Source: Cliona cf. orientalis (Eukaryota; Porifera; Demospongiae; Clionaida; Clionaidae). Taken from it: 64,000 bases of DNA. Below the pieces are notes generated by a model. It had not been told where the DNA came from. It made no database searches and saw only the letters and a program-made list of their open reading frames with translations. Position numbers and translations under genes: made by a program. The stretch lies in the NCBI GenBank assembly GCA_963930775.1, contig OZ005689.1, positions 14,136,923 through 14,200,922 of the forward strand. The letters run 5' to 3'. Below, one piece after another: positions 1-64,000 of the stretch (the stretch's first letter is position 1; each line of letters starts with the position of its first letter).

Positions 1-1180
1 CCAAACTTGCATTGATAACCATTGTGAGATTATAGTATTGTTGATTGATGTCTTCCAAGAAAATCACTCCCTGGTCCTCATATGCTTGCATTGCATCTGG
101 ATAAGATGTGGTCATTGGGATCGCATTCAGCACCCAGTGTGCCTCCCTACCAACAGTGTTGCAGGTAAACATGACATTCTCTCCAATCATAGCATACTGT
201 GTCCTTGGTTCCTCAAGGATCTCTGTGATCATGAGATAGATATAATACTATAGTAATGACATTAAATAATGTTTGTTAAATATATGATTTTAGTATTATA
301 TCAGAAGACAATAATGATTAAAGTTATGTTTCCATAATATTATTGTAAAACACCTAACCATTTGCATTAACATTATAATAAAAGTATACACACATGATTA
401 CTGATTAGCGTACCTGCATTTTGGGTGGATTCAAAATGTATGAAGATGAGAAGCAGGAGAAAAGTAGACAATTTCATCCTCAAAACAGAAATGAAGCCGC
501 AATTAATCTTTATTTGATCTCAAAATCTTACAGCTTGAGTTGGTTTATAGCTCAATGAGGAATGTCGTACAGATTTAATAATAAGTAGGGCCTGAATGTC
601 ATGACAGTCGGGTGCTTCTTTATATAAGCTTCCGTGTGATTATGTAATCTCTAATGTACTAGTATGTTACAGTATACATCAATCTCCCTGACAACTGGGG
701 GAAGAAACGAGGGGACAAACGAGGACACGAACGCGGAAACGAAAGCAAAGAAGGAAAAGGTCGTCAGGAAATTTTTAAATTGTGGTATAGGTCGTCAACC
801 CTATAAGTCCATTGTCATTACCAGGTATTGACTTGTCAGTATTGGCTTATGCATGCACTTGACCAATATATAGACTAAAACTAGTGGTGATGAAAATCAT
901 CTGTGCGGGGCGAGCCTTCGCAAACTGAGTCACAAGATTTCTTTGAAAGCATGCATGCGTACATGGGGTTGGTACCCCAAAAGCTAGGCCTGAGAAGCTA
1001 CCATGACAGTCAAAGTATCACCGATTGCTAGTATAATAGCTATATAGTCCAATAATGTTGATCACCTAGTATAGGCTTGCTGTATTTTTAGGGGAGATTC
1101 TTCATATAAGCTTCCGTGTGATTACGTAATGCTTAAATATATTATAGTGCATATAGTGCCAGGGTGTATATATAATACAT
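1..1180. other. Gene-poor stretch, no supported gene
   Basis: I see no convincing coding region; the small open frame near the start has no recognisable features. The only structure noted is a short direct repeat (core AAGCTTCCGTGTGATTA) at about 626-642 and again at about 1108-1124, probably pieces of a dispersed repeat. Confidence 0.5.
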
Positions 1181-1204
1181 AGCGGTGTTCTCATGTGTGA
1201 ATCA

Positions 1205-1951
<747 letters not shown>

Positions 1952-2012
1952 TAATTAAAATTAATTAAAATTAATTAATTAAAAATTAAAGATGTGTATC
2001 TTAATTAAAAGT

Positions 2013-2160
2013 CTTCAGCTGGGAAAAACATCTTGGATATGCAAAGTAGTATTACAGGAGCAGCTAACATTAGGATTGAATTTAGTGATAAAGGATTGCT
2101 ACAGAAGATAGGTATATAATATAATATAGATGAATGGGTGGTAGAGAATTCTAGAGATTA
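2013..2160. repeat. Dispersed repeat, second copy at 62.1 kb
   Basis: The stretch starting CTTCAGCTGGGAAAAACATC is repeated with small indels at about 62128-62300, continuing through the shared words AGCAGCTAACATTAGGATTG and GGGTGGTAGAGAATTCTAGA. Identity of the element is unknown. Confidence 0.7.
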
Positions 2161-2499
2161 GGAAGCCTATTGAAGTAGAATTGTTTAATATCCGAATGTC
2201 ACTCCATTATTAATGGTCATTTTTATTATTATCAGACTGAGTATACTATGGAAAATATCTATTGGAAAAAATCCACTACTATTACAATATTCATACATAA
2301 TCTTTGGAAAATATCCATGATCACAAGTCATTCATTTTGGTAGACTATATAATATCCAATAATGTTCAACTATAATTCCGATGAATGGAATCCTGACCAA
2401 TATTACAAACATTGGAGGTGGTACAAAATCGATGGAATAATATTATTAGCATGGGAAAGTGGTGGAATATTACAACTTTTACACCAATTTTACGATTCT

Positions 2500-3810
2500 A
2501 CTGTAACATAATATATAGGAGGGCAACCTATCATAGTTACTACCTGAAGTACGTATGTGATGAATGACCTTTAAATATCAATAATGGCAGCACTATCAAG
2601 ACTGTCACATAGTTTGTATAAACGGTCTCCTGTGTGAGTTTTTACACCTCATGATCATTGATTTGGACAGCTCATTCAAGCGTTCATTAATCCTCGGCGC
2701 ATTCGAAGTTATTTTCATTTTTGGAGTGTGCTCAGAATGAAAAGTAGTAGCTAGCTGTAGACAAGGTCTAGCAAATTAATGATGGTGATAGTAATCTACC
2801 ATGACATTGTAATTGGTTGCTGTGCTGATTAAGGATGACCATGCATCTTGTTCAGCTAATGAATGTATTCTGCATGATTATCACACCCTCAAAGTTTCTC
2901 CCATAAAAATTGTACATCGTTCTCTAACTAGCTACGTGGTCACGTAAACTTCATACATTTAAAATTATTGTATTTATCCCATAAATGGTTACCATTGTCA
3001 TTGTGTCACTTACAGCTTTCATAATCCGATGGACATAGATAGTTATTTAATATATCCACAACAGATTAATTATAGCTAGTCTAGTTGTCTGTAGTATGGA
3101 TAGCATGCCAAGCCCTTATACGTCTGCATGTGACAAAGCACCTGAGTCATCCTACATGCTATAGGTGCATTACAGCAAAAAGCTAAAATTATTGACTGCA
3201 TGCGTGGCATTGTGTGTATCTACAAGTGAAGGAATGCTAGGTATTTCTAGAATTGCTCGTAACGAGAATTGTCATGGAACAAATTGTGCAATTGAAATAA
3301 TACTGCATTGTAGCTATACCTGTAAGTCTTGATATTCTCAGAACGTATTATTCCTTGTCAATTTCCATTATTATCCTGGCATCCCCACATACCATAGTAG
3401 TTAGGCTAGTAGAACTTCTCCCAAGGCATGCACACAGTACATGAGCTACTTAATTGTCCCTTGTCAATTCTGGGTAATCACTCTACACTATCAAATACTA
3501 TTAGCTATCCCATGACCATGCAGCTAGTTTCAAATTGTTGAAAAGGAGAGCTCGAGAGCATTAGCTGTTACCATAAATGAGGCACTATAAGAATAATACT
3601 AGAATGTCAAAAGCTAATAATACTCACACTGTTAATGTACCATTAAGATCAACAGGAAGTCATTAAGTAATGAATATCACCGTGCTTGGAGTCATACATT
3701 TTGGGTTTTAACGTTTTGGGTTTATAAGTTACTATAGAGCTATGACTTCCCTGAACACTTCACATCTAATCAACTCATAATCTATGTAGGTGGTTCTGGT
3801 TAATACAGTA
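2500..3810 (+). repeat. Crystallin upstream module (copy A)
   Basis: No gene. This non-coding block recurs upstream of the other A/C-type crystallin copies, at about 14820-16025, 18241-18973 and 35160-35997. Shared landmarks are TGGACAGCTCATTCAA, GACAAGGTCTAGCAAATTAA and GGATAGCATGCCAAG. It was duplicated together with the crystallin genes and probably contains their promoter, but I cannot pick out a clear core promoter. Confidence 0.7.
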
Positions 3811-4655
3811 ATGGCTGGACTTGTACCTCCTGGTATATTTCTGCTCTTGCTGCTAACTGGTGCAGTAGACAAAACTGATAGTGTTCCTGACATTTCAAAC
3901 CTTGCCAAGTTTCTTAACAGTATTGAATCTGCAGCTGTCCAACTCAATCCTGCAGAGTAAGAACTGACTTAAAATTTAATCTGCTTGTCACCATAACAAT
4001 AATAATGATATTATTATACACCACCAGTAGAACATCACCATGCAAGTTTTATTCCAAACGTTGTCACGAATGTTACATCATACAAGTTTGCTTAATACCT
4101 GCAGGAACCGGCAAGATTGCAGCAGGTGCTCCTGTAAATTTGTAGGTGCAGATGGACAATACTTCAATGGACGCAAAGTAGAAATAAGAAGTGAGGTAGA
4201 ATCACTTGCAAATAAAGACTTTGACAATCGAATTGAATCTATACAAACTGACGGGGACTGTAGATGGTTAGCATATCGAGGCCCTAACTTTGAAGTATTT
4301 TGGAATCCAGCAAGTATTATCCAAAACCATCATCATGGGGTGGACGTGCCAATGAAATATCTTCTGTTAGACCTCTCCCTCCTAGTGGGACACCAGCAAT
4401 AATCCTTTTTCGATATGGACACTTTGGGGGACGTATGGAGGTCCTGGAAGATAGTAATGATGATCTATCAAGTATTGACTTCAATGATGCTACAAACAGC
4501 TTTATCATCACTGGAGGCACTTGGACGCTCTTTGAGAATCCAGGCTATACAGGCCATGATGAGAGTTTGGAGTGGGAGACTACCCTAATGCTGCAGTTAC
4601 CCTAGCTCATGTTGGTGGCTATGGAGTAGTCAGCTCCGTCAGGAAAAGAAGCTGA
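3811..4655 (+). pseudogene. Beta/gamma-crystallin copy A, frameshifted
   Basis: Two-exon secreted beta/gamma-crystallin relic. Exon 1 (3811-3956) starts with ATG, encodes a hydrophobic signal peptide (IFLLLLLTGAV core) and ends at a GTAAGA donor. Exon 2 (from 4105, after a TACCTGCAG acceptor) encodes the CSRCSC segment, then two crystallin domains. Compared with the intact copy at 16026-16870, about 10 bases (CTATACATAT) are missing near 4295, removing the YTYILE region and shifting frame. One T is also lost near 4567, so GESFGV is not read. The two shifts do not compensate, so a full protein cannot be made. Call is by comparison with the paralogues in this window. Confidence 0.85.
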
Positions 4656-5320
4656 GATTAATGCAAGAGATCATGAACATGCATCATATTCTAAACAATA
4701 CCGTAATATTGAACAATCATAATAACTAATCTTGAACTGTGGATGAATATCAGACACTCACATTTATAGTGGTATAGTTATTTATTTAGTAACATATATA
4801 TTGCCCTTCATTATTGTACAACTATTAGCAGTTACTGTATAATGTTGCCAGTTTTGAAATTAATATTTTCTGCTAAGAAAAGGCTCTTGTGATTATTATT
4901 GTAATTACCCAGCAAATAACTATTGCTGCGCATGGAATTGTCCAAACAGGATTTTCGGCGAGCTCCATCCAGTGCAAAACGGTTAGCTAAAAAAAACTGT
5001 AGCCTGTAGCAATGTGCCTTTAAGTTAGACTAAGTTTGGTAATAATCAGTCACCTATGGCCATGTACTGTTTGTGCACCAGTGTACAAGCATAATAATTA
5101 ACAGCTGTCCACCATGAAGAATTTCTGGACCATCCATTGTGGATATCAGTGATGAAATAGCCCTCGTACTTAATTATGAACCATTAACTTAAAGCTTTCA
5201 CTCTGCAGCTATTTTAAGAAAAAAAGCACTGAATGTCCGTCTATGATCATAGCTCTCTTATTCCATACAGGTGATCATGGTGACCAAAATTAATTGCACG
5301 TGTTCCCTCTCCACCCCACC

Positions 5321-5333
<13 letters not shown>

Positions 5334-5351
<18 letters not shown>
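5334..5351. repeat. (AC)n microsatellite
   Basis: Uninterrupted AC dinucleotides lie in the crystallin flanking repeat. The corresponding position in the other copies (about 17530 and 20485) has only a short ACACAC run, so it expanded here. Confidence 0.9.
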
Positions 5352-5544
5352 TATACTTGCCCCATGATAGTTCTCACATTCCAGGCTGTCATGGTGACCA
5401 AGTTGTGTTCGTTCTCCTCCCTGCCTACACATTATACATGCCCCATGATGACTACTAGAGAATTTCAATTATGTTCACACTCAAAGAGTACTACAAGAAA
5501 TTGCATAATTCAAATAATTATTATGTCCGTGCATGGAATCACAA

Positions 5545-5671
5545 CCCTCTAGTATATAGAGCTAGCTACAGCTTCACTTGGACGCTTCACTGCTCATCGA
5601 CTTGACATTGTGTCTCTGATTAATAGAAAGTGGAAAAGAATAAAAATAGTGTTACAGTGTTGAATTCAGCA
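5545..5671 (+). promoter_or_regulatory. Putative promoter / 5' leader of crystallin B
   Basis: A TATA-like element (TATATAGAGCTA) lies about 115 bases before the ATG at 5672. The same element and leader (GCTACAGCTTCACTTGGA, TGTGTCTCTGATTAATAGAA) are kept upstream of the exon-1 fragment at 21845. Conservation between duplicates and position are the only support. Confidence 0.3.
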
Positions 5672-6524
5672 ATGGGCAGACTTGCAATTCCTAGTGTATT
5701 TCTGCTAGTTCTTCTAACAGTGGATAAAATTGATAGCTTTCCTGACAATATTATGTCAAACATTGCCAGGTTTTTTGAATCTGCAGCTGCCCAAGGACGA
5801 GCTTATGCTGGGTAAGAACTAATTGAGATCTGCTTCTGCAGTACTGTAATAATAATTATAGACACTGTATACCTCACTCCATATATACAGCATCACCAAG
5901 CAAGTTATGTTTCTCTAGCTATAGATGCAGCCAGGATCATTATGCATTTTGCTTGTTACCTGCAGGGAACGGTGTAGCCAGTGCTCCTGTGAGTTTGTGG
6001 GTGCAGATGGAGAAAGCTTTGATGGACGCAAAGTAAAAATAGGCAGTGAAGTGGGATCACTTGAAATTTATGGGTTTGATAACCGAATTGAATCCATACA
6101 AACCCAAGGGGATTGCAGGTGGTTAGCATATCGAGCCCCTAACTTTGAAGTCTATACATATATTTTGAATTCCAACCAATATTATCAAAATCCATCATCA
6201 TGGGGTGGACGTGCCAATGAAATATCCTCTGTTAGACCTCTCCCTCCTAGTGGCACACCAGCAATAATCCTTTTTCGATATGGACACTTTGGAGGACGTA
6301 TGGAGGTCCTGGAAGATAGTAATGATGATCTATCAAGCATTGACTTCAATGATGCTACAAACAGCTTTATCATCACTGGAGGCACTTGGACGCTCTTTGA
6401 GAATCCAGGCTATACTGGCCATGGTGAGAGTTTTGGAGTAGGAGACTACCCTAATGCTGCAGTTACCCTAGCTCATGTTGGTGGCTATGGAGTAGTCAGC
6501 TCCGTCAGGAAAGAAAATTATTAA
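5672..6524 (+). CDS. Secreted two-domain beta/gamma-crystallin, copy B (intact)
   Basis: Exon 1 is 5672-5811 (GTAAGA donor) and exon 2 is 5966-6524 (TGCAG acceptor); phases match and give 232 residues. The ATG at 5672 was chosen over 5630 because it aligns with the start of the other copies and begins a signal peptide (IPSVFLLVLLTV). After a short linker comes a four-cysteine stretch (CSQCSC), then two crystallin domains. Domain 1 contains CRWLAYRAPNFE and SSWGGRANEISSVRP; domain 2 contains ILFRYGHFGGRMEVL and GTWTLFENPGYTG. A calcium-site-like NDDLSS and a variant NDATNS lie in domain 2. The family folds as Greek-key sandwiches, often binding calcium; sponge geodin is the known relative. The role is unknown, presumably extracellular. 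This copy differs most from the others in exon 1 and domain 1, while domain 2 is nearly identical. Confidence 0.88.
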
Positions 6525-6854
6525 TAACTGATGATGAGAGCTCATCAGCACCAAGTTTAAGTTAATAACTGTGAACTCCGGAATTGAATAATGATTAGCG
6601 TGTATAGTTATCACTTAAGAATTAGACTAATCTGGGAAACAAACGATATCTCTTAGGCAGTTTATCATTAACAGTAATAGTTTTGGATTTGTAGCAGTAT
6701 TTTTTGTTGAAAGATATCATATATGTCTTAGCAAGTAAAAAATTTGTAAGTAAGCACAATCTGACTCGAACCCTATAGTTACTACATAAGTACAGTATAA
6801 AATTATCATGCTAGCTATGTAGCACACTGCGCCTATAAAAAGCTTACTATAATT

Positions 6855-7528
6855 CACTGTAAAAATTCAAGGGTTGTTTCAATCCATTTGGGTTACCTCA
6901 GTTGCAAAAGGAATGTCTCAGTAACTCACATAGCCCATTGGAAACAGAATAACTCACATCAAGGGCTTATAGACTCCTAAAGGAGAAGAGGGCATGTAAG
7001 TAGGCACCTGGCAAAATTCATAATATGTAAGCTAAAAGTAGCAAAATTCCTTAATATGCATAGTGAAAGCCAGACTGCAGCTGCTACTATAATTAGTTAC
7101 AAGCCACTGTCTGATCTGAATTTTGCTAGGTAGCTACACAGGACACTATGGCAGTTACATGCCCTCTCCCCCTTTGGGGTCTATAAGCCCTTGCTCACAT
7201 TCAGTCGTATAGCCCATTGACTACTAATATTTAAGTAATGTAAGGTATTTTACATTAGTAATGAGTTAATCAATTGAGTTATTAAACCAGTAATGAGTTA
7301 ATCAATAATTGAATTATTGTAGCAATATCTCAATTGATTAACTCATTACTAATGTAGAAAAAAATATCTTACATTACTTAACTATTAGTAGTCAGTGGGC
7401 TGTATGACTGAATGTGAGTTATTCTGTTTACAATTGCAATGGGCTATGTGAGTTACTGAGACATTCCTTTTGCAACTGAGGTAACCCAAATTTTAATGGA
7501 TTGAAACAACCCTTGAGTTTTTACACTG
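6855..7528. mobile_element. Foldback element, copy 1
   Basis: Long inverted repeat with arms of at least 100 bp. The left arm has TTCAAGGGTTGTTTCAATCC and CTCAGTTGCAAAAGGAATGT, and their reverse complements end the right arm. An inner pair (TTACATTAGTAATGAGTTAA and its complement) makes a second-level hairpin at 7235-7380. A shorter copy lies at 37064-37430. Both copies sit downstream of a B-type crystallin 3' end, so they were duplicated with it. Confidence 0.85.
6960..7193. mobile_element. 234-bp MITE nested in the foldback element
   Basis: Terminal inverted repeats CAAGGGCTTATAGA / TCTATAAGCCCTTG flank an internally palindromic element. It is bordered by a 7-bp direct repeat CTCACAT (6953-6959 and 7194-7200). 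The paralogous foldback copy (about 37165-37180) reads CTCACATTCAGTCG with no insert, which proves the insertion. The CAAGGG terminus resembles hAT elements; the family assignment is inference. Confidence 0.85.
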
Positions 7529-7869
7529 CATGCATGCATATATAATTTAAAGTCACGCTAGATCCACAACACATTTTCGGCACTTGGCCAAAGGTTTGAG
7601 TTCAATGGGGCAGCAAACATAGCAAGTCGTGGTGACACATTTATTATCCTAAACAAATTGATTTTCATCAGTGTTCACTAGATACTGAAGATAAGTTACA
7701 TAATACTATTCATTCCTCGTACGTGCAGTAGCTAGATTGATCAAAGCATCCTGCAAGTTGGGTCAAAGGCCTATAGCCAGGTAATGCAAGCACAGAGAAT
7801 TTAATATTAATGGATGAACTCTCACTACTAGACAAATCTATGTGAAAATTATTTTAAAAATGCTTGAAT

Positions 7870-8225
7870 CAATCTCATTTTCAAATATATTTAAAAAGGC
7901 AGCGAAAACTGCGTGAACAATGTTGTGTGAAATTCCATTGAAATTTATTTGAAAAATCATTGAAATGTATGTGCAAATGATTTGAAATAATATGAAGTAA
8001 TATAGATGAAGTATATAAAAATGTATGAATCAGGGATGTGAAAGTGTATAAAAATGTATGAATCAGGAATATGAAAGTGTATGAATCAGGGGTCAAAAGG
8101 AAGGTGAATGTGTATGAAATATCATGTATGAATCAGAGGTCCGAAGGTGTATAAAAATGTATGAATCAGGGGCTAAAAAGAATATGAATGTGTATGAAAT
8201 ATCATGTATGAATCAGAGGTCAAAA
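7870..8225. repeat. AT-rich degenerate tandem repeat (ATGTATGAATCAG)
   Basis: Recurring words GTATAAAAATGTATGAATCA and GTATGAAATATCATGTATGA fill 8020-8225, with a looser GAAATTTATTTGAAAAAT-like lead-in. No coding potential. Confidence 0.75.
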
Positions 8226-8316
8226 TAAGTTTTGTGAAGAGCATGGCTATAAACTAAACTAGCAGTGTGAAAGTACAAGTATAAGTATTAGTAAGGAAGT
8301 ATTTATTACAGTTACA

Positions 8317-10647
8317 TTAGCACAGTCGGTCTGGAGGACCAGATGGTCTCAATGAACTTCTGACAGGTCTACTAGTTTTCACCCTTTCAGTCTTCCAGAT
8401 GAATTTGTCGTTGTTCTAATAAAGATAATAACAACGATAAACAGTTTACTTACACATAATATTATATATAGATAGTCATCCTTCATGCTTTGGCCATGGG
8501 TTCAAAAAATTGGCATGTGTCTATCTAGCCTCCCCCTATACTGAATCCGACAATAAAAGACATGGGATATCATTGGGGTGACAAACCAACCATTGGAGGA
8601 AATTGTTATGTATAACCAGTACAATTCATAAACTTCGTACCTCCAATTGACCCAGTTCCGTTTTGTCCTGACGGATCCATCACCACCACTGGGAGTCAAT
8701 TGAACACCTGCAACGTTAATGTGTTGCAGCACCTCCACAAATATCATTTCTGAGAACATGTCTATGGTAGTTAAAGTTGCAAGTAAACTTTGCATGTAGA
8801 CATAACCATGATAAGATTAAACTTACCGTCAATTTTCCTGACATAAAAGGCATTTGCAAGTTCAACCCCTTCCGAATTGAGGACTCTAACACTATCACTG
8901 TAAGAAAGAATTGACTGAGAATATAAGTATCATTCCACAAGAGATAGAATTAATTTTAGTATACTTGCCTTGCTCGTAGACCACTCTCCGGATCTTTACT
9001 TGTAAGGGATCTACAATGTCAATTCCTGATGTCACCTGCAGCTGGGCAGTGACACCTGAGTGAAGCAAGTGTATCAGTCATTACTAAGGGGACCATTTGC
9101 CAAGGAGTTCTAAAGTGTTTAAATATTCTGGGAGTAGCCATATTAATTATGTTATCATTGCTCAGCAGTACTCCTTTGGTAAATTCAGTGATAATCTCCA
9201 ATAATATGGCTACGACATTTCTAGAATTGGGAACCACTGCATGTAGGTGTATGTAGGTGTATGATCATATTCTATACATTCAGGCTCTGTCCAGATACAT
9301 CCATGGCCATCTCGGTGCATACCCTGTCCTTGTCATAGGTGGAGATGACTCTCCCTCAAAATGATTCCCCAGTAATTCTAGCCTAGGCTCAAATGACCCC
9401 CCTTCATTTTAACCTTAGTAGAGAAATGAATCCCCAGTCATTTTCACCTAAGGAATAAATGACTCCCCCCAGGATAAAATGACTCCCCTACAAAATCAAT
9501 GTAACTAATAGGAAAGGGAAAAGTCCTCAACCTATAGGGAAAAAGGGAAAGGATAGAGAGAGAAGTAGTGGGGGAGGGGAGCATGTTATTTTTTTTGCAG
9601 TGCGGTGCAAGTGATCAGTAATAATTATTTAAGAACACTAGATGAAATCATGTAATACCTCAGTGACATCCAAAAACATATCTTAATGATTAATGGGAGA
9701 GGAGGGGGACACGATGTGTGAAACTACCACACCCACTTCTCCCCCCAAATTTTTTTCTGGATGAAACCCTGGCTAGGTACTGTTTGACTAGCCTTGTACC
9801 CAGGCCCGGAAGGAGGAGGAAAGAGGGCCTGGTACCTATTGCACGTGCATGCGCCAACTACCCCAAGAAAACCTGGGGTGCCGCAAACAACTGTACACTT
9901 TTTCACTCTCCTCTCGCACCTAGGATACAAAGCGATGTCGTATTGGTATAGCCTCGTACCCTAGGCCGTGGGAGGAGGGCGAAAAAGCGTACAGTCATTT
10001 GCGGCACCCCAGGTTTTCTTGGGGTAGTTGATGCATGTGCGTGCAATAGGTACCAGGCCCTCTTTCCTCCTCCTTCCGGGCCTGGGTACGAGGCTACTGT
10101 TTGATAGGCCTTGAGAGTCAAGGTTCAAGAGATCATTGACCTTTGCACATCAAACCACACAAAAAAGGAGGGATGCTCAGCGAAAGTGAGGGACTCGGGC
10201 TTTAGAGGCAAAGGCCAATTTATTTAGGGGAGTCTAAGGCTTCTTTTTGTATCATGTACATCATTTTTGCATGCACAGGGGCAGCTACTAAGCCGCAGGG
10301 ATGTGATAACAACTGCAAAATGCCAATTATCTGGGGCAGTCATTTCATCCTTAGGTTAGAATTACTGGGGAGTCACTCTAGCCTGTAACACCGTTTCAGT
10401 AGTTCACCCACCAAATTCACCGGTCAGTACAATTTAAATAGGTACCTACGATATCCATCAGACTTTTTCCTGGCTTACCATTGTAGCTTGACTCGGCCCG
10501 GCTCGAGATAGCGTCTGACTCATAGATGAATCTTCCGGCGCGTGCAATGGCCTCCGCTGCTGTAGCTAAAGCCTCCCGGAACTTTTGCGGTATGGCGTCT
10601 AGATTTTCTGCTGCCCATGTCCCCAGCTCTTTCAGGATATCTTCCAT
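8317..10647 (-). CDS. Five-exon gene of unknown function
   Basis: Not a family I recognise. Exon 1 (10647-10479) starts MEDILKELGTWAAENLD and encodes an Ala-rich helical segment ending SSYN, with a GTAAGC donor. Exon 2 (9055-8965) reads VTAQLQVTSGIDIVDPLQV. Exon 3 (8897-8827) reads DSVRVLNSEGVELANAF. Exon 4 (8707-8641) reads VQLTPSGGDGSV. All junction phases fit (1, 2, 1) with GT-AG sites. The last exon at 8415-8317 is less certain: its long frame (FIWKTERVKTSRPVR, then stop) is out of phase with exon 4, while the in-phase frame stops after about 12 codons. Intron 1 (10478-9056) is large and carries a MITE. The gene may encode a cytosolic protein; there is no signal peptide or clear membrane segment. 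Confidence 0.5.
9788..10096. mobile_element. 309-bp palindromic MITE with 8-bp target duplication
   Basis: The arms are about 100 bp. The left arm begins TAGCCTTGTACCCAGGCC and contains CCCCAAGAAAACCTGGGGTG; the right arm is the reverse complement, ending GGCCTGGGTACGAGGCTA. It is flanked by the 8-bp direct repeat CTGTTTGA (9780-9787 and 10097-10104), the size typical of hAT elements. It sits in intron 1 of the minus-strand gene 8317-10647. A related end (TAGCCTCGTTCCCAGG) occurs at about 21427. Confidence 0.85.
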
Positions 10648-10799
10648 TGAAACTTCTGTTTGCTCTCGAACCTGAACAACCAGTCGATGTCATCCCACAA
10701 AAATTTTAAATCTAACTGGTCACATGATATTATATCACGCATGCGCAAACTTGCGTACGTCCAGCCACACGTGCAATAATATTAAAATTTAATTTATAT

Positions 10800-11330
10800 G
10801 AAACTGTGCAAATCACACTTATTTATTACTATATTCTAGATATAGCACAGCTACATTCACATATTTTACTACAAATATCGTTTCACATACTTTTATAACG
10901 GAAATAGTCACACAAATCCACACATATTTCCATACTAGCTATATGAAATCTTATTCATTTCAAATATTTTTCTAATGAGAGTATTCAAACAATTTCATAC
11001 ATTCTTAAAAACAGTGGAAAGAATTCACATATTTTCACACAATATGCAAAATAATATTCAGACATTTTCAAACATACATAAAATGATACCAGAATTTCAC
11101 ACAATTTTCACAATATTTTTACACAATATGCAAAACAATATTCACACATTTTCAAACATACATAAAATGATACCAGAATTTCACATCATTTTCAATCCAA
11201 TTCAAACATCTACTGAATGATAGAGTGAATCATATCAAACAGTTTTCACATACTAACTGAGTAGATCACATGCTTTTCAAACATATTCCACATAAATTTA
11301 ACACAAATGACTCCCAGTAGTGTCTGATGT
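10800..11330. repeat. AT-rich block with ~87-bp tandem duplication
   Basis: The words TTTCAAACATACATAAAATG and ATACCAGAATTTCACA recur twice at about 11060-11100 and 11148-11190. The rest is CACATTTTC-type low-complexity sequence resembling the complement of the 7870-8225 block. No gene. Confidence 0.7.
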
Positions 11331-11379
11331 GCCTAGTATTGCTCGAGATCTTTTGTTCAACAGTCACTACTCAGTCTAA

Positions 11380-12790
11380 CAAAATGTACGAATTTTTGAG
11401 CAAGAAATTAATCCTCGATGCATTGCATGCTAGGTCTGCATGAATCAGTATGTTACTCTGCTTGAACTGAACATAGCTAACATGCGATGTAGTTTTGTAA
11501 AGAGGAGGGAGCGCTATACGTGGTGATCAATAAACCGTCATGGGACATGTAGTATAATGTGTGATGCACGGAATACCACATTATAGTGACGTACAGTGAT
11601 ATTATGAGAACTGACTGACATGAAAAAGTACAAAATATATCATTGTAGTTTGTGTAAAGAATGTACGTTTCTATGAATAACAAGAATTATAAATTTGACA
11701 TGTCAGTAGTGTGTGATGGGAATTCCGAGTACATGGATTAGAATGTGCACTAGTCTATAACCTTGCCTGTAGTAATCGTGAGTACTCTAACTAAAAGATC
11801 TATCATGGGACAAAGCTTACTTATAAATCTAATAACCACTGGATTATGAGAACAGTCAATTACTGTGTGAGGGAACACTATGTATAGTATTACAAATAAT
11901 ATAAGGGATGTGTGGGAGAGGGGGGCCAGGAAGGGATATGGTCCCCATGACAACCTGGAATAATAATTATAAGAACATCGTGGGGCATGCAATCATGCAG
12001 TGTGTGTGCAGAGGACGGCTAGAGAACACAAATTGGCAACCTGGAATGTGACAGCTATATCATATGGGGTATAGACTAAGTATGTGTAGGCAGGTTGGAG
12101 AGAGAACACAACTTGGTCACTATGACAACCTGGAATGTGAGAACTATCATGGAGCAAGTAGTGTGTGTGGATGGGGTACACAATTTGGTCACCATGATCA
12201 CCTGCATGGAATATGAGAACTATCGTGGGCAAGCCTTCCAAATACTGGGTAGAAGCTTAATTATGTACAAGGGAGATTCACACTGGATGGATCTTGTTGA
12301 AAAGCCATACTTTTAGACAATTCCAATGCTATAGACATTTGCTGGGTAATTGCCAGGACAAAAATAAGAGCTTTTTCTCAACAGAAAATAATTATGCCAA
12401 TAATTTCAATAATGGCACAGGTAACATTTACACAGTAAATGCTATTAGCTAGCTAGTTGTTACAATTAGGGCCAACAGTAACATTAAACACTATAAAAAC
12501 TATATTATAGCTAAAATCTTCAATAGCTATACTACTATAATATGAGTTTCTGTTTATACAGTTCAAAGATTATGGCTATATAGTTATTAGTTCAATGCAC
12601 TGTTTAGTGCTTGATGTTCATGCATATAATTTTAGCTTTCTTTCCTGACGGAGCTGACTACTCCATAGCCACCAAGGTTAGATAGGGTATCTGCAGCACT
12701 AGGGTAGTCTCCCACTTCAAGACTCTCACCATTGCCAGTATAGCCTGGATTCTCAAAGAGTGTCCAAGTGCCTCCAGTGATGATAAAGCT
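11380..12790. repeat. Segmental duplicate, compact copy (partner 38.7-46.3 kb)
   Basis: This 1.4-kb segment is collinear with 38715-46320: CAAGAAATTAATCCTCGATG, AGAGGAGGGAGCGCTATACG, GTGTGATGGGAATTCCGAGT and the minus-strand crystallin end are in the same order. The partner is about 6 kb longer because of insertions, so this copy gives the empty sites for several of them. The 12000-12330 part is the inverted form of the crystallin 3' flank repeat at 17463-17790. Confidence 0.85.
12632..12790 (-). pseudogene. Beta/gamma-crystallin C-terminal fragment (G1)
   Basis: The minus strand encodes only the end of crystallin domain 2: GTWTLFENPGYTGNGES, a diverged middle, then GGYGVVSSVRKES and stop. 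It is cut off abruptly at 12790, where unrelated plus-strand coding-like sequence begins, so the remnant was fused by rearrangement. The matching fragment at 46219-46735 is longer. Confidence 0.85.
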
Positions 12791-13235
12791 GCCTTGGGAT
12801 TTGTACTTGGAGCTGGTGGTGCACTTATGAAGGTGGTGATTGGGAAGAAGTGCTTGAAAAAGGATTCAAGACAGGAATGGCCTTGGGTGTTGGAGAAGGT
12901 GTGGGTGCATGCGCAGCGGTTGCCAAGTCTTTCACACCAACATTTTCTAGAGTAGGAACTTCGATTGTTCATGCAAATGCTGCAGCAGGAGTTACAATTT
13001 TTGGTGTATTTGCACTTTGGGATGTCGCAAAGCATGATATTACAGCGGTGGAGCTATGCTAAAACCTTGCAGAAGGTGCAGCAGGAGCTGCTGGGGGTGT
13101 GGCTGGTGGGGTTGCACTTGTAGCGGCTGGAGGAGCTGTATTCGGTCCAGTTGGTGCATTCTTGGGTGCACTCACTGGAGGCATTGCAGGAGGTTTTGGT
13201 GGAGCAGCTGCAGGAAAAGGCCATTGACAAGCCAT
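12791..13235 (+). pseudogene. Glycine-rich hydrophobic (glycine-zipper-like) pseudogene
   Basis: Interrupted plus-strand frames encode GFVLGAGG, then EEVLEKGFKTGMALGVGEG, a stop, then AGGAVFGPVGAFLGALTGG and GGIAGGFGGAAAGK. Small-residue-rich hydrophobic runs with regular glycines suggest glycine-zipper membrane helices. At least one frameshift (about 12830) and stops at about 13060 and 13225 break it. I cannot assign a family. It may be the N-terminal part of the decayed repeat gene just downstream, but the frames between them are too broken to prove this. Confidence 0.45.
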
Positions 13236-13599
13236 AATATGGGATGAAGGTGAAGATTCAGTGATGAATAGTTATGAATTTTTTGAATGGCATAATGTTG
13301 ATCGCAGCACATGACCAATTAAGTCTGAAACTCAGCAAATTCGATCAAAGATGCTTATCTGAGAAAGCTGGAGGAAAATCCTCAAAGAAGATCACGGATA
13401 AAAATTGGGCCACTTTATGCAGGGCAAATTTTACAGTATTGCTGTGAGCCATGTTTCCTGAGCTCATCCAGTTGCTAAACATTGCTGAAGACCTCCACAA
13501 CAACAATAGCAAGGCTTGTTTCAATCATTGGGACCGCCATGTACATGAGTACCTTGGATTCACCAGTACCTTTCATCTCAACACCCGGTACAAAAGAAA

Positions 13600-14135
13600 T
13601 ATTCGATGGAATTTATTTTATTGAGAATGTCACGATACAGCGTTATGTCTTCCAGGACGGGAATCCTAACAAAGGCAAACGTGGAGCTTAGCAAGGTTGG
13701 CTAGCTCATTCTGGATTTCAGTCCCCGAAAGTGGTTGGTTCTGATGCAAACTACTACAATCCTTCCTACTGGAAGATTACTCATCAAAGTGATGGCAAAC
13801 ATGCACACCTTCGAAAACGTGGAAACAAAGCGGTTACTCTTTCAAGATGGAGAGCTCTTGCGTGGTGACCGGGGAGAAGAGCGTGGCTGGCTATCTCATT
13901 CTGGATTCCAATCCCCCCAAGTTGTAGGAGCGGATGACAATTACTACAATCGAGCACTCTGGCACATCCTATGTCAGAATAATGAGAATGTGGAGACGAC
14001 TCGATACCTCTTTCAAGATGGTGATCCGATTAAGGGAAGGAGAGGAGCTGAAGGAGGCTGGCTTGCCCACTCTGGCTTTGAGTCTCCTAATGTGGTGGGT
14101 GCTGATGCTAACTATTACAACAGACAAATTCATTA
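13600..14135 (+). pseudogene. Tandem 'FQDG...SHSGF...DANYYN' repeat protein relic
   Basis: Three repeats of about 55-60 residues. Each has a YLFQDG-like turn, G-x-RG, GWLAHSGFxSP, a VVGADANYYN-like motif and a W-x-I. Repeat 1 (13615-13790) has an in-frame TAG after KGKRGA; repeats 2 and 3 (13800-14135) are open in another frame, so there is also a frameshift near 13800. The spacing of W, G and N residues suggests a beta-rich, perhaps trefoil- or lectin-like fold, but that is a guess; I do not recognise the family. The stop at 14133-14135 may be the natural end. Confidence 0.5.
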
Positions 14136-14149
14136 AAGTTAGCTAACTA

Positions 14150-16025
14150 TTAGCATAGGTATGAGACATCACTGATTAGCTAGCTATTATAGCTAGTAAA
14201 AAACAACTAGCTAGTATACTAATGGCTTTTGATAAACTAATGATTTTTGTATTACCTTTTATCTTGTAGTTGTAACAAAAACGCATTACTTTCATTGCAT
14301 GTAGCTATTTTGGTTCTTAGGATTATTACCTTTGTGATGGATAAACTTGTCAAATGTGTACTGTGGTAAAAAAATGCATAGCTACCAATAAAATAATTAT
14401 TATAAAAACCAAAGAGCAAAAAAAGGTACTTCATGATGCATGTATAATGTACTTACTACACAATGAATGTAATTATAGACTATATAATGATGAGAATGCG
14501 TATATAGGGGAACCAACATGAAAGAGGAAAAGTTTGTTATGAGGTTCCCCTCTGCAAGTGATGCGTTTTATTCACTCACCTGCAACCATATGAGTAGCTA
14601 TATGCATGGGGAGCAAAGTAGCTAACCAGTAATAATGCGATGAATCAAAACTGAGCCACATGTAAGTCAAGAAGCTTGGATTGCACGACAAGTCGACATC
14701 AATAGGTGCATGATATAGGTGCATGATATGTTTATCCCTACAAATCTTGTTCGTATACTTTTTGACCCTGTCATCCCTACTTCATCCTCAATTGTTTTTA
14801 TACTTGTATACATACTCCTGTGTAAGTTTTTACACCTCACATTGATTTGGACAGCTCATTCAATCGTTCACTAACCCTCGGCGCATTTAAAGTTATTTTC
14901 ATCTTGGAAGTGTGCTCAGAATGAAATGTGGTAGCTGTAGACAAGGTCTAGCAAATTAATGATGATGATAGCAATCTACCATGACATTGTAAATGGTTGC
15001 TGTGCTGATTAAGGATGACCATCTTGTTCAGCTAATGAATGTATTCTGCATGATTATCACACCCTTAGCTATAATTAAGTTTCTCCCATAAAATTGTACA
15101 TTGTTCTCTAACTAGCTACGTGGTCACGTAAACTTCATACATTATAAAAATTTAGTTATTGTATTTATCCCATGAACGGTTACTATTGTCATTGTGTCAC
15201 TTACAGCTTTCATAATCCGATGGACATAGATAGTTATTTAATATATCCACAACAGATTAATTATAGCTAGTCTAGTTGTCTGTAGTACGGATAGCATGCC
15301 AAGCCCTTATACGTCTGCATGTGACAAAGCACCCGAGTCATCCTACATGCTATAGGCTAAAATTATTGACTGCATGCGTGTATCTACAAGTGAAGGAATG
15401 CTAGGTATTTCTAGAATTGCTCTTAACGAGAATTATCATGGAACAAATTATGCAATTGAGATAATACTGCATTGTATACCTGTAAGTCTTGATATTCTCA
15501 GAACGTATTATTCCTTGTCAATTTCCATTTATTTATTATCCTGGCATCCCCACATACCATAGTAGCTACTTCTCCCAAGGCATGCACACAGTACATGAGC
15601 TACTTGTCCCTTGTCAATTACATACCACAGTAGCTAGGCTACGTAGAACTCCCAAGGCATGCACACAGTACATGAGCTACTTAATTGTCCCTTGTCAATT
15701 CTGGGTAATCACTCTACACCATCAAATACTATTAGCTATCCCATGACCATGCAGCTAGTTTCAAATTGCTGAGAATGAGAGCTCGAGAGCATTAGCTGAT
15801 GCCATAAATGAGGCACTATAAGTATAATACTAGAATGTCAAAGGTTAATAATACTCACACTGTTAATGTACTATTAAGATCAACAGGAAGTCAAGAACTT
15901 AAGTGATGAATATAATTGTGCTTGGAGTCATACATTTTGGGTTTATAAGTAGAGCTACAACTTCCCTGAACACTTCACAGCTAATCAACTCATAATCTAT
16001 GTAGGTGGTTCTGGTTAATACAGTA
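14150..16025. other. No gene; MITE end plus crystallin upstream module (copy C)
   Basis: 14150-14700 shows nothing recognisable. 14735-14820 matches one end of the MITE family at 31105-31440 (TTTTTGACCCTGTCATCCCT). From about 14820 the sequence is the upstream module shared with copies A, D and F, with an extra partial internal duplication around GGCATGCACACAGTACATGA at 15580-15690. Confidence 0.6.
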
Positions 16026-16870
16026 ATGGCTGGACTTGTACCTCCTGGTGTATTTCTGCTCTTGCTGCTAACTGGTGCAGTAGACAAAACTGATAGTGTT
16101 CCTGACATTTCAAACCTTGCCAAGTTTCTTAACAGTATTGAATCTGCAGTTGTCCAACTCAATCCTGCAGAGTAAGAACTGACTTAAAATTTAATCTGCT
16201 TGTCACTGTATTATTTAATATACACCACCAGTAGAACATTACCATGCAAGTTTTATTCCGGGTGTTGCCACGAATGTTAGATCATACAAGTTTGCTTAAT
16301 ACCTACAGGAACCGGCAAGCCTGCAGCAGATGCTCCTGTAAATTTGTAGGTGCAGATGGACAATACTTCAATGGACGCAAAGTAGAAATAAGAAGTGAGG
16401 TAGAATCGCTTGCAAACAAAGACTTTGACAATCGAATTGAATCTATACAAACCCAGGGGGACTGTAGGTGGTTAGCATATCGAGGCCCTAACTATGAAGT
16501 CTATACATATATTTTGGAATCCAGCAAGTATTATCCAAAACCATCATCATGGGGTGGACGTGCCAATGAAATATCTTCTGTTAGACCTCTCCCTCCTAGT
16601 GGGACACCAGCAATAATCCTTTTTCGATATGGACACTTTGGGGGACGTATGGAGGTCCTGGAAGATAGTAATGATGATCTTTCAAGCATTGACTTCAATG
16701 ATGCTACAAACAGCTTTATCATCACTGGAGGCACTTGGACGCTCTTTGAGAATCCAGGCTATACTGGCAATGGTGAGAGTTTTGGAGTGGGAGACTACCC
16801 TAATGCTGCAGTTACCCTAGCTCATGTTGGTGGCTATGGAGTAGTCAGCTCCGTCAGGAAACGAAGCTGA
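16026..16870 (+). CDS. Secreted two-domain beta/gamma-crystallin, copy C (intact)
   Basis: Exon 1 is 16026-16171 (donor GTAAGA) and exon 2 is 16309-16870 (acceptor ACCTACAG); phases match and give 235 residues. The signal peptide has core VFLLLLLTGAV, so the product should be secreted; mature linker DISNLAKFLNSIES follows. A cysteine cluster (CSRCSC) opens domain 1, which contains CRWLAYRGPNYE, YTYILESSKYYP and SSWGGRANEISSVRP. Domain 2 has ILFRYGHFGGRMEVL, NDDLSS, GTWTLFENPGYTG and GGYGVVSSV. The family fold is Greek-key; calcium binding is possible. It is the cleanest A/C-type copy and the reference used for judging the broken ones. Function is unknown; extracellular structural or defence roles are both conceivable. 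Confidence 0.9.
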
Positions 16871-17462
16871 GATTAATGCAAGAGATCATGAATATGCATA
16901 CCATAACATTGGAACAAGTATAATAACTAATCTTGAACTGTAGATGAATATCAGATACTCACTTTTATTATAAGTGGTATAGTTATTTAGTAAGTAGCTA
17001 TATTATAGCTATAGCCCTTCATTATTGTAACAACTATTAGCAGTTACTGTATAATGTTGCCGGTTTTGAAATATTATTAATATTTTCTGCTAAGAAAAGG
17101 CTCTTGTGATTGTTATAATAATATAATATTATGGTAATTACCCAGCAAGTGCGCATGAAATTGTCCAAACAGGATTTTAGGCGAGCTCCATCCAGTGCAA
17201 AATTGTTAGCTAAAAAAACTGTAGCCTGTAGCAATGTGCCTTTAAGTTAGTTTGCTAACATATAATCAGCCACCTATGGCCATGTATACCAGTGTACAAG
17301 CATAATTAATATCTGTCCACCATGAAGAATTTTGGACTATCCATTATATTGTAGATATCAGTGATGAAATAGCCCTCGTACTTAATTGTGAACCATTAAC
17401 TTAATTAAAGTTTTCACCCTGTATTTTGAGAAAAAAAGCACTGAATGTCCGTCTATGGTCAT

Positions 17463-17790
17463 AGCTCTCTTATTCCATGCAGGTGATCATGGTGACCAAA
17501 ATTAATTGCATGTGTTCCCTCTCCACCCCCACCCACACACACACTATACTTGTCCCATGATAGATCTCACATTCCAGGTTGTCATGGTGACCAAGTTGTG
17601 TTCGCTCTCCTCCCTGCCTACACATAATACATGCCCCATGATAGTTCTCACATTCCAGGTGGTCCCAGTGGCCAACTTGTGTGTTCTCTAGCCACCCCAT
17701 GCACACGCACTACATTTATACACCACGATTTTCTCATATCATGCATTCCCGGTTTGTCATGGTGACTAAATGTGAATCATGTCCCTTCCT
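17463..17790. repeat. Imperfect ~80-bp tandem repeat in crystallin 3' flank
   Basis: The block CCCATGATAGTTCTCACATT plus CATGGTGACCAAGTTGTGTT recurs about three times. The same array is at 5265-5460, 20410-20730 and, inverted, at 11930-12230 and 45590-45800. The small frames inside it are period artefacts. Confidence 0.8.
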
Positions 17791-18099
17791 AGCTTCCCCC
17801 CTCACCCACTCATGATGTTTCTTGTAATACTATTATAATACATACTATTAGTGTTCCCTCACAAACTAATTGACAGTTCTCATAATCCAGTGGTTACAGG
17901 CAAGCCATTTGTCCCATGCATGATAAATGTTTAGCTAAGAGTACTTACGAGAGCTTCCATATTATAGAGCAAGTACCTGATTCCATGCCTGCAGGTTAAG
18001 TATGTCAGAAAACTGTCAATGACATGGGATCGACATGTTTAGCTAATAGTGTATGTAAGAGGTACTGTGACCAGAAAGTATTGGCCGCGCTGCCACGAT

Positions 18100-18240
18100 G
18101 TTTGTGGCCTCGCCCATCATCGTGGACTCGCATAATACCATATCACCATAGGCATTAATTTTCGTGGGTGGAAATTTCGTGACTCCAAGTCAATAACGAA
18201 AATTAGCACCCCACGAAAATTACCCGCCATACGGTATTTA
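18100..18240. mobile_element. Small MITE-like insert at duplication junction
   Basis: Imperfect inverted termini (ATACCATATCACC.. / ..GGCGGGTAATTTTCGTGG in complement) surround TTTCGTGGGTGG-type words; the right end is CCGCCATACGGTATTTA. It lies exactly between the two tandem duplication units. The ends resemble the other CCGTAT-ended elements in the window. Confidence 0.5.
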
Positions 18241-21027
18241 ATGTATGCACAACAGATTAATTATAGCTAGTCCAGTTGTCTGTAGTACGGATAGCATGCC
18301 AAGTCCTTATACGTCTGCATGTGACAAAGCACCTGAGTCATCCTACATGCTATAAGTGCATTACAGCAAAAAAAATTAAAAGCTGAAATTATTGACTGCA
18401 TGCGTGATATTGTGTGTATCTCTAGCTACAAGTGAAGGAATGCTATAGGTATTTCTAGAATTGCTCTTAACGAGAATTGTCATGGAACAAATTGTGTAAT
18501 TGAGATAATACTGCATTGTATACCTGTAAGTCTTGATATTCTCAGAACTTATTGTTCCTTGTCAATTTCCATTTTTATCCTGGCATCCCCACATACCATA
18601 CTTGTCCCATGTCAATTCCGGGTAATCACGTAGCTACTCTACACCATCAAATACTATTAGCTATCCCATGACCATGCAGCTAGTTTCAAATTGTTGAGAA
18701 TGAGAGCTCAAGAGCATTAGCTGTTACTATAAATGAGGCACTATAAGTATTATACTAGAATGTCAAAAGTTAATAGTACTCACACTGTTAATGTACTATT
18801 AAGATCAACAGAAAGTCAAGAACTTAAGTAATGAATATCACTGTGCTTGGAGTCATACATTTTGGGCTTTTACGTTAACTTTGGGTTTATAGCTAAGTAG
18901 AGCTACAACTTCCCTGAACACTTCACAGCTAATCAACTCATAATCTATGTAGGTGGTTCTGGTTAATACAGTAATGGCTGGACTTGTACCTCCTGGTGTA
19001 TTTCTGCTCTTGCTGCTAACTGGTGCAGTAGACAAAACTGATAGTGTTCCTGACATTTCAAACCTTGCCAAGTTTCTTAACAGTATTGAATCTGCAGTTG
19101 TCCAACTCAATCCTGCAGAGTAAGAACTGACTTAAAATTTAATCTGCTTGTCACTGTATTATTTAATATACACCACCAGTAGAACATTACCATGCAAGTT
19201 TTATTCCGGGTGTTGCCACGAATGTTAGATCATACAAGTTTGCTTAATACCTACAGGAACCGGCAAGCCTGCAGCAGATGCTCCTGTAAATTTGTAGGTG
19301 CAGATGGACAATACTTCAATGGACGCAAAGTAGAAATAAGAAGTGAGGTAGAATCGCTTGCAAACAAAGACTTTGACAATCGAATTGAATCTATACAAAC
19401 CCAGGGGGACTGTAGGTGGCTAGCATATCGAGGCCCTAACTTTGAAGTCTATACATAATATATTTTGGAATCCAGCAAGTATTATCCAAAACCATCATCA
19501 TGGGGTGGACGTGCCAATGAAATATCTTCTGTTAGACCTCTCCCTCCTAGTGGGACACCAGCAATAATCCTTTTTCGATATGGACACTTTGGGGGACGTA
19601 TGGAGGTCCTGGAAGATAGTAATGATGATCTTTCAAGCATTGACTTCAATGATGCTACAAACAGCTTTATCATCACTGGAGGCACTTGGACGCTCTTTGA
19701 GAATCCAGGCTATACTGGCAATGGTGAGAGTTTTGGAGTGGGAGACTACCCTAATGCTGCAGTTACCCTAGCTCATGTTGGTGGCTATGGAGTAGTCAGC
19801 TCCGTCAGGAAACGAAGCTGAGATTAATGCAAGAGATCATGAATATGCATACCATAACATTGGAACAAGTATAATAACTAATCTTGAACTGTAGATGAAT
19901 ATCAGATACTCACTTTTATTATAAGTGGTATAGTTATTTAGTAAGTAGCTATATTATAGCTATAGCCCTTCATTATTGTAACAACTATTAGCAGTTACTG
20001 TATAATGTTGCCGGTTTTGAAATATTATTAATATTTTCTGCTAAGAAAAGGCTCTTGTGATTGTTATAATAATATAATATTATGGTAATTACCCAGCAAG
20101 TGCGCATGAAATTGTCCAAACAGGATTTTAGGCGAGCTCCATCCAGTGCAAAATTGTTAGCTAAAAAAACTGTAGCCTGTAGCAATGTGCCTTTAAGTTA
20201 GTTTGCTAACATATAATCAGCCACCTATGGCCATGTATACCAGTGTACAAGCATAATTAATAGCTGTCCACCATGAAGAATTTTGGACTATCCATTATAT
20301 TGTAGATATCAGTGATGAAATAGCCCTCGTACTTAATTGTGAACCATTAACTTAATTAAAGTTTTCACCCTGTATTTTGAGAAAAAAAGCACTGAATGTC
20401 CGTCTATGGTCATAGCTCTCTTATTCCATGCAGGTGATCATGGTGACCAAAATTAATTGCATGTGTTCCCTCTCCACCCCCACCCACACACACACTATAC
20501 TTGTCCCATGCATGATAGATCTCACATTCCAGGTTGTCATGGTGACCAAGTTGTGTTCGCTCTCCTCCCTGCCTACACATAATACATGCCCCATGATAGT
20601 TCTCACATTCCAGGTGGTCCCAGTGGCCAACTTGTGTGTTCTCTAGCCACCCCATGCACACGCACTACATTTATACACCACGATTTTCTCATATCATGCA
20701 TTCCCGGTTTGTCATGGTGACTAAATGTGAATCATGTCCCTTCCTAGCTTCCCCCCTCACCCACTCATGATGTTTCTTGTAATACTATTATAATACATAC
20801 TATTAGTGTTCCCTCACAAACTAATTGACAGTTCTCATAATCCAGTGGTTACAGGCAAGCCGTTTGTCCCATGCATGATAAATGTTTAGCTATTAAAGAG
20901 TACTTACGAGAGCTTCCATATTATAGAGCAAGTACCTGATTCCATGCCTGCAGGTTAAGTATGTCAGAAAACTGTCAATGACATGGGATCGACATGTTTA
21001 GCTAATAGTGTATGTAAGAGGTACTGT
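18241..21027. repeat. Tandem duplication unit 2 (crystallin D)
   Basis: Second unit of the duplication described at 15241-18075. It contains copy D, its upstream module and its 3' flank. The near identity of long intergenic tracts points to a recent event or ongoing gene conversion. Confidence 0.9.
18974..19821 (+). pseudogene. Beta/gamma-crystallin copy D, single new stop codon
   Basis: Exons 18974-19119 and 19257-19821 match copy C almost base for base. The only disabling change is a 3-base insertion near 19455 that turns ACATATATT into ACATAATATATT, making an in-frame TAA at 19456-19458 within domain 1. Because the insertion is a multiple of three, the frame resumes unchanged (from 19465 on) to the normal end. 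A truncated product would keep the signal peptide and part of domain 1 only. It could be a young pseudogene, a polymorphism or an assembly error in an AT-rich run. Confidence 0.85.
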
Positions 21028-21714
21028 GACCACAATAGTTAGTACCCGGAGAATTTTCTAGCTTATGAGGACTATACCCGCATAATATCATGGGACTAAA
21101 TTAAGTAACTGTATTATAGTCATGGTATGCAATCGCAGGCATGCCAGTTTCTGGCATTCATAGTAAACTATACTGCAGCTGTGACTGAAACTATAGCTTG
21201 CATGTTTTCAGGTCGTTCGATCATAAATCTAGCACTGTGACAATAACAATAATGATATCGATTCAGAAGTATAATGCACAAGTGCAGCATCCACATATAG
21301 CACTCGGGTGAAGCCCCGACAAGGATTGCATTGTATGTTCTTATAAAGGGTGCATTAACTGGTTTGCATCCAATATACACTACTTGTAATGATCTGGCTT
21401 ATAATCAGCACAACAGCACTATAGACTAGCCTCGTTCCCAGGCTCTCCCCCTCCTCTTTATTTTATACGCGCGATTTTTGATCACGTGCGGACACTGATG
21501 ACGCGATCAGTGTCCATTGTGTCCACGTATGAGAGTCCAAAAGAACGAGAAAGAAGTCCGGATCAGCGTGCTAGTAGGCTTTTTGGAGTGCTCTACAGAT
21601 GGCTCGATCGATGGACAAGACTGACAGCCAACTTTTTGACGCCTCGCGCTCTTGAATCTCATACAGTGCCAGTGAGTTGGCTGCCATGATCCAATATTAA
21701 AATTATGATCGTTT

Positions 21715-21957
21715 TATATAGAGCTACAGCTTCACTTGGACCGCACTTCACTAGCTGCTCATCGACTTGACATTGTGTCTCTGATTAATAGAAAATGGAA
21801 AAGAATAGCAATACTGTAACAGTGTTACAGTGTTGAATTCAGCAATGGGCAGACTTGCATTTCCTAGTGTATTTCTGCTATTTCTTCTAACTGTTATAGT
21901 GGACAAAATTGATAGCTTTCCTGACAATATTATGTCAAACCTTGCCAGGTTTTTTTG
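21715..21957 (+). pseudogene. Crystallin B-type leader and exon-1 fragment (E)
   Basis: Leader plus ATG at 21845 and signal peptide (FPSVFLLFLLTVIV) match copy B, then homology stops at the T-run after NLARFF (about 21957). No donor or exon 2 follows; foreign sequence with a G-run continues. A truncated duplicate. Confidence 0.85.
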
Positions 21958-22253
21958 CAAGACTACTTCAGCCCACCTTATGGAAAACTGGTAATGGTCG
22001 TTAGAGCGATAGATAATGTTATAGTTGTTGTTCCAGACCCTCCCTCTCTCTTCTCGCGCACCTTTTTTTGCGTAGGAGGGGCTGGGCACGAGACTTGGTG
22101 GGGGGGGGGGGGAGTATGACAACGTACGCTCGTAGCTTTCTGCCCTAGACTAGAGCTTCATTCAGGCAGTTGCAGTGTGTGGCTGAATTTTTCATCCTAA
22201 CTTAATCAAAGACTGTGAACCGCTATAGTCCCTGCTGCTTTTTCACAATCATC

Positions 22254-23887
22254 ATGGCTGACACTGAGGGAGTAGATTATGCCATAACAGTGACTCAGAG
22301 GTATTGCTCAGCGATATTAATCATAGTATTAGATCTAGCTCACTCTACACCTACTTCTATCAAAATATTCGTAGGTCACAAGAAGTACAGTCCGTGGAAG
22401 GCTCAGCATCCAAGTCAAGAGCTGTGTATCCCACAAAAACAAGTAAGTAATAGCTAGCTTCAGAGTATAGTATTACTTTGAATCCATGATAACTATAGCC
22501 ACATAAGTTTATAATGCATACTGGCATTTACTGGGATCAAAATTTGATCGGACCTATTTTGGACCTTGATCGCTTGAGTTCAGCTGGAAATCTATCTTGA
22601 TCGCTTGATTTTCACTAAAAATGTAGCTTGATGGCTTGACTGATGCCAAAAATTGTCCTTGATTTCCGAAGTAGATAAATTTATAGTTTACCGAGGTGAA
22701 TGCCCACTTTTTATAGTAAATGAAGGTGACCAGGATCAAAATGCACAGTTGTGGATGTCAGTACAGCAGGTATAGTAGTGACCACCCCTTGACCAACATT
22801 GGTTCCCCATAGTGTTTTAAATGCAGCTGTAATCAATATCCAACAGTAAGTTTCCATAATAACCTAGTAGGAACTGTGACAATAATATATTGTTGCAGAG
22901 CTCAACTTGAACGACAATAGCTATAGTTGTACTAGCCATAGATCACCACAGAAAACAAAAAAAATTAATATACAATGTGTATGACAATGTTCTAGAATGT
23001 TCTATGCATAGCAACTGTGATTAATTATTAGCACAAAGACATACCTAATTAGACCATTGCACTTGTTCTAGAAGGTTGTCTCAGTTTACACACATACGCA
23101 CCTGTACATCTATATTATTATACAATGTCATACAGGCTCCACCATTGGATGTGCCAAAATTAATAGTTTATTCCAATTCTCGCTCACATTAATTAATAGC
23201 TTAATTTCTTTACTTAAAATGCTGCTCTATATACATGTAATTAATATAATAATACTGTTACAGTACAAGATATGACTAGTAAGCGAACAGGTCATGAAGG
23301 AACTTGTGTCTGTCTGAAACGTACAGTTAATTCAGAACTATTAAACATCCAATGGTGGAGCCTATAATTATGACATAGTATAATATAATAATAATAGTAT
23401 TTGTATGATAATATAATATTATTGACAATCATTATGACATTATCATAATATAGTAACCAAGACTGCCACAGTGAAAGTGGAATATTCTGTTGAGCACTCT
23501 TGTGACGATGAACCTTCAGTTCAAAATGCAGTGACAGTTGAGCTCCCGGCTGGTGGAAGTGCCCTACAAGTTATGGAGATTGCTGCAGATACGTATGGAT
23601 CGCAATATAATTTCACTGGAAAATATTATGGTGGCAGTCTGGAAGGGTTTGCCATTGAGAAAATAAATGGGTTTCCTAATGATGACACACCACCAACACA
23701 GTGTTATTGGGAATTCTTGATTCGATTTCCAGATGGAAGCATCAAGCCATCGAAGCTAGGAGTGTCGAGTTACTATTTTGATACAGATGGATATGGAATG
23801 ATAATGCGTTTCACCAAGACACCACCCCGTAAGTATAATATTATGGTAACCAAAGCTAACTATGCACAAATACAATCTTGGATATGA
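22254..23887 (+). CDS. DUF4430-like protein, three exons
   Basis: Proposed exons are 22254-22300, 22375-22442 and 23454-23887. All GT-AG sites are good (second donor GTAAGT) and phases fit (2, 1). Exon 1 reads MADTEGVDYAITVTQR. Exon 3 encodes the recognisable domain: ATVKVEYSVE, GGSALQVMEIAAD, INGFPNDD, YWEFLIRFPDGS, LGVSSYYFDTDGYGMIMRF. The YWxF...GVSxY pattern resembles the C-terminal domain of transcobalamin/intrinsic factor (DUF4430). No signal peptide is seen. A GTAAGT at 23829 just after the domain could be a further donor, so the C-terminus is uncertain. The gene is paralogous to the exon at 31649-31989. The domain is well supported; exons 1-2 are inference from phase. Confidence 0.6.
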
Positions 23888-23944
23888 TATTATACTCAAG
23901 CACCCATATCCAGGAGTAAGTGGCTACCCTACATGGATATAGAC

Positions 23945-24363
23945 TACCGTATTCGCTCGATCAGACACAGCTCTCAATTAGTCGCCGCTCTCGAATAGTC
24001 GCCGCACCTCCGGAAGTGCTGAATGAAATAGTCACCACTCTCGAATAGTAGCCGTGCATGCTACACTTACTATTCAGGAAGGATACAGCACGTGGACATG
24101 CCTTGCGATTCGTTCTCGATGGCATGCAGGTACACAATAAACAGTCTAGATCAAGTTCTATCCTTCTTCTACATCAGCAAAGGGGCTAGAATCTCCTAGA
24201 TCATTGGTTTCGATCGACTGTTTCTCTAAGGATTTACCTCTTTGGCAGCTACTGTTATTAATAAACGCCGCTCTCAAATAGTCGCTGCTCTCGAATAAAT
24301 GCCACACAAACTCAGACGATGAAATTAATAGTAGCCGCGGCGTCTGATTGAGCGAATACGGTA
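23945..24363. mobile_element. MITE with TACCGTATTCGCTC termini
   Basis: Inverted ends TACCGTATTCGCTCGATCAG and CTGATTGAGCGAATACGGTA enclose 419 bp. Inside are repeated AGTCGCCGCTCTCGAATAGT words in several copies. Ends resemble the CCGTATAG elements at 30105 and 56822. It sits just downstream of the DUF4430-like gene. Confidence 0.85.
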
Positions 24364-24865
24364 AGTATAATCAAGTCTTGATTGATCATGAGTCTCAGTC
24401 TCCCGGGATCCTCAAAGAGATACTATACACAATACAAATACATGCACTCAAGCATGAATTTGTGCACACATGTGGTATAATGTTACAGTTATGCAGCCTC
24501 GATAATGCCTGTGGTTTTCACAGTGGTTTCATACAAAAACCACAATATAAGGAAACAGGTATATAGCTATAGGGCCAGCCCTGGCATAATGCACAAACGA
24601 ATGGCTTAATTGGCTTCCTGCATGTCTCTGTGGCTTTCTTGGGAATCTCCAAGATATTACTGTAACACATCTTGCAGGACTTCAGGTTATAGTACCAAAT
24701 TAAATTATACATACTTCTTGCCCTATCTATCAATTATTGTCAACTAATTATAGCAGACTAAGTAGCTATTGAGGTGATCTACAGCAGCTGCAGTTACAAT
24801 CGCTTTTGTGGGCTTTCTATAACATTATGAAGCTAAATTTATTACTAGTGTCATGCAGGGCCTGT

Positions 24866-25443
24866 TTGGGGCGAGCCTGAGCTGAGCCTCTGTTGGACTC
24901 CGGGAGTCACAGAGAGTCAAAGACAAAGCCATAGCACGATAGATCCTGAAGACCATGCACTATACATGTAAATCCAAGCACACAATGACAGTCATATGCA
25001 TAGTGCCGTGTAGCAGCATAACAGTCCCTCCACGTACGTATCTATACCCATAGCCAATAATCAAAATTATAGCGTAGCTGCCTCTATTGTCACAGGCTCA
25101 GTGAGCAGCACGTCTATCTTTATCACGTTCTTAGCTGCTCCTCGCACTGTTGAGCTGACGATGAGTTTGTCTCTCTCTCCTGCTTTGGAGCCTTACTGTA
25201 CTTCTCGATTTCGTCCAGTGTGTGCGCGATGCCAAAAAACGAGGGTAAATTGCAATTCGCTAAATTAGAACGGCATATATACAGCCCGTAGTGTCAGGCA
25301 TGAGAATGCGCAATAGACTATTTCGCGTTTATGTCCATATCTGGCTATTATAGGGTGACCGACGTACCATAATAATTATATATATATATACAATTCGCGC
25401 ATGGATGTACCATTTATGTGGGGCTCGCTCAGGCTCGCCCCAA
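24866..25443. mobile_element. MITE with TTGGGGCGAGCCTGAG termini
   Basis: Inverted termini TTGGGGCGAGCCTGAGC / GCTCAGGCTCGCCCCAA flank 578 bp with no open frame of note. A TA-rich dinucleotide run is at 25375-25390. Confidence 0.8.
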
Positions 25444-25481
25444 TTACTGGAAACTTGTAGTTACAACCTTTTGATAATCAT

Positions 25482-26160
25482 CGAGTCGGTAGACTCTATA
25501 AGTAGGGATGGCCCAGATATGCCATATAATATATAATACATTACAAATACCCAAATATCTTAAAATATGTAGTTTTGTGAAATTTCTAAATGTGAAAATC
25601 AGAATCTCCAGCAAATTATCTATCCAACAAGACTAAGATCATTCATCAAATCACTGATTGTATATGCCAGAACCAGATGTTAAAAAAATGGGCATTTCTC
25701 ATTCTTTCTTCTTTCTTTCTTTCTTTCTTTCTCATTTCCAGGGCTAACTCAAGACTGTCTGGACCTCTCACCTTACTTTTCATATAAATCCACTCTATTT
25801 TGTAGCGCGCAGTGCAGTGGCACGCTCGTTATCTCGACAGTTACGTAATAGTGGGTGTGTATGGCGCATTACAATTGGGTTTGTCTGATATGCCATTTTG
25901 TGATAATAATGTGCATGCTCGGAATGTGTTGCCATGGTGAAGTCATGTGACAGCGCCTGGCCGCGCCCTAGGCGATCGCGAGCTAGCTACCAGTGCGTGC
26001 AGCGGTGCACTGGATCGATCATGGATATGAAAGTGCAAGGCTCGAAGAGCAGTAAGGCGCTAGGCATAGGCGAGCTATTCGCTAGCGTGTGCAGCGCTAG
26101 TGCTCCGCTGGATCGATCATAGATATCATACTATCATACGAAGGCTCCGATTTCCATACC
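25482..26160. repeat. Dispersed repeat, intact copy (empty target of the MULE)
   Basis: Matches 47923-48542 continued at 60412-60465, where the large MULE is inserted. Shared words are GAGTCGGTAGACTCTATAAG, a (CTTT)n run (25700-25738), GTAGCGCGCAGTGCAGTGGC and GGCGCTAGGCATAGGCGAGC. At 26092-26115 it reads CTAGTGCTCCGCTGGATCGA uninterrupted, which is the unoccupied MULE target. Confidence 0.88.
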
Positions 26161-26254
26161 ACTTTCTGTATGATAACAGTATACATACAGTAGACACTCA
26201 AATAGCAAAATAGCTAACTTTAAGTGCACCTATTAGAAATTAAAGTTTCAATAG

Positions 26255-29028
26255 CAAGGGCGGCATAGACGGTCCGGCTGGTCCGGCAAACGCCGGACCA
26301 CTTTCAGGAGCTGTGCGCAACGCCGGACCACTTTTTGCCTGTGCGATGAGCTGGACCCCACCCACTTTATTGAGTAGGTGTGGCAACCTAGCTGTTGAGC
26401 ATGCGCATTAGTATACCTGCTCGCTGCATTGAGAGCGACCTAGCTAGGTGCCATGTGACAGAAGTAGGACATGTCGAATTGTCGTCAGCAATCGCTAAAA
26501 GAAACATTTTGTGCTGGAACAAGTACTACAGTTGAAAATGATAACGTTTCCAGCGACTCTGAACTCCGATTATCAGACAGTGACATCGCTGATACTCCCG
26601 CGCCTGAGGTTGAAATTGACCACACACCCGGTGAATTGGACATTACCGATCAACCTAGTGGTGCCTCGGGTAGCTCAACTATATACCGGGCGTAGTGATG
26701 AAGAAATGGAGATTCAACTGTTGGACAAGCCACATCAACCACGCTCTGGAGTCTTCCCCAAGAGGCAATTTGGCCAGAAGAAGCCTGAATATCGCTCTTT
26801 TAAACCCAGTTGGTTTGATAACAAGCTTTGGTCTGACTGGCTTCACTGGGAAACTAAGAATAACAGAGCGTACTGTTTTATATGTCGAAATGTGTATGTT
26901 TTGCACCAACTGACCTTGTCTAAGAATCAGGAGTCTTCCTTCATCACTTCTGGCTTTAATAACTGGAAAGACGCAACAAGAGCATTCGAGCTTCACCGCA
27001 AAAGTAGTTGCCACAGGGAAGCCTTATTAAAATGGGAGCATCGTGAGAGAGGAATCGGTATTGATCTTCAACTTCAAAGGCGATTGGCTGCAGAACAAGT
27101 TGAAGCAAGGACTTATCTACACAAGATTTTTACCTCAATTGAATATCTAGCTCGACAGGCACTACCATTACGTGGTCACCAGGAAGAGAGGGGAAATTTT
27201 TATCAATTCATGAAGCTTCGTGGAGCTGATTCTGATGGGCTGAAAAAATGGCTACAACAAAGGAGATCTTATACTTCACATGAAGTACAAAATGAGATAC
27301 TGAGAACCATGGCTCTTCAGATACAGAGATCTATTCTAAAGGATATTTGCACTAGCATGTGGTTTTGTGTGAGTGCTGATGAGACAGTGGATATTTCCCT
27401 GATTGAACAGGTACATGGTATTGCTATTACAAATCTAATTATCATTATGGTTTCAATGCACTGCTCTTTATCCACAGCTCACAGTATGCATTAGATATGT
27501 GTGCCCACACACATTTGAAGTCTTTGAAGACTGTATAGGCCTCTACGCTACTGACAGAACGGATGCTGGTAATTTGACACAACTTATCAAGGATGTCTTG
27601 GTCCGCCTTTCTCTTCCTTTGGAACACTGCCGTGGTCAGTGCTACGATGGTGCTAGCAACATGTCTGGTCGACGTTCTGGTGTTGCAGCACGAATCCAGC
27701 AGGAGGAACCAAGAGCTCTCTATGTTCATTGCATGGGACATTCCCTCAATCTTGCTGTACAGGACACTTCTTGTTCTGTAAAGGTCATGGCTGACACATT
27801 TGACACTGTTCTTGAGGTGGCAAAAGTGTTTAAGTACAGTGCAAAAAAGAAAGCCATGCTATTGAAGCTAAAAGCAGACCTGTCACCTGAAACTATGGGA
27901 ATAAGGTCATTGTGTCCTGCTCGCTGGACAGTGCGAGCTGAATCACTAAGGTCTGTTATTTTGAATTATTCAGTGATCCACTCGGTCTTGGAAGAGATAA
28001 TTGAAGAATACAGGGGAAATTGAGAAGCTACTTCCCAGGCCAGAGGGATTATGGTTACCATGGAAAAATTTTCCTTCCTGTTTGGAGTAGTGATTGGAGA
28101 GAAGTTGTTTAGCATCACAGACACACTAAGCAAAGCTCTTCAAAGGAAGACTATGTGTGCTATGGAGGCCAAAAGGCTTGCTGCTGTTACTCTTGCCAGC
28201 CTTAAAGAGCAGAGAAATGACAGCCATTTCGACAAGATTTGGGAAGAATTGCTAGCTAAGGCTGATGAGTTTGACTGTGAAGAACCAGCGCTTCCACGCA
28301 GGAGGAGAGCACCAAAGTGCATTGATGAAGCCAGTAGTACAACACATTTTGATGCAACACCAGAAGATATGTATCATAGGTACTATTTTGAAGTCCTTGA
28401 CACACTTATTGGTGAAATTGAGCACCGATTTGAGTCATCTTCTTTTACCTTCTATGCCAAGGTAGAAAATGTTTTGGAGAATGCTGCCATTGGGAAGAGC
28501 GTTTCTACCAGAGATGTCGGAGTAATAGTAGAGCATTTCAAGGAAGATTTGGTAGAATCGGACCTATTAACGGAACTGAAAATGGTGAAGAATGTCTACT
28601 GTGAAAAGTCTTTTGCATACAAGGAATTTAAGGAGAAGATCGTCTTATATAAGAGCATTTTTTCACAGACATCTAGGCTATTGCAGTTGCTATTAGTCAT
28701 GCCGGCTACCTCTGTGACAGCAGAACGATCATTCTCTTCACTATAAGACATGTAAAAACGTACCTTCGCACAACAATGAAGCAAGAAAGGCTTAATCATT
28801 TAATGACAATTTACATCCATCAAGACAGAAAAATTGATATAGATAAAGCAATGAACGAGTTTATTTTATCTAACAGTGAACGCACACGAGTATTTGGAAA
28901 ACCACAACAGAAATAGTAGAATAATAATATTATAATTTTCTATATTATGTGTCCGTTGTGTATTCTAGTACTTGCAATTACACATAAACTAGTGCCGTAT
29001 CACTTTTATAACTTCTGTGCCGCCCCTG
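26255..29028 (+). mobile_element. hAT transposon, decayed, with 5-bp target duplication
   Basis: Termini CAAGGGCGGCATAGA and TCTGTGCCGCCCCTG form imperfect 15-bp inverted repeats around a hAT transposase gene. It is flanked directly by AATAG on both sides (26250-26254 and 29029-29033). The flanks are the two halves of the minus-strand LINE 3' end: removing the element and one AATAG rejoins the LINE frame FKKLLL to a stop within three codons. That independently fixes the boundaries and the 5-bp duplication. Confidence 0.88.
26471..28916 (+). pseudogene. hAT-family transposase (ZMYM1/TTF-finger type), broken
   Basis: Transposase for cut-and-paste movement of the element. The acidic N-terminus (SSDSELRLSDSDIADT) shifts frame at about 26690. 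A TTF-type zinc finger follows (CFIC ... HRKSSCH). Then the DUF4371-like core has FCVSADETVDIS, CYDGASNMSG and VHCMGHSLNLAVQD, and the C-terminal dimerisation region has PATSVTAERSFSSL. A 67-bp intron at 27411-27477 (GTACAT...CCACAG) joins SLIEQ to LTVCIRYVCPHTF in phase. Lesions are the N-terminal frameshift, an in-frame TGA at 28021-28023, and a frameshift at about 28745 after which KTYLRTTMKQERLNHLM continues to a stop at 28916. Not able to make a full protein. Confidence 0.88.
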
Positions 29029-30962
29029 AATAGTAGTAACTTTTTAAAAGACATCAAGTTATTTATACTGGTCATGTCCTCTGGTAACCCATTCCACAGG
29101 CCTAGGGCATTAGGAAAGAAGGAATGTTGATATGCTGAAGTTCTTGCCCAAGGGATTGTAAGAGAATTGTTATTAATTGATCTGTGCTGGTATGGAGTCC
29201 TCTTTGCAACGATCGGAGCATCTGGAAACTCCGTCATCTTTTTAATGATTTTAAACAAGTGACAAAGTTTCATCCGCATTCGTCTTGTCTTTATTTTGAT
29301 CTTATCAGGAGGTCATCATAATTCTCATTCCAAGATTTGAGGCACATCCTTAGACCAAATTTCTGCACGCTTTCCAGTGCATCTATCTGTAGTTTTTGCG
29401 AGGGATCCCAGACTGAGGAAGCATACTCCAGATTTGGTCTAATGATAATAAGATAGAGTTTAAGTAAGGTGACCGGATCGGAATATCCATAAAACTTCCT
29501 ATAAATCATGCCAATGAGCCTCCTATAGTCTTGTTGCAGATTGTTGTTATGTGTGGCTTCCAAGACAGGTTGTGAGAAATAATGACACCCAGATATTTGT
29601 AGGTTGTAACTCGTGAGAGTACTACTCCATTGAGATAGACTGAGATCAAATTACTTCTCTTCCTCGATAGCAGCATTACACGACATTTATTTGCATTAAA
29701 CTCCAGTAGCTTGCAAGATATAAATGAAGATATGAAATCCACATCCTTTTGAACAATGTCATAGTCACTCTGAGATTGAATGATTCGATAATAGGCTATA
29801 TCATCGGCAAACATATTTATCATACTACCTTGGGAGATGGTAGTGGCTACGTCATTGATATACATTACAAAAAGTAGTGGACCCAGCACACTTCCTTGCG
29901 GTACACCGGACACCACCGGTAGTCTATCTGAAGCCTCACCCTCAACAGTAACAAATTGAAATCTGTCAGACATGTAAGTAGTTGCTAATCCACTTTCGGA
30001 GGTAAGGATTAACGTTGAATACTTGGAGTTGATCCAGCAACAGTTGGTGTGGGATGCTATCAAAGGCTTTGCGCACATCAAAAAAAGATGACACAGACCT
30101 CGTATACTGTATAGCCGGAAATATTGGCGGGAATTAAAGTTGGCGGTTGAGCCCAAAATCGCTATTATAAGAATATTGGCGGATTTTAATTTGGCGATTG
30201 TAATATAGAACCGCCAAACCGCCAAATTTAATTTCCCGCCAAATTTTCCGGCTATACGGTATACCCATGATCAAGCGCACTGGCCCAGTCGTCAACTACC
30301 TGGATAAGAGCGGACATTGTGGAGCGATCTGCCATAAATCCCCACTGACGTGGTGAAATAGGAGCATGTTTCTTGAGATGTTCCTCCAACACTTCTTTCA
30401 CATGTCTTTCAATGATTTTTGATGAAATAGGCAAGATGGAAATGGGTCTATACGTATACCCTGCTGTGGTATCCTTCTCACTGCCGGGCTTAGGAATTGG
30501 CACCACCCTGGCCGTCTTCCACTCCCTAGGGAATTTGCCTTTTGAGATCAACATGTTGATAAGTTTAGAAAGTATTGGTGCGGTGCTATCAGCAGTCTGC
30601 TTCAGCATCCTAGCAGATATGCCATCACAGCCGGTTGATTTTGCAGTGTCTAGTTGAGCCAATAAGTCAAATACAGATGCTTCAGTGGAGAGAAGTTGCT
30701 CAGGGCAGTCTTCAGGAGGCATTTCCTGTTCATGGTTGTGAGAACACTGCGCTAGAGGAGGACAATTTTGATTATAACAACTATAGAAGAAATTATTGAG
30801 AGCATTGGCTTTGTCTCTGATATTCAGTGTAGGAATGGTTGAGGTGGTATTATTTAAAATTTTCATGGTTTTCCAAAACTCCTTATTGTTCGCCTGATTC
30901 AGTTTGCCAAAAAATGCTCGTTTACTCTCATGCAATAGAGACACAACTTTATTCTGCATTGA
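29029..30962 (-). mobile_element. Non-LTR retrotransposon (Jockey/CR1-like), 5'-truncated
   Basis: Minus-strand reverse transcriptase with no endonuclease domain, so it is 5'-truncated at about 30962, where an unrelated repeat (GGGGCGTGGC) begins. Frames give SRAFF-type linker, CDGISARMLK, YRPISILPISSKIIERH, FDVRKAFDSIPHQ, GVPQGSVLGPLLFVMYIND, the catalytic FADD, then the thumb (YKYLGVIISHNLSWKPHI) and HSFFPNALGLWNGLP. It is interrupted by a 157-bp MITE at 30105-30261 and its last codons lie beyond the hAT insert (below 26254). A T-run frameshift near 30085 and further frame breaks at 30000 and 29510 show it is dead. Confidence 0.88.
30105..30261. mobile_element. 157-bp MITE inside the LINE reverse transcriptase
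   Basis: Inverted ends TACTGTATAGCCGG / CCGGCTATACGGTA with GGCGG-rich arms; flanked by TA on both sides. Removing the element plus one TA restores the alignment of the LINE to its relative at 50.5 kb (one residue between LDHG and EVC), except for one extra T in the following T-run. Confidence 0.85.
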
Positions 30963-31099
30963 GGGGCGTGGCCGCAGTACGAATTTTGACACTGCTCCCA
31001 TTAAGCTTCCACTTAATTACACTGGACAGAAGATGGCATTGATAAATTACACTAAGTACAATAAAAAAAAAGAACTGAAACAAGTATAAAAAATAACTG

Positions 31100-31440
31100 A
31101 TTAAAATTGAAGGATGAAGTAGGGATGGCAGGATCAAAAAGTACATAAACAAGAGATAATCGTATCCACTATACATCCCTAGCTTGCTTTTTGAGGGGTA
31201 CAAAAATAATCAGTAATAATACGATTGAATCAAACTGATAAACTCGAATCATTATGACAACTAGGGAATAACCTGAATATCTCCCACATACCACACTCAA
31301 CAAACACGTCGACATTAATATCTAGGTGCATAATAGTCGAGAATAGCAAGCGTAGGGATGTATAGTAGATACGATTATCTCTTGTTTGTGTACTTTTTGA
31401 TCCTGCCATCCCTACTTCATCCTTCAATTTTAATCAATTG
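31100..31440. mobile_element. MITE family with AGTAGGGATGGCAGGATCAA arms (copy 1)
   Basis: Long inverted arms: AATTGAAGGATGAAGTAGGG on the left, CCCTACTTCATCCTTCAATT on the right, with inner AACAAGAGATAATCG pairs. The second copy at 60775-61130 shares the arms and also the 110 bp upstream (TGATAAATTACACTAAGT), so both may lie within a larger repeat. A solo end is at 14735-14820. Confidence 0.8.
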
Positions 31441-31648
31441 TTTTTTATACTTGTAATATTATTATTGGTTAAAAATTACTGTGAGTATAGGAGTATAGCA
31501 AAAAATAAGGCTAGCTAGCGTGATTTCTATCAGAGACTTCTATCTGGAAATGAATCAATGTTCATAATAATATTATAAAATTGCCATACAATAATAATTA
31601 TCAATTATTGATAATTATTTTCATCATGATGTTCATATCTTCATGCAG

Positions 31649-31989
31649 CCAAAATGATTAAGGTCGACTATTATGTAGAGCCTCAAGGAAATCCTGTGAG
31701 CCCGGTATCTGTATCGATTCCAGTCAATGGAAGTGCTTTACAAGTTATGGAAGGCGCTGCCAATAGATACGGAACAAATTACTATTTCACTTCTAAATAC
31801 TATGGAAAATATCATGGATTTGAAACTTTGACGATTGACGGGATTCCTCATGATGACGCACACTACTGGGAGTTTCTTATTAAGTCTCCTAATGGATCCA
31901 TCGAGCGCCCTGAGGTTGGTATTTCTGCCTATAAATTTTCAATCCCAGGATATGGAATGATCATGCGTCTGAAGGAGAAATTAAAATGA
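31649..31989 (+). CDS. DUF4430-like protein, final exon
   Basis: The exon starts after a TTCATGCAG acceptor at 31648 and ends at TGA 31987-31989. The protein (MIKVDYYVEPQGNP, NGSALQVMEGAAN, FTSKYYGKYHGFETL, IDGIPHDD, YWEFLIKSPNGS, GISAYKFSIPGYGMIMR) is clearly paralogous to exon 3 of the gene at 22254-23887 but ends shortly after the domain. Its acceptor phase is the same as that paralogue's exon 3. I could not locate the upstream exon; a start at the internal ATG 31654 is the alternative. The domain resembles transcobalamin-like C-terminal modules; the ligand is unknown. Confidence 0.7.
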
Positions 31990-33030
31990 TTACATAAACT
32001 AATTCCTAACCTAATCAATTATTAGGCTATTATTCTTCTTTAATAATTTATTATCACAACATTATTCCATTAATTTTAGTAAGAAAAATTTTGGTCATCA
32101 ATAATAAATTAAAATTAAAATTAATAAAAGGGCTCAGAAGTAAAGTGGTCTAACCCAAAATTGAAGCTGTGGAATTGTCCAAATAGCACAAAAATTGGAT
32201 AAAAACTGTATACTAAGGACTGGTTTTAATTGCGTAGTTTAATGATAATTGCGCTCTAGTCAAGTCAGGCCAAATTGCGAATCCAATAATTGCGATGGAT
32301 GACCCCGTACCGTACTGTAGTATACGTGCACGTGAATCTATTATGATTGTGAAATGTAGAAAAACTTGCAATTCGCAATTAAAACCTGATCTATGTATGG
32401 TACTTCACTTTACCAAATTGTCCAAAATTCCAAAATTATGAAACTTTAGCTTCTTCTGAAACACATTGTAATGATATTTTCACGATTAGGGGAAGATTTG
32501 TGGGTTAGACCACTTTACTTCTCAGCCCTAATTTATTCAGCCACGAATAAGGCTTGATATGAATTTATGGGTGACATCGACACACAGACACAGATATGCA
32601 CTTACAATCCACTTTCAAAAACCCAAAGATGAGATTGTGTTCAAGTTCTCCCTCAGTAACAAACAGATGTTGATTAATTGATGAGAAAGTCTAAGAATAG
32701 AGGGCCTACTCACATATCTACCTGATGCAGCATGTGACACGCATAAAGATTGATGAACTCGTCCAGGATCTTCGAGAACCAGGAGCATGAATTTCCAGAG
32801 CAGAATACTCAAGAGCTTACCAGGAAGATATAGGAATATATGATGTAGCGGTTGTTAGCTACTCGAATAAAAAGTCGTTGAGCAAATTAAGAAAGACATA
32901 GAAGCTGGAGTTGTGATTTCTGAACTCCAGCCTCATTGCCACTATATAGCTAGATCTTGCTCATACCAGCTCACAGCCACAGTTACAAATGAATGCACTT
33001 GAGTGCAGAACCCTCACCGCTACATGCATG
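31990..33030. other. No supported gene
   Basis: AT-rich. At 32125-32525 short inverted words (GGGCTCAGAAGTAAAGTGGTC and the complement of GGTTAGACCACTTTACTTCT) bracket 400 bp, suggesting another MITE at about 32130-32528. A weak minus-strand exon-like stretch (LLWKFMLLVLEDPG) is at 32700-32815, without further support. Confidence 0.5.
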
Positions 33031-33035
33031 CATAA

Positions 33036-33395
33036 TGCACCTGTCAACGTTATGCTCTCCCGCTCCATACTAGGGGATTTGTCAATGATATCATTTCAAT
33101 TGCCCCAGGGTCGGAGCAATATTATTTGAAGTCAAATGCCCTATTAATATTCAGTACCTAGCGTATCCTAGGGGAACATAGGGGATTTGATTGCATTCAT
33201 GCTGCTTATGTTATGACATGGCAATCTTAGTCTCATGAGCGACACCTTCTAGTTTACGAATAGTTTACGTTATTGTGCACGGAAAAATAAAAAATTTATG
33301 CCCCACCCTAGATCCAGTTTCTCCTGTAAGAAACCCTTGGTACCCCTTGGTTTCGCGTGGGAGGGGGATAATGGAGCATGCCATTGACAAGTGCA
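33036..33395. mobile_element. Tourist/PIF-Harbinger-like MITE, copy 1
   Basis: Inverted termini TGCACCTGTCAA.. / ..CCATTGACAAGTGCA, flanked by TAA on both sides (33033-33035 and 33396-33398), the 3-bp TWA duplication typical of PIF/Harbinger. 360 bp, non-coding. The second copy is at 39563-40912. Confidence 0.85.
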
Positions 33396-33399
33396 TAAC

Positions 33400-34310
33400 T
33401 CATTCATGGTAACTCAATCATGGTAAGGCCATATTAAGAAATCAGTAACGTAGTACTTGATTCTGATCCACCTTTTTCCAAAAAAATGTGGCGGGAGAAG
33501 GCATTAATTTTTATAAAGTTTTTATTCTATATTTAGTCTATATAATTATTATAGTCTAAGAAAAGAGGTATCTGGAGCATAACTAGAATAATAAAGTGTC
33601 TAAATAATTGGTAAAGGGTCGCTAGTGCGCACGCGCAATAGCAATAATTTAAAAGCAGTTGTCGCCGGCATGTTGCAAAGTTTGACTCACGGCAGCTATA
33701 ATATCAGTGTAATTAATTTTGATGCACCACATACTGATATCAGATCAATTATTTGTAGCTATAATGCATGTTGCAAGGCCATTGCAAGATATAAGAGAAA
33801 ATCTAAGAACAGACTCAGTTTAATAATAATAATAATTATTATTATTATTAATTTTGCTATAATATCTGCCTAATCATAACTTCATGTTTCATTTACGTAG
33901 TGATCTTATGCATGGCTCATTGCGTGATTGCAGTGTTCTGACTGGACTATTCAGCGCACGTTCGATGCTAGTACTGCCAGTATATAGAGCTTAATTTGTA
34001 ATTTAATTTTAGTGATTTCATTGTGGGTGGTTTGGTTGTCGTGATGTGCTTGTGGGTTCCATTGAGCTGTAATGAAGCATACATTTGAATATTTGGACAG
34101 GATGAGGAGTTTCTAGGATTTTTTATAAAACCCACATTGTCCACCTATAGTTCTGCATTGCAACGTTGATGACGAGGTCCAATGAGGGCGAAATTGTTAC
34201 ATGCAGCTATCATATCTGCTTTGAAGCTGAAAGTTCACACATTAGCTACTGCAAATTTCTAAGGAAAGGTGCATCATGCAGTAACTGTGGTAGTTGCATA
34301 AATCAGATGG
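33400..34310. repeat. Dispersed repeat R1, copy 1
   Basis: No gene supported. Words such as TGCATGTTGCAAGGCCATTG, GACTGGACTATTCAGCGCA and TGACGAGGTCCAATGAGGGC recur at 47560-47920, 61140-61990 and 63180-64000. A short frame from 34166 is shared with 61698, so a fragment of an unknown element protein cannot be excluded. An (ATT)n tract is at 33825-33852. Confidence 0.7.
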
Positions 34311-34500
34311 GTGAAGATTTTTGTCTCTATAGCTCACACATGGTTTATCTCAGAGATCGACTTTGGATTTGGTATGTGATCAGCACTTGACTAGAGCTAC
34401 CAGTCGACACAAGGAGGTGGTCATAGCTCTTTCCATTCCTGAGATACAGGCCTAGGCGTCTGATTATATGTGGTGGCTGATATTTGATTGCTGACTCTAA
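34290..34500. repeat. Solo arm of the 987-bp foldback element
   Basis: Matches one arm of the foldback at 39625-40611 (GAGCTACCAGTC, CTCTTTCCATTCCTGAGATA, GCTGATATTTGATTGCTGAC) with no opposite arm nearby. Confidence 0.75.
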
Positions 34501-34889
34501 TTAAAACTGGTACTTGGATACTTGCAGGTATTGTTGACGATCGATGACTATCAATGTATGTAATGTGTCTACTACACTAGCTAGCAAACTACTTTTCTGA
34601 TTGGCTTACCACAAGAGTGGACCCATATAAATGTGTACCTTTTATGGACAATCGTATAGTAATACAGTAGACTCTCTATTAACGGACACTCTAATGGACA
34701 GTCCTACAATGCATGAAAATTGCCATGATTCTATCATTGGAAGATTTTAGTGACATCTCCCATGATCCTAATAATTATTATCATTTACGTGACTTCACCC
34801 ATGATTCATGGGGACATTTTACAACATAATAATTATGTAAAACCATTCCTGTAATAAACATGTTTTTATTCAGAGAAGATATTACACAA

Positions 34890-35150
34890 GTACTTTGACC
34901 TGTCGTAAAATCTTCCCATATAAATAACACTATCTTCTGGGGAGATTAATATTTTAACTGTGACCTTTAATCTCACGTAAAATCTTCACTATTACTATGT
35001 ACACTTGAGGGATGATTTTACTGTTGCAAACTAACCTCGATCCACATAGCACACCTTTGACCTCACATAAAATCTTCCCATATAAATGACACCACCAAAC
35101 AATGAACAGGAGAGGTTTTATCTGTGACATTTCACCTCATGTAAAATCAA
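34890..35150. repeat. Degenerate tandem GTAAAATCTTCCCATATAAA repeat
   Basis: Four spaced copies of a TGACCTCACGTAAAATCTTC-like unit (about 34895, 34965, 35050, 35135), the first and third followed by CCATATAAATGACAC. No coding potential. Confidence 0.65.
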
Positions 35151-35997
35151 TTTTACGATTCTACTGTAACATAATACTATAATTATAGGAGGGCAACCTA
35201 TCATAGTTACTACCTGAAGTATGTGATGAATGACCTTTGAACATGGCAGCACTATCGAGAAATAGTTTATATAAAAGGTCTCCTGTGTAAGTTTTTACAC
35301 CTCATATTGATTTGGACAGCTCATTCAATCGTTCATTAACCCTCGGCGCATTTGAAGATATTTCCATTTTGGGAGTGTGCTCAGAATGAAAAGTAGTAGC
35401 TGTAGACAAGGTCTAGCAAATTAATGATGGTGATAGCAATCTACCATGTAATTGGTTGCTCTGCTGATTAAGGATGACCATCTTGTTCAGCTAATGAATG
35501 TATTCTGCATGATTATCACACCCTTAGCTATAATTAAAGTTTCTCCCATAAAAATTGTACATCGTTCTCTAACTAGCTACGTCGTCACGTTTTCTAAACT
35601 TCATACATTTAATTATTGTACTTATCCCATGAACGGTTACCATTGTCATTGTGTCACTCACAGCTTTCATAATCCGATGGACATAGATAGCTAGTTATTT
35701 AAAGTATCCATAACAGATTAATTAATTATAGCTAGTCTAGTTGTCTGTAGTATGGATAGCATGGCCAAGTCCATATACGTCTGCATGTGACAAAGCACCC
35801 GAGTCATCCTACATGCTATAAGTGCATTATAGCAAAAAAAAAAAAAAATCCAAAGCTGAAATTATTGACTGCATGCGTGACATTGTGTGTATCTACAAGT
35901 GAGGAAATGCTAGGTATTTCTAGAATTGCTCTTAACGAGAATTGTCATGGAACAAATTGTGCAATAACACTGCATTGTATACCTGTAAGTCTTGCCA

Positions 35998-36715
35998 AGT
36001 TTCTTAACAGTATTGAATCTGCAGCTGTCCAACTCAATCCTGCAGAGTAAGAACTGACTTATAATTTAATCCGCTTGTCACTATATTATACACCACCAGT
36101 AGAACATCACCATGCAAGTTTTATTCCGGACATTGCCACGAATGTTAAATCATACAAGCTTGCTTAATACCTGCAGGAACCGGCAAGATTGCAACAGGTG
36201 CTCCTGTAAATTTGTAGGTGCAGATGGACAATACTTCAAGGGACGCAAAGTAGAAATAAGAAGTGAGGTAGAATCACTTGCAAACAAAGACTTTGACAAT
36301 CGAATTGAATCTATACAAACCCAGGGGGACTGTAGGTGGTTAGCATATCAAGGCCCTAACTTTGAAGTCTATACATATATTTTGGAATCCAGCAAGTATT
36401 ATTCAAAACCATCATCATGGGGTGGACGCGCCAATGAAATATGGGACACCAGCAATAATCCTTTTTCGATATGGACACTTTGGGGGACGTATGGAGGTCC
36501 TGGAAGATAGTAATGATGATCTATCAAGCATTGATTTCAATGATGCTACAAACAGCTTTATCATCACTGGAGGCACTTGGACGCTCTTTGAGAATCCAGG
36601 CTATACCGGCTATGGCGAGAGTTTTGGAGTGGGAGACTACCCTAATGCTGCAGTTACCCTAGCTCATGTTGGTGGCTATGGAGTAGTCAGCTCCGTCAGG
36701 AAAGAAAACTGACAA
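35998..36715 (+). pseudogene. Chimeric beta/gamma-crystallin copy F, broken
   Basis: Exon 1 keeps only its last 49 bases (to donor at 36046). The signal-peptide part and about 500 bp before it are deleted, with a CTTG microhomology at the join (GTAAGTCTTGCCAAGTTTC). Exon 2 starts at 36177. A 26-base deletion at about 36441 removes SSVRPLPPS and shifts frame. The first part matches A/C copies (GADGQYF), but the end (VRKEN, stop) and the downstream flank match copy B, including its foldback element. So this copy is a recombinant of the two types and is non-functional. Confidence 0.85.
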
Positions 36716-37063
36716 TGAGAGCTCATCAGCACCAAGTTTAAGTTAATAATTTGAACTGTGAACTCCGGAATTGAATAATGATTAGCGTGTACCTAGCTAT
36801 AGTTATCACTTAAGAATTAGACTAATCTGGGAAATAAACGATATCTCTTAGGCTAGCTGGCAGTTTGTAATAGTTTTGGATTTGTAGCAGCATTTTTTTT
36901 GTTGATATAATTATATGTCTTAGCAAGTAATTAAAAAAAAAAAAAGTTGAAAGTAAGCACAATCTGACTCGAACCCTATAGTTACTACAATAAATACAGT
37001 ATAAATTTATTATGCTAGCTATTTTTAATTGTAGCACACTGCGCCTATAAAAAGCTTAATTAA

Positions 37064-37430
37064 TTACACTGTAAAACTCAAGGGTTGTTTAAATCCATTT
37101 AGGTCGCCTCAGTTGCAAAAGGAATGTCTCAGTAACTCACATAGCCCATTGTAAACAGAATAGCTAACTCACATTCAGTCGTATAGCCCATTGACTACTA
37201 ATAGTTAAATAATGTAAGGTTTTAATTCTACTACTTCAGTAACGAGTTAATCAATTGAGTTATTAAACCAGTAATGAGTTAATCAATTAAATTATTGTAG
37301 CAATATCTCAATTGATTAACTCATTACTAATGTAGTAGAAAATAAAATACCTTACATTACTTAACTATTAGTAGTCAATGGGCTAGTATACGACTGAATG
37401 TGAGTTATTCTGTTTACAATTGCAATGGGC
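37064..37430. mobile_element. Foldback element, copy 2 (without the nested MITE)
   Basis: Same arms as 6855-7528 but lacking the 234-bp insert; the right end is truncated after GCAATGGGCACAG. It provides the empty site for that insertion. Confidence 0.85.
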
Positions 37431-37930
37431 ACAGTGTTAGACTGCATGCATATATGAATGCACAGGAGTGCAGAACCCTCACCGCTACATGCATCCATGA
37501 CTCATGCACTTACAGATCTATAGCATGTCTCATGTGTACACCTGCTGAGGAGTATTGAACTAGCCATACCCTGCACCTGAACAGGGTTCTGGTACTAGAA
37601 CTAGAATCAGTGAATGATCTAGGAGTTGGGGAAGGCACCTGGCTATGTCACTATATGTAAACTGAAAGCCTCCGTGACATAGCTACTTAAACTGAATTAG
37701 CTATGCACTTAAGAGCTGCTGCCTATTTACACTGTCACAATGACACTGCATTGACGACTAACCAGCAAGGCACAGTGTGGCAATCAGTCACGTAGCTGAG
37801 GTAGGTGCCATGTAAACCCAGACTGGCAACAGCTGTGCACACTATACTACACCACTGGGCAGGACTTAATGTGACCACTCTTCCTTGATGCCTCTAATGC
37901 GTACTTTTTCTCAGACGAACCTTACCACTT
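37430..37930. other. No gene; degraded repeat flanking a LINE relic
   Basis: Shares scattered words with 47140-47320 (GAGCTRCTGCCT, CTTACCAYTTARYACAGGA), so both may be decayed 5' parts of related LINE copies. Nothing else is seen. Confidence 0.4.
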
Positions 37931-38640
37931 AACACAGGACAGGTCAAAGTATTTTTATACAAATACCTCGGTATGTGGATTACTTCCACACTTAATTGGT
38001 CAATACAAGTTGAGGAGACCTGCGCAGCAAGAAGGCAAGACGTCAAATTGGCTTTCTTTATAGGAGGTTCTATAAGTATGCTAGTAACCCAACCTTCCTC
38101 AGGCTATACTTATCCTATGTTCGTCCACATCTCGAATATGTAGCTGCTGTTTGGGATCCTCACCAACGTGGCTTAATAAGCACTTTAGAACGTGTAGCTA
38201 CAGAAGTTTGCCCTCAAAGCCTCTAGCTATATACTAGGGACTGGAATGTCGATTATGACACTCTAATTAGAATCTGCAACATATCTACTTTGGAAGAGTG
38301 GCGTCAGCTCCTTAAGCTATCCATATTGTACCAAATCATTAATGGCCAACTTGTGATTCCTGGGGCTCCAATTGAGAGGAGAATACAACAGAGATCTCTG
38401 AGAAACTCTTAGAGCGACTACTTCAATTTTACTGCAAAGACCGGTCGCCCATACAAATTCCCACTTAGCTATAATAGCTATTCGTTTTTTCCCAATGCAA
38501 TTGCTTTGTGGAATGATCGGGCCCCTTCTGTGCAGATGAGTGAATCTCTGTATTTTCAAACGCTCCTTACATACCTTTTTACACAACACTTATCATGTTT
38601 CTTGAATGTTGTGTTTGTGTTTTGTCCTTTAACGGGTGCA
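37930..38640 (+). pseudogene. LINE reverse-transcriptase C-terminal relic
   Basis: Plus-strand frames, shifted several times, read YKYLGMWITSTLNWS, FLYRRFYKYASNPTFLRLY, LSYVRPHLEYVAAVWDP, RDWNVDYDTLIRICN and FFPNAIALWNDRAPS. These match the thumb and C-terminal part of the LINEs at 29.0-31.0 and 49.4-51.4 kb, here on the opposite strand. The catalytic core is absent. Confidence 0.85.
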
Positions 38641-38810
38641 TTGTAAGTTAGCCTATTGCTATTTATGTATCCTTGCATTATAGCTACTATGCAAAATTAT
38701 TAATCACTACTAACAAATGTATGAATTTTAGAGCAAGAAATTAATCCTCGATGCATATTGCATGCTAGGTCTGCACGAATCAGTATGTTACTCTGCTTGA
38801 AGTGAACATA

Positions 38811-39361
38811 CCGTACTCTCGCGAAAGAGGGCCCATGGGCGGTGCACCTTACATTGGGCAAAAGATTGGGGGAGGGGAGGGTGGGCCGATATTCGAGGTA
38901 TCAGTATCGCGTTTATATCCGAAAGAGCGCCCAGGTAAGTTACCCATGCTAGCTTCATAATTTGAATAGTAGCAGCGCTATTATTGCAATGATTTCAGAC
39001 TTATTCAAGCACGGTTACCAATCCAGAGCAAGGGCGGCCGCGATACTTCACCGTGTGTCGTTGAGTGCAGCCCTATTAAGTGGGCGTGGCTAATATCGCT
39101 AGTCGTGTACGATCGTTTATTTCTGCTGAAACGTGGCATAAATCTAGCTAGGCTTAGTTTTACAGCTGTTTAGTACGTTACTTATCAATCTTACATACTA
39201 CAGACTATTCAAATATAGTCCTTATAACCCAGCCCTTTGAGCTGCGTTTTCAAGGGCAGCTACACATGGGCGCATATTTGAGTAAACACTAGACCTTAGC
39301 AGGAAATCGAGGGGGGGGGGGCGACATTCCGTATAGTGGGCCCTCTTTCGCGAGGGTATGG
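38811..39361. mobile_element. MITE with CCGTACTCTCGCGAAAGAGG ends
   Basis: Left CCGTACTCTCGCGAAAGAGG and right CCTCTTTCGCGAGGGTATGG are inverted repeats, 551 bp apart, with flanking TA. The compact duplicate reads GAACATAGCTAACATGCGATG at about 11469-11489 with no insert. A G-run lies at 39310. Confidence 0.85.
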
Positions 39362-39562
39362 TAATATGCGACGTAGTTTTGTTAAAGAGGAGGGAGCGCT
39401 ATACGTGGTGATTGATAAACCGTCATGGGACATGATAGTGTAATGTGTGATGCATTATAGTGACCGTGATATTATGAGAACTGACTGACATGAAAAAGTA
39501 TGTTGCTAGCTAGTTTGTGTAAGGAACATTGCGTACGTTTCTATGAATTACAAGAGCTGTAA

Positions 39563-40912
39563 TGCACCTGTCAATGGTATGCCCTAGTAGCTATCCCCCT
39601 CCCGCTCCAAGTAGGGGCATACTAGAGTCAGCAATCAAATATCAGCCACCACACATAATCAGACACCTGTATCTCAGGAATGGAAAGAGCTATGATCACC
39701 ATTCTTGCGCTGACTGGTAGCTCTAGTCAAATACTGATCACATACCAAATCCAAAGTCTTTGCGATAAACCACGTGTGAGCTAGAGACGAAAATGTTCAC
39801 CCGTCTGATTTATGCAACTACCAGACGTTTGTACCAAATTTCAGACAATTAGTTCCCCCACCGCTAAAAATGATGTGTGAAGTGCCAGAGTTGGAACTTA
39901 TGACCACCTACCCTTGCTGTCACTGGCCACCAAATTTTAGCCCACAGTGTTAGCTACTTAAATTGAATACGACAAGGCTTTAAGTAGATACTCCTCATGT
40001 CATCAATATTCAGACACTTTTTAAGGAAATCAGGTGCAAGACTTGGCTAAGAAATTCAAAATTGGGTAAAAGATCTTCAATTCATTAAATTAAGACATAG
40101 CTATACAGCCTAGTTATATGTTCTATTGGTCAATTTGTGATTAACCAAGGGTTGCAAAGGTGATTTTAAAAATTTTATAATAATTTTGAATCCTTGAATC
40201 AGGAAAAATGGAACAAAAGTGTCTGAATATTGATAACGTGAGTAGAATCTATTTAAAGCCTTGTCACATTCAATTGCAGAAACATTGTAGGCTAAAATTT
40301 GGTGGCCAGTGACAGCAAGGGTAGATAGTCATATGTTCCAAATCTGGCAGTCCACACATCATTTTTAGCAGTGAGGGAACTAATTGTCTGAAATTTGGTA
40401 CAAACGTCTGGTAGCTAGTTGCATAAATCAGACGGGTGAATATTTTTGTCTCTAGCTCACACGTGGTTTATCGCAAAGACTTTGGATTTGGTATATGATC
40501 AGCGTTCGACTAGAGCTACCAGTCAGCGTAAGAATGGTGATCATAGCTCTTTCCATTCCTGAGATACAGGTGTCTGATTATATGTGGTGGCTGATATTTG
40601 ATTGCTGACTCTAGGGGATTTGACAATGATCATTTCAATTGCCCCAGGGTCGGAGCAATATTTGAAGTCAAATCCCCTATTCAGTAGCTACCTAGTGTAT
40701 CCTAGGGGAACATAGGGGATTTGATTACATTCATGCTGCTTCTGTTATGATGTGGTAATCATAGTCTCATGAGCCACACCCTCTAGTTTATGTCACTGTG
40801 CACGGAAAAATCAAATGCCCCACCCTAGGTCCAGCTTCTCCTGTAAAATCCCCTTGGTACCCCTTGGTTTCGCGCGGGAGGGGGATAGTGGGGCATGCCA
40901 TTGACAGGTGCA
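39563..40912. mobile_element. Harbinger-like MITE copy 2, split by a foldback
   Basis: Same termini as 33036-33395 (TGCACCTGTCAATGG / CCATTGACAGGTGCA) with TAA at 39560-39562 and 40913-40915. Empty sites exist both in the compact duplicate (about 11690) and 160 bp downstream (ACAAGAGCTGTAAATTTGAC at about 41072). The element body is interrupted at 39625-40611. Confidence 0.88.
39625..40611. mobile_element. 987-bp foldback element
   Basis: Two arms of roughly 400 bp (GAGTCAGCAATCAAATATCA ... complement at the end) around a ~175-bp loop. Flanked by TA (39623-39624, 40612-40613); the intact relative at 33036-33395 lacks it. Non-coding. Transcripts through it would form a long hairpin. Confidence 0.88.
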
Positions 40913-41250
40913 TAAATTTGACAGTAGTGTGTGATGGGAATTCCGAGTAGCTACATGGATTAGAATGTGCACTAGTCTATAACCTTGCCTGTAGTAATCG
41001 TGAGTACTCTAACTAAAAGATCTATCATGGGACAAAGCTTACTTGTAAATTTAATAACCACTGGATGAATTACAAGAGCTGTAAATTTGACAGTAGTGTG
41101 TGATGGGAATTCCGAGTACATGGATTAGAATGTGCACTATAGTCTATAACCTTGCCTGTAGTAATCGTGAGTAGCTAGCTACTCTAACTAAAAGATCTAG
41201 CTATCATGGGACAAAGCTTACTTGTAAATTTAATAACCACTGGATTATGA
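40913..41250. repeat. Local tandem duplication (~165 bp x 2)
   Basis: GTGTGATGGGAATTCCGAGT through TTTAATAACCACTGGAT occurs twice in direct order; the second copy begins with the unfilled Harbinger target. Confidence 0.88.
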
Positions 41251-42221
41251 GAACAGTCATTGACAATAAGCTACTGTGTGAGGGAACACTATGTAGCTAT
41301 AGTATTACAAGTAATATAAGGAGTGTGTGGGAGAGGGGGGCCAGGAAGAGATATGATTCAAAATAATTAGTCACCATGACAACCTGGAACTAGAGCTCTG
41401 TAGAGCACATCTACCCCGCGCGCACATTATGCAATCTTAGACTATAGATTTACTTTCGGTGCATGGCTATAATTTTGTAAACTTCAGAGAAATACATGTA
41501 GAAATGCTGCTTAGCCTACTGGGGGTTTCGGTGACACTTGAAAAAGCGCTCTCTGCACCTACACCTAGCCCAGACTAGGAAGATATGAATTTCTACCTAT
41601 ATCTTTTGTAACAATGGTAGTATAGCTGTCTTATATTATGAACCCTTGACCATCTCCCCAGTAGCTGCATAGTGTAATGTGCATGTGGTAAAAGGTCGTC
41701 AATAGAATGCGTACACATCGATCGATGCTCGCCCCAGAAATCATGGAGATGGCGTCTAAGATCGACTCTCAGCCTTGACAGCGACCAGTTTCGATGCTTC
41801 AATCACAGAGACGAACTCGACAGTACAGTATTTCTTCCGAACTTCAGGTTGGTCACGCTGCTGCAGTCGTGCGCGGGCCAGCGCGGGCTAGCCCCTTGTG
41901 ACAATGCGTGCATGCTATATATAGCGCAAGGCTAGCTTTATTTATCCACGGCATTACGTAAGCCAAGAAAATACGTGAAGTTCAACCAACAGTACTTCTC
42001 AGAGAAAGTAGCGCTCAGCTTGTAATGTATTCGCTGGAAACACGCGTAAGATACTCTACATATTTACTGATTTTCAAGTCCCAGAAAGGCTCCAGCGAGG
42101 CCCTGAATTTTCTTATAATTACCTCATAGATTACCTAAGAGATTACACCATAGGTTTCATCATAATTACACCATAATTACCTTATAACCACAGAAAAGTA
42201 AATTGCTACTGGGGAGATAAT

Positions 42222-43090
42222 GAACAACTTAGAGACTACGTCCAGAGTCCCTCATGAATACGCCGCCATAAATTCGAACTAGGACAAATCGACAAACTGC
42301 GCATGCTCCGTATACGCGTACAATATTGGGGCGCGCGGCTTGAGCCGGTTGACCTTCACCCGCCATGTGCTCGACTGAATAGGGAAATCCCCCCGAGTGC
42401 GAGCTCGCCAAAGAAAGCGAACCGAGAAAATCGCCATATCTCATCGATAGTCCACGATGTCTTCTACGCTAGGTTCGAATTCTGGGTCCCAACAACCTTT
42501 CATGCGCGCTAAACATTTTGAAACAGTTTCACAGGAATTACATCATAAGTTTCATCATATATTTCATCATAGGTTTCATCATCATAATTTCATCATAGCG
42601 AGAGCCGAATTCTTTGTTTCTAATTGGGACTCTGGACGTAATGAACAACTTAGAGACTGCATCCCGAGTCCCTCACGAAAAGTAGGCGCCATAAATTCGA
42701 ACTAGGACACGTCGACGAACTGCGCATGCTCCGTACACGCGTATATTGGGGCGCGCGGCTTGAGCCGGCTGACCCAAACGTGACCTCCACCTGCCATGTG
42801 CTAGACTGAACAGGGAAATCCCCCCGAGTGCGAGCTCGCCAAAGAAAGCGAACTGAGAAAATCGCCATATCTCATCGATAATCCACGACGTCTTCTACGC
42901 TAGGTTCGAATTCTGGGTCCCAACAATCTTTCATGCGCGCTAAACATTTTGAAACAGTTTCACAGCAATTACATCATGAATTTCATCATAAATTTCATCA
43001 TAAATTACCTCATCGGTTTTCGTCATCATTTCATCATCAATTACTCATCGCGCGGCCGAATTTTTTTTTGCGAATTGGGACTCGGGATGT
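42222..43090. repeat. ~425-bp direct repeat, two units
   Basis: ATGAACAACTTAGAGACT through CATGCGCGCTAAACATTTTG and a TTTCATCATA run is repeated at an offset of 423-431 bp (second unit from about 42640). Minor indels only. Confidence 0.85.
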
Positions 43091-44046
43091 AATGATTGGT
43101 TCCAGATTTCAGTCACTATAGACATCACGAGCATTATTTAGAGCATCGACGATCTTTACCAGTCATATGCTTGGCCACTTAGTTGTGCGCATGAGCAGAA
43201 AGCACAATTGGCATGCATATGCATTGATGGGCACTGTCGATAGGCGTGGCTACGGTGGCCAACAAAAAGGCACTATTTGTGACGCTCGTGGACCGTATCC
43301 CTCAATTTGACGCACACTGAAGCCAGTTTTTCGCCGAATTCGATTGATTCGTTGTGATTACGAGTCGCTTAGACGCCCATATCTCGAGATATGGCGATTT
43401 TTGTGCTAACGACAACAACAACAACTAGAGCTCTATAGAGCACATACCCCGCGCGCACATTGCGCAATCTATAGGTCTGCTTTTGTTGTTGTTTGATTGT
43501 ATCCAGATTTAGACTAGGTATCTTAAATTCTGATTCGATGGGGCTTTGCATTCCAGTCCGCGAATAGCCACCATGCAGCCAACCGTGTGCCACTAGGATT
43601 ATTGACGACCTTTACCATCCCATAATTATTCAATGTTATGCGCATGAGCAGAAAGCACAAGGCCAGCATGCATAATGCATTGAGTGGGCACTGTCGATAG
43701 GCGTGGTTACGAAGGCTAACAAAGAGGCACTATTTGTGACGCTCGTGGACCATATCCCTCGATTCGAAGCACACTGAAGCCCGTTTTTCGCCAAATGCGA
43801 CTGATTGATTGTGCTTACTAGTCGCTCAGGTGCCTAGACCTCTAGATATGGCGATTTTTCTGCTAACAACAACTACAACTAGAGCTCTGTAGAGCACATA
43901 CCCCGCGCGCACATTGCGCAATCTATAGAATTACTTTGTGTGCATGGCTATAATTAATTTTTATGAACTTCTGCAGAAAATTAGTGGAAATGCTTCAATG
44001 TCATAGCTACCGGAGGTCCCGGTGACAAAAGCACTCTCTCTGCATT

Positions 44047-44335
44047 AGGCGAAGCAAACTAAATTCACAGTTTATCGTCACAGACTTTTCGATTTTGCAT
44101 GCGGGCGGGCGGTCATTATTCAGATTTCAAATTAGTAAAAGAGTGCGAGAAACGCTAGGTTCAAACTCGCGATCACTGAGGCCACGCCCTTCAATTGCAG
44201 CGCTCCAGGGGGCGGGGCCAAAATGCCATATAATTGCTGTATACAATCTGAAATATGAAATTTTTTGAGAAAATCTGAAAATCCATGCGGGCGGTGACGA
44301 TAAACTGCGAATTCAGTTTGCCTGGCCTTAGATCT
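44047..44335. mobile_element. MITE with CAGTTTATCGTCA termini
   Basis: Imperfect inverted ends GGCGAAGCAAACT..CAGTTTATCGTCA and TGACGATAAACTG..AGTTTGCCTGGCC, 289 bp, inside the GC-rich cluster. Confidence 0.75.
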
Positions 44336-44809
44336 AGACTACTAGGAGATATGAACTGACACGTCCAATAGTCTGTTGTAATAGTATAGCCATTTTACAT
44401 TACATTTTGGTTCCATAGGGCTGCAGATTTCAGCTCCGTCAGAGGATTCGGATGGAGTATAGATTTCAAGGACATTATTAATTTCGACGATCTTTACCGA
44501 TCATAATGTTACTCTAGTTGTGCGCATGAGCAGACAATGCAATAGGCATGCATTATGCATTGAGTAGGCACTGTCGATAGGCGTGGCTACGTAAAAAAGC
44601 ACTATTTGTGACGTCTATGGACCGTATCCATCGATTTGACGAACACTGAAGCCAGTTTTTCGCCGAATTCGATTGATTCGTAGTACTTACGAGTCGCTTA
44701 GACGTATATATCTCGAGATATGGCGATTTTTGTGCTCACGACGACAACGACAACAACGACGACAACGACACGACCGATTACTTAACCCCTTGCGCATGCG
44801 CGCGGGGTA

Positions 44810-45460
44810 ACTAGAGCTCAAAAGAGCACATACCCCGCGCGCTGCAGTGTCGACGACCTTTACCTACATATTGTGCCAGGTTGTGCGCATGAGCAGAAAG
44901 CACATGGTGGGTAGTGTAGGCGTGGCCAACAAAATGCCAAAATGCAGCATTTGCGATGCTTGTGGACCTTACCAAACGATTCGAAGCATAATGAAGCCAG
45001 TTTTTCGACGATATCGACGGATATACTATACTTACGAGTCGCTCAGATGCCTAGATCTCCAGATCCGGCGATTTTTGTGCTAACAACAGACACAACCGAT
45101 CACTTTACCCCTTGCGCATGCGCGCGGGGTAACAACTAGAGGTCTGTAGAGCACATACCCCGCGCGCTGCAGTGTCGACGACCTTTACCTACATATTGTG
45201 CCAGGTTGTGCGCATGAGCAGAAAGCACATGGTGGGTAGTGTCCATAGGCGTGGCCAACAAAATGCCAAAATGCAGCATTTGCGATGCTTGTGGACCTTG
45301 CCAAACGATTCGAAGCATAATGAAGCCAGTTTTTCGACGATATCGACGGATATACTATATTTACGAGTCGCTCAGATGCCTAGATCTCCAGATCCGGCGA
45401 TTTTTGTGCTAACAACAGACACAACCGATCACTTTACCCCTTGCGCATGCGCGCGGGATA
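44810..45460. repeat. ~325-bp tandem repeat, two units
   Basis: GCTGCAGTGTCGACGACCTT through ACAACCGATCACTTTACCCC is repeated at an offset of 321-325 bp with few changes; the open frames across both are therefore near-identical and not evidence of genes. Confidence 0.88.
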
Positions 45461-46218
45461 ACAACAACGACGACACAACCGATTATTTTACCCCTTGCGC
45501 ATGCGCGCGGGGTAATAATATTAGAACATCATGGGGCATGCATTCATACAGTGTGTGTGCAGCCTGAGGATGGCTAGAGAACACAAGTTGGCAATCTGGA
45601 ATGTACGTGACAGCTATATCATGGGGTAGCTAGCATGTGTAGGCAGAATGGAGAGAGACTCACTCAACTTGGTCACCATGACAACCTGGAATGTGAGAAC
45701 TATCATGGAGCAAGTAGTGTGTGTGGATGGGGTGGAGAGGGAACACAATTTGGTCACCATGATAACCTGCATGGAATATGAGAACTATCGTGGGCAAGCG
45801 TTCAATATACTGGGTAGAAGCTTAATTATGTACGAGGGAGATTCACACTGGATGGGTCTTGTTGAAAAGCCATACTTTTAGACACTAATTCCAATGCTAT
45901 AATAATAGATGTTTGCTGGGTAATTGCCAGGACAAATATAAGTCTTAGAGCTTTTTCTATGCCAATAATTTCAACAATAGCACGGGTATATAACATTTAT
46001 AGCTACAGTAAATATGCTATTAGTTGTTACAATTAGGGCCAACAGTAGCTAACAGTAACTAAAAACACTATATTAGCTATAGCTAAAATCTTCAATAGCT
46101 ATACTACTATAATATAATATTATAATACAAGTTTCTGTTTATACAATTCAAGATTATGGATATTATTGTTATTAGTTCAATGCACTGTTTAGTGCTGATC
46201 TCTTGCATATAGCTAATT

Positions 46219-46735
46219 TTAGCTTTCTTTCCTGACGGAGCTGATTACTCCATAGCCACCAAGGTTAGATAGGGTATCTGCAGCACTAGGGTATAGTCTC
46301 CCACTTCAAGATTCTCACCATTGCCAGTATACTATTGTAATATAGCCTGGATTCTCAAAGACTGTCTAAGTGCCTCCAGTGATGATAAAGCTGTTTGTTA
46401 ATTTAAGTCAATACTTGATAGATCATCCTTACTATCTTACAGGACCACCATACGTCCCCCAAAATGTGCCCATTGAAAAAGAATTATTGCTGGTGTGCCA
46501 TTAGGAGGGAGAGGTCTAACAGAGGATATTTCATTGGCACGTCCACTCCATGATGATGGGTTTGGATAATCCTTGCTGGGTTTCAAAAAATGTGTATACA
46601 CTTGAAAGTTATGGCCTCGATATGCTAACCACCTAGCTACAGTCCCCCTCGACTTGTATGGATTCAATTTGATTGTCAAAGTCTTCGTTTGCAAGTGATT
46701 CTACCTCACTTCTTATTTCTACTTTTCATTGTAGC
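46219..46735 (-). pseudogene. Beta/gamma-crystallin exon-2 remnant (G2)
   Basis: On the minus strand most of exon 2 is recognisable: RWLAYRGHNFQVYTHFL, SSWSGRANEISSVRPLPP, PAIILFQWAHFGGRMVVL, and after frameshifts GTW-like and GGYGVISSVRKES to a stop at 46219-46221. No exon 1 is seen. Equivalent to, but longer than, the 12632-12790 fragment; more diverged from the active copies than A, D or F, so it is older. Confidence 0.85.
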
Positions 46736-46739
46736 TATT

Positions 46740-47920
46740 AGCTATTATAATAATTATGGCTCACTGTGTATATTAGCTAGCTATAATAATTATTATGCTT
46801 TTTTTAATATCACGAGTATTGAACTACATACCCTGCACCTAATGATGGCTATGGTTTACTGTTTAAGTTCCTTGAGTGTGCTAGGAGTATGATAAGCTTA
46901 CCGCAGGAAAGCAACAGCACTGCATAATTAAGCTGTATATTAAAGCTATTCATTGACAATTTTGCTGACCAATCAGGATCAAGGTTTGCTTTACCGCCGG
47001 TTGTGATCACATGCAACTAGCTACAGCCATTCAGAACCAATGCATGGCCTTATCAGCACGCGCCATAGCTAGAGCAAGAACTGAGGATTCAGCCCAAGTT
47101 CACCAGACCCTTTTCCTCCTTGGATGTGGGATCTGGGCCAGGGGACGAGCCTGACTTAGCACTAGAGAGCTACTGCCTGTTTAATTACACCATCACTGCC
47201 TTGACAACTGCTTAGAGTGGTAATTATTAATCATGTAGCTGAGTATGAACATAAACTGGTAACAGCTACTACAGGACTTATTCCTTTCTCTCAGACGACC
47301 CTTACCATTTAGTACAGGAGAGTTGGGACGGACGGACAAAAATCGCCAAACTGGCAAACGATTGCAGTAATTAAAGTATATTTGCGGCGAGGGTTAATAA
47401 AGACAGTCATGACCGTGCATGGACAAAATTTATGTGTGTATAGACTGTTCAATCATAGTAGAGTCTCGTCCCATACCCCACCCCCAATCATGGTAAGGCC
47501 ATAAGAATTCAGTATTAAACTTAGTACTTGATTCCTATCCACCTTTTTCCAAAAAATTGCGGCGGGAGAAGGCATTAATTTTTATACTTAGACTACATTA
47601 TTATTTATAGTCCAAGAAAGAGAGGTATCTGGAGCATAACTATAATAATAAAGCGTCTAGATAATTGGTAACGGGTCGCTACTGCGCACGCGCAATAGCA
47701 ATAGAATTCGTAAAGGTGGCCTATGGCCTAAAGCTGCAGTTGCCGCCGGCATGTTGCAAGTTTGACTCACGGCAGCTATAATATCAGTGTAATTCAGAGA
47801 TTTTTGATGCATCACATATAATTATACTGATATCAGATCAATATTTGTAGCTATAATGCATGTTGCAAGGCCATTGCAAGATGTAAGTGAAATCTAAGTT
47901 TGATGTGGCCTAATAATAAT
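46740..47920. other. No gene; repeat R1 pieces
   Basis: 46740-47340 shows only degraded repeat. 47500-47920 matches 33420-33830 (CACGCGCAATAGCAATA, GCAGCTATAATATCAGTGTA). Confidence 0.5.
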
Positions 47921-47922
47921 CA

Positions 47923-48542
47923 TAGAGTCGGTAGACTCTATAAGTAGGGATGGCATGGATACTCCATATATGTAATACATTACAAAAATCTAAATATCTC
48001 AAAACAGGTAGCTTTATGAAATTTCTAAGTGTCAAAATCAGAATCTATAGCAAATTATCTATCTAACAAGACCAAGATCATCCATCAACTCAATTGTATA
48101 TGCCAGAACCAGATGTTCAAAAAATAGCCATTTGTCATTCTTTCTTTCTTTCTTTCTTTGACTATCTGGATCTCTCACCTTAGTTTTCATATAAATCCAC
48201 TCTATTTTGTAGCGCGCAGTGCAGTGGCAAGTTAGTTTGCATTTTTGCGTTATCTCGACAGTTACGTAATAGTGGGTGTGTACGGCGCATTAACGATTGG
48301 GTGTGTCCGATACGCCATTTTGTGATATAATGCACATGCTTGAAATGTGTTGCCATGGTGAAGTCATGTGACAGTGCCTGGCCCTAGGCGAGGGTAGCTA
48401 GCTAGCTACTCGCTAGCGCTAGCGCATGCAACGGCGCACAGGATCCGGATCATGGATATGAATATGAAGGTGCAAAGCTCGAGGAACGGTAAGGCGCTAG
48501 GCATAGGCGAGCTACTCGCTAGCGCGTGCAACGCTAGTGCTC
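47923..48542. repeat. Dispersed repeat, left half (MULE target)
   Basis: Left part of the repeat intact at 25482-26160; it resumes at 60412 after the MULE. The last nine bases, CTAGTGCTC (48534-48542), are the left target duplication. Confidence 0.88.
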
Positions 48543-48709
48543 GCGAATTTCAAATTTGGGCGTACTTTGTGGGGTCAAAGGTTAATATGTGATTACTTTA
48601 ACCCTATGCCCACGCGATATTGAATTCACCAGCGCTGCGCAATACATAAAGCATGCGATCTGGTATGATATTCTTCGCGACTTGTATAATTGGGTGGGGC
48701 ACGGAAATA
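48543..48709 (+). repeat. MULE left terminal inverted repeat (167 bp)
   Basis: Begins GCGAATTTC and ends ..GGGCACGGAAATA; the complement is at 60245-60411. Identity breaks immediately after (CTACTAC versus ATAATAT). Confidence 0.93.
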
Positions 48710-48756
48710 CTACTACAGATACTGACAAGATGGATCATGCTGGATGGCTATTATTA

Positions 48757-48912
48757 TCAAGGTTTATATGTTATATCTTTAGCTTTGATGTTTACACTTA
48801 AGCAGTGTGGTTTCTTGGGTCTCTTTGCCTTGGGAGGGAAATAGTTAGGCTCTTGAAGTGGACGTTTCGTCGGTCTTCCCTGTGGTGCTTGTTTTGTCCC
48901 TCTGGGTAGACC

Positions 48913-48945
<33 letters not shown>

Positions 48946-51900
48946 CAAGGCGACCTGAACACTAAGCAGAAAAAAATTGTCCAAAAACCACCATATAATC
49001 GAGCTGGGTGCATAGTGGAACCATACAATGCAAGCAGGCAGCCTAAATTTCAATTTTGTCAAAAAGTTGGTAATGGTCGTCACGTTTATGTGCGCGCGTG
49101 GCCCCGCCCCTCACGTAGCGCGTGGGCAGAAACATTGCAAACGCATGGCTTCCCTGTACAAACATATGGGAAAACTTCAAAGGGCCGTAACTTTAATTGT
49201 AAGGTGTGAATCAAAAATCTGTCCGGTCAAATCTCTAGTTTCGACCCATTCTGCGTGCCCATGTAAAAATTATCTCCCCAAGTACTCCCAAACCCCCCAT
49301 GAATTAGATTATTTAATTATTTAAATCTTTTCTTTTTTTCTACTTAGTGTTTAATTTTGTCTATGAAATGTTTTTGCATAACAAATGCAAGGGATATACA
49401 AAATAGTGAAACACACTAATATGAATGCATACCCTATAATGAACAATTATGACTATGTGAATGATTTAGAACTAAAGTAGTGCTTTAAATTACGTTTAAA
49501 TGAAGGAATGGAAGGGGAAGTAGTGATGGACTGTGGAAGTGAATTCCATAGTGACAGTGTAGATGGGTAAAATGAGTGAAAGTATAAGTTTGAATGTGCA
49601 TATGGTTGGATGTACGTTTTCCGGCTGTTGGAGCGAGTGTTATAGCTACAGATGCGTGGCTCAAGTGGAGCATTGTTAGGGGTGACGACATACCCATTGA
49701 TCGCCTTGTAGAGATAAACCAAGCAAAGCATCTTTCGTCTATCCGCAAGGCTTGGTAAATTACAAGCTTGTAAGTTATCACTATAGGATCTGTCCCAGCT
49801 CTTTAAGCAAATTTTTAGTGCAAACTTTTGAATAGATTCCAACTTTTGTTCATCTTTCTTGAGGTACGGGTTCCATACTGAAACAGCATATTCTAGATGG
49901 GGCCGAATTAGGCAGAGATACAATCTAATTAACGCTCTTGATGTAGCCCATCTGTAAAATTTCCGGTAAAGAAATCCAACCAGCCTCCGGGTTTTACATG
50001 CAATCTTATCAATGTGCAGAGACCAGGATAAATCATTAGTAAGAATAACTCCTAGATATTTGTAGTTGGATACTTGCTCCATTGGTTGATTGTACAATAG
50101 CATTGTCTGGGATGGAACTGACCTCGATTTTAATCTTGATACCACCATATATTTGCATTTGATGCTATTCAGAGCTACTGTCGACCCAAGAAGATACCGT
50201 ATCAGTATCTTCTTGCAATGCTTCATAGTCACGGGTGGAATGAATGATTCGATACATGAGGATGTCATCAGCATAAAGAGAAATTAAGGTACCATCTGAC
50301 AGAGGCTCCTGCACCGAGTCGTTTATATAGAAGAGAAACAACAGTGGCCCTAGCACAGATCCCTGGGGTACTCCTGACTCAACATAGGTGGTTAAAGAAG
50401 CTTTTCCATTCAACACAACATATTGCCTTCTGTTGCACAGGTAAGATATTAACCATCTCAGAATATATGGATCCAAACCAGCAAGAGTAAGTTTATCGAT
50501 AAGACACCTGTGAGGAACAGAGTCGAAGGCTTTTCTTAAGTCAAAAAATATTGCACAAACTTCCTTCCCTCTGTCCAAGGCTGCAGACCAGTCATTGTAT
50601 ACATTTAATAGAGCAGCTGTGGTTGACTTCCTGGGTTGAAAGCCCCATTGATAGATGCTAATTGGTGAATGAAGTTCAAAATGTTTAGCAATTACCCAAT
50701 ACATGTGTCTCTCAAGAAGTTTACTTATAATAGGGAGTAAAGATATTGGGCGGTAATTTGCCACATTGGTATTGTCATTACCCTTGGGGACGGGGACAAC
50801 AGAAGACAGCTTCCAGCTACTAGGAAGTTTACCGGACATTATTGACTTGTTAAATAACTTGGTGATCTGCGGGGCAATGCTATACACTGTTGATTTAAGC
50901 ATAGTCGCAGAAATCCCATCAGATCCATTAGCCTTGGTTGTATCTAGTGATAACAGGAGGTCCAAGACTTCTTCCTCGTCACAAAGAAATTCTTCAGGAC
51001 AGTAAGAGGGATCTAAGTCGAAGTCCACAGTAGTCCAGTCCTCCAACTTGGGAATAGAAGTATTAAAACATTTGGCAAAAAATTCATTTAGTAATGCAGC
51101 TTTACCACTATCATCAGAGACAGGTTGTCCATGGGCATCTTTTAAAACAGGAATGGTGCTCTTTTGGCTGTTCAAGTATTTTGTAGTTTTCCAAAAGACC
51201 TTGGGATTGGAAGGGTCCAGTTGCTCAAAAAACTTGAATTTTGCAGACTTGAGCATGTTTGCAACCTCATTTCTCTTTTTTCTGTAACAATCCAGGTGTG
51301 CCTCCTTCCCTGTCTTGTGTGCTCGCCTGTACAAGATATTGCGTGATCTAATAGCCGCCAGGAGGTCGTGAGTTAGCCAAGGAGGATTTCTATTAACTTT
51401 TACAGTCACTGTGGGAATGCATTGACGCATTACATTCTTACGCCAGTGGAGTTGGTTTTAATGTACCTTCCGGTGTGTCCTCTAGCTTGAACAAATCCTG
51501 TAAACATGCATTCTTATATTAAATTATTGAAGAAGATACACATGTGTGTATGAGCAGTGTTTGTTTAACTTACTATCTGGGCGCCCGAAGTTATGCAGTG
51601 CGTATGCAATGGCAGGGGTAGGAGAGTGAGACTGTTTCAACGCATTGTATGTACGAATAAACTTGGTTACTCCAGATAAAATAGTATGGTCACCTTCTGT
51701 AAGTCTGCCCATTAGATCTGTGGTTATTGCACTTAGTGAGTGTTGTAGTTGGCTACAGTGCATCTGCCAACTGTCCTCCCCTTTAAACTCAGATATAATA
51801 TTATCATCTAACAATTTTTCTGGGGATAGACTCTGCTTGTGATATAATATGTCATTGTCGTCTACATTCGAGATGACCAAGTTTTGATCCACTCCTGCTG

Positions 51901-54900
51901 CGTCGCTAGTGATGTCACATAAATCAGCGTAAAATTCCTTCTCCATAATGTAGCTCTCTCCTCTAGCTATATAGGCATACAATTGTCTTGTTTTTTTGCA
52001 GTGAATAGGTACGATGCTAAGTGACGCAATGTTATATTTCTTGGCTATTGCTGCCTGATGTTTGCATGCTGCACCGGTTTGTCCTACAGAGCATGAGCAT
52101 GTACAGAGTTCCATGTCAACCGTATAGTCTAACTGCCCAACTTCTTTAACTGTTTCATATACAACATATACAGAATCTCTGACAGGTTTCACTTCTGAAA
52201 TATTTTTTTGTTGCCTATCCAACTCACGATAACGTAGAGTAAGACCTGGTCTATAGCGACTGTGTGCTATGTCGAATAGACGATTCATGTAATACATTTC
52301 CATTGTAGTTGTTATAAACTGAAACATCTGGATCAGATTATATGCTTTCACTCGGCCAAATACAAGTTCCTTGATTATCCTCATTCCTGCCTCTGCATAA
52401 TTATTGGTATTATTTCCTCTAGTCATATCATTTAGGCGATATGAAAGAGCCCATTCCTTCCTTCTCTTCCAAAATATTTCCAATCGCTTTTCCAGTAGGG
52501 GATACTTCTTTATATAGCTATCAGGATGATCTTGGTTCATTAGTGCCAAATATTTTGTTTCCATATCTGATTCATTATCGTTGTACACTAGTTTTCGAAC
52601 AAGTGCCATGATAGGATACCGATCTTCTTTACTTATCCCATGTGTACCATCCCATAACCATGTCCACCAGCTTTGCAAATAATGAAAAATGCACAGCAGC
52701 TGCATGGAATTTGGCCAAACCTCTCTTAATGCACCACGTTCTGCATCACTGTCGTCAGTAATGAATATAGATGGCCCATTAGTCCCTTTCCCGTAGAATG
52801 CATTAGATGGAAAAATTGATCTTAAAAAAGAGAAAGATTGTGTCAGAGTCGGTAGGCTTTCACCAGAAGTAATTACGACTCCTAGTGGTATCCCACCAGC
52901 ACTACATGAGGTACTCATAAAAAAGGTAGGACAATTGTATCTATCAAGACTAGCTGTACTGTCACAAAATACCATTTCTGAAGCTTGCCTTAACAGTGCA
53001 TGCGCTCTAGCCATCAGAGGTGTACAGATAGCTAGAACAAGTGGTTTATCTATATCTCTGTTATCCCAACTTTCTGATTTGTTAGAGATACCTTTCTCAT
53101 AACGCTGTATAAATGCTCGTCCACCTTCATCACTATGATTCCTATTGTAGTCATTGATAATTTCCTCTAGTTTTTGAAACATTTCTTTTCCATTCTCTTT
53201 ACCATGGTTTTTCAATCGCCATTTTTTGAATAGGTAGTAGACATCCTTGTATAAAGGATTAGTAGATCGGTCTGCTCGACACCTTTCTAGCTCTTGTTCG
53301 TTACATTCATGCATAGCTGCTAGATTTAACTGATGAAAATGTAGGGCCGAGGATGGCGAATGCCCTTGATCAAAATAATTTTCAAATTTATCTTTTGTAT
53401 CGTTACTTATAGGTCTGAAACTGAGTGCCTTTGCTGAGTTTATTGTGTGATTATGTCCCCAGTCAAGTACTAGTTCACAAGGATGGGATCTGATAACACT
53501 TTTTTTTGGATTGTGAAGCTTTAGTACAAATTTGGACGGGCAGTCTGTTTTTTTATCACGTAGTTTCAAGCTGTCTTTAGTAGGATTGGTTGTTTTGTTG
53601 GCCTTTCGCTTATGTTGGCAGTGCCTTTCTGTTTTGTATAGTACTCTTTTCCCGCTAAATCTGCTTCCCCGTGTCACTCTGTATGTTGTATTGTTGTGAT
53701 TTTCGAATGTTTGTAACCACTCTGTTGCTGTACTTTCATCAGGCACATTAATTAGTACACGTGAATGAAACGCTTCTTTTACTGAATTTGAAGTCCATGA
53801 AAATTCTAAGAAGTGATAAGTATAAGAAGGGGGTAAAATTATTGATAATAGAGGTGGTAGATCTTCATGGAAAAGAACTTGATTTAGCGGTGGTGATTCG
53901 AATTGGGCAATAAATCCCTCAGTTTTATCATCCATAGAGTGAATTTCTCCTGGCAGTGTGGGTGAGTGACCTTCTCCTCCTGGCAGTGTGGGTGAGTGAC
54001 CTCCTCCTGGCAGTGTGGGCGGGTGAATTTCTCCTCCTGGTAGTGTGGGCGAGTGAATTTCTCCTGGCAGTGTGGGTGAGTGACCTCCTGGTAGTGTGGG
54101 CGAGTGACCTTCTCCTCCTGGCAGTGTGGGTGAGTGAATTCCTCCTCCTGACAGTGTGGGTGAGTGAATTTCTCCTCCTGGCAGTGTCGGCGAGTGACCT
54201 TCTCCTCCTGGCAGTGTGGGTGAGTGAATTTCTCCTCCTGGTAGTGTGGGCGAGTGAATTTCTCCTGGCAGTGTGGGTGAGTGACCTTCTCCTCCTGGCA
54301 GTGTGGGTGAGTGACCTTCTCCTCCTGGCAGTGTGGGCGAGTGAATTTCTCCTGGCAGTGTGGGTGAGTGAATTTCTCCTCCTGGCAGTGTCGGCGAGTG
54401 AATTTCTCCTCCTGGCAGTGTGGGCGGGTGAATTTCTCCTCCTGGCAGTGTGGGCGAGTGAATTTCTCCTGGCAGTGTGGGTGGGTGACCTTCTCCTCCT
54501 GGCAGTGTGGGCGAGTGAATTTCTCCTGGCAGTGTGGGTGAGTGACCTTCTCCTCCTGGCAGTGTGGGTGAGTGACCTTCTCCTCCTGGCAGTGTGGGTG
54601 AGTGACCTTCTCCTCCTGGCAGTGTGGGCGAGTGAATTTCTCCTCCTGGCAGTGTGGACGAGTGACCTTGTATTCCTGGCAGTGTGGATGAGTGAGCTTC
54701 TTTGGTCATCTCTGTGACTTTGGTTGCCTCAAAAGTGGTAACTGGAATGGATTTACATGTTGATGTACATGTAAGTACATGTATATTGGGTTTCTTTGAG
54801 GTGAGAGGAATGTGTGATAAAGTTTCCCTAGTGGCTTCAACTAGTGGAATGTGATTTGTAATATCTTGCAGTATACTTTTGGCATTCTTTGTTGGTATTA

Positions 54901-55371
54901 ATTTTGATGTGTTACCATGTCTTTTGAGGGAAAGTGTTTTTGTTCTTCTTGGCTCTCGCATTGATGAACATAAATTTGCATTTGTGACTGCTGTGGATGC
55001 TTGTAGTGATATATGTGTTGATAAGGGACTATTTGCTTCAGTAAGGGAGGACACTGAAGTGGGGATTTGTTCTGAGAAATTGGTGAGGGGTGGTGTTACA
55101 TGAACTACAGAAGCCTGGTTCATACATGTAGCTGGTGATGATGTGCTACAATGTACTTGTGTGCATGTTTGGCACTTGGATGGATTATGAGCTTCTTGAA
55201 TGGGTACTATTGAGATGTCATGGACGGACAAATTTGTTATAGAAGGTAATAGTGGCTTGTGTAGTCTTCTTGCTGTCACTGGTTCAAGGAAGTACTCTGG
55301 TGAGTAATACTCCATTGAATAATTTGGACATCTCTGACCAATAAGGTGTTTTCTCTCGTGATCTGATCTAT
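48757..55371 (-). CDS. MULE transposase with SWIM finger (last exon split by a LINE)
   Basis: The large exon (about 55371-51574, ATG 55315, 1.2 kb before the core) ends at a GTAAGT donor after HNFGRPD. The next exon starts at 51497 (TTTACAG acceptor), reads ARGHTGRYIKTNSTGV in phase, then meets the LINE at about 51440. The frame resumes beyond the LINE's poly-A at about 48919 as KGLPRGTKQAPQGRPTKRP to a stop at 48757-48759. Domains by residue from 55315: Ser/Thr-rich 1-200; about 25 copies of HSPTLPGGEG/HSPTLPGEI at 205-458; C/H-rich DNA-binding region of WRKY-GCM/FLYWCH type at ~545-630; MULE catalytic region (FCDSTASLD ~780, ITDDSDAERG ~853, IFHYLQSWW); SWIM finger CTCSC..CKH at ~1068-1083. 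A MULE catalyses cut-and-paste movement. The main exon is open throughout; the LINE should disable or truncate the tail. Confidence 0.88.
48920..51440 (-). mobile_element. LINE (Jockey/CR1-like) inserted in the transposase last exon
   Basis: Minus-strand reverse transcriptase, 5'-truncated (no endonuclease). Frame 51430-50165 has WLTHDLLAAIRSRN, KANGSDGISATMLK, YRPISLLPIISKLLERH, FFDLRKAFDSVPH, GVPQGSVLGPLLFLFYIND and catalytic YADD. A frameshift between 50274 and 50165 is followed by 50274-49453 (YKYLGVILTNDLSWSLH, FHSFYPSTLSLWNSLP). Beyond the stop, about 500 bp of 3' untranslated sequence runs to a poly-A of about 27 A (48920-48946, T on the plus strand). The exact 5' junction near 51440 is estimated. 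A relative of the LINE at 29.0-31.0 kb. Confidence 0.85.
53940..54700. repeat. Coding minisatellite in the MULE transposase
   Basis: Units of 30, 27 and 24 bp (CTCCTCCTGGCAGTGTGGG..) encode HSPTLPGGEG, HSPTLPGGEI and shorter forms on the minus strand. A 253-codon frame on the opposite strand (VWVSDLLLLA type) exists only because the period is a multiple of three. Confidence 0.92.
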
Positions 55372-56820
55372 TATAACAATATTATATACAAACTCAATAT
55401 CATGATTACATCAAGTGCTAGAGTGTGTGCTAGAGTATGTATATGTTATACTATATAGCTGAAAATTTTGATATGCATTCCAAAAGAGAATAGTTTAAGT
55501 AAATACAGAAAATATCATCAAAAAATTACAGAAAAAAGACTTCACCAAAGAGAGCAGGTATTCAAATTTCCACTTCAAAAATTCTGGCTACATGGTATTA
55601 CTTAGACTACATGTGATAACTTACATTAGCTTCCCACATAGTATCTCTTCATACATGATCTTCCGAATTATTCCCATATCAGCCTGACAATAATAGTTCG
55701 ATAGCATGACATTGCATGTACTCTCTATACATGATTTTATTTAAATAAGTGGTGATTGTGTGCATGAGCAATCTAATAGACCTGTTACTGAGCGATATTT
55801 ATCCCATATTGCACAGGGGTTATCGGAAGGTACTGGTTGCCTTGGAAACATGTGAACATGTGTTTAGCACCTTGGCCAGCCTACAATGGTACCAAGAGTA
55901 TATAAAGAGGGGGAGAGAGAGTGTTGAACCACGCATATGCTGTGTGTAATGTATGGTTCGTGACCTTTGTAATGATATTAATTTGTGGAGGTCACTCTGG
56001 AATGTGCTGGCACTCTGGGCTCTAGTGTTTATGAATTAGGGTGACCTCCAAACATGAATATATATTATTAACAAAGGTCATGAACCATACGAACAGCTGT
56101 TATACACGGCATATGCGCGGTTCGACACTCTCCCTCCCCCTTTTTATATAGTCTTGATGGTACGTAGCTATTTGGGTAAATGCTCCCACACTTAAGCTTC
56201 CCATGTTTTCCTCCCAGTATATACAAGTCGACATCAATAAGCGCATGATAATCTCAATTATCATGTGCCTGTTGACGATGATTCGTTGGTGCTATCCTTA
56301 ACTAAGAGAAATCCGTGTTATCCCCTGCCTCACAGGGGTGGGGGGATTGACTGTCATAGTTGCTTGTGTTTTATAATGTATTTGGCATATCCGGGCCATC
56401 CCTACTATGGTAGTGCATCAGATGGTATTAGCATACTTATCTGAAGTCCATTTGTGTGCCTCTTGCCAAATGTAGTGCATACGGTATAATACAAGTGTAT
56501 ATTGTCATAATTACATTGAGTAGTAATGAAATTTGCATTTGATTTACTCATGCAATATTCACCTGACACACAAAAACACCACAGTCGTGCCCATTTAGTT
56601 GTCGAGGAATGAGCTAGAGGTTATTGAATGTATTCAATTTCTCATGGCGTACATGTATGTATGTAATTCAATGCACTTACCTTTTTTTGTATGTAATTCC
56701 ATTGCTTCCAGTCGATTGTGTAGCCAGCAAGGGCATCCATATACGACCTATATTATTATTGTGATTGCCATAATTCGCGAAAATTTCATAATATCCAAGT
56801 TTATGAGTCATCCACAAAGT
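55372..56820. other. MULE interior: transposase upstream region and a palindrome
   Basis: Upstream of the transposase exon a TTATAATAG acceptor-like site at about 55371 suggests an earlier exon that I could not identify. At about 55885-56165 two arms of roughly 115 bp form an inverted repeat: TATATAAAGAGGGGGAGAGA, GAACCACGCATATGC and CATACATTACACA-like words on the left, complements on the right. Each arm contains a TATATAAA box. Confidence 0.6.
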
Positions 56821-56821
56821 A

Positions 56822-57370
56822 TACCGTATAGCCGGAAATTTTCGAGGGATCCAATTTTCGAGGAAGGCCAATCTTCAAAGATTTCGCGATCTAATTTTCG
56901 CCAAAGAACGCTCCAGGGTTGTTCCACCCCCAATGTCCGTTAGGCTCCGCCTCTTACTGCACACGCGCCACGGCTCAAATCTCTGCCGAAAGGTTGTGTC
57001 AGTGATCGTTGGTGAGATCGAGAAATGGCACGAGAGTCGCACATGATCGAGGCTATGGTCTGTGGTTACCACATATACAAGGAGATTTGGGCCACGTGGA
57101 TCATGAAGTTTGGTAGAGTCACTTGAGCTTGAAGGCTTGAAATAACGTAACGGAGACATTTGTGTCGGAGAAGCTCAACTAGTGTGAAGTAAACCAGCTG
57201 TTAGATCGATCAAGCAGCGGCATGCACCACGATGGCCACACCCCCTGTTATCACGTGCGTCGATGTTGCGAGAACGCATGTTTAGGGTTTTTATTTCGTG
57301 GATTTAATTTTTGTGGGTCGCCTATCAACCGCGAAAATTGGCTCCCTCGAGAATTTCCGGCTATACGGTA
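56822..57370. mobile_element. 549-bp MITE with TACCGTATAGCCGG ends, nested in the MULE
   Basis: Inverted ends TACCGTATAGCCGGAAATT / AATTTCCGGCTATACGGTA, TA on both sides (56820-56821, 57371-57372). Same 14-bp ends as the MITE at 30105-30261. Non-coding. Confidence 0.88.
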
Positions 57371-57665
57371 TACAACTCTTCAGTATATATTATTATTCTT
57401 GACTCACGCAACTGTCTTCATAATTTCTTGGTTTTCTGAAAGACAAGAGTCATAATATTCTGCTCTTTGTTCAGGAATATTTATGACCTGAAATAATTGT
57501 TTAATTCTGTGATCAGTTATGCATGTACTCATAATAAAACTATACCAAGAGTGTCCAGTGACTTCTACCCTCATTATTAATGAAGAAGAGCTTATCGTTT
57601 TTCAGAATGCTAGGCTATTCATAAAAGTAATAATTTTTCTTCAATAGAAACATAATTAATTTTAC

Positions 57666-58058
57666 TTGTTTATATTTGGTTGGAAGCTTTGTATAGCCAC
57701 GGTCAAACATCTCAAAGAAGACACACCCAAATGCCATTATATCGATACCACTCTGTGTGCATTTCAATAGTGATAAATTTAAAGAAAATAGAATTGTTAC
57801 CATATCATACATTTGCTGCTTCTTTACACACTAGACCAATGTAGGTATCTATGACCCGCAAGATACAAGATGCATGAATTTAATTGTATCTGTCATGACA
57901 TTGCACCATATACCTGATCATTCAGCCACCCCATCCCCAGCAATGACTTGCATTCAGTCAAAGAAAGTGTGAATAATTCTTGCTTATCTGTAAAAATTAA
58001 TGATGGTCCTGATAATTGACCAACTCCCAACTTTGCCCTCGGGATGTGTGCTACTATA
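57666..58058 (-). pseudogene. Ulp1-like and kinase-like exons in the MULE
   Basis: Exon 58058-57914 reads LSLTECKSLLGMGWLNDQ before a GTATAT donor. The L..LL...WLND motif is typical of the start of Ulp1/sentrin-type cysteine proteases. Exon 57752-57666 (after TGCACACAG, before GTAAAA) reads SGIDIMAFGCVFFEMFDRG, resembling protein-kinase subdomain IX (D-x-x-x-FG...E). Both are short, phase-compatible with each other (phase 0), but the first is not in phase with the last USP exon, so another exon lies between or they are separate captures. Assignments rest on single motifs. Catalytic residues of either family are not visible. Confidence 0.4.
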
Positions 58059-58123
58059 CTGCATAATATTATATAATACAAGGCGAGGGATTGATCTATA
58101 TTTAATTTTTATCCCATTGCTAT

Positions 58124-58301
58124 CCATGGCAGTGTTCTCCCTAGCATACCTAAGGCATATCGGCCCAACAAGCCTTTAGTAAAGAGTTTCCTTTGGTGTG
58201 GGAATAGGAATTATCCATGTGCTTTGATGTGGCCACAGGCTCCACCCTAACTATGCCCTCCCATCATGCCTTGAATTTAGCTTGGGGAGAACGCTGCATG
58301 G
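58124..58301. mobile_element. Small MITE, CCATGGCAGTGTTCTCCC ends
   Basis: CCATGGCAGTGTTCTCCCTAGC and GCTTGGGGAGAACGCTGCATGG form imperfect inverted termini 178 bp apart, in the intron-like gap between the USP-like and Ulp1-like exons. Confidence 0.7.
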
Positions 58302-58587
58302 ATACACTAAACATGTTTTTAGCCCTCAACTATATGGACATGACCCTACAACGAGGGACTGCATCACATAATTATACTATAATAATTATAATAGTACCTT
58401 AGCAACCGCATAGCAACGGACTAGAAATAATTTAGCATGTGTCATATTAATAACGGTACCTTGCTGTTCATAAAAAAGCATATATGGGTGCTGTTGAAGA
58501 ACAGTTGCAATGCTCACTTGTGTAACCTACAGGAGTATACTGAACTTGATACATAATGTAGTGACTTATCTGCATACGTAGATGTAC

Positions 58588-60042
58588 CTGAGAATCGTTT
58601 ATGTAGAACCATTTGCTTCCATCTTTTATTGATTTTACGAAGGCTGAATAATGTGCTAGACCTTTTGACAATCTTTCATAAATAACAACTCCCGTCAGGC
58701 CATAATGCACCCTATGCCCTAGTATTATGTGTGATTTCTACATGTATACAGTACATATAAGAATATAATATTGTTAACAGGGTACCATTATAATAATCAT
58801 TTATTTTGCACCTGGATTTGAACAGTTGACTTCATTCCATTTCTATAAATAGGTAGTATTTTGAGACTCCAATGATTATTCATTTATTCATACTTACGTA
58901 GCATGATGGTCAAAGACATGTAAACATAGTACACCTGGTAATTCTGTAATTGCATTCCCTTTTTCCAGGGATACTTCCTGTCCACATCTGTATAATAATA
59001 TGGTATACAGCTAGTAGGTCATTATTGTAGTCACGGTCCCGCCTGAATGTTAATAAAATCACAATCTTGGCCAACGTGCACAGGGGCTTACCCAAGCTGG
59101 TATGTGCATGGTACATGACAGGAGTACATACTTATGCAGGAGTGCTTGCCTGCAACACTATGGTATTTGCTTGTTATACCCAGGACTATAAATATTATAT
59201 AGTCTGCTATAATTATACAAATTTACCGATCACAATAACCATGAACCATTTCTGTATCAAGCCACTCCGAAAGCAAATCTTGTACTCCAATTGACCGACC
59301 ACTCTGGATATCATAGGGTATATGCATTATTCCTTTCATTAATTTTATGCATAGTCTGCCTAATCTTACCGGTGCATATAGCTGAATACAAGGAGTTTTT
59401 ATCAGATTCTGATTGAACAAACCACATGTGGTGCACCTGGCTGCATTTGTTGAAATACAAGCTAGCTATATTATTATGATCATGAATAATAATCACATAC
59501 ATTTGCTTGTAACACTTGCATGTAGCATTGACTCAAAGTCTTGCCGTACACTGTATGCAGGTAATTATTAAATTTTATGGTACCATTGCCATAATTATGT
59601 ACAACAATATTATTTTACCCATTATCCAGGAGACAAGAAGCGAGAGCGAGAAAAAACTCATGGGCATCATTTTGTCTGTGTTTTGTTAACTCAGGAGAAA
59701 TATCTAAATCATGTTCATATCAGTTTGTGCTGTTAGTTAACTTCATTCATGAGGAAGACTAGTATTGTGTACCTGCTAATGCTGTTAAGATTGGAGTAGG
59801 TGAGATTGTTCGAGATGGTCTAGAATACTTGTAGTCTTGAAGCATCATAATGATAGCCCTAATACTGCATATGGGACCTATCAGGAGTGGTGAATTGTGT
59901 GTAGCTAGCATTATTTACTCAGAGGAGTGCACACATACTTGACTGGCAATACTTGCTTCCACAACCATCTGGATGTAGTTTCAATAATTCTTGACCCAAT
60001 CTCAGAAAACTCGGCAGGTTGAACAAACATTGGACGATGGAG
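58588..60042 (-). CDS. Ubiquitin-specific protease-like gene carried by the MULE (partial)
   Basis: Nine minus-strand exons with GT-AG sites and fully consistent phases: 60042-59939, 59864-59773, 59703-59619, 59550-59501, 59440-59370, 59303-59227, 59096-59035, 58987-58898, 58718-58588. They read, in order, FVQPAEFSEIGSRIIETTSR; IRAIIMMLQDYKYSRP; QNDAHEFFLALASCLL (the USP QQDAHEF box); VRQDFESML; CTTCGLFNQNLIKTP (CxxC ribbon); SIGVQDLLSEWL and GYC; LAKIVILLTFRRD (the P-x-LxLxLxRF strand); then YGLTGVVIYERL, AHYSAFVKS and KWFYINDSQ (histidine box with His and Asp/Asn). USPs remove ubiquitin from proteins. The Cys box (GNTCY-like) was not found upstream, so a catalytic activity is doubtful. No stop interrupts the exons. 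Introns are 47-179 bp. Confidence 0.8.
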
Positions 60043-60045
60043 CTA

Positions 60046-60244
60046 GCATAGCAATTGAGACGTTGATTTTTTTATCCCAGCTGGAAGGAGGCTATCTCGA
60101 TAATAGACCTCACAAATCCTGCTGCTCCTCTTGGTAGTAGATTTTGGCAATTGTCTTTGCATGATGCTCTTCAAATTGAGAGATTCTTTCCCGCGCTTTT
60201 GTCCAGGAAGGACCAAGGGGTTCAAGGTACAAGGATAATATTAT
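60046..60244 (-). other. Possible first exon of the MULE cargo gene
   Basis: Between the right terminal repeat and the first USP-like exon two competing minus-strand frames are open: one reads SWTKARERISQFEEHHAKT and stops at 60110; the other ends RICEVYYRDSLLPAGIKK at 60043. Neither contains a USP cysteine box and I cannot choose between them. Confidence 0.3.
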
Positions 60245-60411
60245 TATTTCCGTGCCCCACCCAATTATACAAGTCGCGAAGAATATCATACCAGATCGCA
60301 TGCTTTATGTATTGCGCAGCGCTGGTGAATTCAATATCGCGTGGGCATAGGGTTAAAGTAATCACATATTAACCTTTGACCCCACAAAGTACGCCCAAAT
60401 TTGAAATTCGC
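60245..60411 (-). repeat. MULE right terminal inverted repeat (167 bp)
   Basis: Reverse complement of 48543-48709 without a mismatch that I can find. The right copy lies about 200 bp upstream of the USP-like exons and may supply their promoter. Confidence 0.93.
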
Positions 60412-60470
60412 CTAGTGCTCCGCTGGATCGATCATAGACCATCATACGAAGGAGCAAGACTCGAGGAGCG
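60412..60470. repeat. Dispersed repeat, right half after the MULE
   Basis: CTAGTGCTCCGCTGGATCGA resumes the repeat interrupted at 48542; the first nine bases are the right target duplication. Confidence 0.88.
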
Positions 60471-60640
60471 GTAACGTACAGATCATAAAATTATGCTGCC
60501 AGCAATAAAACTTAATAGAACTTGATTTTCTCCCTAAGCAGAAGAGTCTCATCACGACTTGGGCCACCTAAACTTAAAAGGAGCCTTCTTTGTCAGCCTG
60601 CTTCATCATAATACAAGGCATATGAACGCAAGTTAATGAG

Positions 60641-61135
60641 GGGCGTGGCTAAGAATTTGCAAACTTCAGCACCTCCCATCTTCCACACTGGACAGAAATT
60701 GTGAGCAAACCATGTTAGATGGCATTGATAAATTACACTAAGTGCATTAAATAAGAACAGAAACAAGTATAAAAACAATTGAATAAAATTGAAGAATGAA
60801 GTAGGGATGGCAGGATCAAAATGTACACACAAACAAGAGATAATCGCATCTACTATAGCTACATCCCTACGCTTGCTTTTTTAAGGGTGCAAAAATAACC
60901 AGTAATAATGCGATTGAATCAAAACTGATAAACCTGAACCATCGTGATAGCTAGGGAACAACCTGCCTGCATGAATGTCTCCCATATACCACACTCAATA
61001 ATCATGTCAACCATGAGGTGCACAATAGTCGAGAAAAGCAAGCGTAGGGATATATAGTAGATGCGATTTGTGTACTTTTTGATCCTGCTATCCCTACTTC
61101 ATTCTTCAATTTTATTCAATTGTTTTTATACTTGT
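60641..61135. mobile_element. MITE family with AGTAGGGATGGCAGGATCAA arms (copy 2)
   Basis: Same arms as 31100-31440, here with GAATGAAGTAGGGATGGCAG and its complement, plus the shared leader from GGGGCGTGGC and TGATAAATTACACTAAGTGC at 60641-60770. Central part differs by small indels only. Confidence 0.8.
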
Positions 61136-61139
61136 ATTA

Positions 61140-61990
61140 TTATTATTTGCTATAATATTATAAATATCTGCCTAATCATAGCTTTATGTTTCATTTACGT
61201 AGTGATCTTATGCATGGCTCATTGCGTGATTGCAGATGTTCTGACTGGACTATTCAGCACACGTTGAATGCTAGTCCTGCCAGTGGAGCTTTTTAATTAA
61301 ATTTTAATGATTTCATTGTGGGTGGCTTGGTTGTCGTGATGTGCTTGTGGGTTCCATTGAGCCGTAATGAAGCATAATATTATAATTATACTTGAATATT
61401 TTGACTGGATGAGGAGTTTTTAGAAAACCGGGTGCTTTCAGACCCTTAGCTTCTTTAAGCCCCATAAACAGTGGCGTAGCCAGGGTATGGTAGAGTGTGG
61501 CTCTCGCCACACCAATCTTTACAAGATTTATTAGATATTTTGAATAATGCTATTAAAATATCAGCTCCTAAATCTTGGCTGAATACAAAATTAAGCATCA
61601 ACCCCCACTCCAGCCACACCAATGTTAATGGGCTAGCTACGCCCCGGCCATAAATTGAGACGGTTGGCTCACTTATAGCTCGTTCTGCATTGCAAGGTTG
61701 ACGACGAGGTCCAATGAGGGCGAAACTGTTACATGCAGCTATCATATCTGCTTTGAAGCTGAAAGTTCACGCACTAGCTACTGCAAATTTCCAAGGAAAG
61801 GTGTATCAGTTGCAGATTGTGATGAGTTCTTATTAGTGGGAGAATTCACTGAGAGCAGTGTAAAAAGCAGCTTTTCAATTAACATTTCTAGCTCAAGAGG
61901 CAAAGACAGTAATATTGTCCCATGGAATAATGAGTCAGACGTGACCCTCACGACAATTGGAATTTAATTTTTTGGGTGATCATGTTCGTA
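61140..61990. repeat. Dispersed repeat R1, copy 3
   Basis: Matches 33880-34300 and 63370-64000. It contains an 89-codon plus-strand frame (61698-61967) with CSYHICFEAESS, whose start is shared with the other copies; possibly a remnant of an element protein, but no domain is recognisable. A ~210-bp insert (AACCGGGTGC..) around 61425-61680 is absent from the 34.1-kb copy and ends in a GCCACACCAATSTT-type inverted word. Confidence 0.6.
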
Positions 61991-62127
61991 ACTGAATAGT
62001 GGCAGCAAATAAGAATAGTTTGTCTAAATATAATCGATATCAGGGAATTCTTGTGGATTACTTTTAATTTGTCACATTTTGTATGTTATGCAAGTTGAGA
62101 TAAGGGTTTGCATTGATTTAAGACTTC

Positions 62128-62300
62128 AGCTGGGAAAAACATCTTGGATAGGGATATGCAAAGTATAGTATTATACGTAGGAGCAGCTAACATTAGGATT
62201 GAATTTAGTGATAAAGGATATCCAAAAGGTATCTTTTAATTGCTTTCTGATTGCTACACAGAAGATAGATTTAGATCAATGGGTGGTAGAGAATTCTAGA
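62128..62300. repeat. Dispersed repeat, partner of 2013-2160
   Basis: CTTCAGCTGGGAAAAACATC onward, with a 45-bp insertion relative to the 2.0-kb copy. Confidence 0.7.
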
Positions 62301-62716
62301 GATGAGGAAGTCTATATTGTCACTCAGTGCGAACAGTGGACTCTGACAAGAGTAGCTAAATAACTCAGGAGAGTGTTCTGACATGCAGTATATAGTCTCC
62401 CTTTTACCTGTGCATGCTGGATGGATGTAGCTACAATCATACAATAATATTATATACATTATGTTTGCAGACAAAACAGCTATAAAATTGTTCTCCCAAA
62501 GTGTATACTAGCTAGTATTATTATTCCTAGGATTTGTCAAGGCTAGGCTGTCCTGTGACTCAACTTCATGATCCGGCATGATAGTGAAGTTTGTCCTCTT
62601 ACTGAAAAGTGACCTCTCATGATTATCCACCATCATAACCTACTGTGAGTGATCATACATGCCATCAGGGCCACTCAAGCTAAGCATGGCTCTTATGGCT
62701 GCTGCGTCAGTGAAGT

Positions 62717-62950
62717 TCATACAGCATGTAGATGCCTGATTGGTTCAAGGCTTGCTGACATACTAGATTCAACTTGAAATATCTGCAACAGTGGCTTAAT
62801 AGCTATCTGCTCTGACTCAACTGAGGTACAGCTACCAAATACACCTAGCGCTGCGGAATAGGGGTCTGGTGTACGAGACGAGTAGATCCCATCCTGCACC
62901 AATCGATTGGTAATGGTCGTCATAAACTGAGTCCAGTCCACGGTCCACAT
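62717..62950 (-). CDS. Possible exon of an unknown protein
   Basis: A 77-codon open frame reading WTQFMTTITNRLVQDGIY then PYSAALGVFGSCTSVE and LLQIFQVESS has a protein-like composition (amphipathic helices, balanced charges), unlike the AT-rich period-driven frames nearby. No domain is recognised, no splice sites are compelling, and it may belong to a decayed element. A MITE lies 20 bp upstream. Confidence 0.25.
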   Translation of the reverse strand: MWTVDWTQFMTTITNRLVQDGIYSSRTPDPYSAALGVFGSCTSVESEQIAIKPLLQIFQVESSMSASLEPIRHLHAV

Positions 62951-62969
62951 TTTGAAGTATCCCTAATAA

Positions 62970-63157
62970 TGGGCTATTCCAGATAATAGGCGTGCACCCC
63001 TATGGAGGAAGAGATTTGTGTTCACTACCCTAAATACCAATTAAAGTGCAAAAATAACCATCAAAACTAATCAATTTGCTCATTTCACCCTATAAAACTA
63101 ATCAATAATCAACCTTCCTCCACTTAGGGGTGTATCCTCATTATCTGGAATAGCCCA
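62970..63157. mobile_element. 188-bp MITE with TGGGCTATTCCAGATAAT ends
   Basis: Inverted termini TGGGCTATTCCAGATAAT / ATTATCTGGAATAGCCCA continue into CACCCCTA / TAGGGGTG and GGAGGAAG / CTTCCTCC, leaving a short AT-rich loop. Confidence 0.88.
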
Positions 63158-63179
63158 ATACCGGTAATAATAATTATTG

Positions 63180-64000
63180 TCTAGATAAGGTGGCCTAGGG
63201 CCTAAAGCTGCAATCGCCGCCACTGAGCATGTTGCAAGCCTGACTCATATCTGATTCTGTATAATTAATTTTGATGCATCACATACTTATATGTTTGTAG
63301 TTATGCATGTTGCTAGGCCACGATGTGAGAGAACAGACTCAGTTTGATGTGGCCTAATAATATTATTATTTGCTATAATATTATGTATATCTGCCTAATC
63401 ATAGCTTCCTGTTCTGCTTACATAGTGATATTATGCATACGTAGCTCATTGTGTGGTTGCAGATGATCTGTATAATATAGCTACAGTCTAGCTGATTGTG
63501 GCATGGTAAACCGTGACATTATTCTGACTGGACTATTCAGCGCATGTTCGATGCTATATAGTACTGCCAGTGGAGCTTTATAGTTTAATGATTTCATTAT
63601 CTAAGCTGCCAGTTGGTTTACTTTTGGGTGATTACTAATAGGCTTGGTTGTCTTGATGTGCTTGTGGGTGGATTAAGCAATTCCATTGAGCCAAAATGAA
63701 GCATATACTTTAATATTTGGACTGAATGAGCTAGGAGTTTTCAGGAATTTTTATAAAACCCATAAGTGCTTTCAGACCCTTAGCTTCCTTAAGCCCCTTG
63801 AGACAGTTGACCCACCTATAGTTTTGCATTGCAACGTTGATGACGAGGTCCAATGAGGGCGAAACTGTTACATGCAACTATCATAATATCTGCTTTGAAG
63901 CTGAAAGTTCACGCATTACTGCAAATTTCTAAGGAAAGGTGTATCAGTTGCAGATTGTGATGAGTTTTTCAGAAAGCAGGTGTATCGTATTAAGCGTAGC
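63180..64000. repeat. Dispersed repeat R1, copy 4 (runs off the window)
   Basis: Collinear with 33600-34300 and 61140-61830 (GACTGGACTATTCAGCGCA, GACGAGGTCCAATGAGGGCG, AAGCTGAAAGTTCACGCA), with insertions. No gene. Confidence 0.65.

Follow-up and report, generated by a model that had tools for sequence, protein, structure and literature searches.

Transposases fused to an Ovarian Tumour (OTU) or Ulp1 domain have led to the suggestion that ubiquitin or SUMO plays a role in transposition (PMC2836005). The same paper describes Ginger1 transposons, in which the transposase is joined to OTU or Ulp1, names Mutator elements with an Ulp1 domain from hydra and lancelet, and mentions a Trichomonas protein that combines transposase_11 with peptidase C19 (PMC2836005). 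MuDR-6_HM of Cnidaria is listed in a table as a MULE with an Ovarian Tumour gene (PMC6446971), and among plants the VANDAL and KI elements (Kaonashi, KIU) are described as Mutator elements that encode Ulp1, a domain conserved in eudicots (PMC13317346). Among the literature titles and abstract openings covered here, none reported a test of the suggested ubiquitin or SUMO role in transposition in animals.

Here we analysed a 64,000-nucleotide stretch of the genome of the sponge Cliona cf. orientalis (the window), which contains an element that an earlier note had described as a complete, recently mobile Mutator-like transposon of 11.9 kb with non-transposase cargo. Our analysis suggests, with a probability of roughly 0.75, that it is an autonomous-type MULE DNA transposon, whose intron-rich gene on the minus strand would encode one multidomain transposase with the order USP-Ulp1-MULE-SWIM-basic tail.

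Ends, target site, and relatives of the element

The element occupies C1:14185465-14197333 of the assembly, and its ends are as the earlier note had described them. The left terminal inverted repeat (TIR; 48543-48709, plus strand), which has nearly complete counterparts on C4 and C5, matches the reverse complement of the right one (60245-60411, minus strand) at 167 of 167 positions, and sequence comparison within the window places the 9-bp target-site duplication CTAGTGCTC directly outside both (48534-48542 and 60412-60420). Extended inward, the inverted repeats (48543-48715 and 60239-60411) are identical at 171/173 positions, with no mismatch in the first 167. Members of the Mutator superfamily make target-site duplications of about 9 bp, and most have long TIRs; the window element has both (9 bp and 167 identical bp). 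A scan of the whole window found CTAGTGCTC, besides the two element flanks, only at 26097-26105 (plus strand), and the two flanks, joined through a single 9-mer, align to 26012-26144 with small gaps. The uninterrupted target reported in the earlier note is therefore present, at 26097 rather than at about 26092. This site lies in a copy of the dispersed repeat of about 120 bp that the element hit, which has at least 40 matches in the genome (best 40 of 718 candidates scored), and hence is a paralogue of the target rather than the ancestral locus.

A search of the assembly with the 167-bp repeat, which the earlier note had proposed, yielded further copies on C4 and C5 as well as short elements with 9-bp duplications. 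Among the best 40 of 53 candidates scored, four matches (one at each end of the window element, one on C4, and one on C5) extend across the TIR at 97-100%, and 36 cover the outer 63-82 bp only, at 83-90% identity. The C5 copy (C5:4220970-4234857) is flanked by the 9-bp repeat TACCACCAG and is 99.6% identical to the window element over 3,629 bp. The duplication is perfect in seven of the 11 short elements for which both ends were read (one of the seven being poly-C), matches at 8/9 positions in one and 6/9 in another, and is absent from two; this count leaves out a twelfth locus (C6), whose two ends are not inverted. Recent mobility of the window element, as previously claimed, is thus supported by its identical TIRs and its identity to the C5 copy, and we infer its transposition from the copies and the empty target only.

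A transposase exon preceded by two predicted protease domains

A predicted exon (E17; 51574-55367, minus strand) encodes a MULE catalytic domain and a SWIM zinc finger, in a MULE frame of 1,263 aa that is open from an ATG at 55315 to a stop at 51524. Pfam identified MULE (PF10551, 2.6e-6) at 28.2 bits, barely above the cut-off of 27.6, and SWIM (PF04434, 2.5e-5) at 24.1 bits against a cut-off of 19.6. An alignment of the window transposase with 34 of its 60 relatives (35 sequences in total) shows no variation at two members of the DDE triad, the second Asp and the Glu, and almost none at the first Asp; the C, C, C, and H columns of the SWIM finger are likewise invariant. A structural model of the transposase (pLDDT 82.3) found its nearest PDB fold in the ISCth4 transposase (7.1e-7; PDB 6xgx and 6xg8), a partial match with TM scores of 0.21 by query and 0.40 by target; a sequence search against the PDB gave six matches at E 0.2-0.61, none useful. 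ISCth4, which we take to belong to the IS256 group, is a bacterial insertion sequence that is not known to carry protease domains, and its likeness to the window element is that of the nearest solved fold to the transposase core. Among the 60 relatives, 13 are named, and these come from echinoderms, corals, nemerteans, and thrips. The Mutator-like assignment made in the earlier note is supported by the MULE and SWIM domains, the ISCth4-like fold, and the relatives in the assembly that share the ends of the element and carry 9-bp duplications. Within the transposase frame lies a minisatellite with a 30-bp unit (53947-54701, minus strand) that encodes HSPTLPGGE-type repeats. The last exon (minus strand) is cut by a retrotransposon into a first part at 51435-51497 and a second at 48757-48919, the latter encoding a basic C-terminal tail that ends in ...ITYKP and resembles the tail of P0030 (61% over 23 aa, E 1.4e-4); in the C5 copy this exon is uninterrupted.

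Upstream on the minus strand, the gene model contains two putative protease parts. The first is a USP (peptidase C19) part at 58460-60065 (E2 60065-59939, E3 59703-59619, E3b 59550-59501, E4 59440-59370, E4b 59303-59227, E5 58987-58898, E5b 58842-58812, E6 58737-58588, and E7 58526-58460), which scored 63.1 bits to Pfam UCH (4.1e-17, profile positions 77-254) and has predicted Cys and His boxes; in a genome scan with PF00443 the Cys-box exon alone was matched, at 21.7 bits and under the cut-off of 23.9. A six-frame reading places the probable 5' end of the gene at 60066-60301 (minus strand), where the frame is interrupted in the window copy. The second is an Ulp1/SENP-like (peptidase C48) part at 55625-57987 (E8 57987-57914, E9 57855-57811, E10 57752-57666, E11 57614-57546, E12 57487-57408, E13 56747-56681, E14 56613-56563, and E16 55683-55625), with 62.2 bits to Pfam C48 (8.1e-17) and a match to SENP1 (5.9e-16), in which HW, YDS, and NGHDCG align with SENP1 and would supply the catalytic His, Asp, and Cys. 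Between E14 and E16, the model may lack one short exon. A genome scan with PF02902 (E 0.001) gave 22 matches and none at the window element, probably because the Ulp1 exons are short. A fragment at 57.7 kb that had been read by eye as a kinase forms the central portion of the Ulp1 domain, and the kinase reading was dropped.

All 17 protease exons lie in one frame, with GT after 17/17 and AG at 15/16 inner acceptors, and E17 joins the chain in phase (acceptor at 55367); as motifs and phase guided the selection of the exons by eye, their in-frame joining is partly built in, and splicing of the USP, Ulp1, and transposase exons is predicted from genomic sequence rather than from a transcript. Between the window and C4 copies, changes are fewer in the protease exons (12/829) than in introns (47/1165; p 0.0007), and indels are divisible by three in 2/2 cases in exons and 4/15 in introns. 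The pN/pS of these exons was 0.38, which is not significant (5 synonymous and 7 nonsynonymous changes, p 0.14).

Three insertions are nested in the window copy, i.e., a non-LTR retrotransposon of 2.5 kb (48920-51434, minus strand; poly(A) at 48920-48945, RT frames at 49453-51430) that is not present in C4 and C5, a MITE of 0.55 kb with 45-bp inverted ends in the E12/E13 intron (56819-57373), and a fold-back element of about 0.26 kb with arms about 74% alike in the intron before E16 (55893-56156). With the retrotransposon in its last exon, one altered splice acceptor, and an interrupted frame before USP, the window copy of the gene looks defective, and its own activity was probably lost through later damage. 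Among the three copies (window, C4, and C5) there was no intact copy of the gene. The description of the 11.9 kb element as complete thus applies to its ends, but not to its gene, which looks broken.

One gene or captured parts

Two unnamed database proteins carry the order USP-Ulp1-MULE in a single open frame, and their transposases are 32-34% identical to that of the window. P0043 combines UCH (1.6e-17), C48 (2.5e-13), and MULE (2.6e-6); P0039, scanned whole, gave C48 (8.4e-20) and SWIM (2.2e-5), with no UCH listed and MULE below the cut-off, and its first 99 residues scanned alone gave UCH (1.7e-17). The USP-Ulp1 portion of the model, used as the query, returned one weak relative, which lacks MULE; with P0043 1-530, the hits were two unrelated USP proteins, P0043 itself, and P0046, in which Ulp1 is fused to MULE. 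In the assembly, the Ulp1 Cys exon had matches (short and mostly weak) upstream of three other transposase loci, and P0030-type N-terminal domains at L032, L033, L034, and L043 resemble Ulp1 in their motifs only (P0030 C48 E 0.075). No USP was found upstream of L050, L051, and L052 (4.5-5.2 kb each, searched with pieces of the window model, P0043, and P0039), and the PF00443 scan (E <= 10) listed none next to the transposase loci at C1:6.29, C1:8.43, C1:14.28, C2:6.61, C4:3.63, and C6:0.53 Mb. A tblastn search with nine proteins (E 1e-4) gave no match in short elements L013-L025, and a more sensitive search found remnants of USP exons E3/E3b in 10/11 short elements with both ends. These ten elements are close kin, so the remnant counts as one event; it suggests that USP is old in this TIR family. 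Taken together, the single frames of P0043 and P0039 and the USP remnants in short relatives indicate that the window domains most likely belong to one gene.

A tandem arrangement, in which a USP-Ulp1 protease gene is followed by a separate transposase gene in the same element, would accommodate the transposase frame with its own ATG at 55315 and recalls the plant KIU elements, in which Ulp1 is described as residing in one gene out of three (PMC13317346). We consider this unlikely given the USP and Ulp1 fusions in P0043 and P0039, the single-frame Ulp1-transposase fusions in P0046 and P0032, and homology that continues 5' of this ATG (by 14 codons in P0001) toward the in-phase acceptor at 55367.

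Pack-MULEs consist of captured host fragments and lack a transposase. A comparable transduplication, with pieces of host USP and host SENP genes carried as functionless cargo, would fit the presence of introns, as in DNA-level capture, the damaged state of the window copy, and the reported tendency of MULEs to pick up host fragments (PMC6446971). The window element retains its transposase gene, and no recognisable host parent gene was found at the DNA level among the best candidates. DNA searches with the USP and Ulp1 stretches (40/40 and best 40 of 90 candidates) returned nothing apart from C4, C5, intron repeats, and the E3 remnant; both were run without the intron repeat that had filled the list of an earlier search, in which no close donor appeared among the best 40 of 670 candidates. 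The lack of a close donor and the USP remnants in short elements whose TIRs have diverged lower the probability of host cargo and raise that of a single transposase gene, and the related proteins with the same domain order, the exon constraint between copies, and the Ulp1-exon matches that occupy the corresponding position at other transposase loci also argue against capture, which we regard as very improbable. Accidental pairing of inverted ends and a 9-bp repeat from unrelated neighbours, or an assembly artefact, can be dismissed, as ends, 9-bp duplications, and internal sequence recur on C4, C5, and in short elements, a paralogous empty target exists, and the copies elsewhere in the assembly already refute a chance pairing.

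What the earlier note took for non-transposase cargo is in part nested insertions; the remainder is two protease domains that most likely constitute the N-terminal region encoded by the transposase gene. In a large MULE, what looks like host cargo can be exons of its own transposase gene.

Possible function and comparison with known transposons

If the element encodes a single multidomain transposase, the MULE part would excise it at the TIRs and insert it using a stagger of 9 bp, and both proteases may strip ubiquitin and SUMO near the transposase, which could shield it from degradation or undo SUMO- or ubiquitin-dependent silencing or repair signals. The short elements, with the outer part of the TIR, descend from a USP-bearing relative and are probably mobilised in trans. 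A more tentative idea, which we hold to be doubtful, is that of an animal transposon lineage with a two-enzyme counter-silencing kit, in which the N-terminal half would strip ubiquitin and SUMO at the bound ends and so undo silencing (e.g., piRNA-guided heterochromatin) or degradation. The presence of USP and Ulp1 in line with a MULE transposase sharpens the question of ubiquitin and SUMO in transposition, since each catalytic cysteine can be disabled alone and the effect on stability, silencing, and integration measured.

Literature titles and abstract openings yielded no USP in a MULE, and no MULE that combines USP with Ulp1, which is weak evidence of absence, as most subscription papers and Repbase reports fall outside this scope. 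The hydra and lancelet Mutators, known by description, are likewise animal Mutators encoding an Ulp1-type protease, to which the window element adds USP before Ulp1 and long identical TIRs. VANDAL and KI elements, as described, are non-TIR with Ulp1 in a separate gene, whereas the TIRs of the window element are long and its Ulp1 precedes the transposase in the same predicted chain. Ginger1 is described with a Gypsy-integrase-like transposase and a C-terminal protease; in the window element, Pfam gives MULE and SWIM and no integrase family, and both proteases are N-terminal. MuDR-6_HM is, like the window element, an animal MULE with a deubiquitinase-type gene, but OTU instead of USP, and its table row lists no Ulp1. 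The Trichomonas protein shares a USP-type protease on a transposase, but of another transposase type, in a protist, and with no Ulp1 in its description. The window element is a transposon of a familiar kind, and the pair of USP and Ulp1 within it is unusual.

Terminal repeats, target site and element copies

Alignment of both ends of the Mutator-like (MULE) transposon at 48534-60420 bore out the 167-bp terminal inverted repeats (TIRs) without mismatch described in the earlier note: positions 48543-48715 and 60239-60411 are complementary at 171 of 173 sites, with no mismatch in the first 167 bases. The 9-bp direct repeat claimed for both sides is likewise present, as CTAGTGCTC adjoining each TIR. 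The only other occurrence of this 9-mer in the window is at 26097, and the two flanks joined by a single copy of it align with 26012-26144 (small gaps), in agreement with the uninterrupted paralogue of the target reported previously. As this stretch represents one copy of a dispersed ~120-bp repeat (best 40 of 718 candidate genome matches scored), the empty site is a paralogous target and not the ancestral locus; it is good evidence for insertion. Near it, 26511-28746 holds three plus-strand frames resembling what we take to be pieces of a hAT-type transposase. Elsewhere in the window, two alike open frames (5925-6524 and 16244-16870; a local duplication) resemble, presumably, beta/gamma-crystallin-type proteins, a second non-LTR reverse transcriptase, as judged by eye, lies in broken frames on the minus strand at 29506-31001, and 44762-45515 comprises a tandem array of 329-bp units that are 95% alike, after which comes an overlapping repeat of 54 bp.

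A search of the genome assembly (G000; 216.8 Mb, 149 contigs) with the TIR, as the earlier note had suggested, recovered both TIR relatives and 9-bp duplications. Among the best 40 of 53 candidates, whole-TIR matches (97-100%) were confined to both ends of the window element and one end each of copies on contigs C4 and C5, while the remaining 36 covered only the outer 63-82 bp (83-90%). The C5 copy (4220970-4234857; 13,888 bp) is flanked on both sides by TACCACCAG, agrees with the window element at 99.6% across 3,629 bp, is interrupted by three additional stretches, and retains only ~15 bp of its right end. The C4 copy retains the left end and element positions 1-377, 2894-4925 and, in pieces, 8826-10922.

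Domains encoded by the probable minus-strand gene

The 1,263-aa minus-strand frame 55315-51524 encodes a MULE domain at 28.2 bits, just over its cut-off of 27.6, together with a SWIM finger. In an alignment of the window protein with 34 of 60 database relatives, the second Asp and the Glu of the DDE triad (the choice of triad residues being our own reading) and the four SWIM ligands were invariant, and the first Asp was nearly so. Modelled with AlphaFold2, residues 480-1263 (pLDDT 82.3, pTM 0.69) matched only ISCth4 transposase chains in the PDB at E ≤ 0.001 (best 7.1e-7; TM 0.21 by query, 0.40 by target), followed by Hermes (3.4e-3). We take ISCth4 to belong to the IS256 group, bacterial kin of Mutator.

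Six-frame reading of the right half of the element revealed short minus-strand stretches similar to USP (peptidase C19) and Ulp1 (peptidase C48). A 17-exon model (E2 to E16) joins these in one frame, an agreement that is partly by construction because exons were selected by motif and phase. GT follows 17 of 17 exons, and of the 16 inner acceptors 15 end in AG; that of E9 does not, being altered in the window copy, and is canonical in C4 and C5. The model scored 4.1e-17 for UCH and 8.1e-17 for Peptidase_C48, and its Ulp1 part aligned to SENP1 across HW, YDS and NGHDCG; in the PF00443 genome scan, the Cys-box exon matched alone and under cut-off (21.7 bits against 23.9). The junction to the transposase exon is in phase via an acceptor at 55367, and the 14 codons 5' of ATG 55315 are matched by the database protein P0001. 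The last exon, at the far left, encodes a basic tail resembling that of another database protein, P0030, and is split by a nested retrotransposon. The USP/Ulp1 intron contains a ~168-bp dispersed repeat (58130-58297) with at least about 38 further copies (89-96%) among the matches listed.

Database proteins lend separate support to a one-chain arrangement. Precomputed Pfam annotations of the 60 transposase relatives placed C48 in four (P0032, P0039, P0043 and P0046) and UCH in one (P0043), many of the others being short frames that may start too far downstream to show proteases. Scanning of P0043 gave UCH (2-91), C48 (337-484) and MULE (956-989), with SWIM under cut-off. P0039 scanned whole gave C48 and SWIM, with MULE under cut-off and UCH absent; its first 99 residues scanned alone matched UCH (1.7e-17). 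The transposases of P0043 and P0039 are 32-34% identical to the window's, hence the arrangement either dates far back or arose more than once. Counting against one chain, a dedicated USP-Ulp1 search with the window model returned one weak relative, P0061, lacking MULE, and a search with the protease part of P0043 returned, P0043 aside, only P0046 plus two unrelated USP proteins. Precomputed Pfam also assigned UCH and a reverse transcriptase to P0063 (1,043 aa).

Proteases at other loci

Searching with the window transposase identified seven more loci beyond C4 and C5, with long matches at 38-42% identity, some being near-copies of one another. Three of them show, upstream, a short readable match to the exon that bears the Ulp1 catalytic Cys: L031/L050 (best E with window Ulp1 6e-4), L049 (0.02) and L046 (0.3; 0.03 with P0032). 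The His and Asp stretches of Ulp1 were also seen by eye in L050, and USP was not found upstream of L050, L051 or L052. A P0030-type N-terminal domain, Ulp1-like by motif but weak by profile, lies in frame with the transposase in L032, L033 and L034, and beside it in L043.

At the DNA level, neither protease stretch led to a close host donor gene. Apart from the element itself, C4 and C5, matches to the USP stretch (58310-60230; 40 of 40 candidates scored) fell on its intron segment 58326-58449 or, in three cases, on exon E3, one of these three lying inside the short element L019. For the Ulp1 stretch (57380-58120), the best 40 of 90 candidates comprised C4, C5 and intron repeats. Contig C117 carries a weak USP-like match pair (88934-89284 and 104997-105347) in opposite orientation, 16 kb apart, perhaps an inverted-repeat arrangement.

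Of 12 loci resembling short elements, one on contig C6 was left out as its ends were not inverted. The 11 kept (L013-L023; 1.4-7.1 kb) are non-autonomous, sharing the outer TIR part with the window element and having a common interior of their own; the 9-bp duplication is perfect in seven (one poly-C), imperfect in two (8/9 and 6/9) and absent from two. A sensitive comparison of the window gene region with 13 loci (L013-L025) detected a remnant of USP exon E3/E3b (59500-59683; the E3 part only in some) in 10 of the 11 (L014-L023), and not in L013 or the dropped C6 locus (L024, L025). It reads ELT-KHRQNDTHELF... against ELT-KHRQNDAHEFF... in the window, with decayed frames. As the two groups have little beyond the outer TIR in common, USP was in the element before they separated; the 10 carriers are close kin, and the remnant is therefore one line of evidence, not ten.

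Constraint and state of the window copy

Comparison of aligned blocks between the window and C4 showed 12 changes in 829 protease-exon sites versus 47 in 1,165 sites of their introns (P = 0.0007). Exons differed by two indels, both multiples of three, and introns by 15, of which four were. The transposase pN/pS, counted to the stop at 51524, beyond the model donor at 51574, was 0.17 (22 synonymous, 14 nonsynonymous; P = 1.2e-7), and that of the protease exons 0.38 (5 and 7; P = 0.14, not significant). By these contrasts, the copies descend from source elements whose transposase, and probably whose protease half, was under constraint. In C4 the transposase frame is itself shifted by two insertions. 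The last exon of the window copy is split by a non-LTR retrotransposon (48920-51434) found in neither C4 nor C5, the frame leading directly into the USP Cys box is broken (either a mutation or an assembly error), and a MITE and a fold-back element sit in introns. We read this copy as recently mobile, probably now unable to make its own protein, and one that could be moved in trans.

Possible mechanism and comparison with known systems

Direct evidence for the window element consists of its ends, duplication, domains and copies. By analogy with the superfamily, the transposase would cut at the TIRs and insert with a 9-bp stagger; less certainly, the proteases may work in cis, with either the transposase complex or the chromatin at the element's termini as their target. 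The Ginger paper proposed that ubiquitin/SUMO proteases act in transposition and repair, and already describes animal Mutators with Ulp1 and a C19 protease alongside a different type of transposase (PMC2836005). Searches of titles and abstracts in a largely open-access literature turned up no MULE gene that combines USP with Ulp1. For anti-silencing functions encoded by transposons, the plant VANC proteins offer a precedent (PMC13317346, PMC6446971).
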